The notes beneath the pieces are model-generated. The model searched no databases, was not told where the DNA came from, and was given only the letters and a program-made list of their open reading frames with translations. A program made the translations under genes and the position numbers. Positions 1-64,000 of a stretch of 64,000 bases of DNA are shown here, in pieces (position 1 is the first letter of the stretch; each line of letters opens with the position of its first letter). The DNA is from a virus: positions 1-64,000 of the IMG/VR virus record IMGVR_UViG_3300031576_000009; one strand, 5' to 3'.

Positions 1-104
1 GGATCGGACTGGACGCGGGCGAGCTCGGCGAAGTCCTCAGTGCGTTCTTCGGAACGACTGCGACCGATGAATGCTACTGCTACAAGTGCTAGCAGGTGCC
101 ACAT
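1..104 (-). CDS. Small membrane-anchored protein, cut by the window edge
   Basis: About 34 codons are visible and the frame is still open at base 1. The ATG at 104 has a good ribosome binding site (TGGAGG, six bases upstream). The N-terminus begins MWHLLALVAVAFIG, one short hydrophobic segment, followed by a charged stretch (RSRSEERTEDF). This fits a small single-pass membrane protein or an unprocessed signal anchor. It follows the terminator at 120-149, so it probably starts a new transcription unit or is read through. No family recognised. Confidence 0.5.
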   Translation of the reverse strand, partial: MWHLLALVAVAFIGRSRSEERTEDFAELARVQSD

Positions 105-119
105 CGTCGACCTCCAGAC

Positions 120-149
120 AAAAAAAAGAGGGCCGCTTTCGCGACCCTC
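120..149 (-). terminator. Intrinsic terminator after the 79-residue gene
   Basis: Read on the minus strand, a GC-rich hairpin (outer GAGGG/CCCTC, inner CGC/GCG with a GAAA-type loop, one mismatch) is followed directly by eight T residues. It lies 13 bases after the stop of the 163-402 gene, the classic position for a rho-independent terminator. Confidence 0.85.
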
Positions 150-162
150 CCTTTCCCGCGGT

Positions 163-402
163 CTAGAGCAGGTCCTTCGCGCGGGCGAACCGTATGCCGG
201 CGTATCCGACTCCGGCTGCGGCGACGAGGCCCAGGACCACCTTCTTGTGATCCCAGACGACCTGGGCGCCAGCCTTGACGACGCGGAGCGCCGCCCGTCC
301 CGTGCGCCTGAAGTACCCGATCTGGGATTCTCCGGGAGCCTGGGCACCGTTCTCGGTCTGATCCTTCTCGATCTCGACTTCGACTGTGCTGTGATTGTTC
401 AT
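163..402 (-). CDS. 79-residue protein with C-terminal membrane segment
   Basis: The ATG at 402 has the strong RBS AAGGAGGG. The first half is hydrophilic and acidic (STVEVEIEKDQTENG), then a basic stretch (GYFRRTGRAALRVVK) leads into one hydrophobic helix (VVLGLVAAAGVGYAGIRFA) close to the C-terminus. That is a tail-anchored topology. The gene sits alone between a promoter-like motif (435-456) and a terminator (120-149), so it is probably monocistronic. No known family; it could be a holin accessory or small virion protein. It does not carry the QRRAxFARL module seen at 33-42 kb. Confidence 0.7.
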   Translation of the reverse strand: MNNHSTVEVEIEKDQTENGAQAPGESQIGYFRRTGRAALRVVKAGAQVVWDHKKVVLGLVAAAGVGYAGIRFARAKDLL

Positions 403-434
403 TCGTTTGCCCTCCTTAGGCAGTTGGTTGGTTT

Positions 435-456
435 CTTACGCCTATAGTATCCCACC
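435..456 (-). promoter_or_regulatory. Promoter-like motif GTGGGATACTATAGGCG
   Basis: On the minus strand the motif GTGGGATACTATAGGCG lies between the terminator at 484-514 and the RBS of the 163-402 gene. A close relative, GTGGGATACT followed by CCTAGTAGGCG, lies at 601-626 after the tail-hub gene. The ACTATAGG core resembles the initiating end of single-subunit phage RNA polymerase promoters. Sequence and position are the only evidence, and no polymerase gene is in the window. Confidence 0.35.
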
Positions 457-483
457 AAAGACACCAAATAGACCCTTCTAGAC

Positions 484-514
484 AAAAAAAAGGAGAGGCC
501 TACGGGGCCTCTCC
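484..514 (-). terminator. Strong intrinsic terminator after the tail-hub region
   Basis: On the minus strand a perfect 9-bp stem GGAGAGGCC/GGCCTCTCC with a five-base loop is followed by eight T residues. It ends the long structural transcript, and the stop codon of a 23-codon ORF (500-571) lies in its loop. Confidence 0.9.
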
Positions 515-571
515 CTCAACCCTTAACGGCGGTTGGTACCGTTTGAACGGAAGCCTTAGAAACTGGGTCAT
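500..571 (-). CDS. Possible 23-residue peptide gene
   Basis: ATG at 571 with RBS GAGAGGTGG three bases upstream. The peptide is basic (begins MTQFLRLPFKRYQPPLR) and its TAG lies in the loop of the terminator at 484-514. It is the only ORF between the hub gene and that terminator. Short length and terminator overlap keep this tentative; it may be a leader peptide or chance. Confidence 0.3.
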   Translation of the reverse strand: MTQFLRLPFKRYQPPLRVEGEAP

Positions 572-588
572 TGGCCACCTCTCGTTTT

Positions 589-626
589 GTAGGCGAGTCA
601 TTTCGCCTACTAGGAGTATCCCACTA
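589..626 (-). repeat. GTAGGCGA hairpin plus GTGGGATACT motif
   Basis: Bases 589-596 and 603-610 form a perfect 8-bp inverted repeat (GTAGGCGA/TCGCCTAC, six-base loop). Overlapping it at 601-626 is the minus-strand motif GTGGGATACT...TAGGCG that recurs at 435-456. A related stem (CCAGTAG-CGAA) occurs at 13722-13747. This is probably a phage-specific regulatory or RNA-processing element. Confidence 0.4.
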
Positions 627-642
627 GAAAGGTGGTTTGGAC

Positions 643-3600
643 CTACGTGAGAAGCGGGACGACGACGAATCCTGCCGAGGTGAGCGGAGAGACAAGCCCA
701 CTGCGATCCCGGATGGCAAGCCAGTAGAGGTACGAGCGCCCGGTCTGTGGGAACTCGGTGTCCTCGATGGTGAGTGTGTGGCTGATCTTGTATGGCGCAG
801 AGAGCTGGCTCGGCTTGTAGGTCGCTTCGAACGTGGGCGACATGACGAGATTCCCGTCCGCGTCGGTAATCAGGCTCACTGAGGTCAATGGTGGCGAGCG
901 GAAGAGCAACAGCGCATCGAAGTCGGCTGGCAGCCGATTGAGCGTCTGGTGGTATGCATAGGCACGGGTCTTGGCCAATTTCACGTTCGAGGCCGGCGAG
1001 ACAACACTCAGGCCGATCCGCAAGGTGTTGATCGTCACGAAGTCCCACGGAAGCCCATCCGGGTCCTCCGTGATCGTATGGTAGATTGCGACCGGGTGCG
1101 CGTTGATGTCGTTTCCGAGCGTTGACTGGAAGAGCCCGTACCGACCAAGTGCCCCAGCAACACCGAGCTGCGCCAGCACACGCATCGTTGCCGCACCCGT
1201 CACACCAATCTTGTTCGTGATGAAGACGGCCACGACTGGACCGATATCACCTGAGCCTTGACCCTGCGGCGTCACGCCGTAGAGCTCGCGCTGTTCGGTC
1301 GCGCCGGCCGCGGACAGCACGTAGGTCGTGTTGAGCTCGTCAGCGACCTTGGGGAAGTGCGTCGTCGGTGATGCCGGTACGATCGTCGCGAATTCGGCGA
1401 GCACGTCTGAGGTCGGCATGAGCAGGATGCGCTGCACCAGACGGATCGTCGCCTGGTACGACGTGTCCGAAATCTGCTCCCCGCGCACGTAGGGAAACCA
1501 CCCACTGATGACCGGCACACCAAGCACGTCGGTTGGGGTCGGACCAGGCAACGCAGGGTTCACGGGCGCATCGTAGACGGTAGGATTGTACTGGAAGAGA
1601 TCGACACGATGCGAATCGATCGCCCGCTCCATCCGCGCAACCTGGTAGTACTGATCCGTGATCCCGAAGCGTGTGGCGCTGATCTTGATTAGCTGGCCGG
1701 GGACGATGTATCGCCCCGCCCGCTCGTCCACGAGCGCTGCCGCACGGTTATCGGCCGCGATAAGCTTCCGCACGTAGTACTGCAGGAAGACCGCAGCTCC
1801 CAGGTGATCGTAGAGCTGCGGCATGTCCAGCACCTCTTCCTTCCCACGTGACAGCACCGGCAGCGTCTGATGGAACTGGTAGATCACGATCTCGCCGCTC
1901 TCGGGGTCGCGCACCGGGCGGTAGCGGACCTTAATCGACTTGACCATGTCGCCGAGGTTCGCACGCACGCGGGGACGCAGGTCCGAGAGCTTCTTGCGGC
2001 CGGAGCGAAGCGTATCCGTCTCATCGCGCACGAACTGGAAGTTGGTGGCAATCAACGTGTCACGTGGCGTATCGATCTCGACCGTCCAGCCCTTGGTGAT
2101 CCGTCCACCACGGATGCGTAGCACCGCATCGAACACGTCCTTCACCGACTGCGATTCCAGGAGGGAGATTTCGATGGGAAGCCCGATACCGTTGTTGATG
2201 TCGTCCCAGTCGTCCTCGGCGGTCCCGAGAGCGTAGTTCGTGATGTTGAGCCGCTCGAAGAACTGACGCAGGAACGTGATACCGTTTCGCTTGAGCATCC
2301 GGTACTCACGGATCGAGGCGTTCTCCACGGCCGTCTCGGTGACCGCGGTGATGTCCTTGAAGTACATGTAGTCGATCGCGCCAAGCACGTAGCCAGGCGT
2401 CCCGGTGAGCGGTGGGACCTGCATGTCCACGCCGGCACTGTAGTCGACGAAGCTCGTGCCCAGGTCCTGACGATCGATCACCTGTCCGTTCGCGACTAGC
2501 AGCGCGAAGTAGTGCCCATTCGTGTGCTGGTACATCACGAGCGAGAGATCGTTGAACTCGTCGTACGCAAGCTCGGTCGCTTGCAGCGTAAAGGTCCCAC
2601 TCGGCATCTTGATCTGCCACTGGAAGAGGCAGCTGCCGGCGGCGACGTGCTTCAAAATCCATCCGTTCGTGACGGCGTGCGTTCCAACGTTAAAGTTGGA
2701 GTCGGGACCGAGCACCAGGATGAACGGAATGCCGCGCATCACCGAGTTGATGCGCACCACGATACGAAACACGAACCGTGCGCTCTGGAAGAAGCCGGAG
2801 CTGAAGGGAATCGCGACCGACTGGCCGACCCGGCTGAAAAGCAGTGCCGACTTACCGATCCCGATCATCCCAGCCGTGAAGTCACCGTCCTGAATCCCGG
2901 TTCCAGTCAGTGGGCGATGCCCGTCGAGCGCCGACCCGGTGGGCGGCTTTCCGGTATCACGTAGGTTACCGTTGAACTTCCATTCGCCACGGATGATCGG
3001 GAAGCCGTTAGCGTAGTCCGTCGTCTGCTCGTGCTTCGGGTAAAACGCCTCGATGTCAGCTGTGATTGAGTACGGTCGGTTATCACCGTCGACCTGCTCC
3101 TCGAAGAAGCGAATGACGGTGTAGCCGGGGTAGATGATCGTCGAGACCACGTACTGCGACTGCGCTTCGAAGCCGCCCTCCAACGTTACGGGACCATCGA
3201 AGAGTGCGAGCGCTCTGCGGAACGCTGGGCTAGCTCCTGCGTTGATGGTCAGATCGAATGCTTTATCCGTGAGCCCGACGCCGGCTGACGGCGGCCCGTA
3301 CACAGCGATCACGTACAGGAACATGATCGCCATCGATGGAACCGCCGACGGCGTCATAGGCGGGAGCGACGCATCAGACCCGATTCCGGACGAAGCCACC
3401 GGCACCGTGGTATCCTGACTCGTGATCCCATCGTAGTCGTACGCAGCGACGCCGGTCGCGGAGGAGTCAGGACAAGTAACCGTGATGGTATCGCTAGGCG
3501 CGAGCCCGATCACGTTAAACGCGGCCCAGACGGCGAAGGAGTCACCGTTCGCAACAATCTCCTGGATCAGGACGTACGTGTTGCCCTTCGAATCCATCAC

Positions 3601-4716
3601 GCTCGTCGGCGTGAGCAAGGAGTCACGATGGACGCTCACGAAGATCGTGTGGCCGGCGGTGACGGCATTGATTGAGGAGAGAACGATCGACGACGCCACG
3701 ACGGCGGCGGTCTTGATCGTACGGATATACTGCGCACCACCCGTCTTGGTACGGAAGATTTGCGCGATCCCCCACCAGAGCGGTGTCGCTTGCCCCGCTT
3801 CGACGATCACTGTCGCTGCCGCATCAAACGGCAAGGGATTCCCCTGCCCACTAACGACCGCGGAGACCGCACGTGGCGATCGCAGGTTCCCGCCCGCGTA
3901 GACGGACTGCACGCCGACGTTGCCGCGCGCCACGAGATAGTCAAAGACCGCCGGCGTGTCGGTCGGGTCGGTCAGCTTCGTCGAAGGAATGGTCTCACGG
4001 TAGATGCCGACGTACCGGCACGGCACGCGTTCGTGATAGCCGTAGTACTCAGGAATTGATGCACCGATCTCATCAGGCCAGGCGCTGGGGAACTCTTCGA
4101 GCGTGACGAACGTATCGGGAATCTGCTTCTGGAGCACATCGAGCTGGATGCTCGCGACCTCGATCAGGATATTTTCGGCTGGGTCAGTGAAGACGATCTC
4201 TCCATCGATCTCGATCACGTAGGTCCCGTTCGTCACGTCGTAGCGCACGATGCGGATCGTCGACCCACGGTAGTCTGCGGTCACCCACCCACTGAGCACT
4301 CCATCGGTGTTGTCGAGCTCGACCTGCCCGACCTCCGCGAGCACGATCCCGAAGAGCACATCGCTCCAGGTGAGCGTGACGCTCGGGCTGGTGAGCACGC
4401 GCTTGAGGTACTGTCCCTTGAGCCACGAGTAGTTCGGATCGTTGACTTCGGGGATCACGACCACCGAGCCGCCCGTACACCAACGCTCTGCCCCGTTCGG
4501 GCCGTTCACGTAGACGAGGATGCGAATCTCCTCACCCGTCACGATGAGAGGAACGAGCGCGGCCCCGTCGTCGACCCGAATCCGATCGATTGCGCGGACC
4601 ACCAGGCCGGTCTTCGCGAGGAGCCCGAAGAAGCTGTCGACAATGGTCAGCTCTTCGACCACGTTGATCCGCAACGCGGCGGACCCTTCGTCGAAGAGCA
4701 GTAGGATCGGAGGCAC
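643..4716 (-). CDS. Tail hub / tail-tip protein with lectin-like insert
   Basis: 1357 residues, GTG start directly after the stop of the Dit-like gene. Position (tape measure, Dit, then this) and size mark it as the central tail hub or tip protein that closes the tube and positions receptor-binding proteins. The middle (roughly residues 300-560) resembles the secreted beta-domain also seen in the Gly-rich adhesin at 45348-47537. Roughly residues 570-800 look like a concanavalin/LamG fold (GEWKFNGNLRDTG, ALLFSRVGQSVAIPF). The later part has phage-hub character (GRYIVPGQLIKIS...YYQVARMERAID) as in Tal/gpJ-like proteins, followed by fibronectin-like beta segments up to the C-terminus. Product role is inferred from synteny; the domains are by eye. 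Confidence 0.75.
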   Translation of the reverse strand: MPPILLLFDEGSAALRINVVEELTIVDSFFGLLAKTGLVVRAIDRIRVDDGAALVPLIVTGEEIRILVYVNGPNGAERWCTGGSVVVIPEVNDPNYSWLKGQYLKRVLTSPSVTLTWSDVLFGIVLAEVGQVELDNTDGVLSGWVTADYRGSTIRIVRYDVTNGTYVIEIDGEIVFTDPAENILIEVASIQLDVLQKQIPDTFVTLEEFPSAWPDEIGASIPEYYGYHERVPCRYVGIYRETIPSTKLTDPTDTPAVFDYLVARGNVGVQSVYAGGNLRSPRAVSAVVSGQGNPLPFDAAATVIVEAGQATPLWWGIAQIFRTKTGGAQYIRTIKTAAVVASSIVLSSINAVTAGHTIFVSVHRDSLLTPTSVMDSKGNTYVLIQEIVANGDSFAVWAAFNVIGLAPSDTITVTCPDSSATGVAAYDYDGITSQDTTVPVASSGIGSDASLPPMTPSAVPSMAIMFLYVIAVYGPPSAGVGLTDKAFDLTINAGASPAFRRALALFDGPVTLEGGFEAQSQYVVSTIIYPGYTVIRFFEEQVDGDNRPYSITADIEAFYPKHEQTTDYANGFPIIRGEWKFNGNLRDTGKPPTGSALDGHRPLTGTGIQDGDFTAGMIGIGKSALLFSRVGQSVAIPFSSGFFQSARFVFRIVVRINSVMRGIPFILVLGPDSNFNVGTHAVTNGWILKHVAAGSCLFQWQIKMPSGTFTLQATELAYDEFNDLSLVMYQHTNGHYFALLVANGQVIDRQDLGTSFVDYSAGVDMQVPPLTGTPGYVLGAIDYMYFKDITAVTETAVENASIREYRMLKRNGITFLRQFFERLNITNYALGTAEDDWDDINNGIGLPIEISLLESQSVKDVFDAVLRIRGGRITKGWTVEIDTPRDTLIATNFQFVRDETDTLRSGRKKLSDLRPRVRANLGDMVKSIKVRYRPVRDPESGEIVIYQFHQTLPVLSRGKEEVLDMPQLYDHLGAAVFLQYYVRKLIAADNRAAALVDERAGRYIVPGQLIKISATRFGITDQYYQVARMERAIDSHRVDLFQYNPTVYDAPVNPALPGPTPTDVLGVPVISGWFPYVRGEQISDTSYQATIRLVQRILLMPTSDVLAEFATIVPASPTTHFPKVADELNTTYVLSAAGATEQRELYGVTPQGQGSGDIGPVVAVFITNKIGVTGAATMRVLAQLGVAGALGRYGLFQSTLGNDINAHPVAIYHTITEDPDGLPWDFVTINTLRIGLSVVSPASNVKLAKTRAYAYHQTLNRLPADFDALLLFRSPPLTSVSLITDADGNLVMSPTFEATYKPSQLSAPYKISHTLTIEDTEFPQTGRSYLYWLAIRDRSGLVSPLTSAGFVVVPLLT

Positions 4717-5532
4717 TCAGGCCTCCTCTAGGACCATTCCCGTCTCGTACACCTGCCCGTCGATCGTGAAGGTGAACTCACCGACGCGGGTCACGAGCTC
4801 GACACGTGATGTATCGGTCGTCCGTACCGGGTTCGTGGGCGTGCGCAGGTTCTCGATGAAGAGGAACTTCTGATTCTCGTCGAGCTGCACGACTTGCCCC
4901 ATCCCCTCTTCGTCATCGATCGGCTGCGCCTGTCCTCCCCAGAGCACACGTATCCGGCGGCGACCGAGATTCACGATCCCGCGACCACCAGTATCGTACT
5001 CGAAGGCCTTATTCGGACGAAAGGGCGTGCGCACGAGCGGCAGTGTGTGTCCACCCGATGGGCTGATGACGGTTGAGAGCTTCGCGAGGATCAGCTCCTT
5101 GATCCCGTAGTAGGTAGCACCGCTGTCCGTGGCGCCCGTCACCTTCAGCTGCATGTAACGATGTACCCACGGCGAGAGCACCCACCAGCCCTTCCGAATC
5201 CCGATCGCCGTGTCCTTCTGGCACTCCAGTGTCGCGATGAGCGAGTAGCCCGATCCCTGCGTGTTCGAGCCGTAGATTTCGAAGTCCTTGAAGTTGGTGC
5301 CGTACAGATACAGGATCACATCTTCTGCGGTCGCGAGATCGAGGTAGAGCGGATCAGCACTGCCGCCCGTCGCCGTGGTGCGGAACTCGGTGTCCTGGTC
5401 CAGGTCCTGCACGTTGGTCTTCGGGTAGTCAGCGTTCGCCGCGAGTCCCTGCGCAACGATCGTGTAGGTCTTGAACGGCGGGATCGCGAACCGAACCTGG
5501 TAGGTTTGGTCGACTGGTTCAATGAAGCCCAT
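4717..5532 (-). CDS. Distal tail protein, Dit-like
   Basis: 271 residues, ATG overlapping the tape-measure stop (TGATG). Length and location between tape measure and hub fit a distal tail protein. The middle (YLDLATAEDVILYLYGTN) looks like a galactose-binding/discoidin-type beta sandwich, common in Dit C-terminal domains, and the last 100 residues (RRRIRVLWGGQAQPIDDEEG) form another beta-rich domain ending with GEFTFTIDGQVYETG. It should form the ring joining tube and hub. Sequence identity to a named family was not tested. Confidence 0.65.
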   Translation of the reverse strand: MGFIEPVDQTYQVRFAIPPFKTYTIVAQGLAANADYPKTNVQDLDQDTEFRTTATGGSADPLYLDLATAEDVILYLYGTNFKDFEIYGSNTQGSGYSLIATLECQKDTAIGIRKGWWVLSPWVHRYMQLKVTGATDSGATYYGIKELILAKLSTVISPSGGHTLPLVRTPFRPNKAFEYDTGGRGIVNLGRRRIRVLWGGQAQPIDDEEGMGQVVQLDENQKFLFIENLRTPTNPVRTTDTSRVELVTRVGEFTFTIDGQVYETGMVLEEA

Positions 5533-8500
5533 CAGCGATTCACCACCCGTGCCCGACGGAACGACTCACGATGCTCCCCAAGCTGGAAGGAGCGCTTCAG
5601 GCGAGCCATGGTCAGATCGACGATCTCCGCGGCCTTGATGTCGCTCTTCGTCGTGACGTTCACCTCGATGTGCGGGTTGAAGGTGTTCGTCTCGCTGTTC
5701 GAGATCGCCTGTCCACCACGACCGACGCCCAGCGACGCGAGCGCCTTCTGGATTGTTGGTGCGAAGAGGTTGACCGTCCGGGGATCGTCGAGCGGTGCGA
5801 TGAGCTCCTTGCCACGCTCGGCCACGAGTGCCCGGAGCGGCGCAAGGGCGAGACCACCCGATGCAAGGGCGATCGGCGTTCCACCGAGCTTCTTCAGCAT
5901 CTGGTTCAGAATCTCGTTGGTTTTGTCCATCAGGAGCTTCTGCGCGTAGCCCGGCTCCGTCAGGAAACGGTTCAGGTCGCTGCCTGGCCCCAACAGGCTG
6001 ACGAGATCGCTCTGCAGCCCGTTGATGCGGTTCGTGTATGCCTGGTTGACAGCCAGGAGGAGGGGACCAAGTGTCCGCGCCTCTTCGAGCTGAATCGCCT
6101 CGATCTTCTTCCTCGTGTCATCGTCGATGATGCGTAGCTGATCGAGGAGCAGGTTACGATTCGTATCGAGGGTTTCGAGCCGCTTAAGGATCGCCTCGTC
6201 CTGCGCCGCCGCACCCTTGGTCGCCTTCTCGATCTCCTTGAGCCCGGCGACCACTTCCTTGAAGATCGGATCGCCGCGCTCGGTCCGGGCCCGGTCGAGA
6301 TCGGCGAAGAGCTTGTTCTCGATGTCCTGTCGCGCGCCCACGGTGATGCCAGGGAGCGACCGCAGCCGCTCGATCGCCGAGATGGTATCGCGGAACTTCT
6401 CGGCGAACTGCGGTCCCTGCCCCGCCGAGAGGAGCTGGTTGTACAGATCGGCGAGCTTCTGCCCCGACTCGGCCTTGTCGTTTCCGGTGAGGCTACGGAA
6501 ACGACCACGCTCCCGTGCGATCTCTTCGCGGATCGAGGCAACCCGCTGCGGTCCAGTGAGCTGGCTCAGACGCAGATCACGGAGGTTCGCTTCGACCGTC
6601 TTGTGGAGCTGCGCGAGCGCGGCCAGCTCGTTGTGCTGCCGCTGGAGAAGCGTGTTCTCCTTGTCGATCGCATCGAGGCGGTCCTGAATCGGCTTCTTCT
6701 GAATCTCGGCCGCGTGCTGTACCTCCTGAATGAGCGCCGAGTAGAACTGCTGTATCACACCGATCTGGTTCTTCAGCGCGTCGAGGCGATCCGCCGGGTT
6801 CTGTGCGAGCGCGACGGCCTGCTGAGACGCGTCGAGGAGCGGCTGGAAAATCTTCTCGATTGCGACCGGCGTGTTGCTCAAGTTGCCGATCAGGATCGAG
6901 AGATCGAGATTCGTCTGGAACTGCTCGTGCTGGAGATCGATGATCTGCTGCCGCAGCTGGAGCACGTTGTCGGCCCACTGCTTCGTCGCATCCGTCACCT
7001 TCTGGATGATCTCGGGGATGCGCTGCATCGCCTCCTTGAACTTCTTCCCATGGAGCTTCGGCAGCTTGTCGAGCTCTAGGGTGAGCGCAGCGAGTCCGCC
7101 CTTCTGCTCCCGCTGCGACTGCTCGATCGCGAAGACCAACTCGCGGCCCTCGAACTTCTTCTTCATCGCGTCGAAGAGGTTCAGGAACGACGCCTCAGCT
7201 TCGATTGCGATGGTGGCGACTCCCCGTTCCCGGCGACGGCGGCGTCCATGGAACTGACCGGTCCGATCGGCGATCTCGATCAGCCGTTCGTTGTCGATGT
7301 CGGGCAGCCCCTTCAACAGGAGGTCGACCTTGAGCTTCAGCGCGAACTGGAACCGGTCGACAGCATGCTTCACGCCCGACGCCATCACGTCGATGGCCAG
7401 CTGGATGACATCGACGAACTCGCCGAACTTCTTGTTGAACCGCCGCGTGAGGCCGAGGAACGGATCACCGATCTTGTTATCGAGCCGCTTGGTCAGTTCG
7501 AGGTTACCGGCCTGTACCTGCTCCAGGATGTCACCGCGCAACGCACGCTGGAACGGACGAATCTGAACGCCGCCTTGTGGGGTGGCGAACTGCTTCGCGA
7601 GCGCCGCGAGATCGATGCCGGGCAGGAACTTCTGGTACGCACGGGCGACCAGGTCGACCTGCTTGGCGGTCCGCTCGGCGTGCTTCTGGCCGTCCTGGAA
7701 GAGGCCGTTGACCGCACGCATTGCGGGGATCAGTGCGCTGGTCACGCCACGCACGATCTTGAAGAGCTCCTTCTGAACCTCCTCGATCGTCTTCTTCCCG
7801 CTCGCCAGGCTGTTCGCCAGGATCAAGAAGAAGCGACGGAGCCGATCCTCGTTCTCGGTCCCAGCACCGATGAGCCCCGAGACGAGCTGCGCGGTCAGGA
7901 ACGTATCGCCACGCAATGCCCCACCCTGGCGGAACGCCTGCAGGCTGTCTCGACGAGCGGTCCCGACGACGCCCTGCCCCAGGTACTTCGTCAGCTGCCG
8001 ATTGATCGTGACCTTCGGGCCGACGTACCGCTGCACCGTCTCGCCGAATATCTTGTCGAAGATCGTCTCGATGTTTGGGAGCTGCGGACTGATCGGCAGG
8101 CCACCACCAGTCGAGCCGGCGAGCTCACCGATGAGCGCCCCGATCGGGTTGAGCACCGTGAAGAGTATCCCGTACCACGACGTGGTGAGCTTCTCGCGCA
8201 CCTTCTTCTTCAGGTCCTCCTGCTTGAGCCCGGTCTTCAACGTCTCGGCGACGGCCTTGTTCGTCGCACCTGAGACAGCAGCGTTGACGGCGGTCGACAC
8301 CGCGGCACCAACAGCGGCACCAACGATCGCACCGATGAGCGCACCAGCGACAGTACCGATACCGGGTAGCGCCACGGTACCGAACGTCGCTCCGACCGCC
8401 ACACCAGCCGCAGCTCCTGCGCCGATTCCTCCCGCGAGCCCGACGGATGCAAGTGCAGTGTTCCGCCCCGCTGCCGGGTCGCCACGGAACAGTTGGTTCT

Positions 8501-11500
8501 GCGCCTTGTTCTGTCTGGCAATCCCGCGCGCTCCCTCTGCGATACCGTAAGCGGCGCCGGCCACCGCAAGAATAGCGCTGATCGTCGGCAGGATGTTCCC
8601 GAGTTGGCCTAGCAGGCTAGTCGGCTGATTGGCCAACAGACCAGCGGCTGCTTCGCCCGTCTGCGCGGTCGTTGCTGCAAAGGTCGCACTCGGGCCGGCG
8701 ATCTCGACGATCTGACCGCTCGCGGTGATCAGGTGGTTGCCGATAATGATTGCCGAGCCTGCCTGGGCCGATCCCAGGAAGTTCCGCCCGAGGTTGGCGG
8801 CGCTGACGACCCCCTGCGTCCCCGAGAAGGCTCGGTCGAGCGGGCTGCCCTTCGTCAGGCCCGCAAAGCCCCCCACCGCCCCCACGATGTTTCCCAGGAA
8901 ACGGACGGCCTTGACAACCCCTCCCACGATGCTGCTCAGACCGCCCAGGAGCCCGTTTGGGCCACTCAGGAAGCCAGATAGGGCCTGGACCCCCGGGATG
9001 CGCCCCAGAAGCCCTGTGGAGCTTCCCAGGTTAAAACCAAGGCCCAGCCCAGAGGCGACCAGGGAGCCGGTTCCGGTCCCTACAGTCTGCGCTGCCGCGG
9101 TGCCCCCACCGCCGATCCCGAGGAGCCCACCGACGAAGCCCAGGATGCCACCCCCGGTAGTCCCCCCACCGCCGATCCCGAGGACCTTCCCGATGACCCC
9201 CAGCACGCCGCTGATGATGCTGAGGAGCGAGTTGAAGGTGTTCTTGCCGATGTCGAGGATGAAGCCGAAGAAGTCGAACCATCCACCACGCGTGTCGTTC
9301 GCCGCCTGCAACGCCTTCTCGGCACCTGACGCGGCGGCAGCGGGCAGCTCTTGGTTGAATGCTTGCTTGCCGGAATCCCCGATGAGGCCGAACGCCTGCC
9401 CGAACATCTTCACGAGCCCGCCGGCATCCTCGAACAGGTTCTTCGAGACGATATCCTCGAAGCCGAGCTTGTTCGCGAAGGTGACCTTGAACGCGTTCTT
9501 CCAGGTGTCGACGAACGCATCGCCGAGCTTGTCGAAGTTGTCGGTGAAGTTCTTCGGGTCGAACAGGGTCTCTGCCCCGAACTCGGCGAACGCGTTTTCG
9601 AGGTCGCGGCCGATCTCCGCCTGTTCGAGGCCGATCTCTCGGACGAGCTCCAGCTCCTTCTCCAGCGCTGGGATGCGTGCCCTGGCTGCATCGAGATGCT
9701 TGGTCTCCAGCTGAAGCTGGAACTCTAGCTCGTCGGTCCCGTGACCCTTCGCCTTGGCGATCGCGACCTCGGCATTCAGGCGATCGATCGTGTTCTGAAT
9801 GCCCTGAAGATCGAGCTCGATGTCCCGTCGCTTGAGCGCGATGATCTGCCGCTGGATGTCCTGGCGCCGAGTGATCGAGTGCTCCTCTTCGAGCGACAGC
9901 TGCAGCGTCTCGATCTGCGAGTTGTTGATCGCCCGCTGCGTGTCGAGATCGGCATCCTTCAGCTGCTGCGCACGGTCGAGGGCACGAGTCTGGGCATCGA
10001 TCGAATCGGCTTGTGCCTTGTTGAGCGCCCGTTGACCGCTGATCTGTTGCCCGATGATGGCCGACTCGTTCTGTCGCGCCTGGATCACACGGTCGAGCTC
10101 TTCGACCCGACCCTGATCGCTTGCCGCTGCCGCCTCACGCTTCTGTACCGCCAGGTAGCGCAGCTCATTCTGGATATCCTGCTGGTCGAGCCCGAGCTTT
10201 TGGACACGCAGGGCGTTGATCTTCACGTCGATGTCGTGGATCGCCTGCTCGTTGTCGAGCCGGGACTTCTGCGCTTCGAGGTCCTGTTCCTGTCGATCGA
10301 GGCCCGCACGGGCGAGATCAGTCCGCTGCTTCAGCGTGGTGAGCGCCTCGCTGTCGTAATCGGAAAGTGTTTTTGCTTGAGCAGCTGATAGCTTGCGGTT
10401 CTCGACCTGCTCGCGCAGGGCATCGTTCTGGTCATGAATGCTCTTCGCGGCACGAATCTGCTCCACTACAGCCGCACGCTCAACGGCAAGACTGTCACGT
10501 TGTGACTGTACCCGGTTTACGAGCTCTCTCCGCGTGATGGGCAATGACTGTTGCAGAGATTCCACATACTGCTGCTGAAGGTACGCACGCGCGACGTCGA
10601 TCTCCTTGAGCCGTGTATTCAGCTCGACCAACTTCCTCGCGGTATCTGTCCCTTCCTGCTGCCGTGCTTTGTTGCTCTCCTGACGAATACGGATTTGCTG
10701 CGCTCGCAATGCGTTCTCGGCGCCGCCCACTGCCTCCAATACCTCCGCGGTCAGCTCCGCGTTGGTGTCCTTCATATCACTGACGAACGTCTTCGTGTCC
10801 TCGACGGTCCGACGAATCTCATCACGGAACCCACGGAAGATTCCCGCAAGACCGATCGTCTTCAGCGCATGCAGCTGATTCCTCATAGCCTCAACAGCCC
10901 GGGTCAGGCGCGCAGACTCAGCGGCAACCAACGCCTGGCTGGTTTTCATGATCGCCAAGTCGAGGTTGAAGAGCTTCGCGCCGACTGAGGTCTTCTGAAG
11001 TACGAGCCGTTGATCTTCGAACTTCTTCCGGGTCTCGTCGAGGCTAGTGACAACCTTGTCCTTCAGCGAGAGCGAGACCAGATCGAGCGCTCGCTGGAGC
11101 TGTTCTATCTCCTTCCGCTGATCGTCCGTACCGGCATTCTTAAAGAGCTCGTCGAGCTTGTACGCTGACGCGAATCTGGTCGCGGCCTCCTCACCCTCGG
11201 TGAGGGCGATCGAGGTCTTTGCGAGGTCCACAACCTGATCACGGATGTGATCGGTCGCCTTTTGAAACTCGTCGCCGAGCGTCTCCTGCCTGTGCCCTAA
11301 GTTCTCTGCCGCCTGTGCGCTATCGTCCGCGGCGGAGCCCCAGCCGAGCATGTGGGCGACACCACGCGCGAGTGCTGGTAACGAGAGCCCAATCGCCGCC
11401 ACCAGGCCGATCATCCCGAACCGGGCAAGGGTCAGGCGTGACGTGATGAACGTGAGCGGCGTCAGCAGGAAGGCGAACTGTGCACCGAGCTTCGTCACGA

Positions 11501-12944
11501 TGCTTCCGAGGATGCCACCCGCTGCACCGAGCTCGCCGAACACGATCCGCCCGGCCTTGTAGATGAAAATCCACTTGACGACCGTGCCGACGTTTTCGAG
11601 GATGCCGCCGGTCACCAGCTGAATCGTCGCCTTCAGCTCGCTCAGGAAGCCGACGTACTTGAGCAGCGTGGGGAAGCTGGCGAGGAGCGAGTACGCCGAG
11701 GCCTCCAGCTGCACCGAGAACTTCTGCGCCGCCGCTACACCTTCACCGAGAGCGATGTTGATGTTCTGCTGGGCGACCTGCACACGGATCAGGGCGCCGA
11801 AGTAGGTATCGTTCAGCGCCTTCGCGGACTGCCCGGTCGTGAACGCAAACTTCTCCAACAAGGCCAGGTACACCGCGTGGGCCTTCTCGACCTTGGTCAG
11901 CTCGTCGACCTGCTTGCCGAGGCTCTTCACGTACTCCAGCTGTGCGAGCTCAGTGCTGTCCAGCTGGATGCCGACGATCTGCAGGGTCTGCGAGTAGCCG
12001 CGGAACACGTTGTCGATACCGCGAACGACCGTGAAGAAGTCCTGGTCGGTAGCGGTGGCATAGTCGGCGGACGCCTTCACCAGCTCAGCGATCTGCTGCG
12101 CGTTCAGGCGCGTGACGCGCGAGAAGTCGAGGAGGGTGAGGATCGCCTGCGAGACCTGGCGACGAGCAAGACCGGTCGTGGACGCGATCTCGTTCGTGAG
12201 ATCGATAAACCGCTGCGCGTTCTGCGTCTCCCCGGTCGCCTCGTTGTAGCCCTGCACCGCGACCTTGAGACCGAACAGTGAGCGCTCCATCTCGACATAC
12301 TGCTCGGCGAGACGACTGTTCTTCTCCAGCTGCACTTCGGCCGCGTGCACGAGCCGCGCCCCGATCGCCTCGGTGAGTGCGCCGAGGACGGCGATGAGAC
12401 CGGAGACGATCCCGCTGACGCTCAGGAGCGAGGCACCGAACGCGCCGACCGGACCGGGTAGTGCTGCTGTTGCGACGCCGGCCGCGGCAGTAGCCGCGCT
12501 GAAGAGCCCCAGCTTCGTAACGTACTCACGGATGCGGCCGGACATCGCGAAGATGCCCACCTCACCGAGCTCGATCGCTTCAACGAGTTTGTGGAGCGCC
12601 TGCACGCCAACGCGGACGGCGGCTGAGAGGCCCCCACTGCCAGTCGCTACCGCCTTGAAGACGTTGGGGAGCTTCCCGGCGCTGATGAAGACCTTGTCGA
12701 TGATGCCGCGGAGCTTGTCGTAGTTCAGATACGCGACAACGGCAGCACCCGCCGCCCCCGCAACTCCGAGCGCTTTCCCGATCCCACCACTGACAGACGA
12801 AAGAAGGGAACTCGACCGAGCGACTGCCGCCATCTTGTCGATCAGCCGATCGAACGATTTCAACGCCTGGTCGACGTGCGCAAGCAACTGATCGACCGCG
12901 GCGTCGAAATCGAAACTGATCGTTCCGAGGTTATCGGTAGCCAC
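5532..12944 (-). CDS. Tape measure protein
   Basis: 2470 residues; GTG start overlapping the stop of the frameshifted chaperone (TAGTG). The N-terminal region has hydrophobic segments (ALGVAGAAGAAVVAYLNY) typical of tape measures. Long alpha-helical coiled coils rich in Q, R, E and L follow (residues about 550-1150), then a Gly/Ala-rich membrane-like section (about 1170-1560, e.g. GIGAGAAAGVAVGATFGTV), then another long coiled-coil half. It sets tail length: about 370 nm by the usual 0.15 nm per residue. No lysozyme or peptidase motif was obvious. The C-terminus is basic (HRESFRRARVVNR). Confidence 0.93.
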   Translation of the reverse strand: MATDNLGTISFDFDAAVDQLLAHVDQALKSFDRLIDKMAAVARSSSLLSSVSGGIGKALGVAGAAGAAVVAYLNYDKLRGIIDKVFISAGKLPNVFKAVATGSGGLSAAVRVGVQALHKLVEAIELGEVGIFAMSGRIREYVTKLGLFSAATAAAGVATAALPGPVGAFGASLLSVSGIVSGLIAVLGALTEAIGARLVHAAEVQLEKNSRLAEQYVEMERSLFGLKVAVQGYNEATGETQNAQRFIDLTNEIASTTGLARRQVSQAILTLLDFSRVTRLNAQQIAELVKASADYATATDQDFFTVVRGIDNVFRGYSQTLQIVGIQLDSTELAQLEYVKSLGKQVDELTKVEKAHAVYLALLEKFAFTTGQSAKALNDTYFGALIRVQVAQQNINIALGEGVAAAQKFSVQLEASAYSLLASFPTLLKYVGFLSELKATIQLVTGGILENVGTVVKWIFIYKAGRIVFGELGAAGGILGSIVTKLGAQFAFLLTPLTFITSRLTLARFGMIGLVAAIGLSLPALARGVAHMLGWGSAADDSAQAAENLGHRQETLGDEFQKATDHIRDQVVDLAKTSIALTEGEEAATRFASAYKLDELFKNAGTDDQRKEIEQLQRALDLVSLSLKDKVVTSLDETRKKFEDQRLVLQKTSVGAKLFNLDLAIMKTSQALVAAESARLTRAVEAMRNQLHALKTIGLAGIFRGFRDEIRRTVEDTKTFVSDMKDTNAELTAEVLEAVGGAENALRAQQIRIRQESNKARQQEGTDTARKLVELNTRLKEIDVARAYLQQQYVESLQQSLPITRRELVNRVQSQRDSLAVERAAVVEQIRAAKSIHDQNDALREQVENRKLSAAQAKTLSDYDSEALTTLKQRTDLARAGLDRQEQDLEAQKSRLDNEQAIHDIDVKINALRVQKLGLDQQDIQNELRYLAVQKREAAAASDQGRVEELDRVIQARQNESAIIGQQISGQRALNKAQADSIDAQTRALDRAQQLKDADLDTQRAINNSQIETLQLSLEEEHSITRRQDIQRQIIALKRRDIELDLQGIQNTIDRLNAEVAIAKAKGHGTDELEFQLQLETKHLDAARARIPALEKELELVREIGLEQAEIGRDLENAFAEFGAETLFDPKNFTDNFDKLGDAFVDTWKNAFKVTFANKLGFEDIVSKNLFEDAGGLVKMFGQAFGLIGDSGKQAFNQELPAAAASGAEKALQAANDTRGGWFDFFGFILDIGKNTFNSLLSIISGVLGVIGKVLGIGGGGTTGGGILGFVGGLLGIGGGGTAAAQTVGTGTGSLVASGLGLGFNLGSSTGLLGRIPGVQALSGFLSGPNGLLGGLSSIVGGVVKAVRFLGNIVGAVGGFAGLTKGSPLDRAFSGTQGVVSAANLGRNFLGSAQAGSAIIIGNHLITASGQIVEIAGPSATFAATTAQTGEAAAGLLANQPTSLLGQLGNILPTISAILAVAGAAYGIAEGARGIARQNKAQNQLFRGDPAAGRNTALASVGLAGGIGAGAAAGVAVGATFGTVALPGIGTVAGALIGAIVGAAVGAAVSTAVNAAVSGATNKAVAETLKTGLKQEDLKKKVREKLTTSWYGILFTVLNPIGALIGELAGSTGGGLPISPQLPNIETIFDKIFGETVQRYVGPKVTINRQLTKYLGQGVVGTARRDSLQAFRQGGALRGDTFLTAQLVSGLIGAGTENEDRLRRFFLILANSLASGKKTIEEVQKELFKIVRGVTSALIPAMRAVNGLFQDGQKHAERTAKQVDLVARAYQKFLPGIDLAALAKQFATPQGGVQIRPFQRALRGDILEQVQAGNLELTKRLDNKIGDPFLGLTRRFNKKFGEFVDVIQLAIDVMASGVKHAVDRFQFALKLKVDLLLKGLPDIDNERLIEIADRTGQFHGRRRRRERGVATIAIEAEASFLNLFDAMKKKFEGRELVFAIEQSQREQKGGLAALTLELDKLPKLHGKKFKEAMQRIPEIIQKVTDATKQWADNVLQLRQQIIDLQHEQFQTNLDLSILIGNLSNTPVAIEKIFQPLLDASQQAVALAQNPADRLDALKNQIGVIQQFYSALIQEVQHAAEIQKKPIQDRLDAIDKENTLLQRQHNELAALAQLHKTVEANLRDLRLSQLTGPQRVASIREEIARERGRFRSLTGNDKAESGQKLADLYNQLLSAGQGPQFAEKFRDTISAIERLRSLPGITVGARQDIENKLFADLDRARTERGDPIFKEVVAGLKEIEKATKGAAAQDEAILKRLETLDTNRNLLLDQLRIIDDDTRKKIEAIQLEEARTLGPLLLAVNQAYTNRINGLQSDLVSLLGPGSDLNRFLTEPGYAQKLLMDKTNEILNQMLKKLGGTPIALASGGLALAPLRALVAERGKELIAPLDDPRTVNLFAPTIQKALASLGVGRGGQAISNSETNTFNPHIEVNVTTKSDIKAAEIVDLTMARLKRSFQLGEHRESFRRARVVNR

Positions 12945-13701
12945 TAGATGAAGCTCCCCTGTCCCGTTTCAATCAACCACTGCTTGTACTCATCGAAGGT
13001 CATCTGCCCGAACGGCTTCGGTGGTCGGATGACTTCATACTCATCTGCGCGACGGCTCTGTCGGCCCTGTGGAGCACCCCTCCCTCTCGACTTCTTGAGT
13101 TCTTCATTCTGCTGATGCGCGCGGAGGGCCGAAGCAGCGGCCAGGATCATCAGCTGGCCGTTACTGTACCGATCGATTAGCTCTGCGGGATGGGTTCCCC
13201 AGAACTCGGCAAGTCCGACAAGGAGACTGGACTGCCATCGGCCAGCTTTCTGAGGAGTTCTGCTGTTTGGAACAGCAGATGTGATACGAGCCGCCACTGA
13301 TGCAGCAAAAAATCGTCTTCTCGATTCAGCTCGACCTGGGTCATGACCGCGAGCTTGATCTGCCCGACCGCCATGGTCGTCTCGATCAGGTCGCGCGACA
13401 CGTCGGACCACGCGTAGTGGTCACCGAGCATCACGAGCGCATCAGTGTAGGCGTCACCCAGAATCTCCTCGATCCGTCCGAGCTTCACCTGCGCATTCTG
13501 CTTCTGCGCCTTCTCGTTCTCCTCCCTGACCTGCTGGATCATGGTCAGTGCACCGTTCACGTACGATGCGAGCTTCGTGGCCGGACGCTTCGGCAAGACC
13601 TTGACGTTCCGTTTCTTGCCGCAGACGTAAACCGGCCGCTCTTCGAGGCCGAAGAGGACCTTCTCTTCGGCCTCGGTCAACTGTTGCTCGTTCTCACTCA
13701 T
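12944..13701 (-). CDS. Tail assembly chaperone, -1 frameshift product (G-T type)
   Basis: The 13177-13701 frame can be extended by a -1 slip at T_TTT_TTG (13306-13312), giving about 252 residues that end at 12944. Downstream of the shared first ~132 residues the new frame reads through the zero-frame stop into clearly coding sequence (ELIDRYSNGQLMILAAASAL, then FGQMTFDEYKQWLIETGQG), which ends exactly at the tape-measure GTG. This is the G/GT arrangement of lambda-like siphophages, in which both products bind the tape measure. The second segment has no start codon of its own that I can find. Confidence 0.75.
13177..13701 (-). CDS. Tail assembly chaperone, short form (G type)
   Basis: 174 residues. 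The ATG at 13701 (MSENEQQLTEAEEK) is chosen over a longer frame because of the RBS AGGAGGG seven bases upstream. Mostly helical and acidic at the start, with a long amphipathic region (LIETTMAVGQIKLAVMTQVE). It lies between the tail tube and tape measure, where the chaperone always lies in siphophages, and ends at a stop bypassed by the frameshift described for 12944-13701. Expected role: loads tube subunits on the tape measure; not in the virion. Confidence 0.8.
   Translation of the reverse strand: MSENEQQLTEAEEKVLFGLEERPVYVCGKKRNVKVLPKRPATKLASYVNGALTMIQQVREENEKAQKQNAQVKLGRIEEILGDAYTDALVMLGDHYAWSDVSRDLIETTMAVGQIKLAVMTQVELNREDDFLLHQWRLVSHLLFQTAELLRKLADGSPVSLSDLPSSGEPIPQS
13258..13312 (-). promoter_or_regulatory. 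Programmed -1 frameshift signal
   Basis: The slippery heptamer T_TTT_TTG is at 13306-13312 in the exact zero frame (codons GAT TTT TTG). A possible 5-bp stem (GCTGC/GCGGC) follows directly, and a perfect 9-bp stem TCTGCTGTT/AACAGCAGA with loop CCA lies at 13258-13278. Canonical heptamer, phase and gene context agree; the spacer to the strong hairpin (about 27 bases) is longer than usual. Confidence 0.7.
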
Positions 13702-13721
13702 CTCTGCCCTCCTGGTTCCAT

Positions 13722-13747
13722 CCAGTAGGCGAACCATTCGCTACTGG
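13722..13747 (-). repeat. Intergenic hairpin between tail tube and chaperone genes
   Basis: An 11-bp stem with one bulged base (CCAGTAG + CGAA paired to TTCG + CTACTGG, three-base loop) fills most of the 47-base gap. It is not followed by a T tract on the minus strand, so it is not a standard terminator. It may be an attenuator or RNase III site lowering chaperone expression relative to tail tube, or protecting the tube mRNA 3' end. Confidence 0.5.
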
Positions 13748-13748
13748 G

Positions 13749-14618
13749 TTACTGCTTCGGGAAGAAAAAGCGCTCTCCCACGACCAACTCAGCACTCGGG
13801 GTGCCGTAGAGCGCAGCAGCCACGGTGTACCCGAACAGGTTCCACTGGGTCGCGATCTGCGCTGCCGCGTCGGGACGAATCTGCTCGGTCCAGTCGCCGG
13901 CCGGAACCGCCTTCTGGAAGTCGTGCAGGACCTGCACGCCGTCGATGAAGTCGGCGACGCCGATGACGTGGAACGTGGGCAACTGCTTGGTGCCGAAGGG
14001 AATCCGGCTCATCGTCACCTTGGCGATCTTGTCGCTGGTGGTGAGGTTGCTGATGAAGCCGGGTGAGGTGAAGCTCAGCCAGCCGGGGGTCTCACCCGCG
14101 GCCGTGCCGATGCCGAAAATCTCACCCTCGTTGTCGCCACGGGTGAGATCGGTTGCGTTGATGCCGGCGGTGAGCCAGTCACCAATCACGAAGGAGGCAG
14201 CAGCGATGGTGCCGACGAACACCCTAGTCTTCGCGTTGTCGATCGAGGTGATCACGACCGCATTGCCGAAGGACCCGATGATCGTCTTGACCTGCTTCAC
14301 GCCTGCAGCCGAGAAGCGCGCCAGACGGTTCGCGTTGCTGTAGAACGTCACGCTGAAGGTGCCATCGATGCCGCGGATCGCCTCGTACTGCCGTACACGC
14401 GGGATGCCCGTCTGGAGCGTGTACTTCTCACGAGTCGTCTGCAGCTGTGGGGTGTCCTCGACCACGCACCCGGCGTAGAAGAAGCCGGCTGGCGGGGACG
14501 ATACGTCCACGCGCGTGGGCGAGAACGTGATGCCGGAGTCCGCGATCAGCAATCCTTCGATTGCAAGCGAGGTCTCCCGGACATGGATCAGGTTCTCTGC
14601 GGTACTCTGAATCGGCAT
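13749..14618 (-). CDS. Major tail tube protein
   Basis: 289 residues; ATG at 14618 with RBS GGAG. The sequence is beta-rich (GTFSVTFYSNANRLARF, VIGVADFIDGVQVLHDF), the gene directly precedes the chaperone pair and tape measure, and both flanks carry hairpins that could set its level. These facts make it the tail tube subunit. The centre (residues about 100-190) repeats short beta strands (NAVVITSIDN, TRVFVGTIAAASFVIG), possibly an inserted surface domain. Identification rests on synteny. Confidence 0.75.
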   Translation of the reverse strand: MPIQSTAENLIHVRETSLAIEGLLIADSGITFSPTRVDVSSPPAGFFYAGCVVEDTPQLQTTREKYTLQTGIPRVRQYEAIRGIDGTFSVTFYSNANRLARFSAAGVKQVKTIIGSFGNAVVITSIDNAKTRVFVGTIAAASFVIGDWLTAGINATDLTRGDNEGEIFGIGTAAGETPGWLSFTSPGFISNLTTSDKIAKVTMSRIPFGTKQLPTFHVIGVADFIDGVQVLHDFQKAVPAGDWTEQIRPDAAAQIATQWNLFGYTVAAALYGTPSAELVVGERFFFPKQ

Positions 14619-14692
14619 GCCTGTTCTCCGTCAATCACGCCAGGACACGACCCTTAGCGCTCGAATTGAAAGATACGCGAGCGTTCCGTCGC

Positions 14693-15091
14693 TCACGGGG
14701 TTGGGTTCAAGTACACCGCGAAGTTCAGCGGGAAGACACGATTCTGATTCGCGTCTCGGTACATTGGCCCCGGAACGTGATCGGATACGAGTCGTGCCCT
14801 CACCGTCGTGAGGACGAGTACCTTCCCATCGAGGTAGTTCCAGAGTTGCTGCGCGAGCGTCATGCCAGGTTTGTAGTCACGTTCGCGCACCAGCAACTGG
14901 AGTGACAGACGGAGAACCGGTTCACTGGGGTCGGGCGTCGCGGAGTTCCCACCAGTCAGGATCACACCGATCGCACTGATGGGGCTGGCCGGGAGCTCAC
15001 CCTTGAAAATCGTCTTCTGTACCACACCATACTGCTTCGATGCGAGATGTACGGCGATCTCATCGAGCACAGTGATGGGATTGTACGACAA
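14693..15091 (-). CDS. Tail terminator / minor tail protein
   Basis: 132 residues with a TTG start: GGAGGA lies nine bases before TTG at 15091, one base after the previous stop, and no ATG or better start occurs until residue 76. The mixed alpha/beta protein (LDEIAVHLASKQYG, LRLSLQLLVRERDYKPG) resembles the phage minor-capsid/tail-terminator group that caps the tail tube. It lies just upstream of the tube gene. Function by position and length. Confidence 0.55.
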   Translation of the reverse strand: MSYNPITVLDEIAVHLASKQYGVVQKTIFKGELPASPISAIGVILTGGNSATPDPSEPVLRLSLQLLVRERDYKPGMTLAQQLWNYLDGKVLVLTTVRARLVSDHVPGPMYRDANQNRVFPLNFAVYLNPTP

Positions 15092-15092
15092 C

Positions 15093-15410
15093 CTACGATT
15101 CCTCCTCTAGTACCACCGTGGGGTCCGCCAGCTCCTCCAGCTTGCCACGCCGGATCAGCTGCACGAGCGCCATCGGCTCTTCAGGAGTACCAGTCTGCAG
15201 CTCACGAGCACGGACTTCGCTCACCCCAGCAGGCCAATCCGCGAGGAGGTCCTGCGCTTGCACGTCAGGAAGGCGTCGTTTTTCGATGATCTCGACGTAC
15301 ACGATGTTCCCGTGCTCGAATCGAATCGTGATCTCACCGTAGAAGTTCTCGTACGCAAAGTCGCTGATGAGCTTCCGCAACCTCCGCAGCTGTGAAGCGC
15401 GCTCAATCAC
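15093..15410 (-). CDS. DUF2292/YezD-like small protein
   Basis: 105 residues; GTG start inside a GTGA overlap with the preceding glycosyltransferase fusion. The first 50 residues (IERASQLRRLRKLIS, then GEITIRFEHGNIVYVEII) match the pattern of the small DUF2292/YezD proteins: a helix, then two strands with a conserved Gly and a basic end. The C-terminal half is Leu/Glu rich. Biochemical role unknown; in phage structural operons it might be a neck or regulatory factor. Confidence 0.5.
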   Translation of the reverse strand: MIERASQLRRLRKLISDFAYENFYGEITIRFEHGNIVYVEIIEKRRLPDVQAQDLLADWPAGVSEVRARELQTGTPEEPMALVQLIRRGKLEELADPTVVLEEES

Positions 15411-18400
15411 AGAATCGCTTCTCCGATCCGATGGACAGTCAGCTGCTTGGCAAGCTCCTCCGCCTGCTTCACTGCCCATTCATTATACTCGTCCTTGGTT
15501 GAGAACCAACGCCTGGCGAGCTGTGGAGTGCTCTCCAAACCGCCGAAGGCACCACCGAGGGCCAGGGCGATCTCGAACGGGCACTGCAGGAGCTTGTCGT
15601 CGAACGGCGAGAGCCCGGCGGTGGAGATGATCTTCAGGGCCTCCTGATAGAAGGTCCAGCTGTACGCCCACCACCGACGCCGATACGAATCGTACTCGAA
15701 CGCTCTGAACACCGACCAGTAGATGTCGACTACCGTGCGGAAGTACATGAGCGCAGTGTCGTTCAGCTTCCCGCCGTTCGCGGCCAGATAGTACTGCCCG
15801 ATGTGGATGTAGTCCCGCTGCAGGAAGATCATGCCAACGTAGCGAGCCGGATACTTCTTCCGGTCGAGCGCGAGCAGTGGCAGGTTTCGCTTCACGCACT
15901 TCTCGCGGCGGATGGCCTCCGTCGGGTAGCCATGATGCTCGTACTCCACGTCCGGGAGCGTCAGCATCGGCTCCAATGGGCAGTTGATCTCGTGCTCGGG
16001 ATGCTCGTGAATCGAGCCGAAGAAGCGCACCGTGCCGTCGTTGCGGAACAACCGCACCGGATTGTCGGCTTGGTTATGCATGTCCAGCATCATGTGGACC
16101 TGCTTCAGGATGTAGCCGGGGAAGAGCACGCCGTGCGTGTACTTTCTGAGCGCATGGCCGTTCACTAGGCGCTCGTCCGCGTCCTGCCACATATCCCAGT
16201 CCCGATCGCCCGCGTGTGCGAGGGCCTGGTTGCGCGCCCAGTCGAAGCCCTCGTCGTCTCGCCACTCGCCACGAACGATCTTCACCTTCGGCATGAAGCG
16301 GTGCGCGGTGAGCGACTCGGCCAGCTCGACCGTGCGATCCTTCGAGCCGGTGTCGTAGATCACCAGCGTGTCGACGATCGGAAGGATCGGCTTGATGCAC
16401 CCGAGGATGTTGTCCTCCTCGTTCTTCACGATCACCGAGCAGGCGATCTTCTGGTACGGGCGACAGGTCTTCACCTTGTGCTCGTAGTCGATCTCGCCGA
16501 TCCCGCGCTTCGGATCGTTCACCCAGACCACGGTCCAGTTGCCGCAGAGCTCGCCACCGTGTGGGCTCACGTTGCCTGAGCCCGCGCCGGTCATGAACTC
16601 GAAGCCGAATTTCTTCTTTTCGCCGAAGAGATCGTACAGATCGCGCGCTATGAAGTGGTGCACATGCTCGCGGATGTACGCCTTCCTCTCCTCATGAAAG
16701 CTGATCGCCTCCCACGGACCGTAGGGTACGGTGAGGATGATCTTCCCGCCCGGCTTGCAGACCCGCTCCAGCTGGTCGACGAAGCCCTCCGTCTCGATGA
16801 TGTGTTCGAGCGTCTCGCAGCACGTCACCACGTCGTACTGCTCGGTCACGTCCTGTACACGCATGTTCCTCAGGATGAGCTGGCCCGGACGCTTCAGGTA
16901 CTTGGCAGCAAAGTCGCGCGCCTTGCGGATCAGGTCCTCGGACGAGTCGATGCCGGTCATGACCAGGTCGTCGCGCATCTTCTCGATCCAGGCGAAGAGC
17001 ATCCCGATGTTGCAGCCCACGTCGAGGAGCGTCTTGGCATCCTCAGGAACCTGCTTCGCGACGATCTCGAAGCGAGTGATCTGCTCCCACTGCTCGCCGA
17101 TCTGCTCGTCTTCCTTGAGCGAGTACCGCTCGGGCTCGGTGTAGGCGTTCTTCAGCAGCGTGTCGGTGAGCTCCAGCTCCTCGGCGAGCTCTTCTGGGTA
17201 CTCATGCGCGAGCTTGTTCGCAACGACGAGATCACTGTCGTAGATCAGCTTCTCGCAGATACGCTTCCGCTTGACGACGAACCGCTCCTCGAAGAACGCA
17301 TGGAAGAACTGATCCCACTCCTCCGCGACCTCGCGCCAGTCGAGTTGGGCCGCGCGCTCGTAGCCCCTCTTCTGCATCGCCTTGAACGCGCCGTCGTCGT
17401 GGACAATCTCCAACGTCTGCTTGATGAACTCCTCACGGTACTCGGCATCACGTGGACGACTGGGGATCAACCGAGCAGCATCCAGGCAGGTCTCCGGCAG
17501 TGCGAAGCCGTCAGTCGTGATCACCGGAGCACCGCACGCCATCGCCTCCACGACGGAGATGCAATTGTGTACCACCACACCGTTCACGATGAAGTTGTGA
17601 TCCGGCTCCACCTCCATACAATACACGTCTGCCGGCTCAGCAACATCGACTCCGACTACGACATGATTCGACGCGACACGTTTTTCCCAACGAGCACGGA
17701 CGCGGTCGCCAATCTGCAACTTTCCCGCTGGGCAGTACGTGCCGTTTCGGAGCATAACTTCATGGTCAGGCGTCAGCGTGAGCGTAACCTCTTTGCGTGT
17801 GTTGCATAGCCGTGCCTTGCCAGGACGCAGACGCAAGGTGATAACAGGCGCCTGCCGGCGTGTGCACACGATACGCTTCGCGCGCGAGACACCAAGTGTT
17901 CCATCAGGCCGACACGAGTAAATCTCGACTTCTCGCTCACCAACCATCGAATCGATCCGACGAGGACCTGCGAGAGTCTCGACAATAGTATCGCCGCGAA
18001 CAGGCGAAATCTCGGCGAAGTGGCACGGGTAGATCAGTGCCCTGGCCGATGCGAGCTCCTTGTACAGCTTCGCCTTGGTGAGCGCACCGAGGATGTGGAC
18101 GTTCTTCGACTCGGCCACAAGCTGATCGATGTAGGAGTAGAACTCCAACATGTGCTGCGGCATCTCCAGCCCGGTCATGTTGTACGTGCACAGGTGGAGT
18201 TCGAGATCGGGGTCCTGTTCGATGAGCTGCGGCCAGATGTCCTGCAGCAGGCCCTGCAGCCCACGCTCGGGGCGCGAGATGTAGATCAGCTTCTTCTTCT
18301 CGCGCCTGATCCCAACCGTCTCACTGCGGATCAGCTTGTTGTCGATCCCGTTCCGGCTGATGTACAGCAACGGATTGAGCCAGCCCTCGGGCAGTCCATC

Positions 18401-18820
18401 GCGGGCCTTGCCATACTGCTGAGCCTGGAACTGCGACTGGACGATGACCTTGTCCACGTTCCACAGGTACCGCACCAGGTCGTCGATCTTCTGAGGCGGC
18501 ATATCGTGGCACCAGAGCACGTTCATGTTCGAGTGGAACTTGGTGCACAGCTGCGGTGCCGACCGATTCGAGATCAGCACGTCGAACAGCATGGTCGCGG
18601 CCATCGGTCCCCACTGCGAGTGATCGTAGTAGGCGACGCCGTGTGCCTTCCCGTACTTGTCCCGTGCCTTGCAGCAGACCTTCACCTCGTGGCCCAGGTC
18701 GGCCAGGTGCCGCGCCATGTAGTAGAGCGCGGTCTCCGAGCCGCCCAACGACTGCTCACGAATGTCGGTCGTGCCCGACCACTCCAACCCTACGTCGAAG
18801 AAGCCTACTGTGAGCCTCAT
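15407..18820 (-). CDS. GT4 - SAM methyltransferase - GT2 fusion with mini-intein
   Basis: 1137 residues including an intein. Residues 1-272 plus 420-510 form one GT4/GT-B glycosyltransferase (GGSETALYYMARHLADLGHEV; then VVEAMACGAPVITTDGFALP, the nucleotide-sugar binding E-x7-E region). About 575-770 is a class I methyltransferase (LLDVGCNIGMLFAWIE; GTP motif CKPGGKIILTVPYG). About 790-1030 is a GT2/GT-A domain (CSVIVKNEEDNILGC, DTGSKDRT, metal-site QDADE). It should build and methylate a glycan, perhaps on virion proteins or host surface. It sits between neck and tail genes, directly after a free HNH endonuclease gene. The intein (17564-18004) must splice to join the two GT4 halves. Confidence 0.85.
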   Translation of the reverse strand: MRLTVGFFDVGLEWSGTTDIREQSLGGSETALYYMARHLADLGHEVKVCCKARDKYGKAHGVAYYDHSQWGPMAATMLFDVLISNRSAPQLCTKFHSNMNVLWCHDMPPQKIDDLVRYLWNVDKVIVQSQFQAQQYGKARDGLPEGWLNPLLYISRNGIDNKLIRSETVGIRREKKKLIYISRPERGLQGLLQDIWPQLIEQDPDLELHLCTYNMTGLEMPQHMLEFYSYIDQLVAESKNVHILGALTKAKLYKELASARALIYPCHFAEISPVRGDTIVETLAGPRRIDSMVGEREVEIYSCRPDGTLGVSRAKRIVCTRRQAPVITLRLRPGKARLCNTRKEVTLTLTPDHEVMLRNGTYCPAGKLQIGDRVRARWEKRVASNHVVVGVDVAEPADVYCMEVEPDHNFIVNGVVVHNCISVVEAMACGAPVITTDGFALPETCLDAARLIPSRPRDAEYREEFIKQTLEIVHDDGAFKAMQKRGYERAAQLDWREVAEEWDQFFHAFFEERFVVKRKRICEKLIYDSDLVVANKLAHEYPEELAEELELTDTLLKNAYTEPERYSLKEDEQIGEQWEQITRFEIVAKQVPEDAKTLLDVGCNIGMLFAWIEKMRDDLVMTGIDSSEDLIRKARDFAAKYLKRPGQLILRNMRVQDVTEQYDVVTCCETLEHIIETEGFVDQLERVCKPGGKIILTVPYGPWEAISFHEERKAYIREHVHHFIARDLYDLFGEKKKFGFEFMTGAGSGNVSPHGGELCGNWTVVWVNDPKRGIGEIDYEHKVKTCRPYQKIACSVIVKNEEDNILGCIKPILPIVDTLVIYDTGSKDRTVELAESLTAHRFMPKVKIVRGEWRDDEGFDWARNQALAHAGDRDWDMWQDADERLVNGHALRKYTHGVLFPGYILKQVHMMLDMHNQADNPVRLFRNDGTVRFFGSIHEHPEHEINCPLEPMLTLPDVEYEHHGYPTEAIRREKCVKRNLPLLALDRKKYPARYVGMIFLQRDYIHIGQYYLAANGGKLNDTALMYFRTVVDIYWSVFRAFEYDSYRRRWWAYSWTFYQEALKIISTAGLSPFDDKLLQCPFEIALALGGAFGGLESTPQLARRWFSTKDEYNEWAVKQAEELAKQLTVHRIGEAIL
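17564..18004 (-). mobile_element. Mini-intein in the GT4 domain
   Basis: About 147 residues, no endonuclease domain. Hint features: RGDTIVETLAG near the start, block B TLTPDHEVML, block F DVYCMEVEPDHNFIVNG, C-terminal VVVHN followed by Cys(+1). The insertion is in the GT4 sugar-binding loop just before ISVVEAMACG. Residue 1 is unusual: by spacing to GDT and by the uninterrupted GT4 consensus it is Pro273 (or Ser272 if the junction is one residue earlier), not Cys. Cys replaces Asp at block F position 4. See findings. Confidence 0.85.
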
Positions 18821-19197
18821 GCTGCCATCGCCTCCTTCAAATATCTGATCGCTCGACGCATCAGTTTTGGGTTATCACCAAATACGCCGATGGCGACGTT
18901 GCAAGGGTGACAGAGTAGGCCCCGAACTTTATTAGTTAGATGACAGTGATCGACGAGCAATAGACCGCTGTAGTGGCCACGTGGCTTACCGCGGCAAATT
19001 TTGCATCGTCCATTTTGATCACGTACCATCACCAAGTACTGCTCCAGCGTTATGCCGTACTTTGTCCTCAGCCCTCGATCCCTCCGTTGATCTTTCGGAA
19101 GGTTTCGGTACCATTCGGCCATCGAGCGTAAGCAACGCTTCCGGTGTTTGTAGTAGTACTTCAACGCTCTCCGTCGAGCCTTCGACTTCGAATCCAT
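18817..19197 (-). CDS. HNH endonuclease, recombination endonuclease VII-like
   Basis: 126 residues, ATG at 19197. The pattern Y-G-I-T-x-E-Q-Y (residues 47-54), C-x2-C (CKIC), VDHCH, then RGLLCHPCN, IG and a C-terminal helix (LMRRAIRYLKEAM) is the endonuclease VII fold: four zinc cysteines and the catalytic D-H in VDHCH. The N-terminus is very basic. It overlaps the start of the intein-containing glycosyltransferase, so it looks like a free-standing homing endonuclease inserted between neck genes and that gene. A Holliday-junction role as in T4 gp49 is possible but less likely here. Confidence 0.85.
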   Translation of the reverse strand: MDSKSKARRRALKYYYKHRKRCLRSMAEWYRNLPKDQRRDRGLRTKYGITLEQYLVMVRDQNGRCKICRGKPRGHYSGLLLVDHCHLTNKVRGLLCHPCNVAIGVFGDNPKLMRRAIRYLKEAMAA

Positions 19198-19203
19198 CGA
19201 TCG

Positions 19204-19665
19204 CTATCTCCTCAGTCCCCGTACCGCCCCGGACGCGTACAGTTTTCGGATTTCCTGCTTCACCCGCGCGCCCAAGAGCTTCCGCATGTCCTCGCGATGG
19301 TACGTAACGACGCGTGTGATGTACTTGTTTCCAACTCCCCCTTCAGGCTGCCCCGGCTGTTGCCGCGAAATCGGACCAAGATTGAACGTCTCCTCGTGCA
19401 CCCGCAGCGAGTAAATCTTGTCCGATCCGATCCTGACCGTTGCGCGCGAAGTGCCGCGAACCGATGGACCGCGCACATATAGACTCTCGCGCAACGCCCC
19501 CGTCAGGATGGGCGTGTTGACCTTGATCCGTTCGAGCAAGAAGCCCTGCGCGTACGTGTAGATTTGCAGCCCGATGAACTGCGTGATGCCCTTGCGCAGT
19601 ACGAGCATCCCGGCTTTCGCTTCCCGAAGGCCACGCATCGTCACCTTCACGTCGATGCCGGCCAT
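19204..19665 (-). CDS. HK97 gp10-like neck/tail completion protein
   Basis: 153 residues; ATG chosen at 19665 because it overlaps the preceding stop (TGATG). The order helix (REAKAGMLVLRKGITQF), then NTPILTGALRESL, then basic beta strands (SRATVRIGSDKIYSLRVHE) and a C-terminal helix (LGARVKQEIRKLY) is the HK97 gp10 family layout, where the 'TP..TG.LR.S' motif is typical. It connects head and tail. Confidence 0.7.
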   Translation of the reverse strand: MAGIDVKVTMRGLREAKAGMLVLRKGITQFIGLQIYTYAQGFLLERIKVNTPILTGALRESLYVRGPSVRGTSRATVRIGSDKIYSLRVHEETFNLGPISRQQPGQPEGGVGNKYITRVVTYHREDMRKLLGARVKQEIRKLYASGAVRGLRR

Positions 19666-20027
19666 CAGTCCACATTGGCCGCGTACACAAGGTACCCTTC
19701 CACGCCGCCCCGTCGAAAGGAGCGCCACGTTCGTACTTGAACGATTCGTGCTCGCTGGAAGATCAACTGATCCCGTTGGTCACGCGCATCAGCGAGCTCT
19801 ATGCCGATCTTGAACGCGAACGGGGTGGGTCCGAAGCTGACCAGGAAGTCCCAGGAGAGCGTCTCCGTGTTGCCCTGTGGCACGAAGCGGTGACCGCCAG
19901 ACTCGTCGACCAGACACGGCGCTCGCTTGTAGTACTCGGTCACGGCCGCGCCGTAGTCGTTGGTGTCGATTCGCTGCGCTACATCGACCCGATGGACGAA
20001 GCTGCGAAGGAGGTAGTCCTGATCCAT
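19665..20027 (-). CDS. Head-tail joining protein
   Basis: 120 residues starting MDQDYLLRSFVHR; the ATG at 20027 is four bases from the preceding stop. The mixed composition (WDFLVSFGPTPFAFKIG; VRTWRSFRRGGVEGY) gives no family by eye. It lies between the DnaT-like connector and the gp10-like protein, the normal place for a head-closure or stopper protein. Confidence 0.5.
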   Translation of the reverse strand: MDQDYLLRSFVHRVDVAQRIDTNDYGAAVTEYYKRAPCLVDESGGHRFVPQGNTETLSWDFLVSFGPTPFAFKIGIELADARDQRDQLIFQRARIVQVRTWRSFRRGGVEGYLVYAANVD

Positions 20028-20031
20028 CGCC

Positions 20032-20625
20032 TCATTCGTAGGCAGGGTCCGGGCCCGAACCACGAACCAGGCGAGGGGTGACGCGATAGTACCGCAGGAG
20101 ATCGAACGCGTCGGGATGGAGCTTCAACGCGATTCCTGCGTACGAGTAGCTCTCGCTGATTCCGGCTCTTCCGGTACTCTGCGATGCAAGACCAGTGAAC
20201 TGCGCTTCGCGATCGAGGTGTCTTCCCGCATTGCGAAGCAGATGGACGGCCTGGATCGCGCACGCGCGCATCACACGCCTGTGCTGCTTGTTCAGGTACT
20301 CGTCCTGTTCGAGGAAGTTGAAGAAGTTGGCGTCCGACTCGGTCGCGCCGGCTCCTGGTGCGTACGGACCATACGGATCGATTCCGATACCAGTCGGCAC
20401 ACGCGGGTACGCGAGCGCCTGACGGTAGAAGTACCGCTGCCCGTGCCAGTTCATGGTATCGATGTCGCGGGTCGCCTGCGCCAGCGCTCGTGTGCGCTGT
20501 TCGGTGTTCGCCTCTGCCCACGGCTTCGAGTCGAGGAACTCGTCCGTGATGAAGCTGTTGGCGTCAGCGAGCCCCGCGTAGACGTTCGCAGAGGCACTTC
20601 CCCAGGTTGGAATGAGCGTGAGCAT
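20032..20625 (-). CDS. Head-tail connector (DnaT-like / neck family)
   Basis: 197 residues; ATG in a TGATG overlap with the 48-residue gene. N-terminal features NVYAGLADANSFIT, 'RTRALAQATRDIDTMNW.G.R' and ALAYPR are the hallmark of the phage connector family often annotated as DnaT-like ssDNA-binding protein. These proteins form the first ring below the portal. The C-terminal part is less conserved (LKLHPDAFDLLRYYR). Confidence 0.75.
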   Translation of the reverse strand: MLTLIPTWGSASANVYAGLADANSFITDEFLDSKPWAEANTEQRTRALAQATRDIDTMNWHGQRYFYRQALAYPRVPTGIGIDPYGPYAPGAGATESDANFFNFLEQDEYLNKQHRRVMRACAIQAVHLLRNAGRHLDREAQFTGLASQSTGRAGISESYSYAGIALKLHPDAFDLLRYYRVTPRLVRGSGPDPAYE

Positions 20626-20771
20626 CAGGTGCGACGGGCGAGAAGACTACGGATCGCCTCAGCGACCCGACGGATGAAGCTGATCGCATCCGGTGATTCG
20701 TCCTGAGCTTCGAGCAGTTTCGCTTGCTCGCTCTCCGGAGAGCGCAGCCGATCCGGGTTCTCCTGGATCAC
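20625..20771 (-). CDS. 48-residue acidic small protein
   Basis: GTG start in a GTGA overlap with the upstream stop, and its own stop overlaps the next ATG (TGATG), so it exactly fills the gap between two structural genes. Begins with IQENPDRLRSPESEQAK and ends with a helix (AISFIRRVAEAIRSLLARRT). Too short for family assignment. The tight coupling at both ends is the main evidence. Confidence 0.6.
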   Translation of the reverse strand: MIQENPDRLRSPESEQAKLLEAQDESPDAISFIRRVAEAIRSLLARRT

Positions 20772-21100
20772 GCCGCGGCGCTCCGGTACAGCAGCGGAAT
20801 CCGATCGATCGCGCCCTGCATGTCAGAGATGGCTCGACAAATCTCTCCGTGCCATTGGTCCTTCGTGGTGGCCTTGATCGGGTGCATGCGCGGATTGGTG
20901 TGCTCGATGTCCTTGCGGACGTTTTCCAGCCGACCGATCACCGCTGCCCCGGCCAGCCCGAGATCGCGAATGAGATCGTGAAGCTCCGACTTCGGGCGCT
21001 CGACGACTGTCGGGCTGGAGACGCCAGCATCGCGGACTGGCTCCACCACCGGAGCTTCGGTACCGCGGCCCGCACGCTTCTTCTTGGGTCGCTTTTTCAT
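20768..21100 (-). CDS. Small basic protein following the major capsid gene
   Basis: 110 residues; ATG at 21100 with AAAGGA upstream. A Lys/Arg-rich start (MKKRPKKKRAGRG) is followed by a helical body (ELHDLIRDLGLAGAAVIGRL; WHGEICRAISDMQGAIDRI). It is separated from the capsid gene by a strong hairpin. It could be a capsid-associated or nucleic-acid-binding protein. No family recognised. Confidence 0.6.
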   Translation of the reverse strand: MKKRPKKKRAGRGTEAPVVEPVRDAGVSSPTVVERPKSELHDLIRDLGLAGAAVIGRLENVRKDIEHTNPRMHPIKATTKDQWHGEICRAISDMQGAIDRIPLLYRSAAA

Positions 21101-21125
21101 ACGGTACTCGTCCTTTCGGAAAGTA

Positions 21126-21155
21126 GGAGGCGGGGCCAGGGGAGACCCCGCCTCC
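21126..21155 (-). terminator. Strong hairpin after the major capsid gene
   Basis: A perfect 10-bp GC-rich stem (GGAGGCGGGG/CCCCGCCTCC) with a ten-base loop begins 17 bases after the capsid stop. The minus-strand bases after it are TACTTTCC, not a true T tract, so it may be a weak terminator, or a 3' stabiliser that raises capsid mRNA above downstream genes. Confidence 0.6.
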
Positions 21156-21171
21156 CAAATAAGATGGTTTG

Positions 21172-22308
21172 TTAGACCACCTTCCCCTGGACCATGCCTT
21201 CCTGGTTGAGGACCTCCATCGTGTACTCACCGAGGAGCATCCCCTTCGTGGCGTCACCGGTCTGTGCCACCGGCTGGAACTGGAACGACCGTCCCTGGAG
21301 CGGCATGACCCGCACCCGAGGCGTCGCGATGATGGCGAACCGGTTCGGAGGCATCCACCGCGTGAGGAGCAGCGGCAGGCTGCCGTAGGTGCACTCGAAC
21401 ACCGACACGAGCTCGGTGTACACGCCTTCCTGTCCCGTGCCCTGCACGGTCTGGATGCGCGTGTTGTTGAAGCCGTCGACCGTGTGCTTGATGGTGTCGC
21501 CGCACACGATGAGGTTCACGTCGGTGCCACCCTGATCCCAGGCCTTCTTGACGGACTGGGTGAGGTTCTCCGCCGTGAGCGTGCCCCACGAATCGACGTT
21601 GGTCGTGATCTGCTGCAGGAGTCCCGCCATCGTCCGATAGGCCGACGCGGAACCGATCGTGTTGCCCGAGAGACGCGACAGGATGACCTGCTTCTCCAGG
21701 TCGCGGAGAACCTCACGGGTCTTCTTCTGGACCTGATGATCCCACTCGTCCGTGATGCCGCCGAGCATCGAGACGGCGCGCACGGTGCCGGAGATGATCA
21801 CATCCTTCTTGACGATCATCGTGTAGTTCGTCTTGCGGGTCCGCGGACGGCTGGTGTCCACCGTCACGTCGGCACCGTCGAGAGCCGTGTCACCGATGAC
21901 CGAGTAGCTCGCACCGACCGCGACCGAGTTCGCGACCGTGCCACCGAAGGCCCGGCTGACCGTGATGGTGTTGCCGGCGATAGCGATGATCTGGAAGTAC
22001 TCGGCACCGCTTGCCTCCGGTCCACGGAGGATGGCACCAACCTGTAGGAACGTAGCCAGTCCGCCTGCGATTCCGATCTGCGTGTCGACCGTGGTCGAGG
22101 TGATTGCGGCGGACCCGACGATCGTGTTCGGGCCGAGACTGTCTTCCAGCCACTCGTGAAGAACCGAGCGAGCTGGGTACGGGGCATCGCCGAGTGCGGC
22201 GAGCAGCGGCGTCTCGAACGGCGAGATCATCGAGATGAGGTCGGAGACATCCTCCGCCACACCCGTCATCACACCGTTGTCATAGATCGCCCGTCCGGTG
22301 AAAGGCAT
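21172..22308 (-). CDS. Major capsid protein (DUF5309-like)
   Basis: 378 residues; ATG at 22308 with TAGGAG. The start 'VMTGVAEDVSDLISMISPFETPLL' pattern (here split: VAEDVSDLISMISP, FETPLLAALGD) and the later RTRKTNYTMIVKKDVIISGT are typical of the DUF5309 family, an HK97-fold major capsid group (SU10-like). A beta-sandwich insertion (residues about 65-140) may be a surface domain. It follows scaffold and portal genes. Flanked by a structured leader and a 3' hairpin, consistent with high expression. Confidence 0.88.
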   Translation of the reverse strand: MPFTGRAIYDNGVMTGVAEDVSDLISMISPFETPLLAALGDAPYPARSVLHEWLEDSLGPNTIVGSAAITSTTVDTQIGIAGGLATFLQVGAILRGPEASGAEYFQIIAIAGNTITVSRAFGGTVANSVAVGASYSVIGDTALDGADVTVDTSRPRTRKTNYTMIVKKDVIISGTVRAVSMLGGITDEWDHQVQKKTREVLRDLEKQVILSRLSGNTIGSASAYRTMAGLLQQITTNVDSWGTLTAENLTQSVKKAWDQGGTDVNLIVCGDTIKHTVDGFNNTRIQTVQGTGQEGVYTELVSVFECTYGSLPLLLTRWMPPNRFAIIATPRVRVMPLQGRSFQFQPVAQTGDATKGMLLGEYTMEVLNQEGMVQGKVV

Positions 22309-22403
22309 GAGCTTCAGCTCCTATGACTCATCATCTTCTCCAGCTTGTCTGATGGAAGACATTGTTTCCGACCTTTCCCCCGAACGAGCGCTCTTCCGGT
22401 GAG
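22309..22403 (-). promoter_or_regulatory. Structured leader of the capsid gene
   Basis: 95 bases without a gene. On the minus strand it holds a near-perfect palindrome (CCGGAAGAGC/GCTCGTTCGG, one mismatch), a hairpin TGTCT/AGACA with a six-base loop, and the capsid RBS TAGGAG that can pair partly with AGCTC before the ATG (GAGC-TGAA-GCTC). It may hold a promoter or translation control; no clear -10/-35 seen. Confidence 0.4.
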
Positions 22404-23399
22404 CTACGCGCCGAGGCTCCCCTTTGCTTTCTGCTGCTGTTCCTTGGCCTCGCGAATCTGACGCTTCAGATTCTGGTACTCGGACACGTCAGACGGGCGT
22501 CCCGACTTCCGTGCACGTACTTCGGCGTCGGCGAGCTTCGCTTCGAGCCCCTTGATCTGCTGATCCGAAGGCGCTCCACGACCTCCACCGGAACCCGCAC
22601 CGCCGTCTCCATTGGCCGCTTCGACGAGGAAGGGCATCTTCTGGAGAGCGGCAGCAACGCCCTCCGCGATCGAGACGATCGAACCATCCTTCTGCCTGTA
22701 CACGAACGACTTCTGCTTATCGTCCCAGACAACGTTCTCGCGCAGGACCTTCACGCCGACTTCGAGGTCGACGCACCGATTCTTCTGCAGTGCGGTGGCG
22801 AGCTCGGTGTCCCGAATTGCCGACGCCCTGGCCGTATCGGCTTCCTGCCGGAGCTTGCGCTCCTCCACGACCATCTTCCTGGTCTCGTCGTTGTCCTTCT
22901 TCTGCTGGTCGAGCGCATCGATCGCGCTCTTCAGCTGCTTGCCCTGGATGAACTGCGCCTTCTTCCAGGCTCGGTACGCGGCCGGGTCCTTGATACCGTT
23001 CGGGATCGTCAGCTCACGCTCGAACTCTTCGAGCTCGGGGAATGGGCTGTCCTTTCCGTTGCCGGTACCGCTGCCCGCACCGTCCCCTTCGAGGTCGCCA
23101 GCGGCCTCTTCGAGGAGCTGCTTCAGCGTGGTGTAGTCGGTGTTGAGCGCATCGAACGCTTCGCGATCCTTCTCGCGAGCCGTACGCTCCGCCTTCAGCT
23201 TCGCCTCGTGCTTGTCGCTCTCACGCTTGATGATACTGTTGAGAAGCTCCTGCTGCTCGGTCGTGAAGACGACCTTCGGCTTCTCCCCGCTACCGTCTCC
23301 GGTACCGGTACCGGTTCCGCCCCCGGCGTCACCACCACCGTCGACTGAACAAAACCGTCCAACGAACACGAGATTCCCGTACTGGTCTCTTACGTACAT
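22404..23399 (-). CDS. Capsid scaffold protein
   Basis: 331 residues, ATG at 23399 overlapping the portal stop. A Gly/Thr/Ser-rich low-complexity linker (GGGTGTGTGDGSGEK) is followed by long charged helices (KRESDKHEAKLKAERTARE; DQQKKDNDETRKMVVEE), another Gly-rich linker and a C-terminal basic helix (NLKRQIREAKEQQQKAKG). Coiled coil plus a basic C-terminal helix between portal and capsid is the usual scaffold design. No protease motif, so cleavage is not predicted from this ORF. Confidence 0.8.
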   Translation of the reverse strand: MYVRDQYGNLVFVGRFCSVDGGGDAGGGTGTGTGDGSGEKPKVVFTTEQQELLNSIIKRESDKHEAKLKAERTAREKDREAFDALNTDYTTLKQLLEEAAGDLEGDGAGSGTGNGKDSPFPELEEFERELTIPNGIKDPAAYRAWKKAQFIQGKQLKSAIDALDQQKKDNDETRKMVVEERKLRQEADTARASAIRDTELATALQKNRCVDLEVGVKVLRENVVWDDKQKSFVYRQKDGSIVSIAEGVAAALQKMPFLVEAANGDGGAGSGGGRGAPSDQQIKGLEAKLADAEVRARKSGRPSDVSEYQNLKRQIREAKEQQQKAKGSLGA

Positions 23400-25243
23400 C
23401 ACTTCCCTCCTTTGTCACCCGCGGAGTCGCGGTTCTTGCCCTTCGCTTTCTTCGCGGAAGGTCGCTTCTCGCCCTTTTTAGGAGGAGCTGGTGCTTCCTC
23501 CTCGTCCTCGTTCGGAGTCAGCGGCGATCGACTGATCTCCTCTGCGGTAGCCGGCGTTGCTGCCGGCTGTTGCGTTGGGTCGAAGTACATCGGCCCAAAG
23601 CCTGTGATCACGAGCTCCGGCATCACCTCGATTTCGGCGCTGATGAACTGATTCAGCAACGGCGATGCGTTACGAAGCATCTTGCGCACGAGTCGCTTCT
23701 CCACCTCGCGCTTGAAGGTCGGCGACCGAATGGTCTGCTTCGCCTTCAGCACGATGTCGAGCTCATCCGCAAAAGACTCCACGCTGAAGTCATCCGGGTA
23801 GTCGACGGTGCCCTGCCACTCGATGCCAAGCCACGCATGCCAGATACGGTGAATCTGGTTCTCGGCCATCTCGATCTCGTCCGCATGCTCGGCCAAGGTT
23901 CGGTTCGTCTCGTTGAACTCGAATGCCTGGGCGATACCGGACGGGACCTTCTGCGGCTGTACCAGACCGAGACCGCCCCCGAGCTTCGCGAGGCGATACA
24001 CCTCGTCCCGCGCCCGATCGATCATGGAGGCGATGAACGCACCCGGATCGGTCGACGGGGCCAGGAAGAACGGAGCGGTCGTGCCTTCCCACTCCAGCAC
24101 GTTGTCGCTCCCGATCGTGACTTCCTGCTTCTGCTCACGATCACGCTGCATGCAGAGGATGTTCAGCGTCTTCTGGTAGACCTCTTCATCGACCAAGCTC
24201 GACCAGTTGAGGATCGCGATGTTGATCCGGCAGATGTCCGCGATGAGGGAGACGCCGAACGACGGGTACTGACTGTGCCGCTTGTTGAAGAGCGTCACGA
24301 CCGGCACGCGTCCACACGGGTGCGCGCCGCGACCGATCTCCTGTGCCTGCCCGTTCTCCACCTGATGAATGAACCACGCATCGCGTGTCCAGGTGCGATA
24401 GATACCGTCGACCCGTCCCATCGGCCGCTCAGGACCGACGTACCGACCAGGAGTCTGCCGTCCTGACGGACCGAAGCTGCCGACAAACGCCGAGGCGCCG
24501 TAGCGGGCGATCGGCGCTCCACCACGCGGCGAGAACGGATCATTCTTCTCGGGAAGCGGCTCGCGGAACCGGCACCACAGAAACTCGCCGTTCTCGTCCA
24601 CGCCCCAGTCCGGCATCTCGGACGGGAAGTAGGTGGTCAAGTACGGACGCTGTCCGTACTTCAGCCGATCGGCCTCGCTACGAATCGTCGCGCCCTCGGG
24701 CAGCCGGGGCATGTCGACGACGATGTACACGTGCCCGAATGTGAACGCGTAGCGTGCCGCATCGGCCATGTACCGATCGATCGAGTTCCCCTTTCGATCG
24801 ACGTTGCGCAGCCAGTTCGCCCATTCGCTGGCCTCGGGCGATTCCGGCATGTCGCCGAGTTCACTCAAGCTCCCGAGCCCGAGGTTTTCGAGCACGTCGC
24901 CTTCGTACGACGGTGTCCGCAGCAGCTCTTCCGGTGTCTCCTTCCGCACCACCGGCTTCGCGAAGATGTAGTGCGTGTAGAGATCGACGACTGGCTGGCA
25001 GTAATTCAGGTAGTAGAGCCGCAGCCGACGCATGTCGATCGACTTCTGGCTCTCGCGGAGATGCTGGAACAGGTACCGCTCCAGGTGCTCACCCTCGTAG
25101 CAGTCGATGAAGCGGGTCCAGCGCGGCAGGAACTCCTGGTAGCGCGGGTGCGAGTCCGTCAACGCCCGCAGCATCACCTCGCCCCCCGGAGGGCTGATCA
25201 CGCCTTGCTGTTGCTGGCGGCGGAGTTGGCGAATGACGGCCAT
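23399..25243 (-). CDS. Portal protein (DUF4055-like)
   Basis: 614 residues; ATG at 25243 overlapping the preceding stop replaces a longer frame that reads into the upstream gene. Portal features: helical wing (FLPRWTRFIDCYEGEHLERY), QPVVDLYTHYIFAKPV, YMADAARYAFTFGHVYIVVD, 'RVPVVTLFNKR' and the long stem helix region ending in an acidic/basic tail. The pattern is that of DUF4055 portals paired with DUF5309 capsids. It forms the 12-subunit DNA channel. C-terminal ~50 residues are low-complexity Lys/Glu/Pro. Confidence 0.85.
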   Translation of the reverse strand: MAVIRQLRRQQQQGVISPPGGEVMLRALTDSHPRYQEFLPRWTRFIDCYEGEHLERYLFQHLRESQKSIDMRRLRLYYLNYCQPVVDLYTHYIFAKPVVRKETPEELLRTPSYEGDVLENLGLGSLSELGDMPESPEASEWANWLRNVDRKGNSIDRYMADAARYAFTFGHVYIVVDMPRLPEGATIRSEADRLKYGQRPYLTTYFPSEMPDWGVDENGEFLWCRFREPLPEKNDPFSPRGGAPIARYGASAFVGSFGPSGRQTPGRYVGPERPMGRVDGIYRTWTRDAWFIHQVENGQAQEIGRGAHPCGRVPVVTLFNKRHSQYPSFGVSLIADICRINIAILNWSSLVDEEVYQKTLNILCMQRDREQKQEVTIGSDNVLEWEGTTAPFFLAPSTDPGAFIASMIDRARDEVYRLAKLGGGLGLVQPQKVPSGIAQAFEFNETNRTLAEHADEIEMAENQIHRIWHAWLGIEWQGTVDYPDDFSVESFADELDIVLKAKQTIRSPTFKREVEKRLVRKMLRNASPLLNQFISAEIEVMPELVITGFGPMYFDPTQQPAATPATAEEISRSPLTPNEDEEEAPAPPKKGEKRPSAKKAKGKNRDSAGDKGGK

Positions 25244-25488
25244 CAACGAATGAGCGCGTGTTCGTGCCGCATCAGATTGCAGGGACCACAGCGCCAGTGC
25301 CGGATGAGCCCGCGACGATTCGAGTGCACGACCTCCGAGTGCAGGACCATCGGGCCACCACACTGATCGCAGGTCTGCACAGCCACGGTGACCGGCTCGT
25401 GCTTCTCCTCGACCTGTCCAGGGAATGGCATCGCAGCGATCTCTGCGAGTGCTGCACAGAGATTGTCCAGGCCCTCAGTGGCTTGCAT
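25243..25488 (-). CDS. Zinc-ribbon small protein
   Basis: 81 residues; ATG overlaps the terminase stop (TGATG). Two Cys pairs, CDQCGG (residues 40-45) and CGPCN (about 67-71), make a zinc ribbon. The first 30 residues form a helix (LDNLCAALAEIAAMPF). It lies between large terminase and portal. Possibly a packaging accessory or DNA/RNA-binding protein; no family recognised. Confidence 0.65.
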   Translation of the reverse strand: MQATEGLDNLCAALAEIAAMPFPGQVEEKHEPVTVAVQTCDQCGGPMVLHSEVVHSNRRGLIRHWRCGPCNLMRHEHALIR

Positions 25489-27869
25489 CAGTACAAACTC
25501 TCCATGCGTCGCGTGCGGACGGACGCGGCTCGCGTGCCGTAGCTGTACACGGCGTAGCGCAGGGCGTCGCTTGCGTGGTCGTTCTGCTTCACGATGACAT
25601 CCCGATTCGCGGTGCCGTCCCGTTCTACCTTGTGGCAGTACAAAGCACCGAGCTCTGCACGCAGTTTAGAACACCACTTGAAGATTCTCAATAGCGGCAG
25701 TTGCGTGGTCGGCTGCCGGCGGAACATGGCCTTCACCCGGTTGATTCCAGCGTAGACATCGTTGTTCGCTGGAATGAGGGATGGCCCGTTGTACCGACGC
25801 AAGTACTTCTGGAGATCGATGATCGCCTGCTTGCCGCTCGGGTCCGGGAACACCCACTCTTTCGAGCCGAAATCCGGGCTTGTACCGATCTGATCGGCGT
25901 GTCCTTCGAGTGGCCGGTCCTGATCACAGTAGTACTCGTGGTAGACGTACCAGGTCCCGCTGTGTGGATCGATGGCGCACTTCAGGTAGACGAAGTGCGA
26001 GCCGAAATCGATACCGGAGACGCGGGTCCAGTCGGCTGGGATTGGGAACGGATCACAGAGCCAAGGCTCCTCATCACGGAAGTGATCCCCGTACACGAGG
26101 ATCGCGCCGGAGGGGCGCAGATTCCGCCACTGCGTGTCCCAGGTATCCTTGTCGAGGAGCTGGACCTTCTTGACGAAGTCGTCGATCTTGTACCACCCGT
26201 CGCAGCTGTGGGCGATGCCGCCGCACATCTTCTCTTTGCGGCCATCCGGCATCAGCATCTCGTACGCCGGGCAGTCGCCGTACGTCTTGTCGCCCTGACA
26301 CTGACGCGTGCACTTCTCTAGCACCTCGAAGATGCACCACGAGTGGACCTTGATCTTCTTGTTGGCCGCCTCGTCGAGGAGCCGCTGCATCGTCCCCTTC
26401 TGGAACTTCCGGGTACTGGTCAGCGTGTCCTGGGCCTTCCATCCACCCTTCTCCATGGACATCTGCAAACCTTCTTGCAGCACGACCCACGGCATGAGCT
26501 CGATCTCGTCGCAGTTATGGACGAGGACGCCTTCTACGATGAAGCAGCGAACTCCGGGAACAGTCAGATCGTAAACAGGGCCGGTGGGTCCGCGATCAAC
26601 TGCAACAACCTCCACCACAGGTGCATGTGTTCGGTCCGTGCGTAGATCACGCGAAATCCCGTGGCTTCGAGCTCGATCTTCTTGCGTGCATCGCGCTCGA
26701 TCGATCGAGGCAAGTCGTGCCAGTACTGCCCGTGCACTTCGATCACTACGTTCCTGGTCAGGAGCACAAAATCGAGAATCCACTGCCTCCACACCACCTG
26801 ATGCTGAAAGGTCAAACCCCACAACCGAAGCAGCTCGATCATGCGATGCTCGGCTGATGAAACGAACCGTTTCGATCCTCGCCAACGCGCGGCGACCCGC
26901 TTCTCGTTCATCACCAGATGCGTACACTTCCGACAATGTTTCGTGTAACGCGTCGAGAGTGGTTTTCCACAACCTGGACACGGTTGCGGACGCCACCGAC
27001 TCGCTGCCTTCTCCAGCTTCCAACATTCGCGGCACAGATGTAGCCGCGTTGGTTGATGGCCATGAAGTTGCCGTTCGCACTTCGTACAGAAGTGAATCGC
27101 GAGCCGACGAACAGGGCCACGCCGTCCCAAGTTTGGTGCCAGCTTTGCAACGATCAGCGCGCAGCCACACTCCCTCGGCAGTGAGGAGACCGTGGTCTGG
27201 AGTACAGATGAGTGTTCGTCCGTTCGAGAGGTGGAGACGGATTGTCGCTTCAATTCCGGTTTGGCGAACTTCCGTGACATATCCGGTCGAAACGCGTTCG
27301 CCGGGGCGGATGAACTTGATCGCTTTGGTCGTGCCATCCGCCATCAATACACCACACTCCTCGAAAATGCAACGGAACTTGTTCGGGTGTGGTGAATTCA
27401 TACCATGATAGGTCCCCGCGATGATCTTCACCTTCGAGCCGTTCCAGAATTGGGTCTCCTTCATCAGCGGGCCACGCATGACCTGCTGGAAGAGGAGTCC
27501 TTCGTCGGTGAGGAATCGCATGAAGTACTCGTACCCACGATTCGCCTGCTCCATGATGGCGCCCGCAGAGCAGACTTCGACGCCTGGCTTGAAGAGCGCA
27601 TCGAGGATGTTGAGGATCGCGACCAGGAGCGTCTTGCCCCCACCGCGATTGGCGAATCCGATCGAGGTCCTGACCCGCTCGAAGAACTGATCAGAGAGGA
27701 AGTCCATCGGAGAGCAGTGCTGGGGGCATATCTTCTGTCGGGGCACACGGAAGCCGAAAAACTCCCAGACGAAGTCCCAGAGTTCGTCCTCCGTCCGCAG
27801 TCCGCGTTCGAGATGGTACTGGAACAGACTGCGACGGAGAACGTCCTTCGATGGAGCAGCGATTCCCAC
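25488..27869 (-). CDS. Terminase large subunit, interrupted by an intein
   Basis: 793 residues including 281 of intein; GTG start directly after the preceding stop. Walker A is FANRGGGKT (residues 72-80). Walker B is split by the intein: KFRCIFE-E at 165-171 and C-DEIEL after it, giving hydrophobic strand plus DE on splicing. The C-terminal nuclease part has SGIDFG (metal site), then HADQIGTSPDFG and HASDALRYAVY with the last catalytic Asp. The motor cuts and packages DNA through the portal. Because the intein sits in Walker B, unspliced protein should be inactive. Confidence 0.92.
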   Translation of the reverse strand: MGIAAPSKDVLRRSLFQYHLERGLRTEDELWDFVWEFFGFRVPRQKICPQHCSPMDFLSDQFFERVRTSIGFANRGGGKTLLVAILNILDALFKPGVEVCSAGAIMEQANRGYEYFMRFLTDEGLLFQQVMRGPLMKETQFWNGSKVKIIAGTYHGMNSPHPNKFRCIFEECGVLMADGTTKAIKFIRPGERVSTGYVTEVRQTGIEATIRLHLSNGRTLICTPDHGLLTAEGVWLRADRCKAGTKLGTAWPCSSARDSLLYEVRTATSWPSTNAATSVPRMLEAGEGSESVASATVSRLWKTTLDALHETLSEVYASGDEREAGRRALARIETVRFISRASHDRAASVVGFDLSASGGVEAVDSRFCAPDQERSDRSARAVLARLASIDRARCTQEDRARSHGISRDLRTDRTHAPVVEVVAVDRGPTGPVYDLTVPGVRCFIVEGVLVHNCDEIELMPWVVLQEGLQMSMEKGGWKAQDTLTSTRKFQKGTMQRLLDEAANKKIKVHSWCIFEVLEKCTRQCQGDKTYGDCPAYEMLMPDGRKEKMCGGIAHSCDGWYKIDDFVKKVQLLDKDTWDTQWRNLRPSGAILVYGDHFRDEEPWLCDPFPIPADWTRVSGIDFGSHFVYLKCAIDPHSGTWYVYHEYYCDQDRPLEGHADQIGTSPDFGSKEWVFPDPSGKQAIIDLQKYLRRYNGPSLIPANNDVYAGINRVKAMFRRQPTTQLPLLRIFKWCSKLRAELGALYCHKVERDGTANRDVIVKQNDHASDALRYAVYSYGTRAASVRTRRMESLY
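26514..27356 (-). mobile_element. Intein in terminase Walker B
   Basis: 281 residues from Cys172 (CGVLMADGTTKAIKF) to Asn452, followed by Cys453 (GVLVHN|C). Hint motifs: block B LICTPDHGLLTAEG, block F PVYDLTVPGVRCFIVEG. Class 1 residues Cys1, block B His, penultimate His and terminal Asn are all present. The central ~170 residues in this frame match no domain; instead a second frame in the same DNA encodes an endonuclease (26564-27130). Confidence 0.9.
26564..27130 (-). CDS. Nested alternate-frame endonuclease inside the terminase intein
   Basis: About 188 residues from TTG at 27130 (the frame stays open to an ATG at 27337, but that part looks like non-coding shadow of the intein start). 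Two zinc ribbons: FCTKC and LCREC, then CPGC and CRKC. A Vsr-like/DUF559-type PD-(D/E)XK core follows: SAEHRMIELLRLWG, FQHQVVWRQWILDFVLL, VVIEVHGQYWHDL, with candidate active residues Glu, Asp and His-Asp. It is in the +1 frame relative to the terminase and intein. No separate RBS is clear, so expression could use TTG or frameshifting. Confidence 0.7.
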   Translation of the reverse strand: MGRRGPVRRLAIHFCTKCERQLHGHQPTRLHLCRECWKLEKAASRWRPQPCPGCGKPLSTRYTKHCRKCTHLVMNEKRVAARWRGSKRFVSSAEHRMIELLRLWGLTFQHQVVWRQWILDFVLLTRNVVIEVHGQYWHDLPRSIERDARKKIELEATGFRVIYARTEHMHLWWRLLQLIADPPALFTI

Positions 27870-28226
27870 TTACGGCTTCGGCTCCACCGCTCCCAGCGCT
27901 CCGTGCAGTGCGGTCGCTTCGCCATTGTCGACACGCGAGAAGAACGCGTTCATCGTGTCGAGCTGGTCCCTCAGATCGCGGAACTCGGGGCCAGAAACCA
28001 ACCGCTGTGGCAGGTCTGGATGCCCATCGTCACGGAGCTCGGCGTTTGCTGCGATCGATACCTGCAACAGACGCTCACGTCGCTCGTAGTCTACGATCGC
28101 TCGCTGAGCGACCTCCCGAGCCGTATTGATGTTCGTGCGCGCGAAGTCACGAGCACCTTCCAGCTCTTTCTGTACGACTTCGAGAGCAGCCTCCTGCTCC
28201 ACAATCGCATCCGTCGTTGCGCTCAT
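27870..28226 (-). CDS. Helical protein before terminase, possible small terminase
   Basis: 118 residues, ATG at 28226. Mostly a coiled-coil-like helix (AIVEQEAALEVVQKELEGAR; REVAQRAIVDYERRERLLQV) followed by a Pro-rich segment. Position directly before the large terminase suggests a small terminase or packaging factor, but no helix-turn-helix was seen. It ends GALGAVEPKP, similar to the end of the next upstream gene. Confidence 0.5.
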   Translation of the reverse strand: MSATTDAIVEQEAALEVVQKELEGARDFARTNINTAREVAQRAIVDYERRERLLQVSIAANAELRDDGHPDLPQRLVSGPEFRDLRDQLDTMNAFFSRVDNGEATALHGALGAVEPKP

Positions 28227-28244
28227 CGATTGTCCCCGTGGTTG

Positions 28245-28589
28245 TTACGGCTTCGGAACAGCCACGCCGAGCCCACCACCCAGACTCACCGCGCGAGGAT
28301 TGCTGTAGTGCATCGTGACGGTGTCGTGGATGACCTCGTTCTGGTCTACGCCAGGGTCGGGGTTCGGATCACCGCCGATGTCGTACACTGTGTCGTCCGG
28401 CGTCGAGCCGGAGACCAGCATGACCTGGTGCACCGGATTTCCCGGGTCCTGTATGAACGTTCCCGATCCGCTGAGGACTGTGACCTGCAGCGCACCGTCG
28501 ATTGTGGCCGGAGCGCCCTTCTGGGTCTGCGGTGCCGCGTTGTACGGCACCATCTCCTCGATCGTGCAAGAACCTTCCAATGCTCCCAT
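28245..28589 (-). CDS. Beta-rich small virion-type protein
   Basis: 114 residues; ATG at 28589 with RBS GAGGAGGG. Predicted beta sandwich (GALQVTVLSGSGTFI, HQVMLVSGSTPDDTVYDIG, EVIHDTVTMHY). Could be a capsid decoration or Ig-like protein. No family recognised; assignment by composition and place beside packaging and capsid genes. Confidence 0.5.
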   Translation of the reverse strand: MGALEGSCTIEEMVPYNAAPQTQKGAPATIDGALQVTVLSGSGTFIQDPGNPVHQVMLVSGSTPDDTVYDIGGDPNPDPGVDQNEVIHDTVTMHYSNPRAVSLGGGLGVAVPKP

Positions 28590-28607
28590 CGTCTCTTCCC
28601 TCCTCTC

Positions 28608-28970
28608 TTATGCACCGAACTGGCCGGTACTTGATGTCTGTCTCGCCTCCGCGTCCTGACTCACCTTCGCGATCCAGAGAGTTCCTCCCGCTGCATCCTG
28701 AATCGCGGAAACGAAGCTGAAATCTCCGGTGAAGAACACCATGGGTATCTTCGCCGGGATGAACAGATCATTCGCTGCGACTGCTGCCACCGCGTTGTTG
28801 TACCCAAACTTGATGTGGGCATCCGTTGTCGCGATCAGGAGATACGGCGTATTCCTGGCCAACACGGTACTGACACCCGCAGTGGCGGTGTACGCGACCT
28901 TCTGCACGTTCGCAGGATCGACCACACCGCCGAGGGCCAGCAGCTGCCACAGAAGGTCTCGTACCGACAT
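28608..28970 (-). CDS. Small virion-type protein
   Basis: 120 residues, ATG at 28970 with strong RBS GGGAGG. N-terminal helix (VRDLLWQLLALGG) then beta strands (VQKVAYTATAGVSTVLA; HIKFGYNN; PMVFFTGDFSFVSAIQ). The pattern of 'IPAKIPMVFF' and a soluble beta barrel is seen in phage head decoration proteins. Function not established. Confidence 0.5.
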   Translation of the reverse strand: MSVRDLLWQLLALGGVVDPANVQKVAYTATAGVSTVLARNTPYLLIATTDAHIKFGYNNAVAAVAANDLFIPAKIPMVFFTGDFSFVSAIQDAAGGTLWIAKVSQDAEARQTSSTGQFGA

Positions 28971-28982
28971 CGTTTACCTCCC

Positions 28983-29156
28983 TCAGGTGTTGTCGACGCA
29001 GTCTCGTCCGCGGTGCATGACGCCTGCCGTGTCCTTGAACTGGAACCGACAGACAGCACCACGCGTGGAGCTGACCGTCACGGATGTTCCGAGCCGGCTA
29101 TCGCTGCACGAATCGCCAGCCTTGATCTCTTTGCCGTTCTTGTCGATGCAGGCCAT
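28983..29156 (-). CDS. 57-residue Cys-containing small protein
   Basis: The ATG at 29156 has GGGAGG at ideal spacing; the stop lies 12 bases before the RBS region of the next gene. Starts MACIDKNGKEIKAGD and has four Cys (C3, C17, C36, C52) in a beta-rich sequence (GTSVTVSSTRGAVCRF). The 'IKAGDSC' pattern resembles small SH3-like folds. No family recognised. Confidence 0.6.
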   Translation of the reverse strand: MACIDKNGKEIKAGDSCSDSRLGTSVTVSSTRGAVCRFQFKDTAGVMHRGRDCVDNT

Positions 29157-29167
29157 ACATCCTCCCT

Positions 29168-29449
29168 TTACTGCTTCCTGTTGAGCTGATCGCGCACCGA
29201 CTTCCCAATCTGCGCGCCCGCGACGCCCAGCGCGGGCGACAGTGCGATGACTTCGGGAGTCGCACCGGCCATCGATGTTCCGATACCTGCGATGATGGCA
29301 CCCAGGATGCCATTGACGAGCGGCACCACGGGATTCGGCAGCTTCCCGAAGGCCTGCTCACTTCCCTTCTTGACCACCGCGGTCAGGAGTGGGCTGAAGG
29401 ATGAGAGCAGGATAGGGATCAACGGAGTGAAGAAAGCAGACCAGTCCAT
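29168..29449 (-). CDS. Holin-like membrane protein
   Basis: 93 residues; ATG at 29449 with GGAG, replacing a longer shadow start. An N-terminal hydrophobic segment (FFTPLIPILLSSFSPLLT), a basic loop (VVKKGSEQAFGK) and a Gly-rich second hydrophobic segment (VVPLVNGILGAIIAGIG) give two probable membrane spans with a charged C-terminus. It lies two genes after the endolysin, the normal place for a holin. Confidence 0.55.
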   Translation of the reverse strand: MDWSAFFTPLIPILLSSFSPLLTAVVKKGSEQAFGKLPNPVVPLVNGILGAIIAGIGTSMAGATPEVIALSPALGVAGAQIGKSVRDQLNRKQ

Positions 29450-29463
29450 GATTCGTCTCCAAT

Positions 29464-29577
29464 TCACTCTCTGATTCGGAACAACCGACCGCACTGCACG
29501 CACTTCACGATGCCCATCAATCGATCGATGATGAGGCACTTGAACGAAGCGCACTTGGGATCGGGGCAACGGATCAT
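29464..29577 (-). CDS. 37-residue four-cysteine zinc-ribbon peptide
   Basis: ATG in an ATGA overlap with the endolysin stop. Cys pattern: CPDPKC near the N-terminus, then CVQCG near the C-terminus, with a helix between and a basic end (RLFRIRE). This is a minimal zinc ribbon. A very similar style is seen in the 89-residue protein at 57405-57674. Coupling to the endolysin gene and the intact Cys pattern support a real gene. Confidence 0.6.
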   Translation of the reverse strand: MIRCPDPKCASFKCLIIDRLMGIVKCVQCGRLFRIRE

Positions 29578-30020
29578 GGATGTACCTCCTCAGGAAGAAC
29601 AGGCCACCGGTACACAAGCACGCGATGAATCGGGAACGTGGCGATCGAGACCGCATCCCCCTGATTGCCGCCCAGGAGCCACAATCGACCCTTCTCGTCC
29701 CTGTCGATCAGGAAGCCAACATGTCCCCGCGTAGTCGAATCCCCGCGGCTGAGTACCACGATCGAACCGTACTGAATCGTCTCCGGCGGCTTGCCCCATG
29801 CTGCCCACGAGCGCGCTGCCGCCGAACGCGTGCTCTTGATGCCGGCTCGCTCCATCACCCAGCAGGCGAATGCCGAACACCACGCGACCTCGTCATACGT
29901 GGCCTTGAGCGTCGTTTCCTGATGATAGGCCACGATGCGAGGATTGTCGCCCGAACCGACGATCTCGCGAACGCCGAGCTCATTCAGCGCTTCCCACATC
30001 CAGGGCGCAGACTGGCTCAC
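29574..30020 (-). CDS. Endolysin, CHAP/NlpC-P60-like (TIGR02594 type)
   Basis: 148 residues, GTG start in a GTGA overlap. WMWEALNELGVREI at the start, catalytic Cys in YDEVAWCSAFACWVM, the WAAWG motif, His in RGHVGFLIDRD, and LLGGNQGDAVSI are the signature of the TIGR02594/CHAP-like amidase group. It cleaves peptidoglycan at lysis; with the holin-like gene it forms the lysis cassette. It has no signal peptide, so it needs the holin. Confidence 0.85.
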   Translation of the reverse strand: MSQSAPWMWEALNELGVREIVGSGDNPRIVAYHQETTLKATYDEVAWCSAFACWVMERAGIKSTRSAAARSWAAWGKPPETIQYGSIVVLSRGDSTTRGHVGFLIDRDEKGRLWLLGGNQGDAVSIATFPIHRVLVYRWPVLPEEVHP

Positions 30021-30322
30021 GCGTCCTCCGGGTCCGTCCCGCGGCCGTAGATCACGTCCGCTACCGAGTCGAACTTCGCCACATCGATCAGTCCCGTCTT
30101 GATCAACTCCAGGAGCCCGATCGCCTGAGGAAGGTCACAGCCGCTCGCGATCACGTCTGGGCACTCGTTGTCGTGGATCATGACGACCATGACCTTCTTG
30201 ATGCAGTTCCGGCGAGCGATGAGGTAGTCGAGTACATCAAACACACCCGAGCTCGGCAACAGGCGAATCTTCGCCAGTAGCTGCTGCGTCGGTGCCTTCT
30301 TCTTGCTCGCTGTCTTGCTCAT
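30017..30322 (-). CDS. Small alpha/beta protein of unknown role
   Basis: 101 residues; ATGA overlap with the preceding gene. Basic N-terminus (SKTASKKKAPTQQ), then LLAKIRLLPSSGVFDVLDY, VMVVMIHDNEC and AIGLLELIKTGLI. The layout (helix, strands, 'N/P..IGLLE..K' helix) resembles the 94-residue protein at 55163-55447, which may be a distant paralogue. No known function. Confidence 0.5.
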   Translation of the reverse strand: MSKTASKKKAPTQQLLAKIRLLPSSGVFDVLDYLIARRNCIKKVMVVMIHDNECPDVIASGCDLPQAIGLLELIKTGLIDVAKFDSVADVIYGRGTDPEDA

Positions 30323-32412
30323 GGAACGCTCGCGATGGTCAGGCACTTCTTTGCTCCTGCAGTGTCCAGGAAACAGATTTTGCCGCCGGGAGGCACACAC
30401 CATTCCCCGATACCACACCGTGTGAGCTTCGTGTCCGTCGGACCAGTACCCGGCCCAGTTTCGATCCCCGGAGGGTCGCTCGGCTTGGTGAGCGCCACGA
30501 CCGGATGATCGATGACCATCTGGTTCTGCGGGCTCCACGGCCCGTAGACGACCGGACGCCCGTCACACACACCGCCCTGAGGTTGATAGCCGGGGGCTCG
30601 CCAGTCCGCGATCGCATAGTAGCGCTCCTGACAGGCGCCCGGAGGCGCGGCGACGGCCTCGGTGATGTGCGTGAAGCCAGCACGCTCGACGCAGATGCGG
30701 ATCGTGCCGGTCTCGTCCATGGTGCAGGAACGACGGTTGTCCATGCGCCACACCGGAGGCATCGGCCCCCATTTCGCGCACGCCTGGTGTGTCATGTAGT
30801 CGCAGTTCTCGCCCTCGGCGTCGCAGTTGGTGCCGACCGTCTTGTAGTAGTTGCCGTTACCCGGACCGTTCTTCGGCTCGACCGGGTGCCCCACACAGGT
30901 CTGCTCTCCGGGCTTCCAGTAGACCCCCATGCCGAACATCGAGCCGCGCAGGCTCAAGAGCTGATAGCCGCTGTAGTCCTTGTGACTCTCGGTCTCGACC
31001 TCACCGGCTGTATCGAAGACCTGCACGACCTGGCTGGGCTTCGCCAACTCCAGCACGCGCCAGGAGTAGTAGTCGCTCCCGATGTTCAGCACCATGCGCG
31101 CGTTGTTCCGGTAGGTGCACTTCTGCGGCGCGGGGCATTGGCTGTCGAGCGTGCAGGGCACGTTCTGGAAAAGGTTGTCCTGACAGATGCCGTTGGGCGC
31201 GCTCACCTCGAAGGCACAGCCCCAGGTCGGGTTGGCGGGGTCCTTCGCCGGGCACTGCACCTTGCGTACGAGTCGGTTGATGCCAGGCACCTTGGCACCC
31301 TGCGAGATGCCGCCGTTGTCGGGGTTCTTCTGCGAGAGCGAGAACTCGAAGCCCCAACCCGGAGGGAACTTCCCCTTCGGGCTCAGATAGGCGCGTACCT
31401 TCGGCTTCGTCTTCGGTGCGCCCAGACCCCACGAGCGCATGACGAAGCTCGGAGCATAGCCGAAGTCAGGCATCTCCAGGTTGCCGCGATCGGTGCGACC
31501 ATCAGCCATGCCGTGGATGGCGAAACTGTACCACCCCACGGGATCGCCGTCCTCGTAGCCACGATCCACGAGAAAGCTCTCCTGCCCATTGTCCCCGAAG
31601 TTGTTGCGCTGCGTCGGTCGGTTCAGGGAGTAGTTGCCGAACTCCACGTCGCTCTGATTCTGCGTGGCAGTCCAGCCTCCCAGGCGGAGCACTGCCGTAC
31701 CGTCGGGAATGCCGGCTTCCAGCTCCGCACGGGGAAAGGCGACAGCCGTCCAGATACAGGTACCATCCTGTACACTACCACCGATCCACGGCCAAGATGG
31801 TTCCGGTTCACCGGTCGTGCAGGCGGTATTAGTTCGGAAGGCGGGCTCGTAGTAGCCGTAGGCACGGATGATCCGCGCGCCCGCGGGGTAACTTGCCTCA
31901 GTCTCCCAGAGCGTCGGGATGGCGAGCGGCTGCACCGTACCGGTCGTGCCGGCGGTCTTTACGAGGATGTCGAAACCGATCATCGGCTTTGCGCGGTACT
32001 GATCACCCACCTTCACCGCCGTGTTGCGCGGGATGTCGGGCAGCATGCCGTGGCGTACCACGCCATCGTTGGAGACGCCTGCGATCCAGCGCCCCTGAGA
32101 GTTCACGATCCCGAGGACGGGGAAGCCAGGACCTGCCTGGTTCGGCGAGATGCGGAGAAGGTCCGCTGGGCCGCCACCGCTTGGCGGACAGGCCGGGCAG
32201 ACACCCGGATCACCCTTCGACCCCTGTGCACCTGTGAGCCCGGTGTCACCCTTCGGCCCTACGGGACCAGGCGGGCAGGTTGGTGGACAGGTTGTCGGAA
32301 GACAGGCACGAATCTTCGTGCAGCAATTCGTGAGCCTGTTACAGTCGAACGGAGCGGCATCGACCTGCCCATGGGTCAGCCCGAGCGCGAGTAGCGCTAG
32401 CAGTAGTCGCAT
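30319..32412 (-). CDS. Large exported Cys-rich protein with collagen-like segment
   Basis: 697 residues; ATG at 32412 in a TGATG overlap. Signal peptide MRLLLALLALGLTHG, cleavage likely near VDA-AP. Then a Cys-rich piece, a short Gly-X-Y collagen-like run (GPVGPKGDTGLTGAQG), and a long beta-rich body with many Cys (CTLDSQCPAPQKC, CVPPGGKICFLD) suggesting disulfides after export. Similar to secreted environmental-bacterial proteins more than to known tail fibres. It may be an exported adhesin or surface protein. Sits upstream of the lysis genes. Confidence 0.65.
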   Translation of the reverse strand: MRLLLALLALGLTHGQVDAAPFDCNRLTNCCTKIRACLPTTCPPTCPPGPVGPKGDTGLTGAQGSKGDPGVCPACPPSGGGPADLLRISPNQAGPGFPVLGIVNSQGRWIAGVSNDGVVRHGMLPDIPRNTAVKVGDQYRAKPMIGFDILVKTAGTTGTVQPLAIPTLWETEASYPAGARIIRAYGYYEPAFRTNTACTTGEPEPSWPWIGGSVQDGTCIWTAVAFPRAELEAGIPDGTAVLRLGGWTATQNQSDVEFGNYSLNRPTQRNNFGDNGQESFLVDRGYEDGDPVGWYSFAIHGMADGRTDRGNLEMPDFGYAPSFVMRSWGLGAPKTKPKVRAYLSPKGKFPPGWGFEFSLSQKNPDNGGISQGAKVPGINRLVRKVQCPAKDPANPTWGCAFEVSAPNGICQDNLFQNVPCTLDSQCPAPQKCTYRNNARMVLNIGSDYYSWRVLELAKPSQVVQVFDTAGEVETESHKDYSGYQLLSLRGSMFGMGVYWKPGEQTCVGHPVEPKNGPGNGNYYKTVGTNCDAEGENCDYMTHQACAKWGPMPPVWRMDNRRSCTMDETGTIRICVERAGFTHITEAVAAPPGACQERYYAIADWRAPGYQPQGGVCDGRPVVYGPWSPQNQMVIDHPVVALTKPSDPPGIETGPGTGPTDTKLTRCGIGEWCVPPGGKICFLDTAGAKKCLTIASVP

Positions 32413-32672
32413 CAGTTGTCCCTCCCGCGACCCTGCTGCTTCTCCAGCTTCTTCACCTGACCCGCAGGCATCTTGCGCGCTTCGTCCAGCACGTCACGCA
32501 TCTCCTCACCCTTTGGCTGGCGCCCATGCTGCTTGACGAACTCCTCCTCGGCGGCGCGCAGCTTCCGCTGCATGCCCATGAGCGTCGTGCTCGTACTCGT
32601 ACTCGTCGTAGTGCTCGTCTCGGCGAGTGCCGACGACACGAGTACCAATACGCACAACAGGATGCGGATCAT
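32412..32672 (-). CDS. Small exported protein with Thr-rich linker
   Basis: 86 residues; ATGA overlap. Signal peptide MIRILLCVLVLVSSALAE, then a Thr/Ser linker (TSTTTSTSTSTTLM) and a charged helix (KLRAAEEEFVKQHGRQPKG) ending GRGRDN. An export signal followed by Thr linker and helix is like the 134-residue protein at 44536-44940; both could be spanin-like or periplasmic proteins. Confidence 0.6.
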   Translation of the reverse strand: MIRILLCVLVLVSSALAETSTTTSTSTSTTLMGMQRKLRAAEEEFVKQHGRQPKGEEMRDVLDEARKMPAGQVKKLEKQQGRGRDN

Positions 32673-32890
32673 GAACCCCTCCTCCGGGCAGTACCCTGCA
32701 GCACAGCCGTGGCGGTCGCGTATGCCCGGGACTTTGACCACCGCGGGTTCTTCTTCATCAGCTTGATCGCCAAGGTCTCCCGCGCGATCCGCGCGGTCGA
32801 TCCTTTGTTGAAGTGTGCTCCACGACGTACCGCACTTTTTCCCCGATGAATCACCGCGCGCTGTGCGCTCTGACTTCGTGGAACTGGCAT
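32669..32890 (-). CDS. 73-residue basic protein
   Basis: ATG at 32890 overlapping the preceding stop. Basic and Ala/Arg rich (SQSAQRAVIHRGKSAVRRG; ARETLAIKLMKKNPRW), probably DNA-associated or structural. The N-terminal SQSAQRAV bears slight resemblance to the QRRAxFARL module but lacks the FARL part, so I do not count it. Confidence 0.5.
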   Translation of the reverse strand: MPVPRSQSAQRAVIHRGKSAVRRGAHFNKGSTARIARETLAIKLMKKNPRWSKSRAYATATAVLQGTARRRGS

Positions 32891-33177
32891 CACTCTGCTC
32901 CCAGTTGCACCGGCCATCGTGGGCGGAACGTTCCTTCCGGCTCCGACACGTCACGAATGTTGCCGGCGATGAACGAATGAATCTGTCCCGCGCCGTGCAG
33001 CGTATCGCTCGCGTACACCATGAGTCGCCCGGAGGTCCGGTGCGGTTTGATCTCATACGGTCTGATCTCCCGTTCGACAACACTCCCGTCCTTCTTCCGG
33101 TACTCGATCGTGACCCGCTGCGGCGGCTCCATCCCACCCGCATGCTCGATCGCGTCGAGCTCATGCCGCTGCCGCAC
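32890..33177 (-). CDS. WYL-like small protein
   Basis: 95 residues from GTG 33177 (ATG 33132 possible). The core RVTIEYRKKDGSVVEREI, RPYEIKPH, GRLMVYASDT and FIAGNIRDVSE has the order of a single WYL domain: I-x-Y, polar strand, R-x-V-x-P, strand, and the terminal I-x-x-V. WYL domains bind nucleic acids or nucleotides and regulate bacterial defence and transcription. It lies next to the QRRAxFARL block that contains a sigma factor. Confidence 0.5.
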   Translation of the reverse strand: MRQRHELDAIEHAGGMEPPQRVTIEYRKKDGSVVEREIRPYEIKPHRTSGRLMVYASDTLHGAGQIHSFIAGNIRDVSEPEGTFRPRWPVQLGAE

Positions 33178-33212
33178 GCGAACAAAGGCGGAGACGAGGC
33201 GCTTCGAGAAGG

Positions 33213-34394
33213 TCAGAGCTTCCTCCCGTACAGGCGATAGAACTCCTCGACGGCTGCCGTCTCAGGATGGTTCGCACGGCGCAAGCGCCGGATGAGGGAC
33301 GTAGGGTTTGAGGCTGCCCTGCCGTAACGTGTGAGTGGAACGTTCATACCACCAAACGACCACGGGGATTCGGTCGCCCGGCGATAGACCGTCTTCCGCT
33401 CTCCGAGATCGATCTCCCTGTAGTTGACACGCTTGATCCGCGACAGGATTGCCGCCGGCTTCGACGCCTTGCTGATTGCCACCTTAGTGGTCGTCGCTCG
33501 CTGCACACTGCGCGACGGCAAGGCGATGCGTTCGCGGGGAATGGTACTTGTACGTTGAAGCTCACGCAGAACAGTCCGGTGTCGTTCCGTAATACTCGGA
33601 GCTGACGAGATGGTGCGAAGATGCTGTACTGTATCAACTAGCCGAGCAGGAACACGATAATACATGCGTCCCTCTTTCTCAAACCGTGGTAGCCCACGGC
33701 GCACACCGGACAGCATCTGACCCACGGCGCGGCGCTCTCGCTCGATGATCGCCGGCAGTCCTCGCCCCTTGAAAACGATCGAGGGATTGGTCGTGATCTG
33801 CTTCGGTATTCCCCGCCGTCCCTCCAGTGCACGGCTGCCCAGCAGGGCGATCGGACCGCCCGCCACGTAGCCAAGCATCCCATGCACGCGCGTGAGCGCG
33901 GCCATGTTGGGCACCATGTAGAGCGAGCGACCACCGGGCCACATATCACCGGGGTAATCGGTACCAAGCCGGCGAGTTACTGCACGGCCGACCCGCTTGA
34001 CCAACTCGTTCGTCTGCCCTGAGAGCGCGCCCTGCTGCAGCGCGGTCCGCTTGCGTCCGAGCCAGCCACGGTAGGCCTGCTTCGCAAGCTCCTTTCCTTC
34101 ATCCGTCGTGCGGCGGATGCGCTTATCGAGGAAGAGGTGGAAGTCACCGACGAACTCGGTGAGCGGGCGCTTCACGTTGACGAAGCGGTTGACGAGTGAG
34201 CTGACCCGTACGCCCTTGACCGGACCACCGATTAGCATCCGCGCCAGGGACATCGATCCCGCTCGGCGCGCTCCCGCTCGCGCAAGGACGGCGCTGGAGT
34301 ATGCAGACTTCGCCCAGATCGCTCGCCACTGCGCCGCCGTCAGGCGGCGGTGCCGCGAAAGCATACGCTGGGTCCGTGAGAGTACCGCCATCAT
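33213..34394 (-). CDS. Basic helical protein with N-terminal QWRAIWAK module
   Basis: 393 residues, ATGA overlap. Residues about 18-31 (LTAAQWRAIWAKSAY) match the module shared with eight neighbours. The rest is strongly basic with Arg/Ala-rich helices (RGWLGRKRTALQQGA) and some Gly-Pro loops (HGMLGYVAGGPIALLG). No enzyme motif seen. Possible internal virion or ejected protein by association with the block. Confidence 0.6.
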   Translation of the reverse strand: MMAVLSRTQRMLSRHRRLTAAQWRAIWAKSAYSSAVLARAGARRAGSMSLARMLIGGPVKGVRVSSLVNRFVNVKRPLTEFVGDFHLFLDKRIRRTTDEGKELAKQAYRGWLGRKRTALQQGALSGQTNELVKRVGRAVTRRLGTDYPGDMWPGGRSLYMVPNMAALTRVHGMLGYVAGGPIALLGSRALEGRRGIPKQITTNPSIVFKGRGLPAIIERERRAVGQMLSGVRRGLPRFEKEGRMYYRVPARLVDTVQHLRTISSAPSITERHRTVLRELQRTSTIPRERIALPSRSVQRATTTKVAISKASKPAAILSRIKRVNYREIDLGERKTVYRRATESPWSFGGMNVPLTRYGRAASNPTSLIRRLRRANHPETAAVEEFYRLYGRKL

Positions 34395-35131
34395 AGCGAC
34401 GACTTCCGGTAGTTCCTCCGCGCCACCTGAAAGGTGCGCGCGAGCTCCAGGCGCCGAGACCGAATGCGGTTCACAACCGCCCGCTTTAGTGCCCGACGGG
34501 CACGATCATCAATCGTGATCCGACTGATCGCACTCTCCATTGGCGGCACTACCCCACGCCATTGTCCTGCTGCCCGCCGTACGGAGTCGGCCGAGATGCG
34601 AAAGTGCCGCATCACTTCCGCCTGTGTGTCGCTCAGCGGGCTACCGAACGCCGCACTGCGGATCGCCTTCGCGATCGGGCGCGAGGCCTTGTTGATGGCT
34701 GTCTTTCCGAACTGATAGGCGGCCTTCTGCGCATCGTCGGCCATCGATTCGAGTGGACGCTCGACATCGAGTGGCGAGGCGCGCTTGTGGAGCTTCCACC
34801 ACGGGGCAGTCGGATCGCCGGGGATCGCCTCCTTGGCGAACTTCCGACGAAGCACGTCGTGGAGAAGCTTCTTCAGCTTCCCAACGAGCACATCCTGTGT
34901 CCGCCAAGGCTCATTCGCCTCGAAGTGCTGGGTGAAGCCGACGACACGCTTCCCACCTTCGAAGTTCGGACGGACCGCTTCACCCAGACCGCTGGAGATA
35001 CCGGTGAACTTCTCCTTCGCCACGCCAACGATCGCGGCGACACGACCGTAGCGCGCGACACGCTGCGCAGCCTTGGCGAAGATAGCCCGCCACTGCTGAC
35101 GCGTGATCAGATGTCGGGCAGCGCTGAGCAT
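34391..35131 (-). CDS. Basic helical protein with N-terminal QQWRAIFAK module
   Basis: 246 residues; next gene starts in an ATGA overlap. The module is ITRQQWRAIFAKAAQ (residues about 9-23), the closest relative being the downstream neighbour's QWRAIWAK. The body is helical and basic, with QFGKTAINKASRPIAKAIRS and a C-terminal Arg-rich stretch. No known family. Confidence 0.6.
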   Translation of the reverse strand: MLSAARHLITRQQWRAIFAKAAQRVARYGRVAAIVGVAKEKFTGISSGLGEAVRPNFEGGKRVVGFTQHFEANEPWRTQDVLVGKLKKLLHDVLRRKFAKEAIPGDPTAPWWKLHKRASPLDVERPLESMADDAQKAAYQFGKTAINKASRPIAKAIRSAAFGSPLSDTQAEVMRHFRISADSVRRAAGQWRGVVPPMESAISRITIDDRARRALKRAVVNRIRSRRLELARTFQVARRNYRKSSL

Positions 35132-35134
35132 CGA

Positions 35135-35836
35135 TCAGTCGACGCGCTCCCGCGCCCGTGTAGCCCGCTGCCGTTCGAGCTCGCGAGCGATCCGCCGGTA
35201 CTCACTCTTATAGTGCGCGAGCTGCATCCCGCCCTCGTTCTCCATCGTCTTCAGGAGGTTGGTCATGTGCTCGGCCATGATCGCCTGCCCGAGCGGCGAA
35301 TTTTCCTGGCCGATGCGGCGGAGATTGTCGCGGAGCGACTTCACCTCGCTCAGGATGTGCTCGCGTTCGAAGCCGCGGCGGAGCTTGCTCCGCCGCTCGA
35401 TCGGATTCGTGAGCAGGCCCATGCGAGGCTCACCGCCCGTGATAATGGTCTGGATCGCCCCGAGGGGACGACGCAGACGCTTCCGCAGCGCCTCTTCGCG
35501 GGCAACGCTGCGCTCTGCGAGATGGCGCTCGGCCTCCCGTGCGAGATAGTCGAGCCCCCAGGAGATTGGGAGCTCAGTGACCTTCGCGGCCGTCGAGGCG
35601 ATCCGGGTCGCAACATCCGACACGTCCGCTGCCGCCACGCGCGCTTTGGCCTTCTCCTTCTGCATGGCGGCGTACCGCTTCGCACCACCAGGCGCTCCCA
35701 AGATGTACTTGCCGCCTCTGGCTGCGGTGCGACCGACGGCCGCGGCGCTCACACGAATCGGCACGGCGATACGACGCCCGCCGTGCCGAATGGTTCGCCA
35801 GATGACTCCCTCTCGCTTGGTCGACTCGTCTGCCAC
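35135..35836 (-). CDS. Basic helical protein of the module block, without the module
   Basis: 233 residues, GTG start with TAGGAG. N-terminus MADESTKREGVIWRTIRHGG, then Arg/Ala-rich helices and a coiled-coil-like C-terminus (EYRRIARELERQRATRARE). It shares composition with the neighbours but not the QRRA motif, so it serves as an internal contrast when testing the module hypothesis. Confidence 0.6.
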   Translation of the reverse strand: MADESTKREGVIWRTIRHGGRRIAVPIRVSAAAVGRTAARGGKYILGAPGGAKRYAAMQKEKAKARVAAADVSDVATRIASTAAKVTELPISWGLDYLAREAERHLAERSVAREEALRKRLRRPLGAIQTIITGGEPRMGLLTNPIERRSKLRRGFEREHILSEVKSLRDNLRRIGQENSPLGQAIMAEHMTNLLKTMENEGGMQLAHYKSEYRRIARELERQRATRARERVD

Positions 35837-35845
35837 AGTAGACTC

Positions 35846-36535
35846 CTAATAGTCGTGCTGCCGCTGGATCACTCCGGCGACGCGCGGATCGTACGTGGGG
35901 CGATGTGGACGGCTGACGACCACCGGCGCCGAGTACTGTTCGATGCCGCGCTGCAGCTGCGTCCGATGGCGTACCTTCGAGCGCGCACGCGTGTAGAGCC
36001 TGTAGCCGATGTGTCCGGCACCGATGACCGGCAGTGCGGTTGCGGCGAATCCGGCTGCTCCGCGCACGCGGCGCAGGTATGTGAACGCGGACTGCATCGC
36101 TTCGCGCCCTCCTCCAGGAGCAATGAACGCCCGGTGGATGGAGGCCTTCCCCTGCCACGCCCGCTTCGCGGCCAGCATGGCGGCATGTGTTGCCGTGTTC
36201 GCAGTGTCGCCTACACGAGCGGCGCCAACGGCTTCGTAGAGCGATCGCGCGATCCGCGGAGCGCGCATGGTCGCGACATACGTCTTGCGCAGAACCTGCG
36301 TCCGTCCCCGGAACGTTCGGGACAGCCGATGCGCCCCATAGGCAGCGAGCCCGTATCGCGCCGCGATGGGCACTTCCGGATAGTCCCGGTCCGGGTTGGC
36401 GGCGATGAGCCCGACTGTTCCGATGGCCACGCGCCGATGCACGGTCGGTGAGCGCACGAAGCCGCCGAACTTCTCCCGTGCCAGCCGGAGTGCGATCGCA
36501 ACCGCAGCTCTTTGTTGTTGGTTCACGAATCGCAT
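35846..36535 (-). CDS. Basic protein with degenerate N-terminal QQRAAVA module
   Basis: 229 residues, ATG at 36535. Starts MRFVNQQQRAAVAIALRLAR: the QRAA part is kept, FARL is replaced by AIAL. The body contains hydrophobic pieces (GTVGLIAANPD; GAAGFAATALPVIGAGHIGY) between Arg-rich helices. Likely the same class as its neighbours. Confidence 0.55.
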   Translation of the reverse strand: MRFVNQQQRAAVAIALRLAREKFGGFVRSPTVHRRVAIGTVGLIAANPDRDYPEVPIAARYGLAAYGAHRLSRTFRGRTQVLRKTYVATMRAPRIARSLYEAVGAARVGDTANTATHAAMLAAKRAWQGKASIHRAFIAPGGGREAMQSAFTYLRRVRGAAGFAATALPVIGAGHIGYRLYTRARSKVRHRTQLQRGIEQYSAPVVVSRPHRPTYDPRVAGVIQRQHDY

Positions 36536-36538
36536 GCG

Positions 36539-36805
36539 TTACCTCACGTGCACCACTGGTGCGCGGACCTTCTGGAACGGCCGCTGGAAGCGGAACAGCC
36601 GCTCCCGAAGTATTCTACTCACTCGCCGGATTGTTAGCACGTCGCCCATCCGAGCTCCGAGACGGATGATAGGATGTCGCAGCACACGAGCAGCGACAAC
36701 CGCAGCCCCAAGGCTCGCGAGCTTGATGTTCCGACGGCGCCGGGCTCGTCGATTACGGATCGAGGCCATCACAGCCCGACGCTGTTCATCCGAAGTGAAG
36801 CGCAT
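36539..36805 (-). CDS. 88-residue protein with N-terminal DEQRRAVMASI module
   Basis: The ATG at 36805 is used because it overlaps the preceding stop (TGATG). Starts MRFTSDEQRRAVMASIRNRR; the core Q-R-R-A is intact. Then a very basic stretch (RRARRRRNIK), a hydrophobic helix (LASLGAAVVAARVL) and basic C-terminus. Short version of the module proteins. Confidence 0.6.
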   Translation of the reverse strand: MRFTSDEQRRAVMASIRNRRARRRRNIKLASLGAAVVAARVLRHPIIRLGARMGDVLTIRRVSRILRERLFRFQRPFQKVRAPVVHVR

Positions 36806-36975
36806 CACGGACCTGTACGGAACCGTTCTGGCATTCCCGATGCGAATGCCGTGCGATTAGCTCCTTTCATCACCGAGGGCCCACTGGTACGGAATAGCGG
36901 CTTCGCCTTCTTGGGACCCGATTGCTTGCGTCGGATCGTCTTGATCGAGGTCATGTACTTCCGTGGCGTGAACAT
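36805..36975 (-). CDS. 56-residue basic protein
   Basis: ATG at 36975 preceded by GAGGGTGGG; the TGA overlaps the next ATG. Begins MFTPRKYMTSIKTIRRKQS and contains PKKAKP and NRTAFASGMPERF. pI very high. It fills the gap after the sigma factor exactly. Could be a DNA-binding peptide; no family. Confidence 0.6.
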   Translation of the reverse strand: MFTPRKYMTSIKTIRRKQSGPKKAKPLFRTSGPSVMKGANRTAFASGMPERFRTGP

Positions 36976-36994
36976 CAGCGTCCCACCCTCGTCT

Positions 36995-37654
36995 TCATGC
37001 CGCTCTCCTCATCTTCGCGAACTCACTCACGGTGACGTACTGATTCAACCGCTTGATTGCCCGCTGTTGAATCTTCTTAATGCGCAACGGCTTCATACGC
37101 AACCGCTGGGCGACGGCCTTCGCGGGCAAATCCTGCAGCACTCGGAGTTGCAGTACTCGCCGTTCTTGGAGTGGGAGACGGCGCAGGAGCTGCTGCACGT
37201 GCACGCGGGACTCGACCGCACCGATCCCACCATCATCGGCGTGGCGTCCGCCGTGCACCTCGGGAGCAAACTCGACAGTCGACGGGAGCGGGCCAAGCGC
37301 CGCGAGCTTCTTGATGTGCCGCTCCGGGACGCGTACGGTCGTCTTCTGAATCTCGCGCAGGACCCGATTGCGGATCGCGATTACCGCCCCGGTCGAGAAG
37401 CGCGTGCTCCGGCGTGGGTTGTAGCGGCGGGCGAACTCCAAGAGCCCCACATTTCCGGCCGAGATCAGGTCTTCGCGCATGCCCTCGATACGTGGGCCGA
37501 ACTTGCGCATGTGCTGCCCCACGACCTTGTGGACGAGCCCCTGGTTATGCTCCGCCAGGCGGGCGAATATGGCCCGACGCTGCCGATCGGACATCATCTT
37601 CCGACGACCGAGCCGGCGTGCTCCCATACGGCGAATGGCGGCCTGGCGTCTCAC
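36995..37654 (-). CDS. Sigma-70 family factor carrying the QRRAIFARL module
   Basis: 219 residues from GTG 37654 (GTGA overlap); ATGs at codons 10, 20 and 21 are alternatives. Residues 22-33 are SDRQRRAIFARL, the block module. Region 2 follows: GLVHKVVGQHMRKFG, then EDLISAGNVGLLEFARRY and RFSTGAVIAIRNRVLREIQ. Region 4: LPLQERRVLQLRV, then LPAKAVAQRLRMKPLRIKKIQQ (helix-turn-helix, split here by wording). No regions 1.1 or 3 of size. It should bind core RNA polymerase and recognise a promoter. Placed among putative virion proteins, it may be carried in the particle. Confidence 0.85.
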   Translation of the reverse strand: MRRQAAIRRMGARRLGRRKMMSDRQRRAIFARLAEHNQGLVHKVVGQHMRKFGPRIEGMREDLISAGNVGLLEFARRYNPRRSTRFSTGAVIAIRNRVLREIQKTTVRVPERHIKKLAALGPLPSTVEFAPEVHGGRHADDGGIGAVESRVHVQQLLRRLPLQERRVLQLRVLQDLPAKAVAQRLRMKPLRIKKIQQRAIKRLNQYVTVSEFAKMRRAA

Positions 37655-37845
37655 GTCTTGTCCTTCTTCTCCTCCGGCGGAGGGTGCTCCGTGAGCAAAC
37701 GCTCCAGCTGCGCGATCTGCGCCATCTCGATCCGCACGTTCATGCGATTGATCAGTTTGATCGCGATCGGCTTGCCGACGTGCTTCGCCACGCGATTGAA
37801 GTGGATCGCACGGAGTAGGTTTGATCGGTGTGGTTCGTTCATCAT
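37651..37845 (-). CDS. 64-residue helical small protein
   Basis: ATGA overlap at the start, GTGA overlap with the sigma gene at the end. Basic helical first half (NLLRAIHFNRVAKHVG) and acidic/Pro end (LLTEHPPPEEKKDKT). Sequence too short for family. Coupling to the sigma factor suggests a possible partner (for example an anti-sigma or chaperone), but that is speculation. Confidence 0.55.
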   Translation of the reverse strand: MMNEPHRSNLLRAIHFNRVAKHVGKPIAIKLINRMNVRIEMAQIAQLERLLTEHPPPEEKKDKT

Positions 37846-38267
37846 GATCCACCACCTCGACGATCACGCTCGTGTCGCTCTCGATCTGCTTTCTGCAAAT
37901 TCTCCAGGCGATCCACGAAACGCTCCATGCCCAACTGGGTCCGATTGTGAAAGTCGCGATCCTGCTCTTCGTGCATCGTCTGTCGAGTTTCCTGCTTGAT
38001 CATCCGACCATTCAGTTTCGCCATCTCGGTCTGTACTTCACCAATCTTCATCTCGATGCCGGACAGATCGCGACGGTGATCGGCACGAAAGAGATCGAAC
38101 TCCTGCTTGTTCTCCTTGCGGAGCTCCAAGATCGATCCCTGCATCGCTGACTGGCTATGATCGATCTTCGAACGCAGCTGTCGCGCCATGCGCAGCATGC
38201 CGACGAAGCCCGTCGTCATGAAGAACAAGATCAGCCCACTTAGGACTTCGCCCCAGTTGATCGACAT
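37842..38267 (-). CDS. Membrane-anchored coiled-coil protein
   Basis: 141 residues; ATG at 38267 starts MSINWGEVLSGLILFFMTTG, a single N-terminal membrane span, followed by a long coiled coil (RQLRSKIDHSQSAMQGSILE ... LNGRMIKQETRQTMHEEQ). It resembles an inner-membrane spanin (Rz-like) or DUF1640/XhlA-like cell-lysis protein in design. It overlaps the membrane protein just upstream. Confidence 0.6.
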   Translation of the reverse strand: MSINWGEVLSGLILFFMTTGFVGMLRMARQLRSKIDHSQSAMQGSILELRKENKQEFDLFRADHRRDLSGIEMKIGEVQTEMAKLNGRMIKQETRQTMHEEQDRDFHNRTQLGMERFVDRLENLQKADRERHERDRRGGGS

Positions 38268-38548
38268 GCGTTCTCCATACGCTTGATCGCCCGAGCTAGA
38301 TGGCAGAACTGTGAACGATTGAACTGTCGGTTTTGCAGAATCTCCTGCCGGTTCCTCTGTGACTGTTTGGCGAGCTCCTCCGGCGGATAGGTAACCCGCA
38401 GTCCCGTAAGCGTCGCAACAATAATCAACACGGAGGCGCACGCGATGACGATGATGGTCCAGATCACCACCCGCTCGCCGGTCAGCGGGCGCCAACGTCG
38501 CGCTACCCCTGGCTCTGCCAACGATGCGCTTCCAGGCTCTTCTTCCAT
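38240..38548 (-). CDS. Small single-span membrane protein
   Basis: 102 residues from ATG 38548, which overlaps the glycosyltransferase gene by 46 bases; GTG codons at 38470 or 38467 are alternatives without such overlap. A basic pre-segment (ARRWRPLTGER) is followed by one span (VVIWTIIVIACASVLIIVA) and a charged helix. With its downstream neighbour it could form a two-gene lysis or membrane module. Start is uncertain. Confidence 0.5.
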   Translation of the reverse strand: MEEEPGSASLAEPGVARRWRPLTGERVVIWTIIVIACASVLIIVATLTGLRVTYPPEELAKQSQRNRQEILQNRQFNRSQFCHLARAIKRMENACRSTGAKS

Positions 38549-39336
38549 GCCTCGAATCCCGGTGGGAGGTCGATGTCGATCGGAAAGCGCTGGCCGCTGA
38601 TCTCCATGTGCCAGCAGAACATCCGCGTATCGACGAGGAAGGGGAACCGCTTCGTGACGAGCGACTTCCATCGCGTCTTGGCCAATGCCTTCGACTCGAT
38701 GACTCTGGTACAGAAGTTCAGGTCCTCGGTGCCGACCTGCCGTGCCCACATTCCCGTCTCGGGATCACAGAACGTGGCCCGCGGCGTGATGAACACCTGA
38801 CGGACCTCGCTGCGATCGGACAGGCGAATCTTCGACGCCTTCTTCGCCATCGCTATCAGGAGCTCGCGATGAATCATGGTGAAGCCCATGCCCATTCCAT
38901 CGCACCACACCTGGTCACCGAGCTTGAAGTCCCGGAACGCCCCGTTGCCGCGCCCGCGGTAGATGAGCGGCTCCGCCGGGTAGCTCTTGGTGTAGTACAG
39001 ACCGGCGATGATCGGCGTGGGAGGCTTCCGCATGAACTCGTCCGCCCAGATGAACGTGTTCGGAGGACAGAGCACGTCGTGATCGAGGAAGAAGAGCCAC
39101 TCCCGTCCGTTCTGCAGGAAGGTACGCACCAGCAGATTGCGCGCCTCGGCGACGCTGTAGCCCAGCGTCGAGGAAGTCAGCTGGGCCGTGTGCGTCGACT
39201 CCCAGTTGGTCGGGATAATGATGCCCGAGTTGGCCAGATGCCACTCGTACCGAATGACGCCCGTCGTCGGGATGCAGAGATGCACCCGTGGCCGATGCGG
39301 CGTCTTGTTCACCTTCAGGTCGAGTACTTTTCCCAT
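38503..39336 (-). CDS. GT-A glycosyltransferase-like protein
   Basis: 277 residues; ATG at 39336 with RBS AGAGGT (the longer frame is shadow). N-terminal strand VHLCIPTTGVIRYEWHLA, AEARNLLVRTFLQ, and the metal-binding region WLFFLDHDVLCPPNTF (D-H-D in place of DxD) mark a GT-A fold. CDGMGMGFTMIHRELL and the late EDLNFCTRV are typical GT2 acceptor-site positions. It lies inside the QRRAxFARL block next to a methyltransferase gene. Confidence 0.75.
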   Translation of the reverse strand: MGKVLDLKVNKTPHRPRVHLCIPTTGVIRYEWHLANSGIIIPTNWESTHTAQLTSSTLGYSVAEARNLLVRTFLQNGREWLFFLDHDVLCPPNTFIWADEFMRKPPTPIIAGLYYTKSYPAEPLIYRGRGNGAFRDFKLGDQVWCDGMGMGFTMIHRELLIAMAKKASKIRLSDRSEVRQVFITPRATFCDPETGMWARQVGTEDLNFCTRVIESKALAKTRWKSLVTKRFPFLVDTRMFCWHMEISGQRFPIDIDLPPGFEAWKKSLEAHRWQSQG

Positions 39337-39364
39337 CGGTACCTCTACAGACGGAAGCCACTCA

Positions 39365-39751
39365 TCAGTAACCTCGCCGCTGAATGCGCTGTGCGACCCG
39401 GCGTTGAATGTCCCGACCGCGCGCCCGTGCGATGAGGCCCACGCGCCGCGTCCGCGCCTGAGCAACGACCGTTCGCGCGCCGCGCGCTGCGCTGGACATA
39501 CCGAACTTGAGCCCGCTCGTGATCGCCTTCGAGATGCCGAGTCGTGACGCTGCTGCGCCGCCGAGCACTCCTGCGCCCAGAACCCCAGCTGCAAGGAGGC
39601 CGTATCCGGCCACCCTCCCGGCCCGGCCGAGATCACGATATGTTGCTCCACTCTTCGTCCGCTTCGTCCCACGGCCACTGCCGCTCTTACCCTCGTTCAG
39701 CCGAGCGAACATGGCAGCGCGCTGCTGCGGAGACATACGAGTAACGGGCAT
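39365..39751 (-). CDS. Gly/Ala-rich protein with N-terminal QQRAAMFARL module
   Basis: 128 residues; ATG at 39751. Module MSPQQRAAMFARLNEGKSG. A basic linker (GRGTKRTKSG) and a hydrophobic Gly/Ala-rich span (GYGLLAAGVLGAGVLGGAA) come next, then Arg-rich helices to the end (RDIQRRVAQRIQRRGY). Membrane-active or internal virion protein by look. Confidence 0.6.
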   Translation of the reverse strand: MPVTRMSPQQRAAMFARLNEGKSGSGRGTKRTKSGATYRDLGRAGRVAGYGLLAAGVLGAGVLGGAAASRLGISKAITSGLKFGMSSAARGARTVVAQARTRRVGLIARARGRDIQRRVAQRIQRRGY

Positions 39752-39753
39752 GA

Positions 39754-40341
39754 TCAAATCTCCTGTGATCCCTTCTGCGCGATATTGACCTTACGTTTCA
39801 CGCCGACCTTGAGGAGCTTCTTCAAGAGCTCCGGCTCCTTCACGACACGCATGATGACTTCCATGTTGCCGACCACGTTCCATTCCAGCCGCTCCAGGAA
39901 GAGCGGCGGTGGCTCGTAAATGCGGTACAGGATGTTCGGCTGACCGTTCTGTGGGCGTGGATCGAAGTACTGCCAGGTGGCCTCGTTGAACCCCGGTCGC
40001 GTGTGCGTCGGGTCCTGGTAGGCACCGAACGAGCCTGCGTACGGTACCGAGATCAGCACCTGACAGCCATGCTTCCCGACCCGGTAGATTTCGGCCATGA
40101 CCGCGAGGAAGTTCCGCGGATCGATGTGCTCCAGGATATGGCTGGCGAGGATCGTGATGCAGCTGTCATTCGGGATCGGCCACGGCATCTTCTCCAAATC
40201 GTGGATGAAGTCCGCTTCGGGGATCGGACGCTTGTCCATCCCAACGTAGCCCTGCTGCTTCGCCCGACCACAGCCGATGTCGAGCTGGATGCCGCCCTTC
40301 TCATCGAGCAGCTTCTGCAGTTCGTCGTGTGCGACGGCCAT
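39754..40341 (-). CDS. SAM-dependent methyltransferase
   Basis: 195 residues, ATG at 40341 with AGAGGAG. Class I motifs: IQLDIGCGRAKQQGYVGMD (motif I), then ILASHILEHIDPRNFLAVM (motif II/III region) and VLISVPYAGSFGAYQD. The HILEHI and PYAG features match the MTase family associated with glycan or small-molecule methylation (Methyltransf_11-like). It lies next to module proteins and one gene away from a glycosyltransferase. Confidence 0.8.
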   Translation of the reverse strand: MAVAHDELQKLLDEKGGIQLDIGCGRAKQQGYVGMDKRPIPEADFIHDLEKMPWPIPNDSCITILASHILEHIDPRNFLAVMAEIYRVGKHGCQVLISVPYAGSFGAYQDPTHTRPGFNEATWQYFDPRPQNGQPNILYRIYEPPPLFLERLEWNVVGNMEVIMRVVKEPELLKKLLKVGVKRKVNIAQKGSQEI

Positions 40342-41067
40342 TCACGTACTCCTCTGTCGACGACGATCCCGAATCCGCTGCCAGAAGGACAGCGTCGGTG
40401 ACGCCGTGATGTGGTACAGTCTGCGAATCTGGTGCGCCTGGCGCGTGGCAGGCAACGCAGTCGACGCGAGCGTGCCGGCCGCGAAGAGGATCGCACCCTT
40501 CCCGGAAACCTTTGGCTGCTCCTCGATGAGCCGCGGCTGACTCCGATGGTGCTGGAGCTTGATGCCGGTGTACGCCGTACCGACAGCTGCCGCCGCGAGC
40601 GGGACGACATGCCCGAGCAGAAAGCCCATGCGGGTGCTGGTCAGATTATTGCGCGACCATATCCGCTTCGGCGTGTAGATCGGAATCGAGTGGACGAGCG
40701 CGCGTTCACCTAGAAAGCTGCTGACGCCCAGCAGGGCTTGCCCCAAGAGCGCCTTCTTCTTCGTCCGCACGGTCTCGGAGGCCGGCTTCCCCCGGAACTT
40801 CTGAGCAAAAATTGTGCCAATTACCGGTGCGGCGGCGTAGGCGGCCACATACGGACCCCATGCCTTGGGGAACTTCCGCAGGGGGACGTGGGAGACACTC
40901 TCACGGATCGCAAAACCACCCGCCAGGAGGCTCCCAGAGCCCACCAGAGCCATTTGCACGCCGGGGGATAGCTTCCCCCACCGACGCTTCACGACACGGG
41001 CTCCTCTGCGGACCTGACGCAGCCGAGCGAACATCGCCCGCCGCTGGTCGTCCGGGATGAGCCTCAC
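40342..41067 (-). CDS. Protein with N-terminal DDQRRAMFARL module
   Basis: 241 residues, GTG start in a GTGA overlap: VRLIPDDQRRAMFARLRQVR. After the module the chain has alternating hydrophobic and basic parts (VQMALVGSGSLLAGGFAIRE; WGPYVAAYAAAPVIGTIFAQ; LLGHVVPLAAAAVGTAYTG), several of which could span or insert into a membrane. No enzyme motif. Confidence 0.6.
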   Translation of the reverse strand: MRLIPDDQRRAMFARLRQVRRGARVVKRRWGKLSPGVQMALVGSGSLLAGGFAIRESVSHVPLRKFPKAWGPYVAAYAAAPVIGTIFAQKFRGKPASETVRTKKKALLGQALLGVSSFLGERALVHSIPIYTPKRIWSRNNLTSTRMGFLLGHVVPLAAAAVGTAYTGIKLQHHRSQPRLIEEQPKVSGKGAILFAAGTLASTALPATRQAHQIRRLYHITASPTLSFWQRIRDRRRQRST

Positions 41068-41549
41068 AGGCGGAGCCTCGCCCGGAAGAGCCGCTGGACC
41101 CGGCCACTCGACCCGATGAGCCCTCCGATGAGCTGCGGCCCGACCTTCTCGATCTTCTGACGCTCTGTGCGGCGCCCGAGGATTGTCCGGCGGATGAGGT
41201 AATCCCCAAGCACGTAGGCCGGAATCTCGACCGCGGCCGTACGCAGGATGTTTCCCGCGAGTACGCGCCCACGTACGCGTGTGCGAAAGAGCTTCGTCCC
41301 GCGGCCCACGGCCCGCGCGGAGGCGCGCACGCCGAAGCGGCCGAAGAACTTGGTCACCGGGCGTGCAGCGCCGAGCCTGCTAGTCAGGTAGCCACCCACG
41401 GCGAAGGCCGGAATCGCGATCGCGGTCTCGGTCACGTACGGATGGCGCTGATAGAACGAACGAGCGATTGCCTGACCTCGTGCGATGGGTCGAGCTCCAC
41501 GGAGCCGAGCGAAGATTGCACGACGCTGTTGTTCGTTCTGGAAGGTCAT
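41064..41549 (-). CDS. Protein with N-terminal QQRRAIFARL module
   Basis: 161 residues; the ATG at 41549 (ATGA overlap) is chosen over a longer shadow. MTFQNEQQRRAIFARLRG. The body contains Ala/Ile hydrophobic segments (ETAIAIPAFAVGGYLTSRLG; ILRTAAVEIPAYVLGDYLI) and basic helices, ending VQRLFRARLRL. Same architecture as 40342-41067 and 41546-42085. Confidence 0.6.
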   Translation of the reverse strand: MTFQNEQQRRAIFARLRGARPIARGQAIARSFYQRHPYVTETAIAIPAFAVGGYLTSRLGAARPVTKFFGRFGVRASARAVGRGTKLFRTRVRGRVLAGNILRTAAVEIPAYVLGDYLIRRTILGRRTERQKIEKVGPQLIGGLIGSSGRVQRLFRARLRL

Positions 41550-42085
41550 GTGAGAAGCTTCAGTACAGGTTGGGTCTTCGCCATCCACACACGCATATTT
41601 CGCATGCGGGCCGCAGGCGTGTAGGTTGGTGCGAAGGTCCGCTTCAGCACCGATCTCATTTTCGCACTCGCTGACCACATCTTTGGGCGAACGCTTCGCG
41701 TGACAACACGAACGACGTTCCGAATACCTCCCGGCCCGAGAGCAGCGATCGGGAGTGAGGCAAGTCCGCCGACAACAAAACCAGCACTCTGCTGCATCGT
41801 CGACTTCGTGCTCTTTTGCTTATCGACATTGAATCTATTCACGCCGCTGAGCGCAAGTGCCGTACCGGTAAGGAATCGCGACATCGACATCCTGGACAAC
41901 ACGACTGGAGCACCGCCGCGCCGCCGCCGAGCGGACATCATGGCCCGCGCGTTCCCACGCACGAGTATTCCCGTACCGGCTCCATACATCACCCCAGCAC
42001 TGAAGCCCTTGCCGAAGGGGGTTGTCCCACGCAGCCGGGCGAACATGGCGCGGCGCTGTCGGTCATCTCGTCGTATGGTTCTCAT
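41546..42085 (-). CDS. Protein with N-terminal DRQRRAMFARL module
   Basis: 179 residues; ATGA overlap. MRTIRRDDRQRRAMFARLRG, nearly identical in the module to the sigma factor (DRQRRAIFARL). Then FGKGFSAGVMYGAGTGILVR, Arg-rich patches, a hydrophobic part (SAGFVVGGLASLPIAALGPG) and a basic C-terminus. First full module protein in transcription order. Confidence 0.6.
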   Translation of the reverse strand: MRTIRRDDRQRRAMFARLRGTTPFGKGFSAGVMYGAGTGILVRGNARAMMSARRRRGGAPVVLSRMSMSRFLTGTALALSGVNRFNVDKQKSTKSTMQQSAGFVVGGLASLPIAALGPGGIRNVVRVVTRSVRPKMWSASAKMRSVLKRTFAPTYTPAARMRNMRVWMAKTQPVLKLLT

Positions 42086-42303
42086 CCGCGGCTCGTGCCT
42101 GGATTGTGGAACTTGCGGACAGCACGGTTGATCATGGTGTAGGCGATGTCGCGTGGTTCAGCAGAACGTGCCATCCGTCGACGATGCTGCTTGCGTCGCT
42201 GCTTGTAGGCCTGCTTTTGCGCAGGGGTCATCGGCTGACGACGCCGTTGAGAAGCGATGGCTGGAGGGCGACGAGTCGTTGTGGCGGATGTGACCCGTCT
42301 CAT
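42082..42303 (-). CDS. 73-residue very basic protein
   Basis: ATG at 42303 with GGAGGGCGG. Arg/Gln rich (MRRVTSATTTRRPPAIASQR; QKQAYKQRRKQHRRRMARS). The short 'TPAQKQAYKQR' piece may be a degenerate relative of the QRRA module, but is not convincing. Possibly nucleic-acid binding and packaged. Translationally coupled to 41546-42085. Confidence 0.5.
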   Translation of the reverse strand: MRRVTSATTTRRPPAIASQRRRQPMTPAQKQAYKQRRKQHRRRMARSAEPRDIAYTMINRAVRKFHNPGTSRG

Positions 42304-42337
42304 CGCTCACCGCCCTCCAGCCCTGTCCAACAGGACA

Positions 42338-42898
42338 TCACGATACCCGCAGCTCGTACGTGGCGTTGACGTTCTGATCCGAGGTCCACTGCGAAGTCGG
42401 GTACGTCGCAGCGCACAGCATGCTGCCACCCGACGAGGTGTTGAACGCGGCGATCGCGCCGATCGTCTTCGGACTGTCGGTTCCGAGATCGGCGCCGGCC
42501 CACGACGCGATCATCTGCAAGGTGCCCACCGAGGCGAGCAGCTTGCGGTTCGATCCAGTATCGGTCGTGTCGTTCAGGAGCTTGCGGCCCCCGAACTCTC
42601 CCTGCACAGAAGTATCAGCGGCGGCAGGGGCGGTCGTCTGCGTGGCGATCGCCAGGTGTGACACCGTCTTGTTGGCAGCGATGCCACCGATCGAGCGGAC
42701 GATATACACGTCCTTCCCGTGATTGGTGACCTGGTTCTTGCGATAGCCGGAGTCGCCGAGAATCTCGCCGTTGCGCGCATCCGTGAGCTGCACACGCATG
42801 AAGCCACGAATGCCGACGAGATCGACGTAACGGCCGGCACGACGGCGTGATCGCGATGCGGTGCGCCTGGATACGGGTTGCTTCTTGACACGAGCCAT
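42338..42898 (-). CDS. Virion-associated beta-rich protein
   Basis: 186 residues; ATG in TGATG overlap. Basic start (MARVKKQPVSRRTASRSRRR), then GFMRVQLTDARNGEILGDSG and YRKNQVTNHGKDVYIVRSIG with an Ala/Thr-rich beta body (SHLAIATQTTAPAAADTSV). The 'G...I.DSG..KN.VTN.G' style occurs in phage tail-associated proteins. Function unproven. Confidence 0.5.
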   Translation of the reverse strand: MARVKKQPVSRRTASRSRRRAGRYVDLVGIRGFMRVQLTDARNGEILGDSGYRKNQVTNHGKDVYIVRSIGGIAANKTVSHLAIATQTTAPAAADTSVQGEFGGRKLLNDTTDTGSNRKLLASVGTLQMIASWAGADLGTDSPKTIGAIAAFNTSSGGSMLCAATYPTSQWTSDQNVNATYELRVS

Positions 42899-43095
42899 CA
42901 GCCACTCACCTTCTTCCCTGCAGGAGGAGTCGCTGGACTGAGCCCAATGGTCACGGCGTCAGTCACGGATGTGTAGTCATCGGCGGTCGGCTTCTCCTTA
43001 AGCCCAAGGGCTTCCAGGAGCCGATCGCGAACCTCCGCAGGGAGCGCATCCAGCGCTGCCTGATCCAGGACGAGTGCCTTCCCAGTTTTCGCCAT
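42898..43095 (-). CDS. 65-residue small protein
   Basis: ATG overlapping the preceding stop (TGATG). Helical N-terminal part (LDQAALDALPAEVRDRLLEA) then a flexible Pro-rich end (SPATPPAGKKVSG). Could be a small virion or chaperone subunit; no family. The tight coupling at both ends supports it. Confidence 0.55.
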   Translation of the reverse strand: MAKTGKALVLDQAALDALPAEVRDRLLEALGLKEKPTADDYTSVTDAVTIGLSPATPPAGKKVSG

Positions 43096-43454
43096 CAGAT
43101 TCTCGGGAGGATGAAGATTTCGATGCGCGTGTCTCCATTGGGAAACGATGACTCCAGACCGGACGGATCGTTAGCGTAGAACACGGCGAGGTATTTGCCC
43201 GGATCGTCCGTGTTGGTGACCGCCCAGGCATAGACGAGTTGACCGCTGGTTCTCGGTAAGATGAAAGCGGCCGTCACCAGGGAGAGCGTCGACACCGTCT
43301 GGTCCTCTTTCCGCATGCTGAAGCGCGGATTCGTCCAGTCGGTGAAATTGAAGGGCAGCCCCGTGCTCTCCTTGATCACGGTCGCCACCAACACCGGGAG
43401 CCGATTGCCGGCGGTCAGAAAGGCCCGAGGAGTTCGTCCGCCGCTGATGGTCAT
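43095..43454 (-). CDS. BppU-like baseplate/tail accessory protein
   Basis: 119 residues; ATGA overlap. LPVLVATVIKESTG, LPFNFTDWTNPRFSMRKED, then ILPRTSGQLVYAWAVTNTDD and GKYLAVFYANDPSGLE fit the N-terminal domain of BppU-like/DUF2479 proteins ('G.p.dltG..V.F.mr ... G.v.Y.w...DT..pG.Y..ef'). Such domains attach fibres to a baseplate. Recognised by pattern only. Confidence 0.6.
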   Translation of the reverse strand: MTISGGRTPRAFLTAGNRLPVLVATVIKESTGLPFNFTDWTNPRFSMRKEDQTVSTLSLVTAAFILPRTSGQLVYAWAVTNTDDPGKYLAVFYANDPSGLESSFPNGDTRIEIFILPRI

Positions 43455-44539
43455 GCCGCGAGGATTTCCATCGGTTTGTCATGGTACATCACGCTCGGCA
43501 CGTCGTCGTACCAGATCACGTCCCCCAACACGTCTTGCCAGCTCACGTTCACGTGGACTTGGTCGTTCGGGATCGTACCGATCAGCATGGCAATTATATC
43601 AGCCAAACCGACGTTCTCAACCGCCTGGATGGTGAGGACCGGTACGAATATCTTCAGGTTGTTCAGCAGGTCCTGTACCGTCATCGTCTCGGCCTTGTTG
43701 ATCAGCAGCGGATTCAGGAAGAGCCGGGTGATCGCATCTTGTACCGAAACATTTTCCTGTAACCGGACGACGAGCGGGTTCACCAGGAGCTTGGTCACCA
43801 CATCGGTTGGCGTCACGCTCTCCTGCAGCGCGATGCGCAGGGGATCGATGAAGAGCTTCGTCACCACATCGGCGAAGCTGAGCGTGTCGCTGACCCGGAT
43901 CACGAGGCCGATCGAGATGATCAGGAAGTCGGCGACCGTGACCGACTCCGCTCGATTGATAATGAGTGGGTTGATGAGGACGCGGACGACCGCATCCTGG
44001 AACACGGGCGAATCGGAGACCGCGATCAGGAGCGGGCTCACGAAGAGCCTCGACACCACATCCGTCAGCGTCGCGGTATCGGAGACCCGAATGCGCAGCG
44101 GCTCGACGAAGAGCTTCAGGACCGCATCAGCGATCGCCGGAGTCTCATTCGCCCGCACGAGGAGCGGGTTGATGATCAGCTTGACGACGGCGTCCTGGAT
44201 ACCCTGGTTCTCGATCGCCTGGAGCAGGAGCGGGCTCTCGAAGATGCGCACCAGGACATCTGTGATCGTCGCGGTATCGTTCGAGCGAATGATGAGTGGG
44301 GTGATGACCTCCTTCACCAGCTGATCGGTGAGGGTGGGATTCTCCATGGCCTGGACGATCAACGGATTGATCACCACCTTCACCACCATGTCGCTCGTCG
44401 TGATGGTGTCGTTGGTGCTGATCCGCAGCGGCGAAGCGAAGAGCTTCACCAGCTGGTCCACAGCCGTCGCGTTCTCCGCGGCGTTGACTATCAACGCCGT
44501 GATGAGCTGCTGCGGAACGAAGAAGAGGAACCAGCTCAT
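43451..44539 (-). CDS. Tandem-repeat protein (13 units of about 22 residues)
   Basis: 362 residues; ATGA overlaps at both ends. Residues ~35-330 are about 13 copies of a 22-23 residue unit with the consensus E/D-(S/N/T)-x-T-x-x-D-x-V-x-(K/R)-L-F-x-x-P-L-x-I, for example SDTATLTDVVSRLFVSPLLI. This should form a regular beta/alpha solenoid or rod. The C-terminal 50 residues are unique (VNVSWQDVLGDVIWYDD). Likely a fibre or rod between adhesins and the BppU-like protein. I know no named family for this repeat. Confidence 0.7.
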   Translation of the reverse strand: MSWFLFFVPQQLITALIVNAAENATAVDQLVKLFASPLRISTNDTITTSDMVVKVVINPLIVQAMENPTLTDQLVKEVITPLIIRSNDTATITDVLVRIFESPLLLQAIENQGIQDAVVKLIINPLLVRANETPAIADAVLKLFVEPLRIRVSDTATLTDVVSRLFVSPLLIAVSDSPVFQDAVVRVLINPLIINRAESVTVADFLIISIGLVIRVSDTLSFADVVTKLFIDPLRIALQESVTPTDVVTKLLVNPLVVRLQENVSVQDAITRLFLNPLLINKAETMTVQDLLNNLKIFVPVLTIQAVENVGLADIIAMLIGTIPNDQVHVNVSWQDVLGDVIWYDDVPSVMYHDKPMEILAA

Positions 44540-44940
44540 TGACTACCGGTTCTCTTCTTCAGCTTCTTCGTATCGAGATCGAAGATATAGGACGCCGGCA
44601 CAGTCTTCTTCTCCTTCGTCACGCGTGCGGCGATCTGATCGAACTGTCCCTGCAGCTCCTGTAGACGACGCTGGTTCGGCGTCTGGCACTCGACAATCCT
44701 TCGCTTGAGGAGCTCCGCCTCCAGGACGATATTGGTCAACTTCAACTGATCGACCTCAGAGAGGTCAATCTCCGCCGGCCCTGGCAGGGTGGTAGTTGTC
44801 GACGATACCGGGTCTGTTGTCGTACTCGCAATATTCGTCTTGACCGTTGTCATTGTGGTGGAAACTTCCGCCGATTCGCTCGGGCGTCCGCCACCCGATC
44901 CAAGAACCAGCAGCATCACAATCACTTGGTACTGTCTCAT
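44536..44940 (-). CDS. Exported coiled-coil protein with Thr-rich linker
   Basis: 134 residues; ATG at 44940. Signal-like start (MRQYQVIVMLLVLGSGG), a Thr/Ser/Val linker (TTTDPVSSTTTTLPGPAE) and a helical C-terminal part (LKLTNIVLEAELLKRRIVE; LQELQGQFDQIAARVTKEK). Might be a periplasmic spanin-type or envelope protein. Translationally coupled to the repeat protein downstream. Confidence 0.6.
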   Translation of the reverse strand: MRQYQVIVMLLVLGSGGGRPSESAEVSTTMTTVKTNIASTTTDPVSSTTTTLPGPAEIDLSEVDQLKLTNIVLEAELLKRRIVECQTPNQRRLQELQGQFDQIAARVTKEKKTVPASYIFDLDTKKLKKRTGSQ

Positions 44941-45101
44941 TGTACCTCTTCCTTGTCTCTGTACTTGTACATCATGTTATCGAGTACGGCTTCGGTGGGG
45001 GTTAATGCTCGGCACCGCTCCCACCGTTGTTCACGCCCGTCGCCCGAGCCGCCGATGGTATTAATCCAGCAGCAGGGCGCAGAGGATGCCGCCCCAGACA
45101 C
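44937..45101 (-). CDS. Possible 54-residue gene filling a gap
   Basis: GTG at 45101, four bases after the upstream stop, open to a TGA that overlaps the next ATG (ATGA). The C-terminal part (RALTPTEAVLDNMMYKYRDK) looks coding; the first half is Gly/Cys/Trp rich and less convincing. A shorter alternative begins at the tandem ATG (MMYKYRDKEEVQ). The fit to the coupled-gene pattern is the main support. Confidence 0.4.
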   Translation of the reverse strand: MSGAASSAPCCWINTIGGSGDGREQRWERCRALTPTEAVLDNMMYKYRDKEEVQ

Positions 45102-45105
45102 GGCC

Positions 45106-45336
45106 TCACGGCATGACTCCGACCTGCAGCTCCTCGGGCAGTGTGGTCGTGGTGGTGGTCGAGGTCGGCGGTGTCACCGCAGGCGGCAAGGAACACGCCC
45201 ACATCAGGCGTCGATCCGCCTGCACGTGCATGCACATCAGCACCTGCTGGGCGTGCCACGAGGTGAACATCGCGTAGGCGAGCCCCATGGTGGCGAGCAA
45301 CCCGATCGCTCCGAGTCCGACGTACATCCACTTCAC
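45106..45336 (-). CDS. Small membrane protein with Thr-rich linker
   Basis: 76 residues, GTG start with GAGGGAG (ATG three codons later possible). N-terminal span YVGLGAIGLLATMGLAYAMF, then a Cys-containing segment and PPTSTTTTTTLPEE near the C-terminus. Same Thr/Pro linker type as 44536-44940 and the metzincin, implying a shared export or envelope location. Confidence 0.55.
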   Translation of the reverse strand: MKWMYVGLGAIGLLATMGLAYAMFTSWHAQQVLMCMHVQADRRLMWACSLPPAVTPPTSTTTTTTLPEELQVGVMP

Positions 45337-45347
45337 TCTGATCTCCC

Positions 45348-47537
45348 TCAGAACGCCGTGATGATGACGATGACGCCATCGGCGCCGTTGCCGCCGTTGT
45401 TGATCGCATCACCGCTACCCCCACCACCACCTCCGCCGGGGAAGCCGCCATTGCCACCCGCACCGACGTCGCCACCGCCTCCACCAGAACCCCCGAGGGT
45501 GCTGATTCCCGTCGCGGTCGCGCTGCCGTCCTCCACACCGCCCGCCCCAGCCCCACCGCCGACCCCACCGACACCCGCAGCGCCCGAAACGGTCCCACCA
45601 CCTCCTCCACCACCGCCGTAATTCGAGGTGCCGCCCGTGCCGGCATTGTTCGCCCCGAGGTTTCCCGCACCGCCGGCTGCACCACCGAAGTCTGCGCGAC
45701 CTCCCGGATTCTGCGTTGTCGAAGCGGAAGCTGTCGTGGGCGCACCACCGCCCATACTGCCGCTCCCCTGACAGGCGTTAAGTGTCTGACAGGCGGTGTT
45801 GGAAAGGGCCGTCGGGAGACTCTGCACACTGCCGCCTGCCCCACCATCGCCCGAGTCGTTATTCGCGCCATCCACACCAGCCGACCCGAGATTCGCAGAC
45901 AGGATGACGATACCGTTGTTCGTCACCGTGCTTGAAGTCGCCGCAGACTTCGTAGCACCACCGATGCCACGGACCCCGACGCTGAGAGTCAACGTGCTTT
46001 GAAGCTCGGAGGCCAGGAACATCGCCCGTTGGTAGGCGCCGCCGCCGCCGCCGCCGCCCCCAGCAGCGGTCCCTGTTGTGTTCCCTGCTCCACCACGACC
46101 GCCAGCACCGAGCATCACGATGTCGACGTGCTTCGCTCCTTGCGGCTTGACCCACGTGTCGGCCCCCCCGCCACGGAACATCTGGACGTCGGGCGTACGT
46201 GGTGTCTGTGAGATCACCTGCGCAGCGGTCGCCGTCCAGGTGTTCACCTGGGCAAGCGCGATCGTGATATAGGCTTCTGCGGTGCTCGTCACGGTGCCAG
46301 TGGTCGCACCGAGATCACCCGCAGCGGTGTAGAAGCCGGTGAGGATCATAATCCCACCACCGTCCCCATCCGCCGTGCTCGCATCGAACCGCTCAGTGAG
46401 CGTCGCGAGTTGCGCGTTCGCCTGCGACGAGTATTGCGCGCCAGTGCCTCCGTCCACCGCGTGCGCCGCAACCTGCACAATCATCAAGTTGTCGTAGGGC
46501 ACACGACCACCAGGGATAGTCATGCTCGTACTTGCTGTCTCTTTGACTCCCGACGAGATGAAGATGGTCGGGTCACCGGCGGCAGCGACGCCGCGGAACG
46601 ACGCGATGACGACGTAGGTATGATCGCCCGAGTCCGCAACGGTCGGGACGGACTCCGCGCCGCTTGAGCGCTTCCAGCAGAGTGTGAGACGAGTCGTTCC
46701 TGCGGCCTTCGCAATCCCGAATCCTGTCTGCGGACCGCGCGTTGTATAGCCAGCCGGGCACGTCGCTGGATCGTTCTCCGTCTGGATCGCCAGGAGCAGC
46801 AGATCGCCAGAGATATTCGTCGGGAGCGTGAGCCCCTGAGCCGACCCGACGGTGCCCGTCCCGCTGCCCGCTGCCCCGACGCCGATAAAACTCGATGCCG
46901 TGCAGCCGGTCGCGGTCGATCCGCACCCTGTCCGGTACGCGCTCCCGTACGTCTCGAACGCACCGTCGCTGCCGAAGCCAAAGCGCCGCGTGTACAGCGT
47001 CGCACCCGTGATGCTCGACCACGCCGTGCAGGTGATGCCGTAGCTCGCGGTCCACGTCTCTGAGGAGTAGCACTCCCAAGCGTACCCGCCCTCGTTCGCC
47101 GCGCCTGGTTGCGGATCACGCATGACGCCGGCACCCTGCCCAGTAATGAAGAATGTCCCCATGGTCTGTCCACTCTGGACGTTCGTCGGGTTGCGCGCGT
47201 CGTCTCCGCCACCACGGCGAAGCCCCATCACGGAGTCAGGGCCAATACTCGACGAGTGTGTCTCCAGTGCAAGACTCGCAACGTTCGAACCACCGTGCTC
47301 CACGGCATAGAAGCTCGCCGTCAGTCCCCATACGGATGGCTCCAGTGAGGACGACGTGAACATGGCTCCGTAGAAGCTATGGACGGGAACAGTCCTCCCC
47401 GACGAGTCCGCACCCATATTCCGTTGGACATACCGCGGGTAGAAGCGACCAACCGGCGAGCCCGGCATGTCCTCCGACGACTGGGCTGCGCCACGTCCGG
47501 CACACAAGGCAAACACGAGTACGAGGACCGCACGCAT
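45348..47537 (-). CDS. Exported Gly-rich adhesin / receptor-binding protein
   Basis: 729 residues; ATG at 47537 (TGATG). Signal peptide MRAVLVLVFALCAGRGAAQ. Middle part (roughly 240-450) is a beta-domain (DLLLLAIQTENDPATCPAGY, TYVVIASFRGVAAAGD) related to one in the tail hub. From about 480 on the chain is a polyglycine-type 'sandwich' (GGGGGGGAYQRAMFLAS; GGSGGGGGDVGAGGNGG) as in gp38-like Gly-rich receptor-binding domains. Unusually for a tail adhesin it carries a signal peptide, suggesting surface display. Confidence 0.7.
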   Translation of the reverse strand: MRAVLVLVFALCAGRGAAQSSEDMPGSPVGRFYPRYVQRNMGADSSGRTVPVHSFYGAMFTSSSLEPSVWGLTASFYAVEHGGSNVASLALETHSSSIGPDSVMGLRRGGGDDARNPTNVQSGQTMGTFFITGQGAGVMRDPQPGAANEGGYAWECYSSETWTASYGITCTAWSSITGATLYTRRFGFGSDGAFETYGSAYRTGCGSTATGCTASSFIGVGAAGSGTGTVGSAQGLTLPTNISGDLLLLAIQTENDPATCPAGYTTRGPQTGFGIAKAAGTTRLTLCWKRSSGAESVPTVADSGDHTYVVIASFRGVAAAGDPTIFISSGVKETASTSMTIPGGRVPYDNLMIVQVAAHAVDGGTGAQYSSQANAQLATLTERFDASTADGDGGGIMILTGFYTAAGDLGATTGTVTSTAEAYITIALAQVNTWTATAAQVISQTPRTPDVQMFRGGGADTWVKPQGAKHVDIVMLGAGGRGGAGNTTGTAAGGGGGGGGAYQRAMFLASELQSTLTLSVGVRGIGGATKSAATSSTVTNNGIVILSANLGSAGVDGANNDSGDGGAGGSVQSLPTALSNTACQTLNACQGSGSMGGGAPTTASASTTQNPGGRADFGGAAGGAGNLGANNAGTGGTSNYGGGGGGGGTVSGAAGVGGVGGGAGAGGVEDGSATATGISTLGGSGGGGGDVGAGGNGGFPGGGGGGGSGDAINNGGNGADGVIVIITAF

Positions 47538-47992
47538 CAGAAGGTCCCGCAAATCGCCACGACGTTGATGACCTCGCTCGTCAGTGCATTGGTGAACGTT
47601 GCTTGCAGCTCGTCACCGTTCTCAAGATAGAAGTATGGGTTACCCTGGCCGTCGATGGGCAGACCGGGCCACGCACTGCCGCTCATGAAATTCACCGCGG
47701 GAATAGCGGTAGTGAACCCGGAGCTGGCGGGCACACTGATCGTTACGCCACCCACCTTCGTCGCACCCTTCTGAATCTGGACCGTCACCGGGTTGGCGGC
47801 GTTGTCGTTCGATGTGACGTAGAGGCCGACGCACTTTACCGTGTTCGTCACGGTGCCCACGACATCGACGTAGGTGCCGGGGCTGGTAGTCATCTGCACT
47901 GCGTAGAGCTTTGGCGTGCCCAGGTAGATCGGCGCAGTGGCCGCATGCGCCAGGGTGGACAGGAACAATAGGACCAAGACGAGACGCTTCAT
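47537..47992 (-). CDS. Exported beta-sandwich protein
   Basis: 151 residues; ATG at 47992 with GGAGGAG. Signal peptide MKRLVLVLLFLSTLAHAA. The mature part is beta-rich (YLGTPKLYAVQMTTSPGTYV; NAANPVTVQIQKGATKVGG; FYLENGDELQATFTN), ends VVAICGTF. A predicted secreted decoration or fibre-associated protein; no family seen. Confidence 0.6.
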   Translation of the reverse strand: MKRLVLVLLFLSTLAHAATAPIYLGTPKLYAVQMTTSPGTYVDVVGTVTNTVKCVGLYVTSNDNAANPVTVQIQKGATKVGGVTISVPASSGFTTAIPAVNFMSGSAWPGLPIDGQGNPYFYLENGDELQATFTNALTSEVINVVAICGTF

Positions 47993-47995
47993 AAA

Positions 47996-49105
47996 TCAGA
48001 CTCCTCCGAGAAGGGCATGTTGCAGAACCTGGACTTCGACGGACGACACGAGTGTCCCCGCGCCGCTGGTGGGCATGGCGAGTAGGCTACCATTGTTGCA
48101 GACTTCCATGGTGTCGGTAGACCGATCGGCATACTGCGCCCAGGACTCCCCCAACGAACAGCCGGCGCTCGGAGTCGAGAGCGTGAAGTCGAGGAACCCG
48201 GCACTCGCCTCGTGCGCACCAGCCGTCTTGTCGCCGATGTTGAGCGACTCGATGGACGCCGTGCGCGTCTCCAAGTAGTCGGTCGGGTCGCCGGGATCAC
48301 CGATGCGCGCACCCTTGCTAGTGCTCGACACCTTGAGGTGACCCGTGGAGACCACGAGGTTGTCCGTGATGTTCGTGTTGCCCGACCCATCAATTACGAT
48401 GCGGTTCTCCGGCACCGTCTCGCCGTTCTGCACCGTACCGATCGTCAAGCCGGTTCCACGATCGCTGCCGGTCCATCCGCTGCCCGCCGTGACCGACCAC
48501 TCGATGTAGCCGCCGCTCGCGCCCACAGTGCCATCGTGGCCCACCGCCTGGATCGTCATGATGTTGGTATTGAGGGCAATCGCGCTCTCGCTGCCGTGTG
48601 TACCACCAGTCCGGTAGCCCTGAAGGATGGCCGAGTTGCCCGTGCCGGTGCTGTGACTGTGGATCGTGATGGAGCCCTGGCCTGCACCGGGCAGCTCGAC
48701 GTTGAGTACGCCCGTGTTGGCGGTGCAGCCGGCCTGACCGATCCCCAGGCAGTTGCCCGACGCATCCCACAGCAGCGCGCTGTCAGCCGCGATAGAGCCA
48801 GTGCCAGCCCAGTACGTTACCTGCCCAGCCACCCCGGTGAGCGAAATCCACGTATCGGGGCCCGTGCGGGTCGGGATGCCATTGCCGAGCCCGGCGATCG
48901 CGACGAGGTCCGCGTCGAGGGCAACCACGCACCGTCCGCCGGACTTCGTCGCACCGATTGCTGGGGCGTCAAAATCGAGGACGCAGCCCGAGCTCACCAA
49001 CGCGTTGTCCTGGCGCACCTCGGCGTCGTGCACTTCCCCAGCCATGTGCGCGTGTGCAAGCGACGCTATGAGTACCAGTACTCCGACTACACTCCACAGG
49101 CCCAT
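47996..49105 (-). CDS. Exported tail-fibre-like protein
   Basis: 369 residues; ATG at 49105, overlapping the upstream gene by 19 bases. Signal peptide MGLWSVVGVLVLIASLAHAH. The body is the repetitive Gly/Thr/Asn beta pattern of trimeric fibres (NGIPTRTGPDTWISLTGV; GDPTDYLETRTASIESLNIG), with Cys pairs late (CSLGESWAQ, EVCNNGS). No intramolecular chaperone motif was recognised. Confidence 0.6.
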   Translation of the reverse strand: MGLWSVVGVLVLIASLAHAHMAGEVHDAEVRQDNALVSSGCVLDFDAPAIGATKSGGRCVVALDADLVAIAGLGNGIPTRTGPDTWISLTGVAGQVTYWAGTGSIAADSALLWDASGNCLGIGQAGCTANTGVLNVELPGAGQGSITIHSHSTGTGNSAILQGYRTGGTHGSESAIALNTNIMTIQAVGHDGTVGASGGYIEWSVTAGSGWTGSDRGTGLTIGTVQNGETVPENRIVIDGSGNTNITDNLVVSTGHLKVSSTSKGARIGDPGDPTDYLETRTASIESLNIGDKTAGAHEASAGFLDFTLSTPSAGCSLGESWAQYADRSTDTMEVCNNGSLLAMPTSGAGTLVSSVEVQVLQHALLGGV

Positions 49106-49812
49106 AGCGATACGTTCCCAGATGAGATCGCCGTGAGCCGAATCTTCGCTCCCAGCGAGGCGCGGGTCTGAGTGGAGATAAGACGACCGTGGTAATAGTT
49201 CGTCTCCTCAGTTCCCACGCCTTGCGCACCCACGTTATCGGGGGTGCGCGATACATCCATGAACCGGATCGCTTTGCGGAAGGCCGGGCTTGCCGCAAGG
49301 GTACGTGCATAGTCGTACAGTGCGACGACGAAGTCGCAGGTAGCACCGCTCGCCGAATACTCGGTCTTCACCAAGAGCTCGGAGAGCCGGAAGAGCTCGA
49401 CCAACAGGAGATATCCATCGCCAGTCGACGGCGTGTTCGGGAGCGCGCGGTTGAGGGTCATGGTCCGGCTCGCACCGTGCGTGATGATCCGCCGTGTCTC
49501 GCCGATGTTGCCGGCGGTTCCGCTGATCATGTGGAGCAGCAGACCCTCGGCATTCGCCGGAAGGCCCGCCGTCACGTTGTCGAGCTGGACGATGGTCGCC
49601 GACGTGACCGTATCGAGCAGCCCGTCCCCATCATACGGATAGTCTCGATCGATCGTAGTCACCTGTGAGGCAATCTTGATGAAGTTCGCCGGAGCACCGA
49701 AGGGCGCGACGTGTGCCGACTTGAAGGTCTGCGGGTTGCCCTCGATGTAGTCATCGCTGGAGATGATCCCGACGGTCTCGGCGCTTGCGGTGGACGCTGT
49801 TCCCTTGGCCAT
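49087..49812 (-). CDS. 'LWAxG' family virion-type protein 3
   Basis: 241 residues; RBS GAGGGA before ATG 49812. Divergent paralogue of 52715-53422 and 53422-54150: shared positions include IGETRRIITH (versus GQVRR), LLLVELFRLSELLVKTEYS, the SPAFRKAIRFMDVSR region and the end GAKIRLTAISSGNVSLWACG. No signal peptide. Probably a structural protein presenting a beta-sandwich; expression next to exported fibre proteins suggests a shared complex. Confidence 0.6.
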   Translation of the reverse strand: MAKGTASTASAETVGIISSDDYIEGNPQTFKSAHVAPFGAPANFIKIASQVTTIDRDYPYDGDGLLDTVTSATIVQLDNVTAGLPANAEGLLLHMISGTAGNIGETRRIITHGASRTMTLNRALPNTPSTGDGYLLLVELFRLSELLVKTEYSASGATCDFVVALYDYARTLAASPAFRKAIRFMDVSRTPDNVGAQGVGTEETNYYHGRLISTQTRASLGAKIRLTAISSGNVSLWACGV

Positions 49813-49819
49813 CGATCCC

Positions 49820-50809
49820 TCAGTGCAACGTGCTCAGGTACGGCGGCCGGTCTATGGTCTGCTCGTACCAGATGTAATCGATGTCCCAGGCACGCTCGCT
49901 CGCGTCCTGTGAACGCACCATCAGGCCCCAGTGCCAGGGTTGCCCATCGTCCTCGACGTTGGATGACTTGAGGCAGCACCCTGTGTTACAGCCCACGCTG
50001 GCGGGGCAGGCCGCGTTGTCGATCTGACACTTGACGACGCCGACGCTCACGAGCTCGACGCGGAAGCGATACGAGGTCCCAATCACGGGGAGGATGTTCA
50101 AATCCGAACCGCTGCACGCGTTGTCGCCACAGGTGTAGCACTGGAACTTCCCGCTATTCTCGGCCCCATCATGCCGAATCCAGATCGCGCCGTTCGGGCA
50201 GCTATCCGGGTTGCTGCCACCAGTACAGATGTCGATGCCCCAGTTCATCCGATTGTTGGTGAACGGTGATCCGAGCGCAGCAGGATTCTCGGGCTTGACC
50301 ACGGACTCCAAGAACCACCCCACCGTGTTACTGAGTCCGTAGAGTGGCATCCCTCCATCACTGTGTTCCAGCTGCGCGGTCGTGTTCGCACTACTCACGC
50401 GATGAAAGGACGTGTTGAACGAGGTCGCGACCCGCTGCCCTGAACCCGTGACAGCACTCCCACTGACGACCATGGCGTACGGAGCCCCCTGGACGCCATG
50501 GTCGTACGCCTGCAGCAGATCGTCGAAGGCGATCACCCGTGCAGAGGGATTGAGCGAGCTCCCGCCCGCAATAGTCGCCATCCGCATCTTGCAGGAGCTC
50601 GCACCACCGAGCGCAGAGGTTTGCCCTTTGAAGTTGAGGATGCGCACCAACCCGCGAGAAGTCGAGCCTGCGAGGCATTCGATCCGCGGGCGCTGACCTA
50701 GTTGCGGCTGCGCGGAAGCGAAGGACGCGACGATGATGATGCCGATCATCGTCAAGCCGAACAGCACGATCCCAATCTTCACTACGTCTTTCAGAAAGGT
50801 TCGATTCAT
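49820..50809 (-). CDS. Exported lectin-like protein, paralogue 3
   Basis: 329 residues; ATGA overlap. An N-terminal hydrophobic segment (VKIGIVLFGLTMIGIIIVAS) then ASAQ suggests a signal peptide or anchor. The body shares the ConA/LamG-like layout of its two neighbours: NTVGWFLESVVKPENP, GNDACSGSDLNILPVIG-type loop (CSGSDLN), SYRFRVELVSVGVVKCQID and the terminal DIDYIWYEQTIDR. Multiple Cys suggest disulfides after export. Confidence 0.6.
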   Translation of the reverse strand: MNRTFLKDVVKIGIVLFGLTMIGIIIVASFASAQPQLGQRPRIECLAGSTSRGLVRILNFKGQTSALGGASSCKMRMATIAGGSSLNPSARVIAFDDLLQAYDHGVQGAPYAMVVSGSAVTGSGQRVATSFNTSFHRVSSANTTAQLEHSDGGMPLYGLSNTVGWFLESVVKPENPAALGSPFTNNRMNWGIDICTGGSNPDSCPNGAIWIRHDGAENSGKFQCYTCGDNACSGSDLNILPVIGTSYRFRVELVSVGVVKCQIDNAACPASVGCNTGCCLKSSNVEDDGQPWHWGLMVRSQDASERAWDIDYIWYEQTIDRPPYLSTLH

Positions 50810-51741
50810 CGGCTCACGTTCGCGCTATACCAGGCGTAGTCGACGCTGAGGCCGCGGATGCTGGCCGAGAGCGGCTGCACGGCAAGGTACGAGTTGAAGA
50901 CCACCGAACTCGCCGGAAGGTTCGTCGTATGCGTCACGACCTCCCCGTCGATGTTGCATCGCAAGGTGGACGTGTTCTGCATGTCGATACGCACCTTCAT
51001 GTACGTACCAGTACTCGGAACGTAGCTTGACGCCGTTCCTGAGCACGTGCTGCTCGCGCAGGCGTAACACCGGACCGTAGAGCCAAGCGACGTATCGAAG
51101 AGCACACCGATGAAGTCCGCTGGCGCCAAGGTGTTGTACGGCGTATCGGCGGTGTCCGGCATGTTGCCGTACATCCCGGCCATGATGCGCACCGTCGTCG
51201 TGTTCTGGCGTGGCGCGAACATCCACTCCATGAACCAGTTGCCTGCTTGCCCGGTCAGACCGAAGAACGGATTCGGCACGACACGCGTGTTCTGATCGCG
51301 CAGTCCGAGTGTGTGAATGATTTTGGCTGCGTTGAGCGTCGCGGGAGTATCCATGAACACGAGGCCGGGATGGTTGTAGTTCGACCCGTCGATACCAGTA
51401 CAACCCGAACCCGCTCCACCCGCTCCTGTACAGGACCACCCACCATCCGTGTCGTAGTCCCGATCACCGATTCCTTGCGTAATGAACTCTTCGTACAGGT
51501 CGACCTTCGTGATCGGATCGAACGTGAATGTACAGTTGCAGGTTCCGCCGACCGTGCATCCAGCCGCTGCCAGCCCGAGGTTGAAGTCCATGCGGTTGCA
51601 GTCGGCGACCTTCGCGCCGGCTGAACGCACATCGATCCCCCGCGGGGCACCTGGCGTACGTGGTGCCGGCGGGCCGATGAACGGTGGATCGGCGAAGGCA
51701 GTGCTGACGAAGAGCAGAACGGCAAGCAGTGATCGAATCAT
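50806..51741 (-). CDS. Exported lectin-like protein, paralogue 2
   Basis: 311 residues; ATG at 51741 (ATGA). Signal peptide MIRSLLAVLLFVSTAFAD. Shares with its neighbours the CNCTF segment, FVTQ/IKVDLYEEF-type start, NWFMEWMFAPRQNTTTVRIM, DFIGVLFDTSL, SSTCSGTASSYVPS, MKVRIDMQNTSTLRCNIDG and the end VDYAWYSANVSR. Probable carbohydrate-binding jelly-roll, exported. Confidence 0.65.
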   Translation of the reverse strand: MIRSLLAVLLFVSTAFADPPFIGPPAPRTPGAPRGIDVRSAGAKVADCNRMDFNLGLAAAGCTVGGTCNCTFTFDPITKVDLYEEFITQGIGDRDYDTDGGWSCTGAGGAGSGCTGIDGSNYNHPGLVFMDTPATLNAAKIIHTLGLRDQNTRVVPNPFFGLTGQAGNWFMEWMFAPRQNTTTVRIMAGMYGNMPDTADTPYNTLAPADFIGVLFDTSLGSTVRCYACASSTCSGTASSYVPSTGTYMKVRIDMQNTSTLRCNIDGEVVTHTTNLPASSVVFNSYLAVQPLSASIRGLSVDYAWYSANVSR

Positions 51742-52718
51742 CGGCTCACCGTGGCGTGGTACCAGACGTAATCGATGTGCAGCGGCTTCTCTGCCGTCGT
51801 CTTCGTCCAGGCACCGAGGCCCATGGTCAAGGCGATGTTGGACGGCAGGTTCGTGCTCTTTGTCACGGCGGTCGTCGCGTCGATCTGGCCACGCAGGTTG
51901 CTGCTATCGCTCATATCGAGCGTGAACTTGTACCAGGTGTTTGCCGCTACCGTGACGGCGGTGATGTCCGTTCCGCTACATGTGCTCGCCGAGCAACTGT
52001 ACAGCTGAATGCGCGAGCTCGCGGATGCTTCGTACCGAAACCCGATGAAGTCGACGGGCGTGAAGAGCGTGGAGATGCAGTTCCGGCTCCCACACACAGC
52101 GAGCGTGGCCTCGCTCGTGAACCCCATCAGGTAGATGGAGTTCGTCAGATCGCCGAGCTGTACGGCGAAGGTGAGTTTCCAGCCGGTCGTGTTCGCGAGC
52201 GCGTAGAAGGCACGCGGATTATGGGTATGACTGCCGACGTTGCCCTGGATGTGCAGGAGCATGCAGCCCTTGTTGGTCTCATTGCAGGGCGTGATGACCT
52301 GGACACCAGGACGATCGAACTCAGTCGCGTTAATCCCACGACTGTTGGTCCGTGAGCAACAGACGGTCCCGCCACCGGTCGCGGTCGCAACTCCTGTGAA
52401 GGCGTACTCTGTACCGCTACGCTCTTCAGAAGCAACGCTGCCCCAGAAGTCCTCGAAGTAGTCGATCGTGGTGGACGGCGCGAGTCCTCCACTGCACGAG
52501 CAGGTACCGTCGATGTCGCAGGCATCACCGTTCCGTGTTGCGGTGAGGTTCGAACCGAACGCGAGCGAGGCACATGGCCGCTGAAAGACCCCGTTCGAGG
52601 ACACGCGCGGGAAACTCCCGACGCCTGGAGGCAACGGGTCATCACCGAAGGCGTTGATCACCTGGCAGATGAGCAGGAACGGGACGAGGAAGACGAGCAA
52701 TCGATCCTGCCACTTCAT
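51738..52718 (-). CDS. Exported lectin-like protein, paralogue 1
   Basis: 326 residues; ATG at 52718 in an ATGA overlap (the longer start is shadow). Signal peptide LLVFLVPFLLICQVINAFG. Features: CDIDGTCSCSGGL, TIDYFEDFWGSV, FYALANTTGWKLTFAVQLGD, DFIGFRYEASASSRIQLYSC, CSGTDITAV, and the end IDYVWYHATVSR. Three tandem paralogues with the same ends indicate gene duplication of an exported ConA-like lectin. Confidence 0.65.
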   Translation of the reverse strand: MKWQDRLLVFLVPFLLICQVINAFGDDPLPPGVGSFPRVSSNGVFQRPCASLAFGSNLTATRNGDACDIDGTCSCSGGLAPSTTIDYFEDFWGSVASEERSGTEYAFTGVATATGGGTVCCSRTNSRGINATEFDRPGVQVITPCNETNKGCMLLHIQGNVGSHTHNPRAFYALANTTGWKLTFAVQLGDLTNSIYLMGFTSEATLAVCGSRNCISTLFTPVDFIGFRYEASASSRIQLYSCSASTCSGTDITAVTVAANTWYKFTLDMSDSSNLRGQIDATTAVTKSTNLPSNIALTMGLGAWTKTTAEKPLHIDYVWYHATVSR

Positions 52719-53422
52719 GTGCCACCCGCCCACAGGCTCGTGGTGCCGGCAGAGATCGCCTTCAGGTAGACCTTCCCGCCAACCGCCCCACGCGAGGCGA
52801 GCGAGTAGCCCTGCACGTGCGAGAACGCCGCCTTGGTTACACCGACCGAGTATCCGAGGTTCATCAGGCGCACCGGGGCATCCTGGATACGGCGCGGGCC
52901 ACGCGTCCCGACGATCGGTACATCGAAGAGGGTCATGACGATGTCCAGGTAGTCGGTCTCGTTCACGTTCGAGTGCTCGGCCTTCAGCATCATCTGGTTC
53001 AGCTTGAAGAGGTCGAGCAGCAGGACGTAGTTGACCGTTCCCGTCGGCGTCGTCGTCCAGTTGCGATTGAGGGTCATCACCTGACCAGAGTGCGAGACGA
53101 TTCGGCGGACCTGTCCGATCCCGGTCGAGGCTGCGGTGATCGCGACCAAGAGCCCATCGATGTCGATGTTAGTGAGCGGCACCGAGGTCGTGGTGATCGT
53201 CCCAGCGGCAACACCCGCCGCGACACCGGTCCCGTCATCCGGGTATTCCTTCACGGTGTTCACCGCATCGGCGATGCACTGCAGGGAAAGAGGGCTGCCG
53301 TACTGCCCAATGAGCTCGTGCTGAACGCTGGTCGTTCCCTCGATCTCGTCGTCGTACTGGAGAGTGCCCCACAGCTGGGACCCACCAGGATCGACGCGGC
53401 TGACGGTTGATCGCGACGGCAT
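52715..53422 (-). CDS. 'LWAxG' family virion-type protein 2
   Basis: 235 residues; ATG at 53422 (TGATG). Paralogue of the next upstream gene: YDDEIEGTTSVQHELIG, GIGQVRRIVSHSGQ, LLLDLFKLNQMMLKAEHSN, NETDYLDIVMTLFD, RGPRRIQDAPVRLMNLGY, GVTKAAFSH and the end YLKAISAGTTSLWAGGT. No signal peptide or membrane span. Pairwise similarity is obvious by eye along the whole length. Confidence 0.65.
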   Translation of the reverse strand: MPSRSTVSRVDPGGSQLWGTLQYDDEIEGTTSVQHELIGQYGSPLSLQCIADAVNTVKEYPDDGTGVAAGVAAGTITTTSVPLTNIDIDGLLVAITAASTGIGQVRRIVSHSGQVMTLNRNWTTTPTGTVNYVLLLDLFKLNQMMLKAEHSNVNETDYLDIVMTLFDVPIVGTRGPRRIQDAPVRLMNLGYSVGVTKAAFSHVQGYSLASRGAVGGKVYLKAISAGTTSLWAGGT

Positions 53423-54150
53423 CAGAAGCCTCCGGCCCAGAGCACCACAGAACCTCCCGAGATCGTGTGCGCGTAGACCTTGGCCCCGAAGCACCCATGC
53501 GTCAGGAGCTCGTAGCGATCCCCGTGCGAGTAGGACGCCTTGGTCACGCCGACCTGGTTGGCACGGTTGGTGAGCCGAATACGCCGGTCGACGAACGGTC
53601 TCGATCCTCGCACGGTCTCCTGCGGCGTGTCATACAGATACACGTGGATGTCGACGTAGTCCGTCTCGTTGTTGGTAGAGAACTCCGCCTTGATACCGAG
53701 ATGCGCGTACTTGAACAAATCGATGAGGAGCGCGCAGATGCTCCCATCATCTGGGCGAGGGTTGTAGACGGGCGTGACCAGCAACGTGTGGAATGGAATG
53801 GCGCCGATCGTGGCCTTGAGCCCGGTGACCCGACGCACCTGTCCAAGTCCCGGCCCGACCTGTACCACGAGAAGCATGTCTGCGTAGTCGACGAGCACGT
53901 TTGAGCCCATCGTCGGGATGTAGACCTGCGCAGACGTGGCTGCTTCCACTCCTCCGGTCCCGTTGTCGGGGTATAGCGTCCCAGCAACGACCGGGTCACC
54001 GATGCACTGGAGGCGCATCGGCTGGCCCACCTGTCCGTAGATTTCGTGGTGGACGTTACTGGTACCTTCGATCTCATCGTCGAACTTGTAGGTCCCCCAC
54101 TTCTGTGGGCCGGTCCCGGCGTCCTTCCGTGTGGCGGTCGCACGGCTCAT
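53422..54150 (-). CDS. 'LWAxG' family virion-type protein 1
   Basis: 242 residues; ATGA overlap. FDDEIEGTSNVHHEIYG, GLGQVRRVTGLKAT, LLIDLFKYAHLGIKAEFS, NETDYVDIHVYLYD, RGSRPFVDRRIRLTNRAN, GVTKASYSH and HTISGGSVVLWAGGF. Predicted beta-rich structural or tail-accessory protein. Tandem duplication with 52715-53422; third copy at 49087-49812. Confidence 0.65.
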   Translation of the reverse strand: MSRATATRKDAGTGPQKWGTYKFDDEIEGTSNVHHEIYGQVGQPMRLQCIGDPVVAGTLYPDNGTGGVEAATSAQVYIPTMGSNVLVDYADMLLVVQVGPGLGQVRRVTGLKATIGAIPFHTLLVTPVYNPRPDDGSICALLIDLFKYAHLGIKAEFSTNNETDYVDIHVYLYDTPQETVRGSRPFVDRRIRLTNRANQVGVTKASYSHGDRYELLTHGCFGAKVYAHTISGGSVVLWAGGF

Positions 54151-54575
54151 GCCGCGTGCAAGTACTCCACGAGCTGGTACTCGGTGGTGGGAACCTGCTT
54201 CTCGGCCAGGAGCGTCCGGAAGTCGTCAGGCATCCGCCCGATCATGACCTTCAGCACGGCCCCGGGAATACCGTGGAGGATCACCCGACGCACGCAGTCG
54301 GGATGCAGGCCCAGGTGCGCACAGAGCAGATCGAAGTCGTACCCCCGGACCAGGTCGATCTGTTCAGCGCCCAGGAGCCAGACGAGGTCGTGCCACCATT
54401 GCCGGTACATGCTCGACCCTTTCATCTGCTTCGGCTGCCAGAGGAACCGCTTGGCATCCTCCAGGATGGCCTGTAGCAGGCTGTACTCGCACCGATGGTA
54501 GTTGGCATGACGCGGTTCGAAGGTCGCAGCAACCGAGGGATCGTTGTACCAAATCTCTTCCTCGATGGAGACCAT
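54147..54575 (-). CDS. Protein of unknown function, 142 residues
   Basis: ATG at 54575 with strong RBS GGGGGGAGGG. Helical, rich in Trp and His: EPRHANYHRCEYSLLQAILE, FLWQPKQMKG, YRQWWHDLVWLLGAEQI. 'DLLCAHLGLHPDCVRRVIL' could be a helix-turn-helix-like segment, so a DNA-binding role is possible; not certain. It starts the coupled run of LWAxG genes. Confidence 0.55.
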   Translation of the reverse strand: MVSIEEEIWYNDPSVAATFEPRHANYHRCEYSLLQAILEDAKRFLWQPKQMKGSSMYRQWWHDLVWLLGAEQIDLVRGYDFDLLCAHLGLHPDCVRRVILHGIPGAVLKVMIGRMPDDFRTLLAEKQVPTTEYQLVEYLHAA

Positions 54576-54591
54576 CTGTGCACCCTCCCCC

Positions 54592-54783
54592 CTACGCGAT
54601 TCTTTCGGTAGGGAAGTTCACGCACTCCGTGACGTGATCGACGTACTCGGAGGTGCCAATGATGAACCCGACCACAGGTACGTCCTCGTCGCTCTCTGGG
54701 ATTGCGATGTCCCAGCCGAGCTCTAGGCACGCAGAGATAATCTGCTCGATGGCGGTTTCCGCCGAGCTGCGAGTCTCACTCAC
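54592..54783 (-). CDS. Small acidic protein
   Basis: 63 residues from GTG 54783, AGGT just upstream; GTG 54831 overlapping the previous gene by 30 bases is an alternative. Helix AETAIEQIISACLELGWDI, then IPESDEDVPVVGFIIGTSEY and CVNFPTERIA. Acidic. No family. The gap to the next gene is only 16 bases. Confidence 0.5.
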   Translation of the reverse strand: MSETRSSAETAIEQIISACLELGWDIAIPESDEDVPVVGFIIGTSEYVDHVTECVNFPTERIA

Positions 54784-54800
54784 GTTTGTACCTGATCGAT

Positions 54801-55034
54801 TCAAACGAGCCGCTTCTCTTCCGCTAGCCACCGCGGAATGATCAGAACACCGTTCGTGTCTCGCTTATACACCTCGGAGTCGTCATGGATCAAGGACTTG
54901 GGAATCCAGTACCCATGTCCATCGATCATGACCCGGATCGCGAGCTGGCTTTCCCCCACACACACCGAATCAGGGAACTCGACGAGCTCATTGCCATCTT
55001 CGCGCTTGTCCTCATCCCGATTGTAATCTACCAT
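54801..55034 (-). CDS. 77-residue small protein
   Basis: ATG at 55034 with GGGAG. Sequence has 'QLAIRVMIDGHGYWIPKSLI' and 'VLIIPRWLAEEKRLV', a pattern seen in phage and plasmid small proteins that guess nucleic-acid binding (SbcB-like 'IPKSxI..S'), but no name can be assigned. Downstream of the structured element 55065-55162, which may control it. Confidence 0.6.
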   Translation of the reverse strand: MVDYNRDEDKREDGNELVEFPDSVCVGESQLAIRVMIDGHGYWIPKSLIHDDSEVYKRDTNGVLIIPRWLAEEKRLV

Positions 55035-55064
55035 GTTCGCTCCCTGCTGTTAGAAAGGTGACGA

Positions 55065-55162
55065 GTGGAGGCCAATCCTCCACCCGCCGGTCCTGCCGGA
55101 CTGTTTACCCCAACATACTGAATGGACTCAAAAGAGACCAGAGTGTGTTGCAGCCGGCAGGA
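55065..55162 (-). ncRNA. Structured intergenic element (hairpin pair)
   Basis: Bases 55091-55103 and 55151-55162 pair (TCCTGCCGG-A-CTG with CAGCCGGCAGGA, one bulge). Inside, CAACATACT (55111-55119) pairs with AGTGTGTTG (55142-55150, one G-T), and GG-A-CTC/GAG-A-CC closes an AAAA loop (55124-55139). A separate perfect 7-bp hairpin GTGGAGG/CCTCCAC is at 55065-55083. No ORF and no poly-T tract, so a structured RNA, processing site or attenuator rather than a plain terminator. The strand is assumed from gene direction. Confidence 0.5.
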
Positions 55163-55447
55163 TTACTGTCGTGGGATAGGAACCTTCCAGTCCTCCGGGA
55201 GATCACGCTCGGGCTGCCCCGCCTCGATCCACTTGAGCAGATCGTGCTGGGCGTAGGCGGTGGCGATGATCAGGTTCATCGGATTCGAGTTCACGCCGTT
55301 CATGTTGGCGCAGACGACGGCACCCTCGACCGTGATCATCCCCATGGAGATCGCTACGATGTCGCCCATCTCGACCCGCTCCAGGAGGGAGCGGATCATC
55401 TGAATCAACTTCGCCCGAGACCGCTCCTCTTCCTCCTTGCTAGCCAT
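55163..55447 (-). CDS. Small protein coupled to a GT2 gene
   Basis: 94 residues; ATG at 55447 overlapping the GT2 gene by 8 bases. Acidic/basic helix (MASKEEEERSRAKLIQMIRS), VEMGDIVAISMGMITVEG, MNGVNSNPMNLIIATAYAQH, LLKWIEAGQPERDLPEDW. Layout resembles 30017-30322 (possible distant paralogue). Unknown function. Confidence 0.55.
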   Translation of the reverse strand: MASKEEEERSRAKLIQMIRSLLERVEMGDIVAISMGMITVEGAVVCANMNGVNSNPMNLIIATAYAQHDLLKWIEAGQPERDLPEDWKVPIPRQ

Positions 55448-56039
55448 GTACCACATCCTCCAGGTTCGGCGCAGCAGCCTGATCGATCCAGGCCCGCCAA
55501 TCCCAGTAGTACAGAATCTCTTCGATACGTGTCGCGACCCGCACGTGCGGGCGCATGCGCGTGGACCACTCTGCATCCTCACCGGCGTTCAGCGCCTTGA
55601 AGGGCTCTCGTAGGGCGAGCTCCCGGCGCCAGACGCTCGTGTGTTGCGGTACTTCTCCCGTCTTGGTGTTGAAGTCGTAGCGTGTGATCGCTGGCTCCTG
55701 GTACTTCCCCCGTCCGTCCGGCAACCACTCCTGGCTCTGCATAGTGATGCCGCACACGTCGACCGCCATCGTCGAGACCTTGTTGCGGATCAGCTCCACG
55801 TAGTTCGGCGCGACATGATCATCATCGTCGATGAAGGAGATGTAGTATCCCTTCGCAAGCTGGACCAGAGCGTTCCGCTTCGAGCCGATCGAGCGCTTCT
55901 GGTTGTCGAAAAGCATCAGGACCTCGACCTCGGGATACGCACTCGCCTGCTGACAAAGGTCGCGCATCAGCTTCGGCATGTACAGCTCCAACCGATTCGG
56001 GATGCTGCACACCAGGATCGACCAAAGGATGTTCATCAT
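55440..56039 (-). CDS. GT2-family glycosyltransferase
   Basis: 199 residues; ATG pair at 56039/56036 in an ATGA overlap. GT-A fold: WSILVCSIPNRLELYMPKL at the start, EVEVLMLFDNQKRSIGSKRN, then YYISFIDDDDHVAPNYV with the DxD metal site and QHTSVWRRELALRE, GEDAEWSTRM (acceptor-side Glu-Asp). Clear paralogue of 61949-62518 (SILLCGLPQR; FVDDDDDVTDQYV; PQHTSVWQRALVR). Probably adds a sugar to an export- or virion-associated glycan. Confidence 0.8.
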   Translation of the reverse strand: MMNILWSILVCSIPNRLELYMPKLMRDLCQQASAYPEVEVLMLFDNQKRSIGSKRNALVQLAKGYYISFIDDDDHVAPNYVELIRNKVSTMAVDVCGITMQSQEWLPDGRGKYQEPAITRYDFNTKTGEVPQHTSVWRRELALREPFKALNAGEDAEWSTRMRPHVRVATRIEEILYYWDWRAWIDQAAAPNLEDVVHG

Positions 56040-57238
56040 GGAGTCAGCGGCTTCGTGAGGTACTGCGCGCCCGTGTAGGCGTAACAGTCGGCGATCTTTT
56101 CGGTACACCCACGGCAGGGCAGCCGTCCTTTGAAGTTCGACCAGAAGTTCGCGACGAAGTGCCAAAACTGGTGCTCACCATTCCGGCGCACACTACAGCC
56201 CCAGAGTCCGAGCTTCTGCGCTTCGTCCCAACGCTCGTGCGCGATGTGCTGACGCGTCGAGATCGGACACTTCTGCGCGACTGGGACCTTCTTGTGCCAC
56301 TTCCCACTGAACGGATCGATGTGTCGACAGTGCCGCTCTCGTTCACACTGCTCGGGCGTCATCCCCACCTTGCACGCGAAGTCTTCGTACATCATGTGTC
56401 GCGCGTGTACTGCTGGGCGCAACAATCCGGCGTAGAAGATCGGCGCAGGAGCTGGCCCCTGCCCACAGTTGGCGAGATGTTGCTGGTGATGCACCTGGTC
56501 GGTCGCTTCGAGGAGGGCAAGATCGTTCGCGTCGAGCTTCGAGGGACACTTGATCCGTGCGTCGATCTTCCCCACCTGATTGGCGCCCGGTCCTGTACTC
56601 GCATAAACCTTCGGCCGCTTCGGTGAGATCACGAAGGCGGCGGGCCACTCACAGCGCTTGATTCCATCCGTTCCGGTCACGACCCGATGATCGAGGAAGT
56701 CCCGCTGATCGTCAGTGAGCGGGTAGGCCGCACAGGCTCGCTTTGCTGCATCGTTCATTGTGGACGTGTTGCTCATGATCGTGTGCGCGGTACGGATACG
56801 AAAGTAGAGCGTCGCCGCCGCCTGGAGGGTGACCACCCAATCGTCGAGACAGGCTGGCGCTGCACTTAGTTCGCACCCACACCCACAGGGGTCCTTGTAC
56901 GGCTTGCAACAGTCGAAGCGGGTCTCGACCTCGGTGACGAAGCCGTCGAACTTGCTGACAGGGAATGAGCTCGCACACGCAGGGATCGACTGGCAGTACT
57001 CCATGAGCTCGAAGACGTAGACCATCTCCATCTGGACCACGAGGTCCATCTCGGTCTGCGACATCTGCCGATCCTGGATGAACTTCAGGATGGTGTCGTC
57101 CGACACGAACCGGTGCGCCATGTCCCGTCCGTTGGGACGACAGGCACCCTTTGGATTGCAGTAGGAGTTGTACTGTGCGTTCGCAGTACCGATGCTCATC
57201 ATGCAGATCAGTACTGCCACGATCGCCCTCATTGTCAT
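56036..57238 (-). CDS. Exported Cys-rich protein
   Basis: 400 residues; ATG at 57238 in an ATGA overlap. Signal peptide MTMRAIVAVLICMMSIGTANA. Cys-rich mature part: YCNPKGACRPNGRDMAHRF, YCQSIPACASSFP, CCKPYKDPCGCGCELS, CERERHCRHIDPFSG, CRGCTEKIADCYAYTG; His/Trp-rich end (FWHFVANFWSNFKG). Over twenty Cys indicate disulfides in the periplasm or outside. No enzyme motif recognised. Confidence 0.65.
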   Translation of the reverse strand: MTMRAIVAVLICMMSIGTANAQYNSYCNPKGACRPNGRDMAHRFVSDDTILKFIQDRQMSQTEMDLVVQMEMVYVFELMEYCQSIPACASSFPVSKFDGFVTEVETRFDCCKPYKDPCGCGCELSAAPACLDDWVVTLQAAATLYFRIRTAHTIMSNTSTMNDAAKRACAAYPLTDDQRDFLDHRVVTGTDGIKRCEWPAAFVISPKRPKVYASTGPGANQVGKIDARIKCPSKLDANDLALLEATDQVHHQQHLANCGQGPAPAPIFYAGLLRPAVHARHMMYEDFACKVGMTPEQCERERHCRHIDPFSGKWHKKVPVAQKCPISTRQHIAHERWDEAQKLGLWGCSVRRNGEHQFWHFVANFWSNFKGRLPCRGCTEKIADCYAYTGAQYLTKPLTP

Positions 57239-57405
57239 TCCTCTCCTGCCACCGGGAGCTTGTGGAAGTACTTGTTCCAGTACTCCTGTTGCGCGACGCG
57301 TGTCTGCAGGCTGATCCCCCAAGAGATCAGCCCTGTGAGAAAGCCGAGGATCGCGAGGATCGGCGTCACGTACGACAACCACTTGGGCATTCCATCTTTG
57401 GCCAT
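57235..57405 (-). CDS. 56-residue single-span membrane protein
   Basis: ATG at 57405 overlapping the upstream stop; ATGA with the exported protein downstream. MAKDGMPKWLSYVTPILAIL, then GFLTGLISWGISLQTRVAQQ and a polar end. One or two hydrophobic segments. Possibly a small envelope or lysis factor. Confidence 0.6.
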   Translation of the reverse strand: MAKDGMPKWLSYVTPILAILGFLTGLISWGISLQTRVAQQEYWNKYFHKLPVAGEE

Positions 57406-57674
57406 CAGAACCTCTGTACAGTTCCGCAGTTCGGGCAGTACATCCCGCCCGGGGTGACGAAGAATAGATCGCAGCCACAATGGCAGGTCCAGTGCTCTGC
57501 CTTTTCGATCTCGCAATAGTTCACGTAGCGACCTCGCAGCAGCAAGCAGCTTGGACATGCCAGCCAGACTGTACCGACTGGCGAGACGGCCGCCCACTGG
57601 TGCTGGCAGGACAGACAGCGCGCTGTACCAGAGAGGTGTGGACGCTGCGCATCGAGATAGACAACCTTCCCCAT
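57405..57674 (-). CDS. Zinc-ribbon protein, two Cys4 sites
   Basis: 89 residues; ATG at 57674 sharing a base with the preceding stop. Cys pairs CLSCQHQW and CPSC; then CHCGC and CPNCG, giving two ribbons. Composition similar to small phage transcription or DNA-binding zinc proteins. Related in style to 29464-29577. Confidence 0.65.
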   Translation of the reverse strand: MGKVVYLDAQRPHLSGTARCLSCQHQWAAVSPVGTVWLACPSCLLLRGRYVNYCEIEKAEHWTCHCGCDLFFVTPGGMYCPNCGTVQRF

Positions 57675-57856
57675 CAGGAGTCGAGGACTTGATTGGGGGC
57701 TGGGCGGCATTCGTGAATGTCCATCCAACCGATCACCTCGGGGGGCGCCTGCTTGGTCTTCGCGACCTCTGCGAAGTACTGCGACAGTTTCAGGAAGCCG
57801 TCGACCTCGTCCTCGGCGAAGAAGTGGAAGTCACCACAAAAGTGTACGCGGATCAT
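57674..57856 (-). CDS. 60-residue small protein after UDP-sugar dehydrogenase
   Basis: ATG at 57856 in an ATGA overlap. MIRVHFCGDFHFFAEDEVDG, then a helix (FLKLSQYFAEVAKTKQAP) and EVIGWMDIHECRP. No family. Translationally coupled to the dehydrogenase. Confidence 0.6.
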   Translation of the reverse strand: MIRVHFCGDFHFFAEDEVDGFLKLSQYFAEVAKTKQAPPEVIGWMDIHECRPAPNQVLDS

Positions 57857-59145
57857 CGTCCCAGCCTCAGCACTTCGATGTCGTCGGACCAGTCGCACAT
57901 CACTCCCCAGGGATCGATCACGACCGAGCCCTTCGGATAGGCAGACTCCAGGAAGAGACGATGCGGCATGGCGAGGACGTAGATCGCCGGCTTGTAGTAG
58001 CACTTGTCGTTGAACAAGTAGTACTTGTTGTGCCCCTCCACGTACGGATCGAAGAGCTCAGCATGGATGCCACGCTCACGGAGTAGCTCGTTCAGCAACA
58101 GGCTAGAACTGCCCACGGTGAGCCCGATGTCGGGCTTGTAGGCAAGCCCCAAGATCACCACCGGGAGCTCGGTGCGATCCACCGTCTGGGCCACGATGTT
58201 CGCGAGCCAATCAGTCTGCCGCTCCCGCGCCTTCATGATCGCATCGAAGAGGTCGAAGGAGAGATGATGCGTCCGCGCGAGGTAGCTCATCGCGATGTTG
58301 TCGCGCGGGTGGCAGCCCCCGCCGTCCCCCATGCCCGCCTTCAGATAGCGATCGCTGATCACCCGCGCAGTGGCCTGGCCGAGCACGTACGTGACCCGGT
58401 CGACGTTACCCCCGATCTTGTGAGTGATCTCCCGCAAGGTGTTCGCGAACACGATCTTCATGCCGATGAACGTGTTGTATGCGACCTTGGTGAGCTCCGC
58501 TTCCTCGATGCCCATCGTGAACGTTGGAACACGATCAACCCCGTAAATCTTCGCGTAGAAGTCGTAATAGAAACGGCAGATTGGTTGCGGTGTGAGGTTT
58601 GGATCGTCGGTCCCGATCAGCACGAACTCGGGAAACAGGAAGTCCGGGATCGTCGTCCCCATCGCGATGAAGAACGGGTTGTAGACAGTCTCGATCCCAC
58701 GATCCTGAAGGATGGGCAGAATCTCGCGCCGTATGGTGCCCGGGAGCACCGTCGAGATAACCGCCACCATGGGCGAGACGGTATGCTTCCGTGCCGCCTC
58801 GGCGATCTGCAGCGCGGCCACCTTCAGGAACGTGTAGTCGAAGTCTTCTCGATCGTGCGGCAGCCGCGAGATGCCCTCGAACTTCTCCTTGTGCGGCGTT
58901 TGTACCGCCACGAAGACGAGATCACTCTGAGCAACGACATCAGCCACGGCAGGGACGACGTGGATGGTATCCCCATGCTCCAGGTACTCGTTCATCAGCG
59001 CTTCCTGGAAGGGGATGTGCTTGGCTCGCAAGTACTCCTGGACGGCCGTGTTGGTATCCGTCCCGATGACGGCGTAGCCCTCGTGCGCGATCGCCAGCGC
59101 ACACGGGAGGCCCAGCTTCCCCAACCCAATGAATCCGATGTTCAC
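57853..59145 (-). CDS. UDP-glucose/GDP-mannose dehydrogenase family enzyme
   Basis: 430 residues; GTG start in a GTGA overlap. Rossmann motif GFIGLGKLGLP and later VIGTDTN; AVISTVLPGTIRREIL; ELTKVAYNTFIGMKIVFANT with catalytic Lys/Asn; catalytic Cys in GMGDGGGCHPRDN (usual GGSCFPKD); then ILGLAYKPDIG. Length is normal. It makes nucleotide-sugar uronic acids (UDP-glucuronate or GDP-mannuronate type) from host nucleotide sugars, for the neighbouring glycosyltransferases. Confidence 0.88.
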   Translation of the reverse strand: MNIGFIGLGKLGLPCALAIAHEGYAVIGTDTNTAVQEYLRAKHIPFQEALMNEYLEHGDTIHVVPAVADVVAQSDLVFVAVQTPHKEKFEGISRLPHDREDFDYTFLKVAALQIAEAARKHTVSPMVAVISTVLPGTIRREILPILQDRGIETVYNPFFIAMGTTIPDFLFPEFVLIGTDDPNLTPQPICRFYYDFYAKIYGVDRVPTFTMGIEEAELTKVAYNTFIGMKIVFANTLREITHKIGGNVDRVTYVLGQATARVISDRYLKAGMGDGGGCHPRDNIAMSYLARTHHLSFDLFDAIMKARERQTDWLANIVAQTVDRTELPVVILGLAYKPDIGLTVGSSSLLLNELLRERGIHAELFDPYVEGHNKYYLFNDKCYYKPAIYVLAMPHRLFLESAYPKGSVVIDPWGVMCDWSDDIEVLRLGR

Positions 59146-59342
59146 GGTGCCTCCCGTGCGACGGACTCGGTCACGACCATCCGAAAGCGGGACCAGTCGT
59201 TATGCCTGAGCTTCTGTACCTCCGCATCGATCGTCGCCGCGAGCATGTTGAGATCGTGCTGCCCGAGCTTGATCTCCTTCGCACCCTGGAGGATGCCGCG
59301 ACTCCGTAGGAATACCTGCAAGATGCTCTGCCCGATCTTCAT
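59142..59342 (-). CDS. 66-residue small protein
   Basis: ATG at 59342, ATGA overlap with the previous stop. MKIGQSILQVFLRSRGILQG, then KLGQHDLNMLAATIDAEVQK. Helical, mildly basic. No family; part of the coupled sugar operon. Confidence 0.5.
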   Translation of the reverse strand: MKIGQSILQVFLRSRGILQGAKEIKLGQHDLNMLAATIDAEVQKLRHNDWSRFRMVVTESVAREAP

Positions 59343-59962
59343 ATGGCCTCCTGTACGGAACGCCAGTCTGCTTGCATCTTAGCGAGCGTCCCGACGCGAT
59401 CGCGCGTGTAGTGGTGATGGATGATGTGCGCCGCGCTCTTCGGAATCTCGTTGCGCACCTGCGGAGACCAGTTCATGGCGTTCTCCAACACCGGTTGAAA
59501 GCGCTGGCGGTAGAAGGTCTCGTTCAAGATGCGCTGAGTGGCACCCCAGTCGTCGCCATCATCGACGCGGGCGAGCTCACTCAGCATGTAATGCATCACG
59601 TCTGCTTCGGTACTCCGCCCCACGTAGACCACACCCCCATTCAGAAGCGGCTCAGGATCGGTGTACCAGAACAACTGCATCCCGAGACGGCTGAACATGG
59701 GCGTCGGCTTCACGCAGATCACATCAGGCGAAACGATCAGGACGTTGTGCCCGTGCTTCCAGAGCTCAGCGACCCGACGGAACTGATGCTCGATGGCCCG
59801 GTGCCAGGAGCGCGGTGGGGCATCACGCAGGGTCCCGACCAGCAGGAACTCCCAGTCCCCGAGGAGGAAGCGTCGGAAGCTGTCCATGCAGACCAGGCGC
59901 ATCTGGTCGAGGCGCTCCTTCGGGTCGTCGAAGGTGAACCGTTCGAGCATGACGAAGTTCAT
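59339..59962 (-). CDS. Glycosyltransferase-like protein (nucleotide-sugar transferase fold)
   Basis: 207 residues; ATGA overlap. FRRVAELWKHGHNVLIVSPD then VICVKPTPMFSRLGMQLFWY, and NGGVVYVGRSTEADVMHYM resemble the GT family in which 'D.D..(F/C).(K/R)P' is followed by 'N.G(V/L)'. Likely acts on sugars in the cassette, though the catalytic DxD is weak (DVI), so it may be inactive or atypical. Confidence 0.6.
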   Translation of the reverse strand: MNFVMLERFTFDDPKERLDQMRLVCMDSFRRFLLGDWEFLLVGTLRDAPPRSWHRAIEHQFRRVAELWKHGHNVLIVSPDVICVKPTPMFSRLGMQLFWYTDPEPLLNGGVVYVGRSTEADVMHYMLSELARVDDGDDWGATQRILNETFYRQRFQPVLENAMNWSPQVRNEIPKSAAHIIHHHYTRDRVGTLAKMQADWRSVQEAI

Positions 59963-60147
59963 GACTTCACCAGCTCGGCATCCACATTAACGAAGGCATA
60001 GAAATCGACATGCGATCCGTCGCTCAGCTGTAGGCGGTGGAGATGTCGCTTCGGGACAATGGCTTCGACCACAATGCCGATAGCCTGACCAACCCGCATC
60101 TTGTCTTCTGGATTGGTGATGGTCTTATAGAGCTTCTCCAGCGTCAT
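59959..60147 (-). CDS. 62-residue protein of the sugar operon
   Basis: ATGA overlap at both ends. LEKLYKTITNPEDKMRVGQA, IGIVVEAIVPKRHLHRLQLS, DGSHVDFYAFVNVDAELVK. Small alpha/beta protein, no family. Confidence 0.5.
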   Translation of the reverse strand: MTLEKLYKTITNPEDKMRVGQAIGIVVEAIVPKRHLHRLQLSDGSHVDFYAFVNVDAELVKS

Positions 60148-60929
60148 CGACGCACCAGCGTGGTGAATAGGTATCGATCGTCGTAGGTGATGTAGTCGCA
60201 GGACCTGACCCGGAGGAAGTCTCCGAAGCGGTGTTGGAGCTTGTCGGCGTTGTACCAGTCCGCATAGTGCCCCACGGAATCGAAGGCCCGCACGAAGCGG
60301 CTGAACGCTGGGTGATCACGCACATCGTCCTCGACGGGCGGCACGGGGGCTTCCGCATACTTCGCCCACCCACGATCCGAGTACAGCATCAATCGGATTT
60401 CGCTCTCTTCGTCCAGGTAGTTCTTGGCAACGAACCGCAACAGGTCCGCGGCATAGGGGAAGTGATGCAGGACACCTGAGGCGTGGAAGATCGAGCAAGT
60501 TGTACTGATACTGCTGAAGAATGGGGCCTTCTGCCCTAACGCCATCTCCCGCACGAGGAGGCTTTCGAGTGGCTGCCACCCGTAGACGGCGAAGACACGA
60601 CGAGCCAGGTACAGCGTGTCCTGCCTGATGTCGGCCTGTACGACCCGGTGCCCGTGCAGGCGGTACTCCAGGCCCTCGATACCGATTCCGCAGCCGAAGT
60701 CCAGGACCCAGTTCCGCGGCTCGTCATCGTAGTGCGCATGCCACACCCACTTGTTCTCCCAGTTTCGCCACCCGTGCGGATTGAAGCGTGTCTGACGCAT
60801 CCGCTCCACACGTTCCCAGAGCTGGTTCGGGTGGAGTGCAGCGAGCTCGGCAGGCAAGAAGTACCCTTCATCGTCGATCGGGACGCGGGACCACTCTGCG
60901 ACGTGGTCTACGAAGCTGTACTCGGTCAT
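60144..60929 (-). CDS. SAM-dependent methyltransferase of the sugar operon
   Basis: 261 residues; ATG at 60929 (ATGA) replaces a longer shadow start. Class I motif I WVLDFGCGIGIEGLEYRLHG; RVVQADIRQDTLYLARRVF; then SGVLHHFPYAADLLRFV (motif IV-like). A His/Trp-rich N-terminal part (FNPHGWRNWENKWVWHAHY) is unusual. It may methylate a sugar or the glycan. Confidence 0.8.
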   Translation of the reverse strand: MTEYSFVDHVAEWSRVPIDDEGYFLPAELAALHPNQLWERVERMRQTRFNPHGWRNWENKWVWHAHYDDEPRNWVLDFGCGIGIEGLEYRLHGHRVVQADIRQDTLYLARRVFAVYGWQPLESLLVREMALGQKAPFFSSISTTCSIFHASGVLHHFPYAADLLRFVAKNYLDEESEIRLMLYSDRGWAKYAEAPVPPVEDDVRDHPAFSRFVRAFDSVGHYADWYNADKLQHRFGDFLRVRSCDYITYDDRYLFTTLVRR

Positions 60930-61693
60930 GTTGGGGTACTTCCGTACTTCCGCTTTAACTCTTCCCCCCGAGCGGCTTCCTGCTGCTTGATGAACGACTG
61001 GAGCTTCTCCGCATCGGCTCGACGCAGTGGTGCAGTACTGTGCCACTTCTCATCGATGCGGAACTGCACCCGACGGGCACGTTGTTCATCATGCGTGGCG
61101 TCCCGAGGTGACTTCCCGCTGGACGCATGCAGGTGCTCGGTTTCGAGGTCCGGAATGAAGTGCTTGCGCCCGATGATCTCCGAGACCTCGTGCAGCCAGG
61201 AGTCGTTGCAATCGGCCTCGAAGAGGGGCGGCACGAAGTATCCGACCGTATCCACCCAGTGTTTGTGGATCGCGCCATGGGTCCCGAGCGCTTCGTTCTG
61301 GATGCTGTCACGCCCGTACACGAATGCGATCCGGTCCGGGTACAAGTAGAAGGCTTCGCGCAGCATCTCGTCCCATCGTGGGGAACGGAAGACGAGATCG
61401 TCGGCCCCCATCATGAAGATTTCCGCCTGTGCGTGGGCAGCACCCCAGCACTCGTTCCAGAGGTTGCTGAGACAGAGATCGCGCGGACCGACCAGGAGCG
61501 TGAACGCCGGTATCTGCCGCGGGCCAAGGACGGCTTCGAGCTCGCGATAGCCCCCGAGCTGCTCGTCATCCAGATCGACCCTGGCGATGATCTCACACTT
61601 GTCGGGACGGACGGCGTGATGGAACGCGCTGTCGTAGAAGCGCAGCAGGTCCATCGGCCGTCCACGAGAGGGAGCGAGGAGTGCGATCCTCAT
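60926..61693 (-). CDS. GT-A glycosyltransferase
   Basis: 255 residues; ATG at 61693. MRIALLAPSRGRPMDLLRFY is the GT-A start; RVDLDDEQLGGYRELEAVLG gives the first acidic site, AEIFMMGADDLVFRSPRWDE the DxD, then FEADCNDSWLHEVSEIIGRK and a His-rich HLHASSGKSPRD segment. Length and order match phage GT-A proteins. Coupled to the methyltransferase. Confidence 0.75.
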   Translation of the reverse strand: MRIALLAPSRGRPMDLLRFYDSAFHHAVRPDKCEIIARVDLDDEQLGGYRELEAVLGPRQIPAFTLLVGPRDLCLSNLWNECWGAAHAQAEIFMMGADDLVFRSPRWDEMLREAFYLYPDRIAFVYGRDSIQNEALGTHGAIHKHWVDTVGYFVPPLFEADCNDSWLHEVSEIIGRKHFIPDLETEHLHASSGKSPRDATHDEQRARRVQFRIDEKWHSTAPLRRADAEKLQSFIKQQEAARGEELKRKYGSTPT

Positions 61694-61767
61694 TGCTTCA
61701 CCGGCACGTTCTGGTCGACAGCAAGGGCATCGAGCATATCGTCATCGTACCCTCCTTGGTGTTCTCA

Positions 61768-61864
61768 GGCGTGGCCTGGTGTTTCACTGGGCAAGGAGGG
61801 CTCTATGCACAGAGCCAAAACCCCCGTTGCAGCATCTCGCTGCACACCATAGCCAGGCCACGCC
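61768..61864. ncRNA. Structured intergenic element (three-way junction)
   Basis: In a 255-base gap without a convincing gene, GGCGTGGCCTGG (61768-61779) and CCAGGCCACGCC (61853-61864) are perfect 12-bp inverted repeats. They enclose two perfect 6-bp hairpins: GGCTCT/AGAGCC (61799-61816) and TGCAGC/GCTGCA (61828-61844). A closed multibranch fold of 97 bases is implied. No T tract on either strand. Strand unknown, though genes on both sides are minus. Confidence 0.55.
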
Positions 61865-61948
61865 CAAGCCTATTGTACGAGTACTTTGTCCTTCTCCAAG
61901 GCTTCTCCAATCGCGGCAGGGACTCACGAAGCGCCTCCTCGATCTTCG

Positions 61949-62518
61949 TCAGTCCAGGCCCGGCATCTGGTACCGGTACAGGTCCTCGTCCAGGTAGACG
62001 TAGGTGTTCACCATCATCTCCGTCTCCAGTTGCCACTGCAGTTCCTCCATCCGGCTCATGTCGGAGAAGAGGGCGTTCCGTACGAGTGCACGCTGCCACA
62101 CCGACGTATGTTGCGGACGCTTCCACTGGACGCCAGGAAAGCGCTCTTCCGTCTGTTGTTGCCGCCAGCGTGGATGGTATCGGTACCGCAGCTCGTTGTT
62201 CGTGAGCAGCCGAGGCCCAACGAGGTTGAAGCAGACGAGGTCGACGCCTGGGTGATCGCGCAGCGCGCGGTGGATGAGGCGGACGTACTGGTCCGTGACA
62301 TCGTCATCGTCGTCTACGAATGAGATGTACTCGCCGCGGGCACAATTCACAAGCCGATTGCGCTTCGCGCCCGTGCTCATCCGTTGGTTGTCGTACAACA
62401 GCTGCACTTCGACATCACGAAATCCGGCAGAAAGCTCGCACAACTTGTGGAACACCGGCATGCGAGCACCCTGGTCCATGCGCTGCGGAAGACCGCAGAG
62501 GAGAATCGACCAGCGCAT
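61949..62518 (-). CDS. GT2-family glycosyltransferase
   Basis: 189 residues; ATG 62518 with AAGGAG (ATG 62593, overlapping the upstream stop, is a weaker alternative). WSILLCGLPQRMDQGARMPV, VEVQLLYDNQRMSTGAKRN, GEYISFVDDDDDVTDQYVRL (DxD), RPQHTSVWQRALVRNALF. Paralogue of 55440-56039. The C-terminus is short, and an open out-of-frame tail follows, so a recent frameshift is possible. Confidence 0.78.
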   Translation of the reverse strand: MRWSILLCGLPQRMDQGARMPVFHKLCELSAGFRDVEVQLLYDNQRMSTGAKRNRLVNCARGEYISFVDDDDDVTDQYVRLIHRALRDHPGVDLVCFNLVGPRLLTNNELRYRYHPRWRQQQTEERFPGVQWKRPQHTSVWQRALVRNALFSDMSRMEELQWQLETEMMVNTYVYLDEDLYRYQMPGLD

Positions 62519-62585
62519 GGACACCAACTCCTTCGGCTGCACCGCTGCGCGCGGGAAGCCGGCACCCAGATCGAAGACGACACCC

Positions 62586-62927
62586 TTACTCATGACGGAG
62601 CAGGCGGCCGATGATCCCAAGGTGGTGTGAGCGGCGAATCCTGGCCAGGCTCTCAAAGTACTCGGCACGTGTCCACCCCACCCAACAACGTGCCCGCTCT
62701 GTTTCGAGTTCCTCCGCCATGATCTTGATCAACTCACGGATGTCGCTGGCCAGCGTCGACAAGAGACGCATGTCTCCCCAAACATCCCTGTCGAACTCGG
62801 TCAGGCACAACATCGCGTCCTGCACACTGATCGGCTCACGTTCAGGTCTGGCCTCCTCGTGCGGAGGACGATTCGGGGTGCCGCTTGCAGGCGGGGCACT
62901 TCCCGTCCCCGGTCGCGTGCAGCTCAT
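62586..62927 (-). CDS. Helical small protein
   Basis: 113 residues; the ATG at 62927 with RBS GGGAGGAG is chosen over a longer shadow. Pro-rich start (APPASGTPNRPPHEEARPE), then helices (MLCLTEFDRDVWGDMRLLST; DIRELIKIMAEELETERARC; WTRAEYFESLARIRRSHH). No family. Lies between the metzincin and the first GT2. Confidence 0.55.
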   Translation of the reverse strand: MSCTRPGTGSAPPASGTPNRPPHEEARPEREPISVQDAMLCLTEFDRDVWGDMRLLSTLASDIRELIKIMAEELETERARCWVGWTRAEYFESLARIRRSHHLGIIGRLLRHE

Positions 62928-62956
62928 GTATACTCCTCCCGACGACGTACTAGTAC

Positions 62957-64000
62957 CTATTGGCATACACCGCGGACCTGCCATCGATTCGGCCGGACGC
63001 ACACGCGAGAGCAACAGCCTTTCTTGCGCATGCACCGACTCCCTGGTCCCTTGCAGTTGGCCAGCGTCGTCGTGGTCGTTGTCGTGGTGGATGGAACACT
63101 GGTAGTCGGGGGATGCGTGGTCGTGGTTGGGACGATGGTTGTGGTGGGTGGGCTGGTCGTTGTGGAGGGACGCGTCGTGGTGGACGACGCGGTGATCGGA
63201 GTCAGGCAGTGTACCGCCGACACTTCCCGAAGAACATGACCGACGACGGCCGGCATGAAGAGGAGATCGATGTTGCTGAGCCCACCGGGGCAGAGGTGAC
63301 AGTAGGACATGATCGCCCCCCGCGAGCAAGCGACCGATCCCGAGTAACAACCCTGTTCCCTGTTGTAGCAGGCGTTGAGCGGTGGACTGTAGCAGTGCTC
63401 GTGTTCACTGCCGAAGTTGTGTCCGAGCTCGTGGGCGACGACCATCACGTCCCAGATCGCCCGAGGATCAGAGAGGTCGAACGTTCCCCCCAACTGGACC
63501 ACGGAGTAGCCGTACTGCAGATCACAGAGCGCATTGAGCCAGGCGATCCCGCCCGTGACCGTCTTTCCAGAAAGGAACTGCGTCGTGGCACGGGGTACGG
63601 TGGTCAACCCGTGGCTCGGCGTGGTCCAGTACGACTGCACTTCATCGAGAGCATCACTCGTGCTCGTGGCCGTCCACGGATCACTTGTGGTGGCCCAGAG
63701 CTTCAGGTAGCCGATCTGCAACGTCACGCCGATGTCCCGCTGGTAGAAGCTCGATACGGCAGCGAAGAGGGCACCGATGTAGTCGCGGGTCTCTTCATCG
63801 GTTCCGAACTTCACCCAGAGCTCGTGATCCGTCTCGATGGCGATCGTCGCGGTCGCTGGCACGGTCACGGCGAGGGTAGGAAGACGATGGGGACGTGGAG
63901 GCGGTGTGCGCACATCGTTCTCCAACGAGAACCCCGGTGGCGGATGATCGAGATCGCGCTGGTAGAAGCGTCCAGTCCGTCCAGCGCCGATCAACGACAT
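62957..64000 (-). CDS. Metzincin metalloprotease with Thr-rich linker and Cys-rich tail
   Basis: At least 347 residues; ATG at the window edge (64000), and the gene may extend further upstream. Zinc site AHELGHNFGSEHEHC matches HExxHxxxxxH, and the metzincin Met-turn is GAIMSYCHLC. Family M12/reprolysin-like. C-terminal linker is very Thr/Pro rich (TTTTHPPTTSVPSTTTTTT), then a disulfide knot-like tail (CKGPGSRCMRKKGCCSRVC). No signal peptide is visible in this part. An exported or surface-acting protease; targets may be host surface proteins. Confidence 0.8.
   Translation of the reverse strand: MSLIGAGRTGRFYQRDLDHPPPGFSLENDVRTPPPRPHRLPTLAVTVPATATIAIETDHELWVKFGTDEETRDYIGALFAAVSSFYQRDIGVTLQIGYLKLWATTSDPWTATSTSDALDEVQSYWTTPSHGLTTVPRATTQFLSGKTVTGGIAWLNALCDLQYGYSVVQLGGTFDLSDPRAIWDVMVVAHELGHNFGSEHEHCYSPPLNACYNREQGCYSGSVACSRGAIMSYCHLCPGGLSNIDLLFMPAVVGHVLREVSAVHCLTPITASSTTTRPSTTTSPPTTTIVPTTTTHPPTTSVPSTTTTTTTTLANCKGPGSRCMRKKGCCSRVCVRPNRWQVRGVCQ

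Follow-up and report, generated by a model that had tools for sequence, protein, structure and literature searches.

The nine neighbouring minus-strand genes at 33213-42085 of the window (the whole stretch analysed, the first 64,000 nucleotides of IMG/VR record IMGVR_UViG_3300031576_000009) raise the question of why otherwise different phage proteins should begin with the same short peptide. The consensus of this N-terminal tag is approximately M-R-F-x-S-(D/E)-x-Q-R-(R/K)-A-(V/I/M)-(F/M)-A-(R/K)-L, and all nine N-termini were found as the first-pass annotation had described them. That annotation read the tag as a shared targeting signal, for capsid loading, for binding to a scaffold or portal, or for cleavage during maturation.

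Six of the nine copies are strong, the other three degenerate. The strong tags are carried by basic proteins of 179 aa (41546..42085; tag RDDRQRRAMFARLR at 42029-42070; net charge +32), 161 aa (41064..41549; tag QNEQQRRAIFARLR at 41499-41540; +27), 241 aa (40342..41067, with hydrophobic segments; tag IPDDQRRAMFARLR at 41017-41058; +34) and 130 aa (39365..39757; tag MSPQQRAAMFARLN at 39695-39736; +24), by a sigma-70-like factor containing regions 2 and 4 (200 aa; 36995..37597; tag MSDRQRRAIFARLA at 37553-37594; +26) and by a very basic protein of 89 aa (36539..36808; tag TSDEQRRAVMASIR at 36755-36796; +21). The gene at 39365..39757 starts with TTG, an alternative ATG at 39751 being possible. 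A degenerate tag (VNQQQRAAVAIALR at 36485-36526; 5.3 bits) is carried by the basic protein of 229 aa at 35846..36535, and variant forms are found in basic proteins of 246 aa (34391..35131; ITRQQWRAIFAKAA at 35066-35107; 12.1 bits) and 393 aa (33213..34394; LTAAQWRAIWAKSA at 34302-34343; 7.3 bits; +53), the start of the latter gene overlapping the stop of the former (ATGA). Three untagged genes lie among them, coding for a basic protein of 233 aa (35135..35836, minus strand), a methyltransferase (39754-40341) and a glycosyltransferase-like protein (38503-39336).

The bit scores derive from a 14-column profile built with sequences from other phages only; these had themselves been retrieved with the tag core, so that the scores are partly non-independent. 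The strong tags reached 36.1, 34.4, 32.3, 30.1, 26.9 and 25.0 bits, and the top score over 200 shuffled proteomes was 19.1 bits. When only N-termini were ranked, the nine tagged proteins occupied ranks 1-9 of 146. Shuffling of the N-termini gave a chance per protein of 0 in 73,000 shuffles for the strong tags and of 1e-4, 1e-3 and 2.7e-3 for the weak ones. A relaxed six-frame scan of the 101,720-bp record recovered eight of the nine tags, each at the N-terminus of genes of the block; the remaining matches were out of frame or unrelated look-alikes, and the tag is confined to the block. The tag codons of the nine genes differ at synonymous sites, so the conservation is at the level of the protein.

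Beyond the tag the proteins differ, as had been claimed: their bodies show no clear pairwise homology (best match E = 0.013), and the proteins at 41546 and 41064 share ~22 N-terminal residues. Several bodies had been called basic, and in fact all nine are strongly so, with a charge per residue of 0.107-0.245 versus a mean of -0.003 for 96 other proteins (P = 1e-6).

A divergent relative, G407 (53% identity in the capsid protein, 44% in the portal and 46% in the terminase), also encodes nine tagged proteins, directly upstream of its terminase (TerL) gene, and these include a sigma homologue and a P-loop NTPase. Many untagged G407 proteins are basic too (tagged vs untagged, P = 0.01). G407 was detected only through the QWRAIFAK variant, which is that of the protein at 34391..35131 and recurs in the G407 gene 47285-47716. 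The weak forms are corroborated there, where both QWRAIFAKL and MRFxxxxQRKAV are present; the tag at 35846..36535, weak alone, has an MRF prefix like the G407 tags. The N-terminus encoded at 36539..36808 is 64% identical over 22 aa to that of a G407 tagged protein. Only two bodies are homologous across the phages, those of the sigma factor and of the 40342..41067 protein, the latter matching two G407 tagged proteins, and the tag thus persists while the cargo changes. No near-identical DNA was found in GenBank phages, nor were close relatives of the sigma factor or major capsid protein found in IMG/VR by peptide patterns, and the portal-related phages nickie and B1VFA showed no tag within the 45-49 kb examined.

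The assignment of the sigma factor (36995-37597) is based on region 2 (PF04542, 1e-7, 32.1 bits, curated cut-off 24), region 4 (PF04545, 1.2e-6, 28.4 bits, curated cut-off 24.1) and a match to phrog_351 (1.7e-24). For this gene, ATG 37597/37594 is a more likely start than GTG 37867. The first helix of other phage sigma factors is vaguely similar to the tag. A reading of the tag as an ordinary sigma N-terminus was rejected, since the sigma factors of three other phages scored at most 3.7 bits and since in the tagged G407 homologue a linker separates the tag from sigma region 2. AlphaFold single-sequence models were uninformative (pLDDT 48 for the sigma factor and 38 for the 41064 protein). Literature searches turned up neither a sigma factor packaged in virions nor a shared short tag with this sequence.

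Outside these two phages the strict tag is rare, with four matches in 2.9 million viral contigs and eight in ~85,000 bacterial and archaeal genomes, and the only plausible gene among those eight encodes a prophage head protein. Several matches to the tag core in viral and cellular contigs were discarded as out of frame or antisense. The first-pass annotation had held wide occurrence in non-virion proteins to be incompatible with its reading; the strict tag proved almost absent from cellular genes. In Mu-like prophages all the coding matches found fall in the head module, between the portal and major capsid protein genes (five of five genomes and two IMG/VR contigs): inside the PF10123 protease-scaffold, in the next gene, which encodes an SNase domain (PF00565, 1.5e-13 and 4e-10), and in a gene before the protease; some of these tags are internal in large proteins and not N-terminal. 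Among 388 genomes of one phylum, all seven tag matches lie in head modules, with none for a control pattern. In that phylum no tag above 20 bits was seen in the 30 PF10123 loci with the best scores, so that the tag on PF10123 proteins is a lineage feature. A tblastn search of GenBank phages with two 21-aa consensus tags, a query length near the statistical limit, returned no match, and with a 51-aa consensus for the related PPVSEAQRRAMFAA module four matches were obtained, all weak (best E = 0.03).

It is unlikely that the likeness between this tag and that of the Mu-like head modules reflects convergence on a common amphipathic helix, in which case function could not be transferred from one to the other. 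The core spans only ~9 residues and is not diagnostic alone, because other phages have a look-alike (QRRAMFASL) within their HK97-gp10-like neck proteins, and the Mu-like sequences were retrieved using the tag core itself. However, strict matches are rare and yet fall in head modules seven times out of seven in that phylum, and the flanking columns (S/T-D/E-x-Q) agree as well.

A peptide retained through turnover of its basic cargo, and present on head-module proteins elsewhere, probably represents a procapsid-lumen targeting (cargo-docking) signal, which would work like the capsid-targeting sequences of T4 and P1. Within the annotated targeting role, capsid loading or scaffold binding is the part best supported, by the Mu-like head-assembly proteins and by G407. 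The tag would probably form a short helix, opening with S/T/D-x-x-E/Q and continuing as Q-R-K/R-A-(V/I/M)-(F/M)-A-K/R-L, that may bind one partner common to all clients during prohead assembly. This partner would most likely be the scaffold or else the major capsid protein, bound at its inner face. The corresponding candidates in this phage are a head scaffolding protein (22404..23399; phrog_14063, 2.3e-6), itself with no significant tag (9.4 bits, chance level), and the major head protein (21172..22308; phrog_1328, 1.7e-59). They are encoded on the minus strand, as are the portal protein (23399..25243; phrog_145, 5.6e-59) and the terminase large subunit (25488..26495; phrog_5653, 3e-12), the latter lying downstream of the tagged cluster; the tagged genes lie outside this block, at a distance of 7-16 kb. 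Once docked, the basic proteins would be trapped in the head and co-packaged with DNA through their positive bodies, to be ejected later into the host, where the sigma-70 factor could at once redirect the host RNA polymerase to phage promoters. In G407 the cargo would add a P-loop NTPase, the function of each cargo protein being presumptive.

The cationic peptide, the basic bodies and clients that include a P-loop NTPase as well as a sigma factor would also suit a host-takeover or nucleic-acid-binding helix on proteins that stay unpackaged and act inside infected cells, with RNA polymerase or DNA as possible targets. We consider this quite unlikely, as the same peptide stands in the Mu-like protease-scaffold, which acts before DNA entry and for which binding of RNA polymerase would serve no purpose.

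Cleavage during maturation, the remaining part of the annotated role, gained no support. None of the head-protease families PF04586, PF03420, PF00574, PF10123 and PF09979 is present in this record, which may be incomplete, and no LxE/IxE-type cleavage site common to the tagged proteins was found after the tag. A role as the recognition or cleavage signal of a head-maturation protease, by which proteins would be marked for trimming while docking would be incidental, is very unlikely: the Mu-like tag does directly follow the PF10123 protease domain and recurs further into the scaffold part, and DUF2213 head proteases have a different QRRAMFAA module at their N-terminus, but besides those absences a cut near the tag would free almost nothing but the tag. 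Descent of the nine genes from one duplicated basic protein, with only the N-terminus still recognisable, is highly improbable despite the two similar N-termini at 41546 and 41064 and the homologous bodies of G407 44606 and 45499, given that no single family could embrace the sigma-70 factor, the P-loop NTPase and the PF10123 proteases and SNase-domain protein tagged elsewhere, and that the remaining bodies lack clear homology.

A wider form of the cargo-docking reading is possible, and we put it forward tentatively: a portable capsid-loading peptide may have spread between unrelated head types, those of a siphovirus-like phage of 100 kb and of Mu-like prophages, filling the head with at least nine exchangeable basic effectors, among them a packaged sigma factor that reprograms the host RNA polymerase from the onset of infection. 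If so, a one-line sequence test would pick out head cargo in uncultured phages, and what phages inject besides DNA, answered by T4 and P1 for few model systems, would become testable. Carrying a sigma factor in the virion would be a simple means of takeover, and the peptide would offer a new handle by which proteins could be loaded into phage capsids.

Among known systems, the T4 capsid-targeting sequence (CTS) of IPI-III and Alt has the same arrangement, a short N-terminal sequence on several otherwise different proteins, nine in each of the present phages. The T4 CTS comprises 10-20 N-terminal residues common to diverse internal proteins, retained while the cargo repertoire diversifies (PMC3012670; PMC5694885), and lysines of the T4 internal proteins are described as touching packaged DNA (PMC3012670). 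Unlike the T4 CTS, which is removed by the gp21 protease, the present tag occurs in a phage of different type, in whose record no gp21-type (S77, PF03420) protease was found, and it is unrelated in sequence to the targeting sequences of both T4 and P1. In the Mu-like phages, where the scaffold coding sequence lies in frame inside the protease gene (PMC2628397), the protease-scaffold (PF10123 / phrog_328) of some prophages of one phylum carries the same peptide, although this phage lacks the PF10123 domain, so that the peptide and not the protein is common to both. The phrog_16759 module, PPVSEAQRRAMFAAxxGxSxxGIPxxVGxEF, likewise has a QRRAMFA core, which lies close to the N-terminus in DUF2213 head proteases and also occurs in small stand-alone proteins; it is longer, with a conserved GIPxxVGxEF, matched none of the tagged proteins at E <= 1, and its kinship to the tag is unproven. 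In SPN3US/phiKZ-type giant phages N-terminal propeptides are thought to target ejection proteins to the prohead and, unlike this tag, exceed 100 residues in most cases and are cleaved, with no peptide of this sequence seen among those in the available part of the source (PMC5694885). The N-terminal 30 residues of P1 DarB suffice to send a reporter into the capsid (PMC9024508), a signal shown for one protein, whereas here one peptide is common to at least nine proteins per genome. Polyvalent proteins, T4 Alt and the N4 virion RNA polymerase are packaged with the DNA and injected for host takeover, including transcription (PMC5512222); such effectors are mostly multidomain, whereas here single bodies, a sigma factor among them, are joined to a common portable peptide.

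All nine named minus-strand genes between 33213 and 42085 (intervals starting at 41546, 41064, 40342, 39365, 36995, 36539, 35846, 34391 and 33213) begin with the short peptide described in the first-pass annotation, whose core is of the QRRAxFARL type; the N-termini confirmed this claim, which was then extended with a profile, a relative and other phages. The 14-column profile, built solely from tags in head modules of other phages, placed the nine proteins at ranks 1–9 of 146 when only N-termini were scored and gave 25–36 bits for six window proteins, compared with a maximum of 19.1 in 200 shuffled proteomes; its core columns are partly circular because those outside tags were retrieved via the core motif, but their genomic context is not. 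Three copies (34391, 33213 and 35846) are weak taken alone. In the full record of G000, the phage containing the window, a relaxed scan of all six frames did not find the tag elsewhere in a plausible reading frame. Synonymous sites of the tag codons vary between the nine genes and therefore the tag is conserved at the protein level rather than being a recent DNA repeat.

After removal of the first 40 residues, the bodies of all nine proteins were strongly basic (net charge per residue 0.107 to 0.245 vs a mean of -0.003 in the 96 others, P = 1e-6), and no clear similarity was found when they were compared with each other. Pfam and PHROG searches gave no significant family for these bodies, except for the sigma factor at 36995–37597, in which sigma-70 regions 2 and 4 were detected and which also matches phrog_351 (1.7e-24). 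Since the tag of this protein adjoins region 2 and the first helix of other phage sigma factors loosely resembles it, a chance likeness to an ordinary sigma first helix had to be excluded; it was rejected, with three other phage factors at 3.7 bits or less vs 30.1 for 36995–37597.

The single contig matched in a viral scan for the QWRAIFAK variant comes from G407 (IMGVR_UViG_3300045922_001059, 56,375 bp), whose head-tail module is collinear with that of G000 (identities of 53% for the MCP, 44% for the portal and 46% for TerL) and which is a true relative. Immediately upstream of its terminase lie nine proteins with N-termini at 20–33 bits, the next-best protein scoring 2.0; a score of at least 20 appeared anywhere in 1 of 300 shuffled proteomes. 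All 18 tags of the two phages have in common the Q and, three residues further on, the A. Tagged proteins of G407 include a P-loop NTPase and a sigma homologue with a linker between its tag, FRSDAQRKAVMAKLRG, and region 2. Homologous bodies in both phages are restricted to the sigma and 40342-like proteins; the cargo turns over while the tag persists. Many basic proteins of G407 carry no tag, so that being basic and being tagged do not coincide in this phage (P = 0.01). One basic protein (G407 51040–51294; L200:13040–13294) contains a GKRFTALRRALAAKGARNPGALAAWIGRKKFG segment, which resembles another short module, one of many phage head proteins.

The QRRAMFA core is also placed inside neck proteins labelled HK97-gp10-like from the look of their sequences, and within a longer N-terminal module, PPVSEAQRRAMFAAxxGxSxxGIPxxVGxEF (phrog_16759), of DUF2213 head proteases from diverse phages (L044, L056, L059, L075, L084, L110 and others; DUF2213 confirmed in the first three). 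This module also forms small stand-alone proteins, and the proteases bearing it often have NUDIX or other domains inserted. The core by itself is not diagnostic, though both contexts are structural.

The same peptide was seen in the Mu-like head modules of two IMG/VR contigs (G001 and G002), directly after the PF10123 protease domain, a second time farther along this protease-scaffold polypeptide, and close to the N-terminus of the protein from the gene that follows. When about 85,000 genomes were scanned with the strict pattern, eight matches came up, and just one of them reads as a plausible gene; it belongs to a Verrucomicrobia MAG, in a prophage whose head module holds four tags. Among 388 genomes from this phylum, five contained the pattern and none the reversed control. 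In these five genomes every match has the portal gene on one side and the MCP gene on the other, and belongs to the PF10123 protease-scaffold or to a neighbouring gene. Mu-like phages encode the scaffold in frame inside the protease gene (PMC2628397), so the peptide marks forming-head proteins in these unrelated phages. In two cases the gene downstream of the protease has an SNase domain (PF00565, 1.5e-13 and 4e-10). A Mu-like head-module protein of 1149 aa (L157:8880–12329, from G057) carries five tag copies; Gly-rich linkers come after several of them, and the protein looks like a fusion of five tagged units. Mu-like phages do not carry the tag in general: 112 of the 388 genomes have PF10123, and the best 30 PF10123 loci of the phylum all lacked a tag above 20 bits.

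G000 is an IMG/VR virus record of 101,720 bp, of which the window covers 64 kb, with nearly all called genes on the minus strand. Its head module comprises TerL (25488–26495), portal (23399–25243), scaffold (22404–23399) and MCP (21172–22308), with the tape measure gene farther along. A DNA search of GenBank phages found no near relative; the nearest relatives of the portal are 112–122-kb phages at about 25% identity. A single 1137-aa gene lying between the head genes and the tail genes (15407–18820; 963 aa in its G407 counterpart) matches a glycosyltransferase, a methyltransferase and a second glycosyltransferase family. The two proteins at 643–4716 and 43451–44539, for which the PHROG search found no match, appear to consist of tandem repeats about 22 aa long that follow the pattern LRISxxDTxTxxDxVVK(L/V)xxNPL. 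Sec-signal-like hydrophobic N-termini occur on unusually many proteins for a phage (30319–32412, which also has a collagen-like GPxGPKGDTG stretch, 32412–32672, 47537–47992, 49820–50809, 50806–51741, 51738–52733 and 56036–57232), and the alike N-termini of 49087–49812, 52715–53422 and 53422–54150 (...D(D/Y)EIEG... or DDYIEG) give them the look of paralogues.

The shared tag had been read at first as a targeting signal for capsid loading, scaffold or portal binding, or maturation cleavage. T4-like cleavage is not supported, because the five head-protease families searched for are absent from G000 and no common cut site was found after the tag in its tagged proteins. Capsid loading is the best available interpretation in the light of the head-module tags elsewhere and of G407, and from this association we infer a prohead-docking or cargo-loading signal. 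The peptide would dock proteins inside the prohead to scaffold or MCP; in the case of G000 and G407 the proteins loaded this way would be basic effectors that travel with the DNA. Such a signal can be short, as the N-terminal 30 residues of P1 DarB suffice for packaging (PMC9024508). In its action the tag would resemble a T4/P1 capsid-targeting sequence, but it stands outside the T4 CTS family as defined by protease removal.
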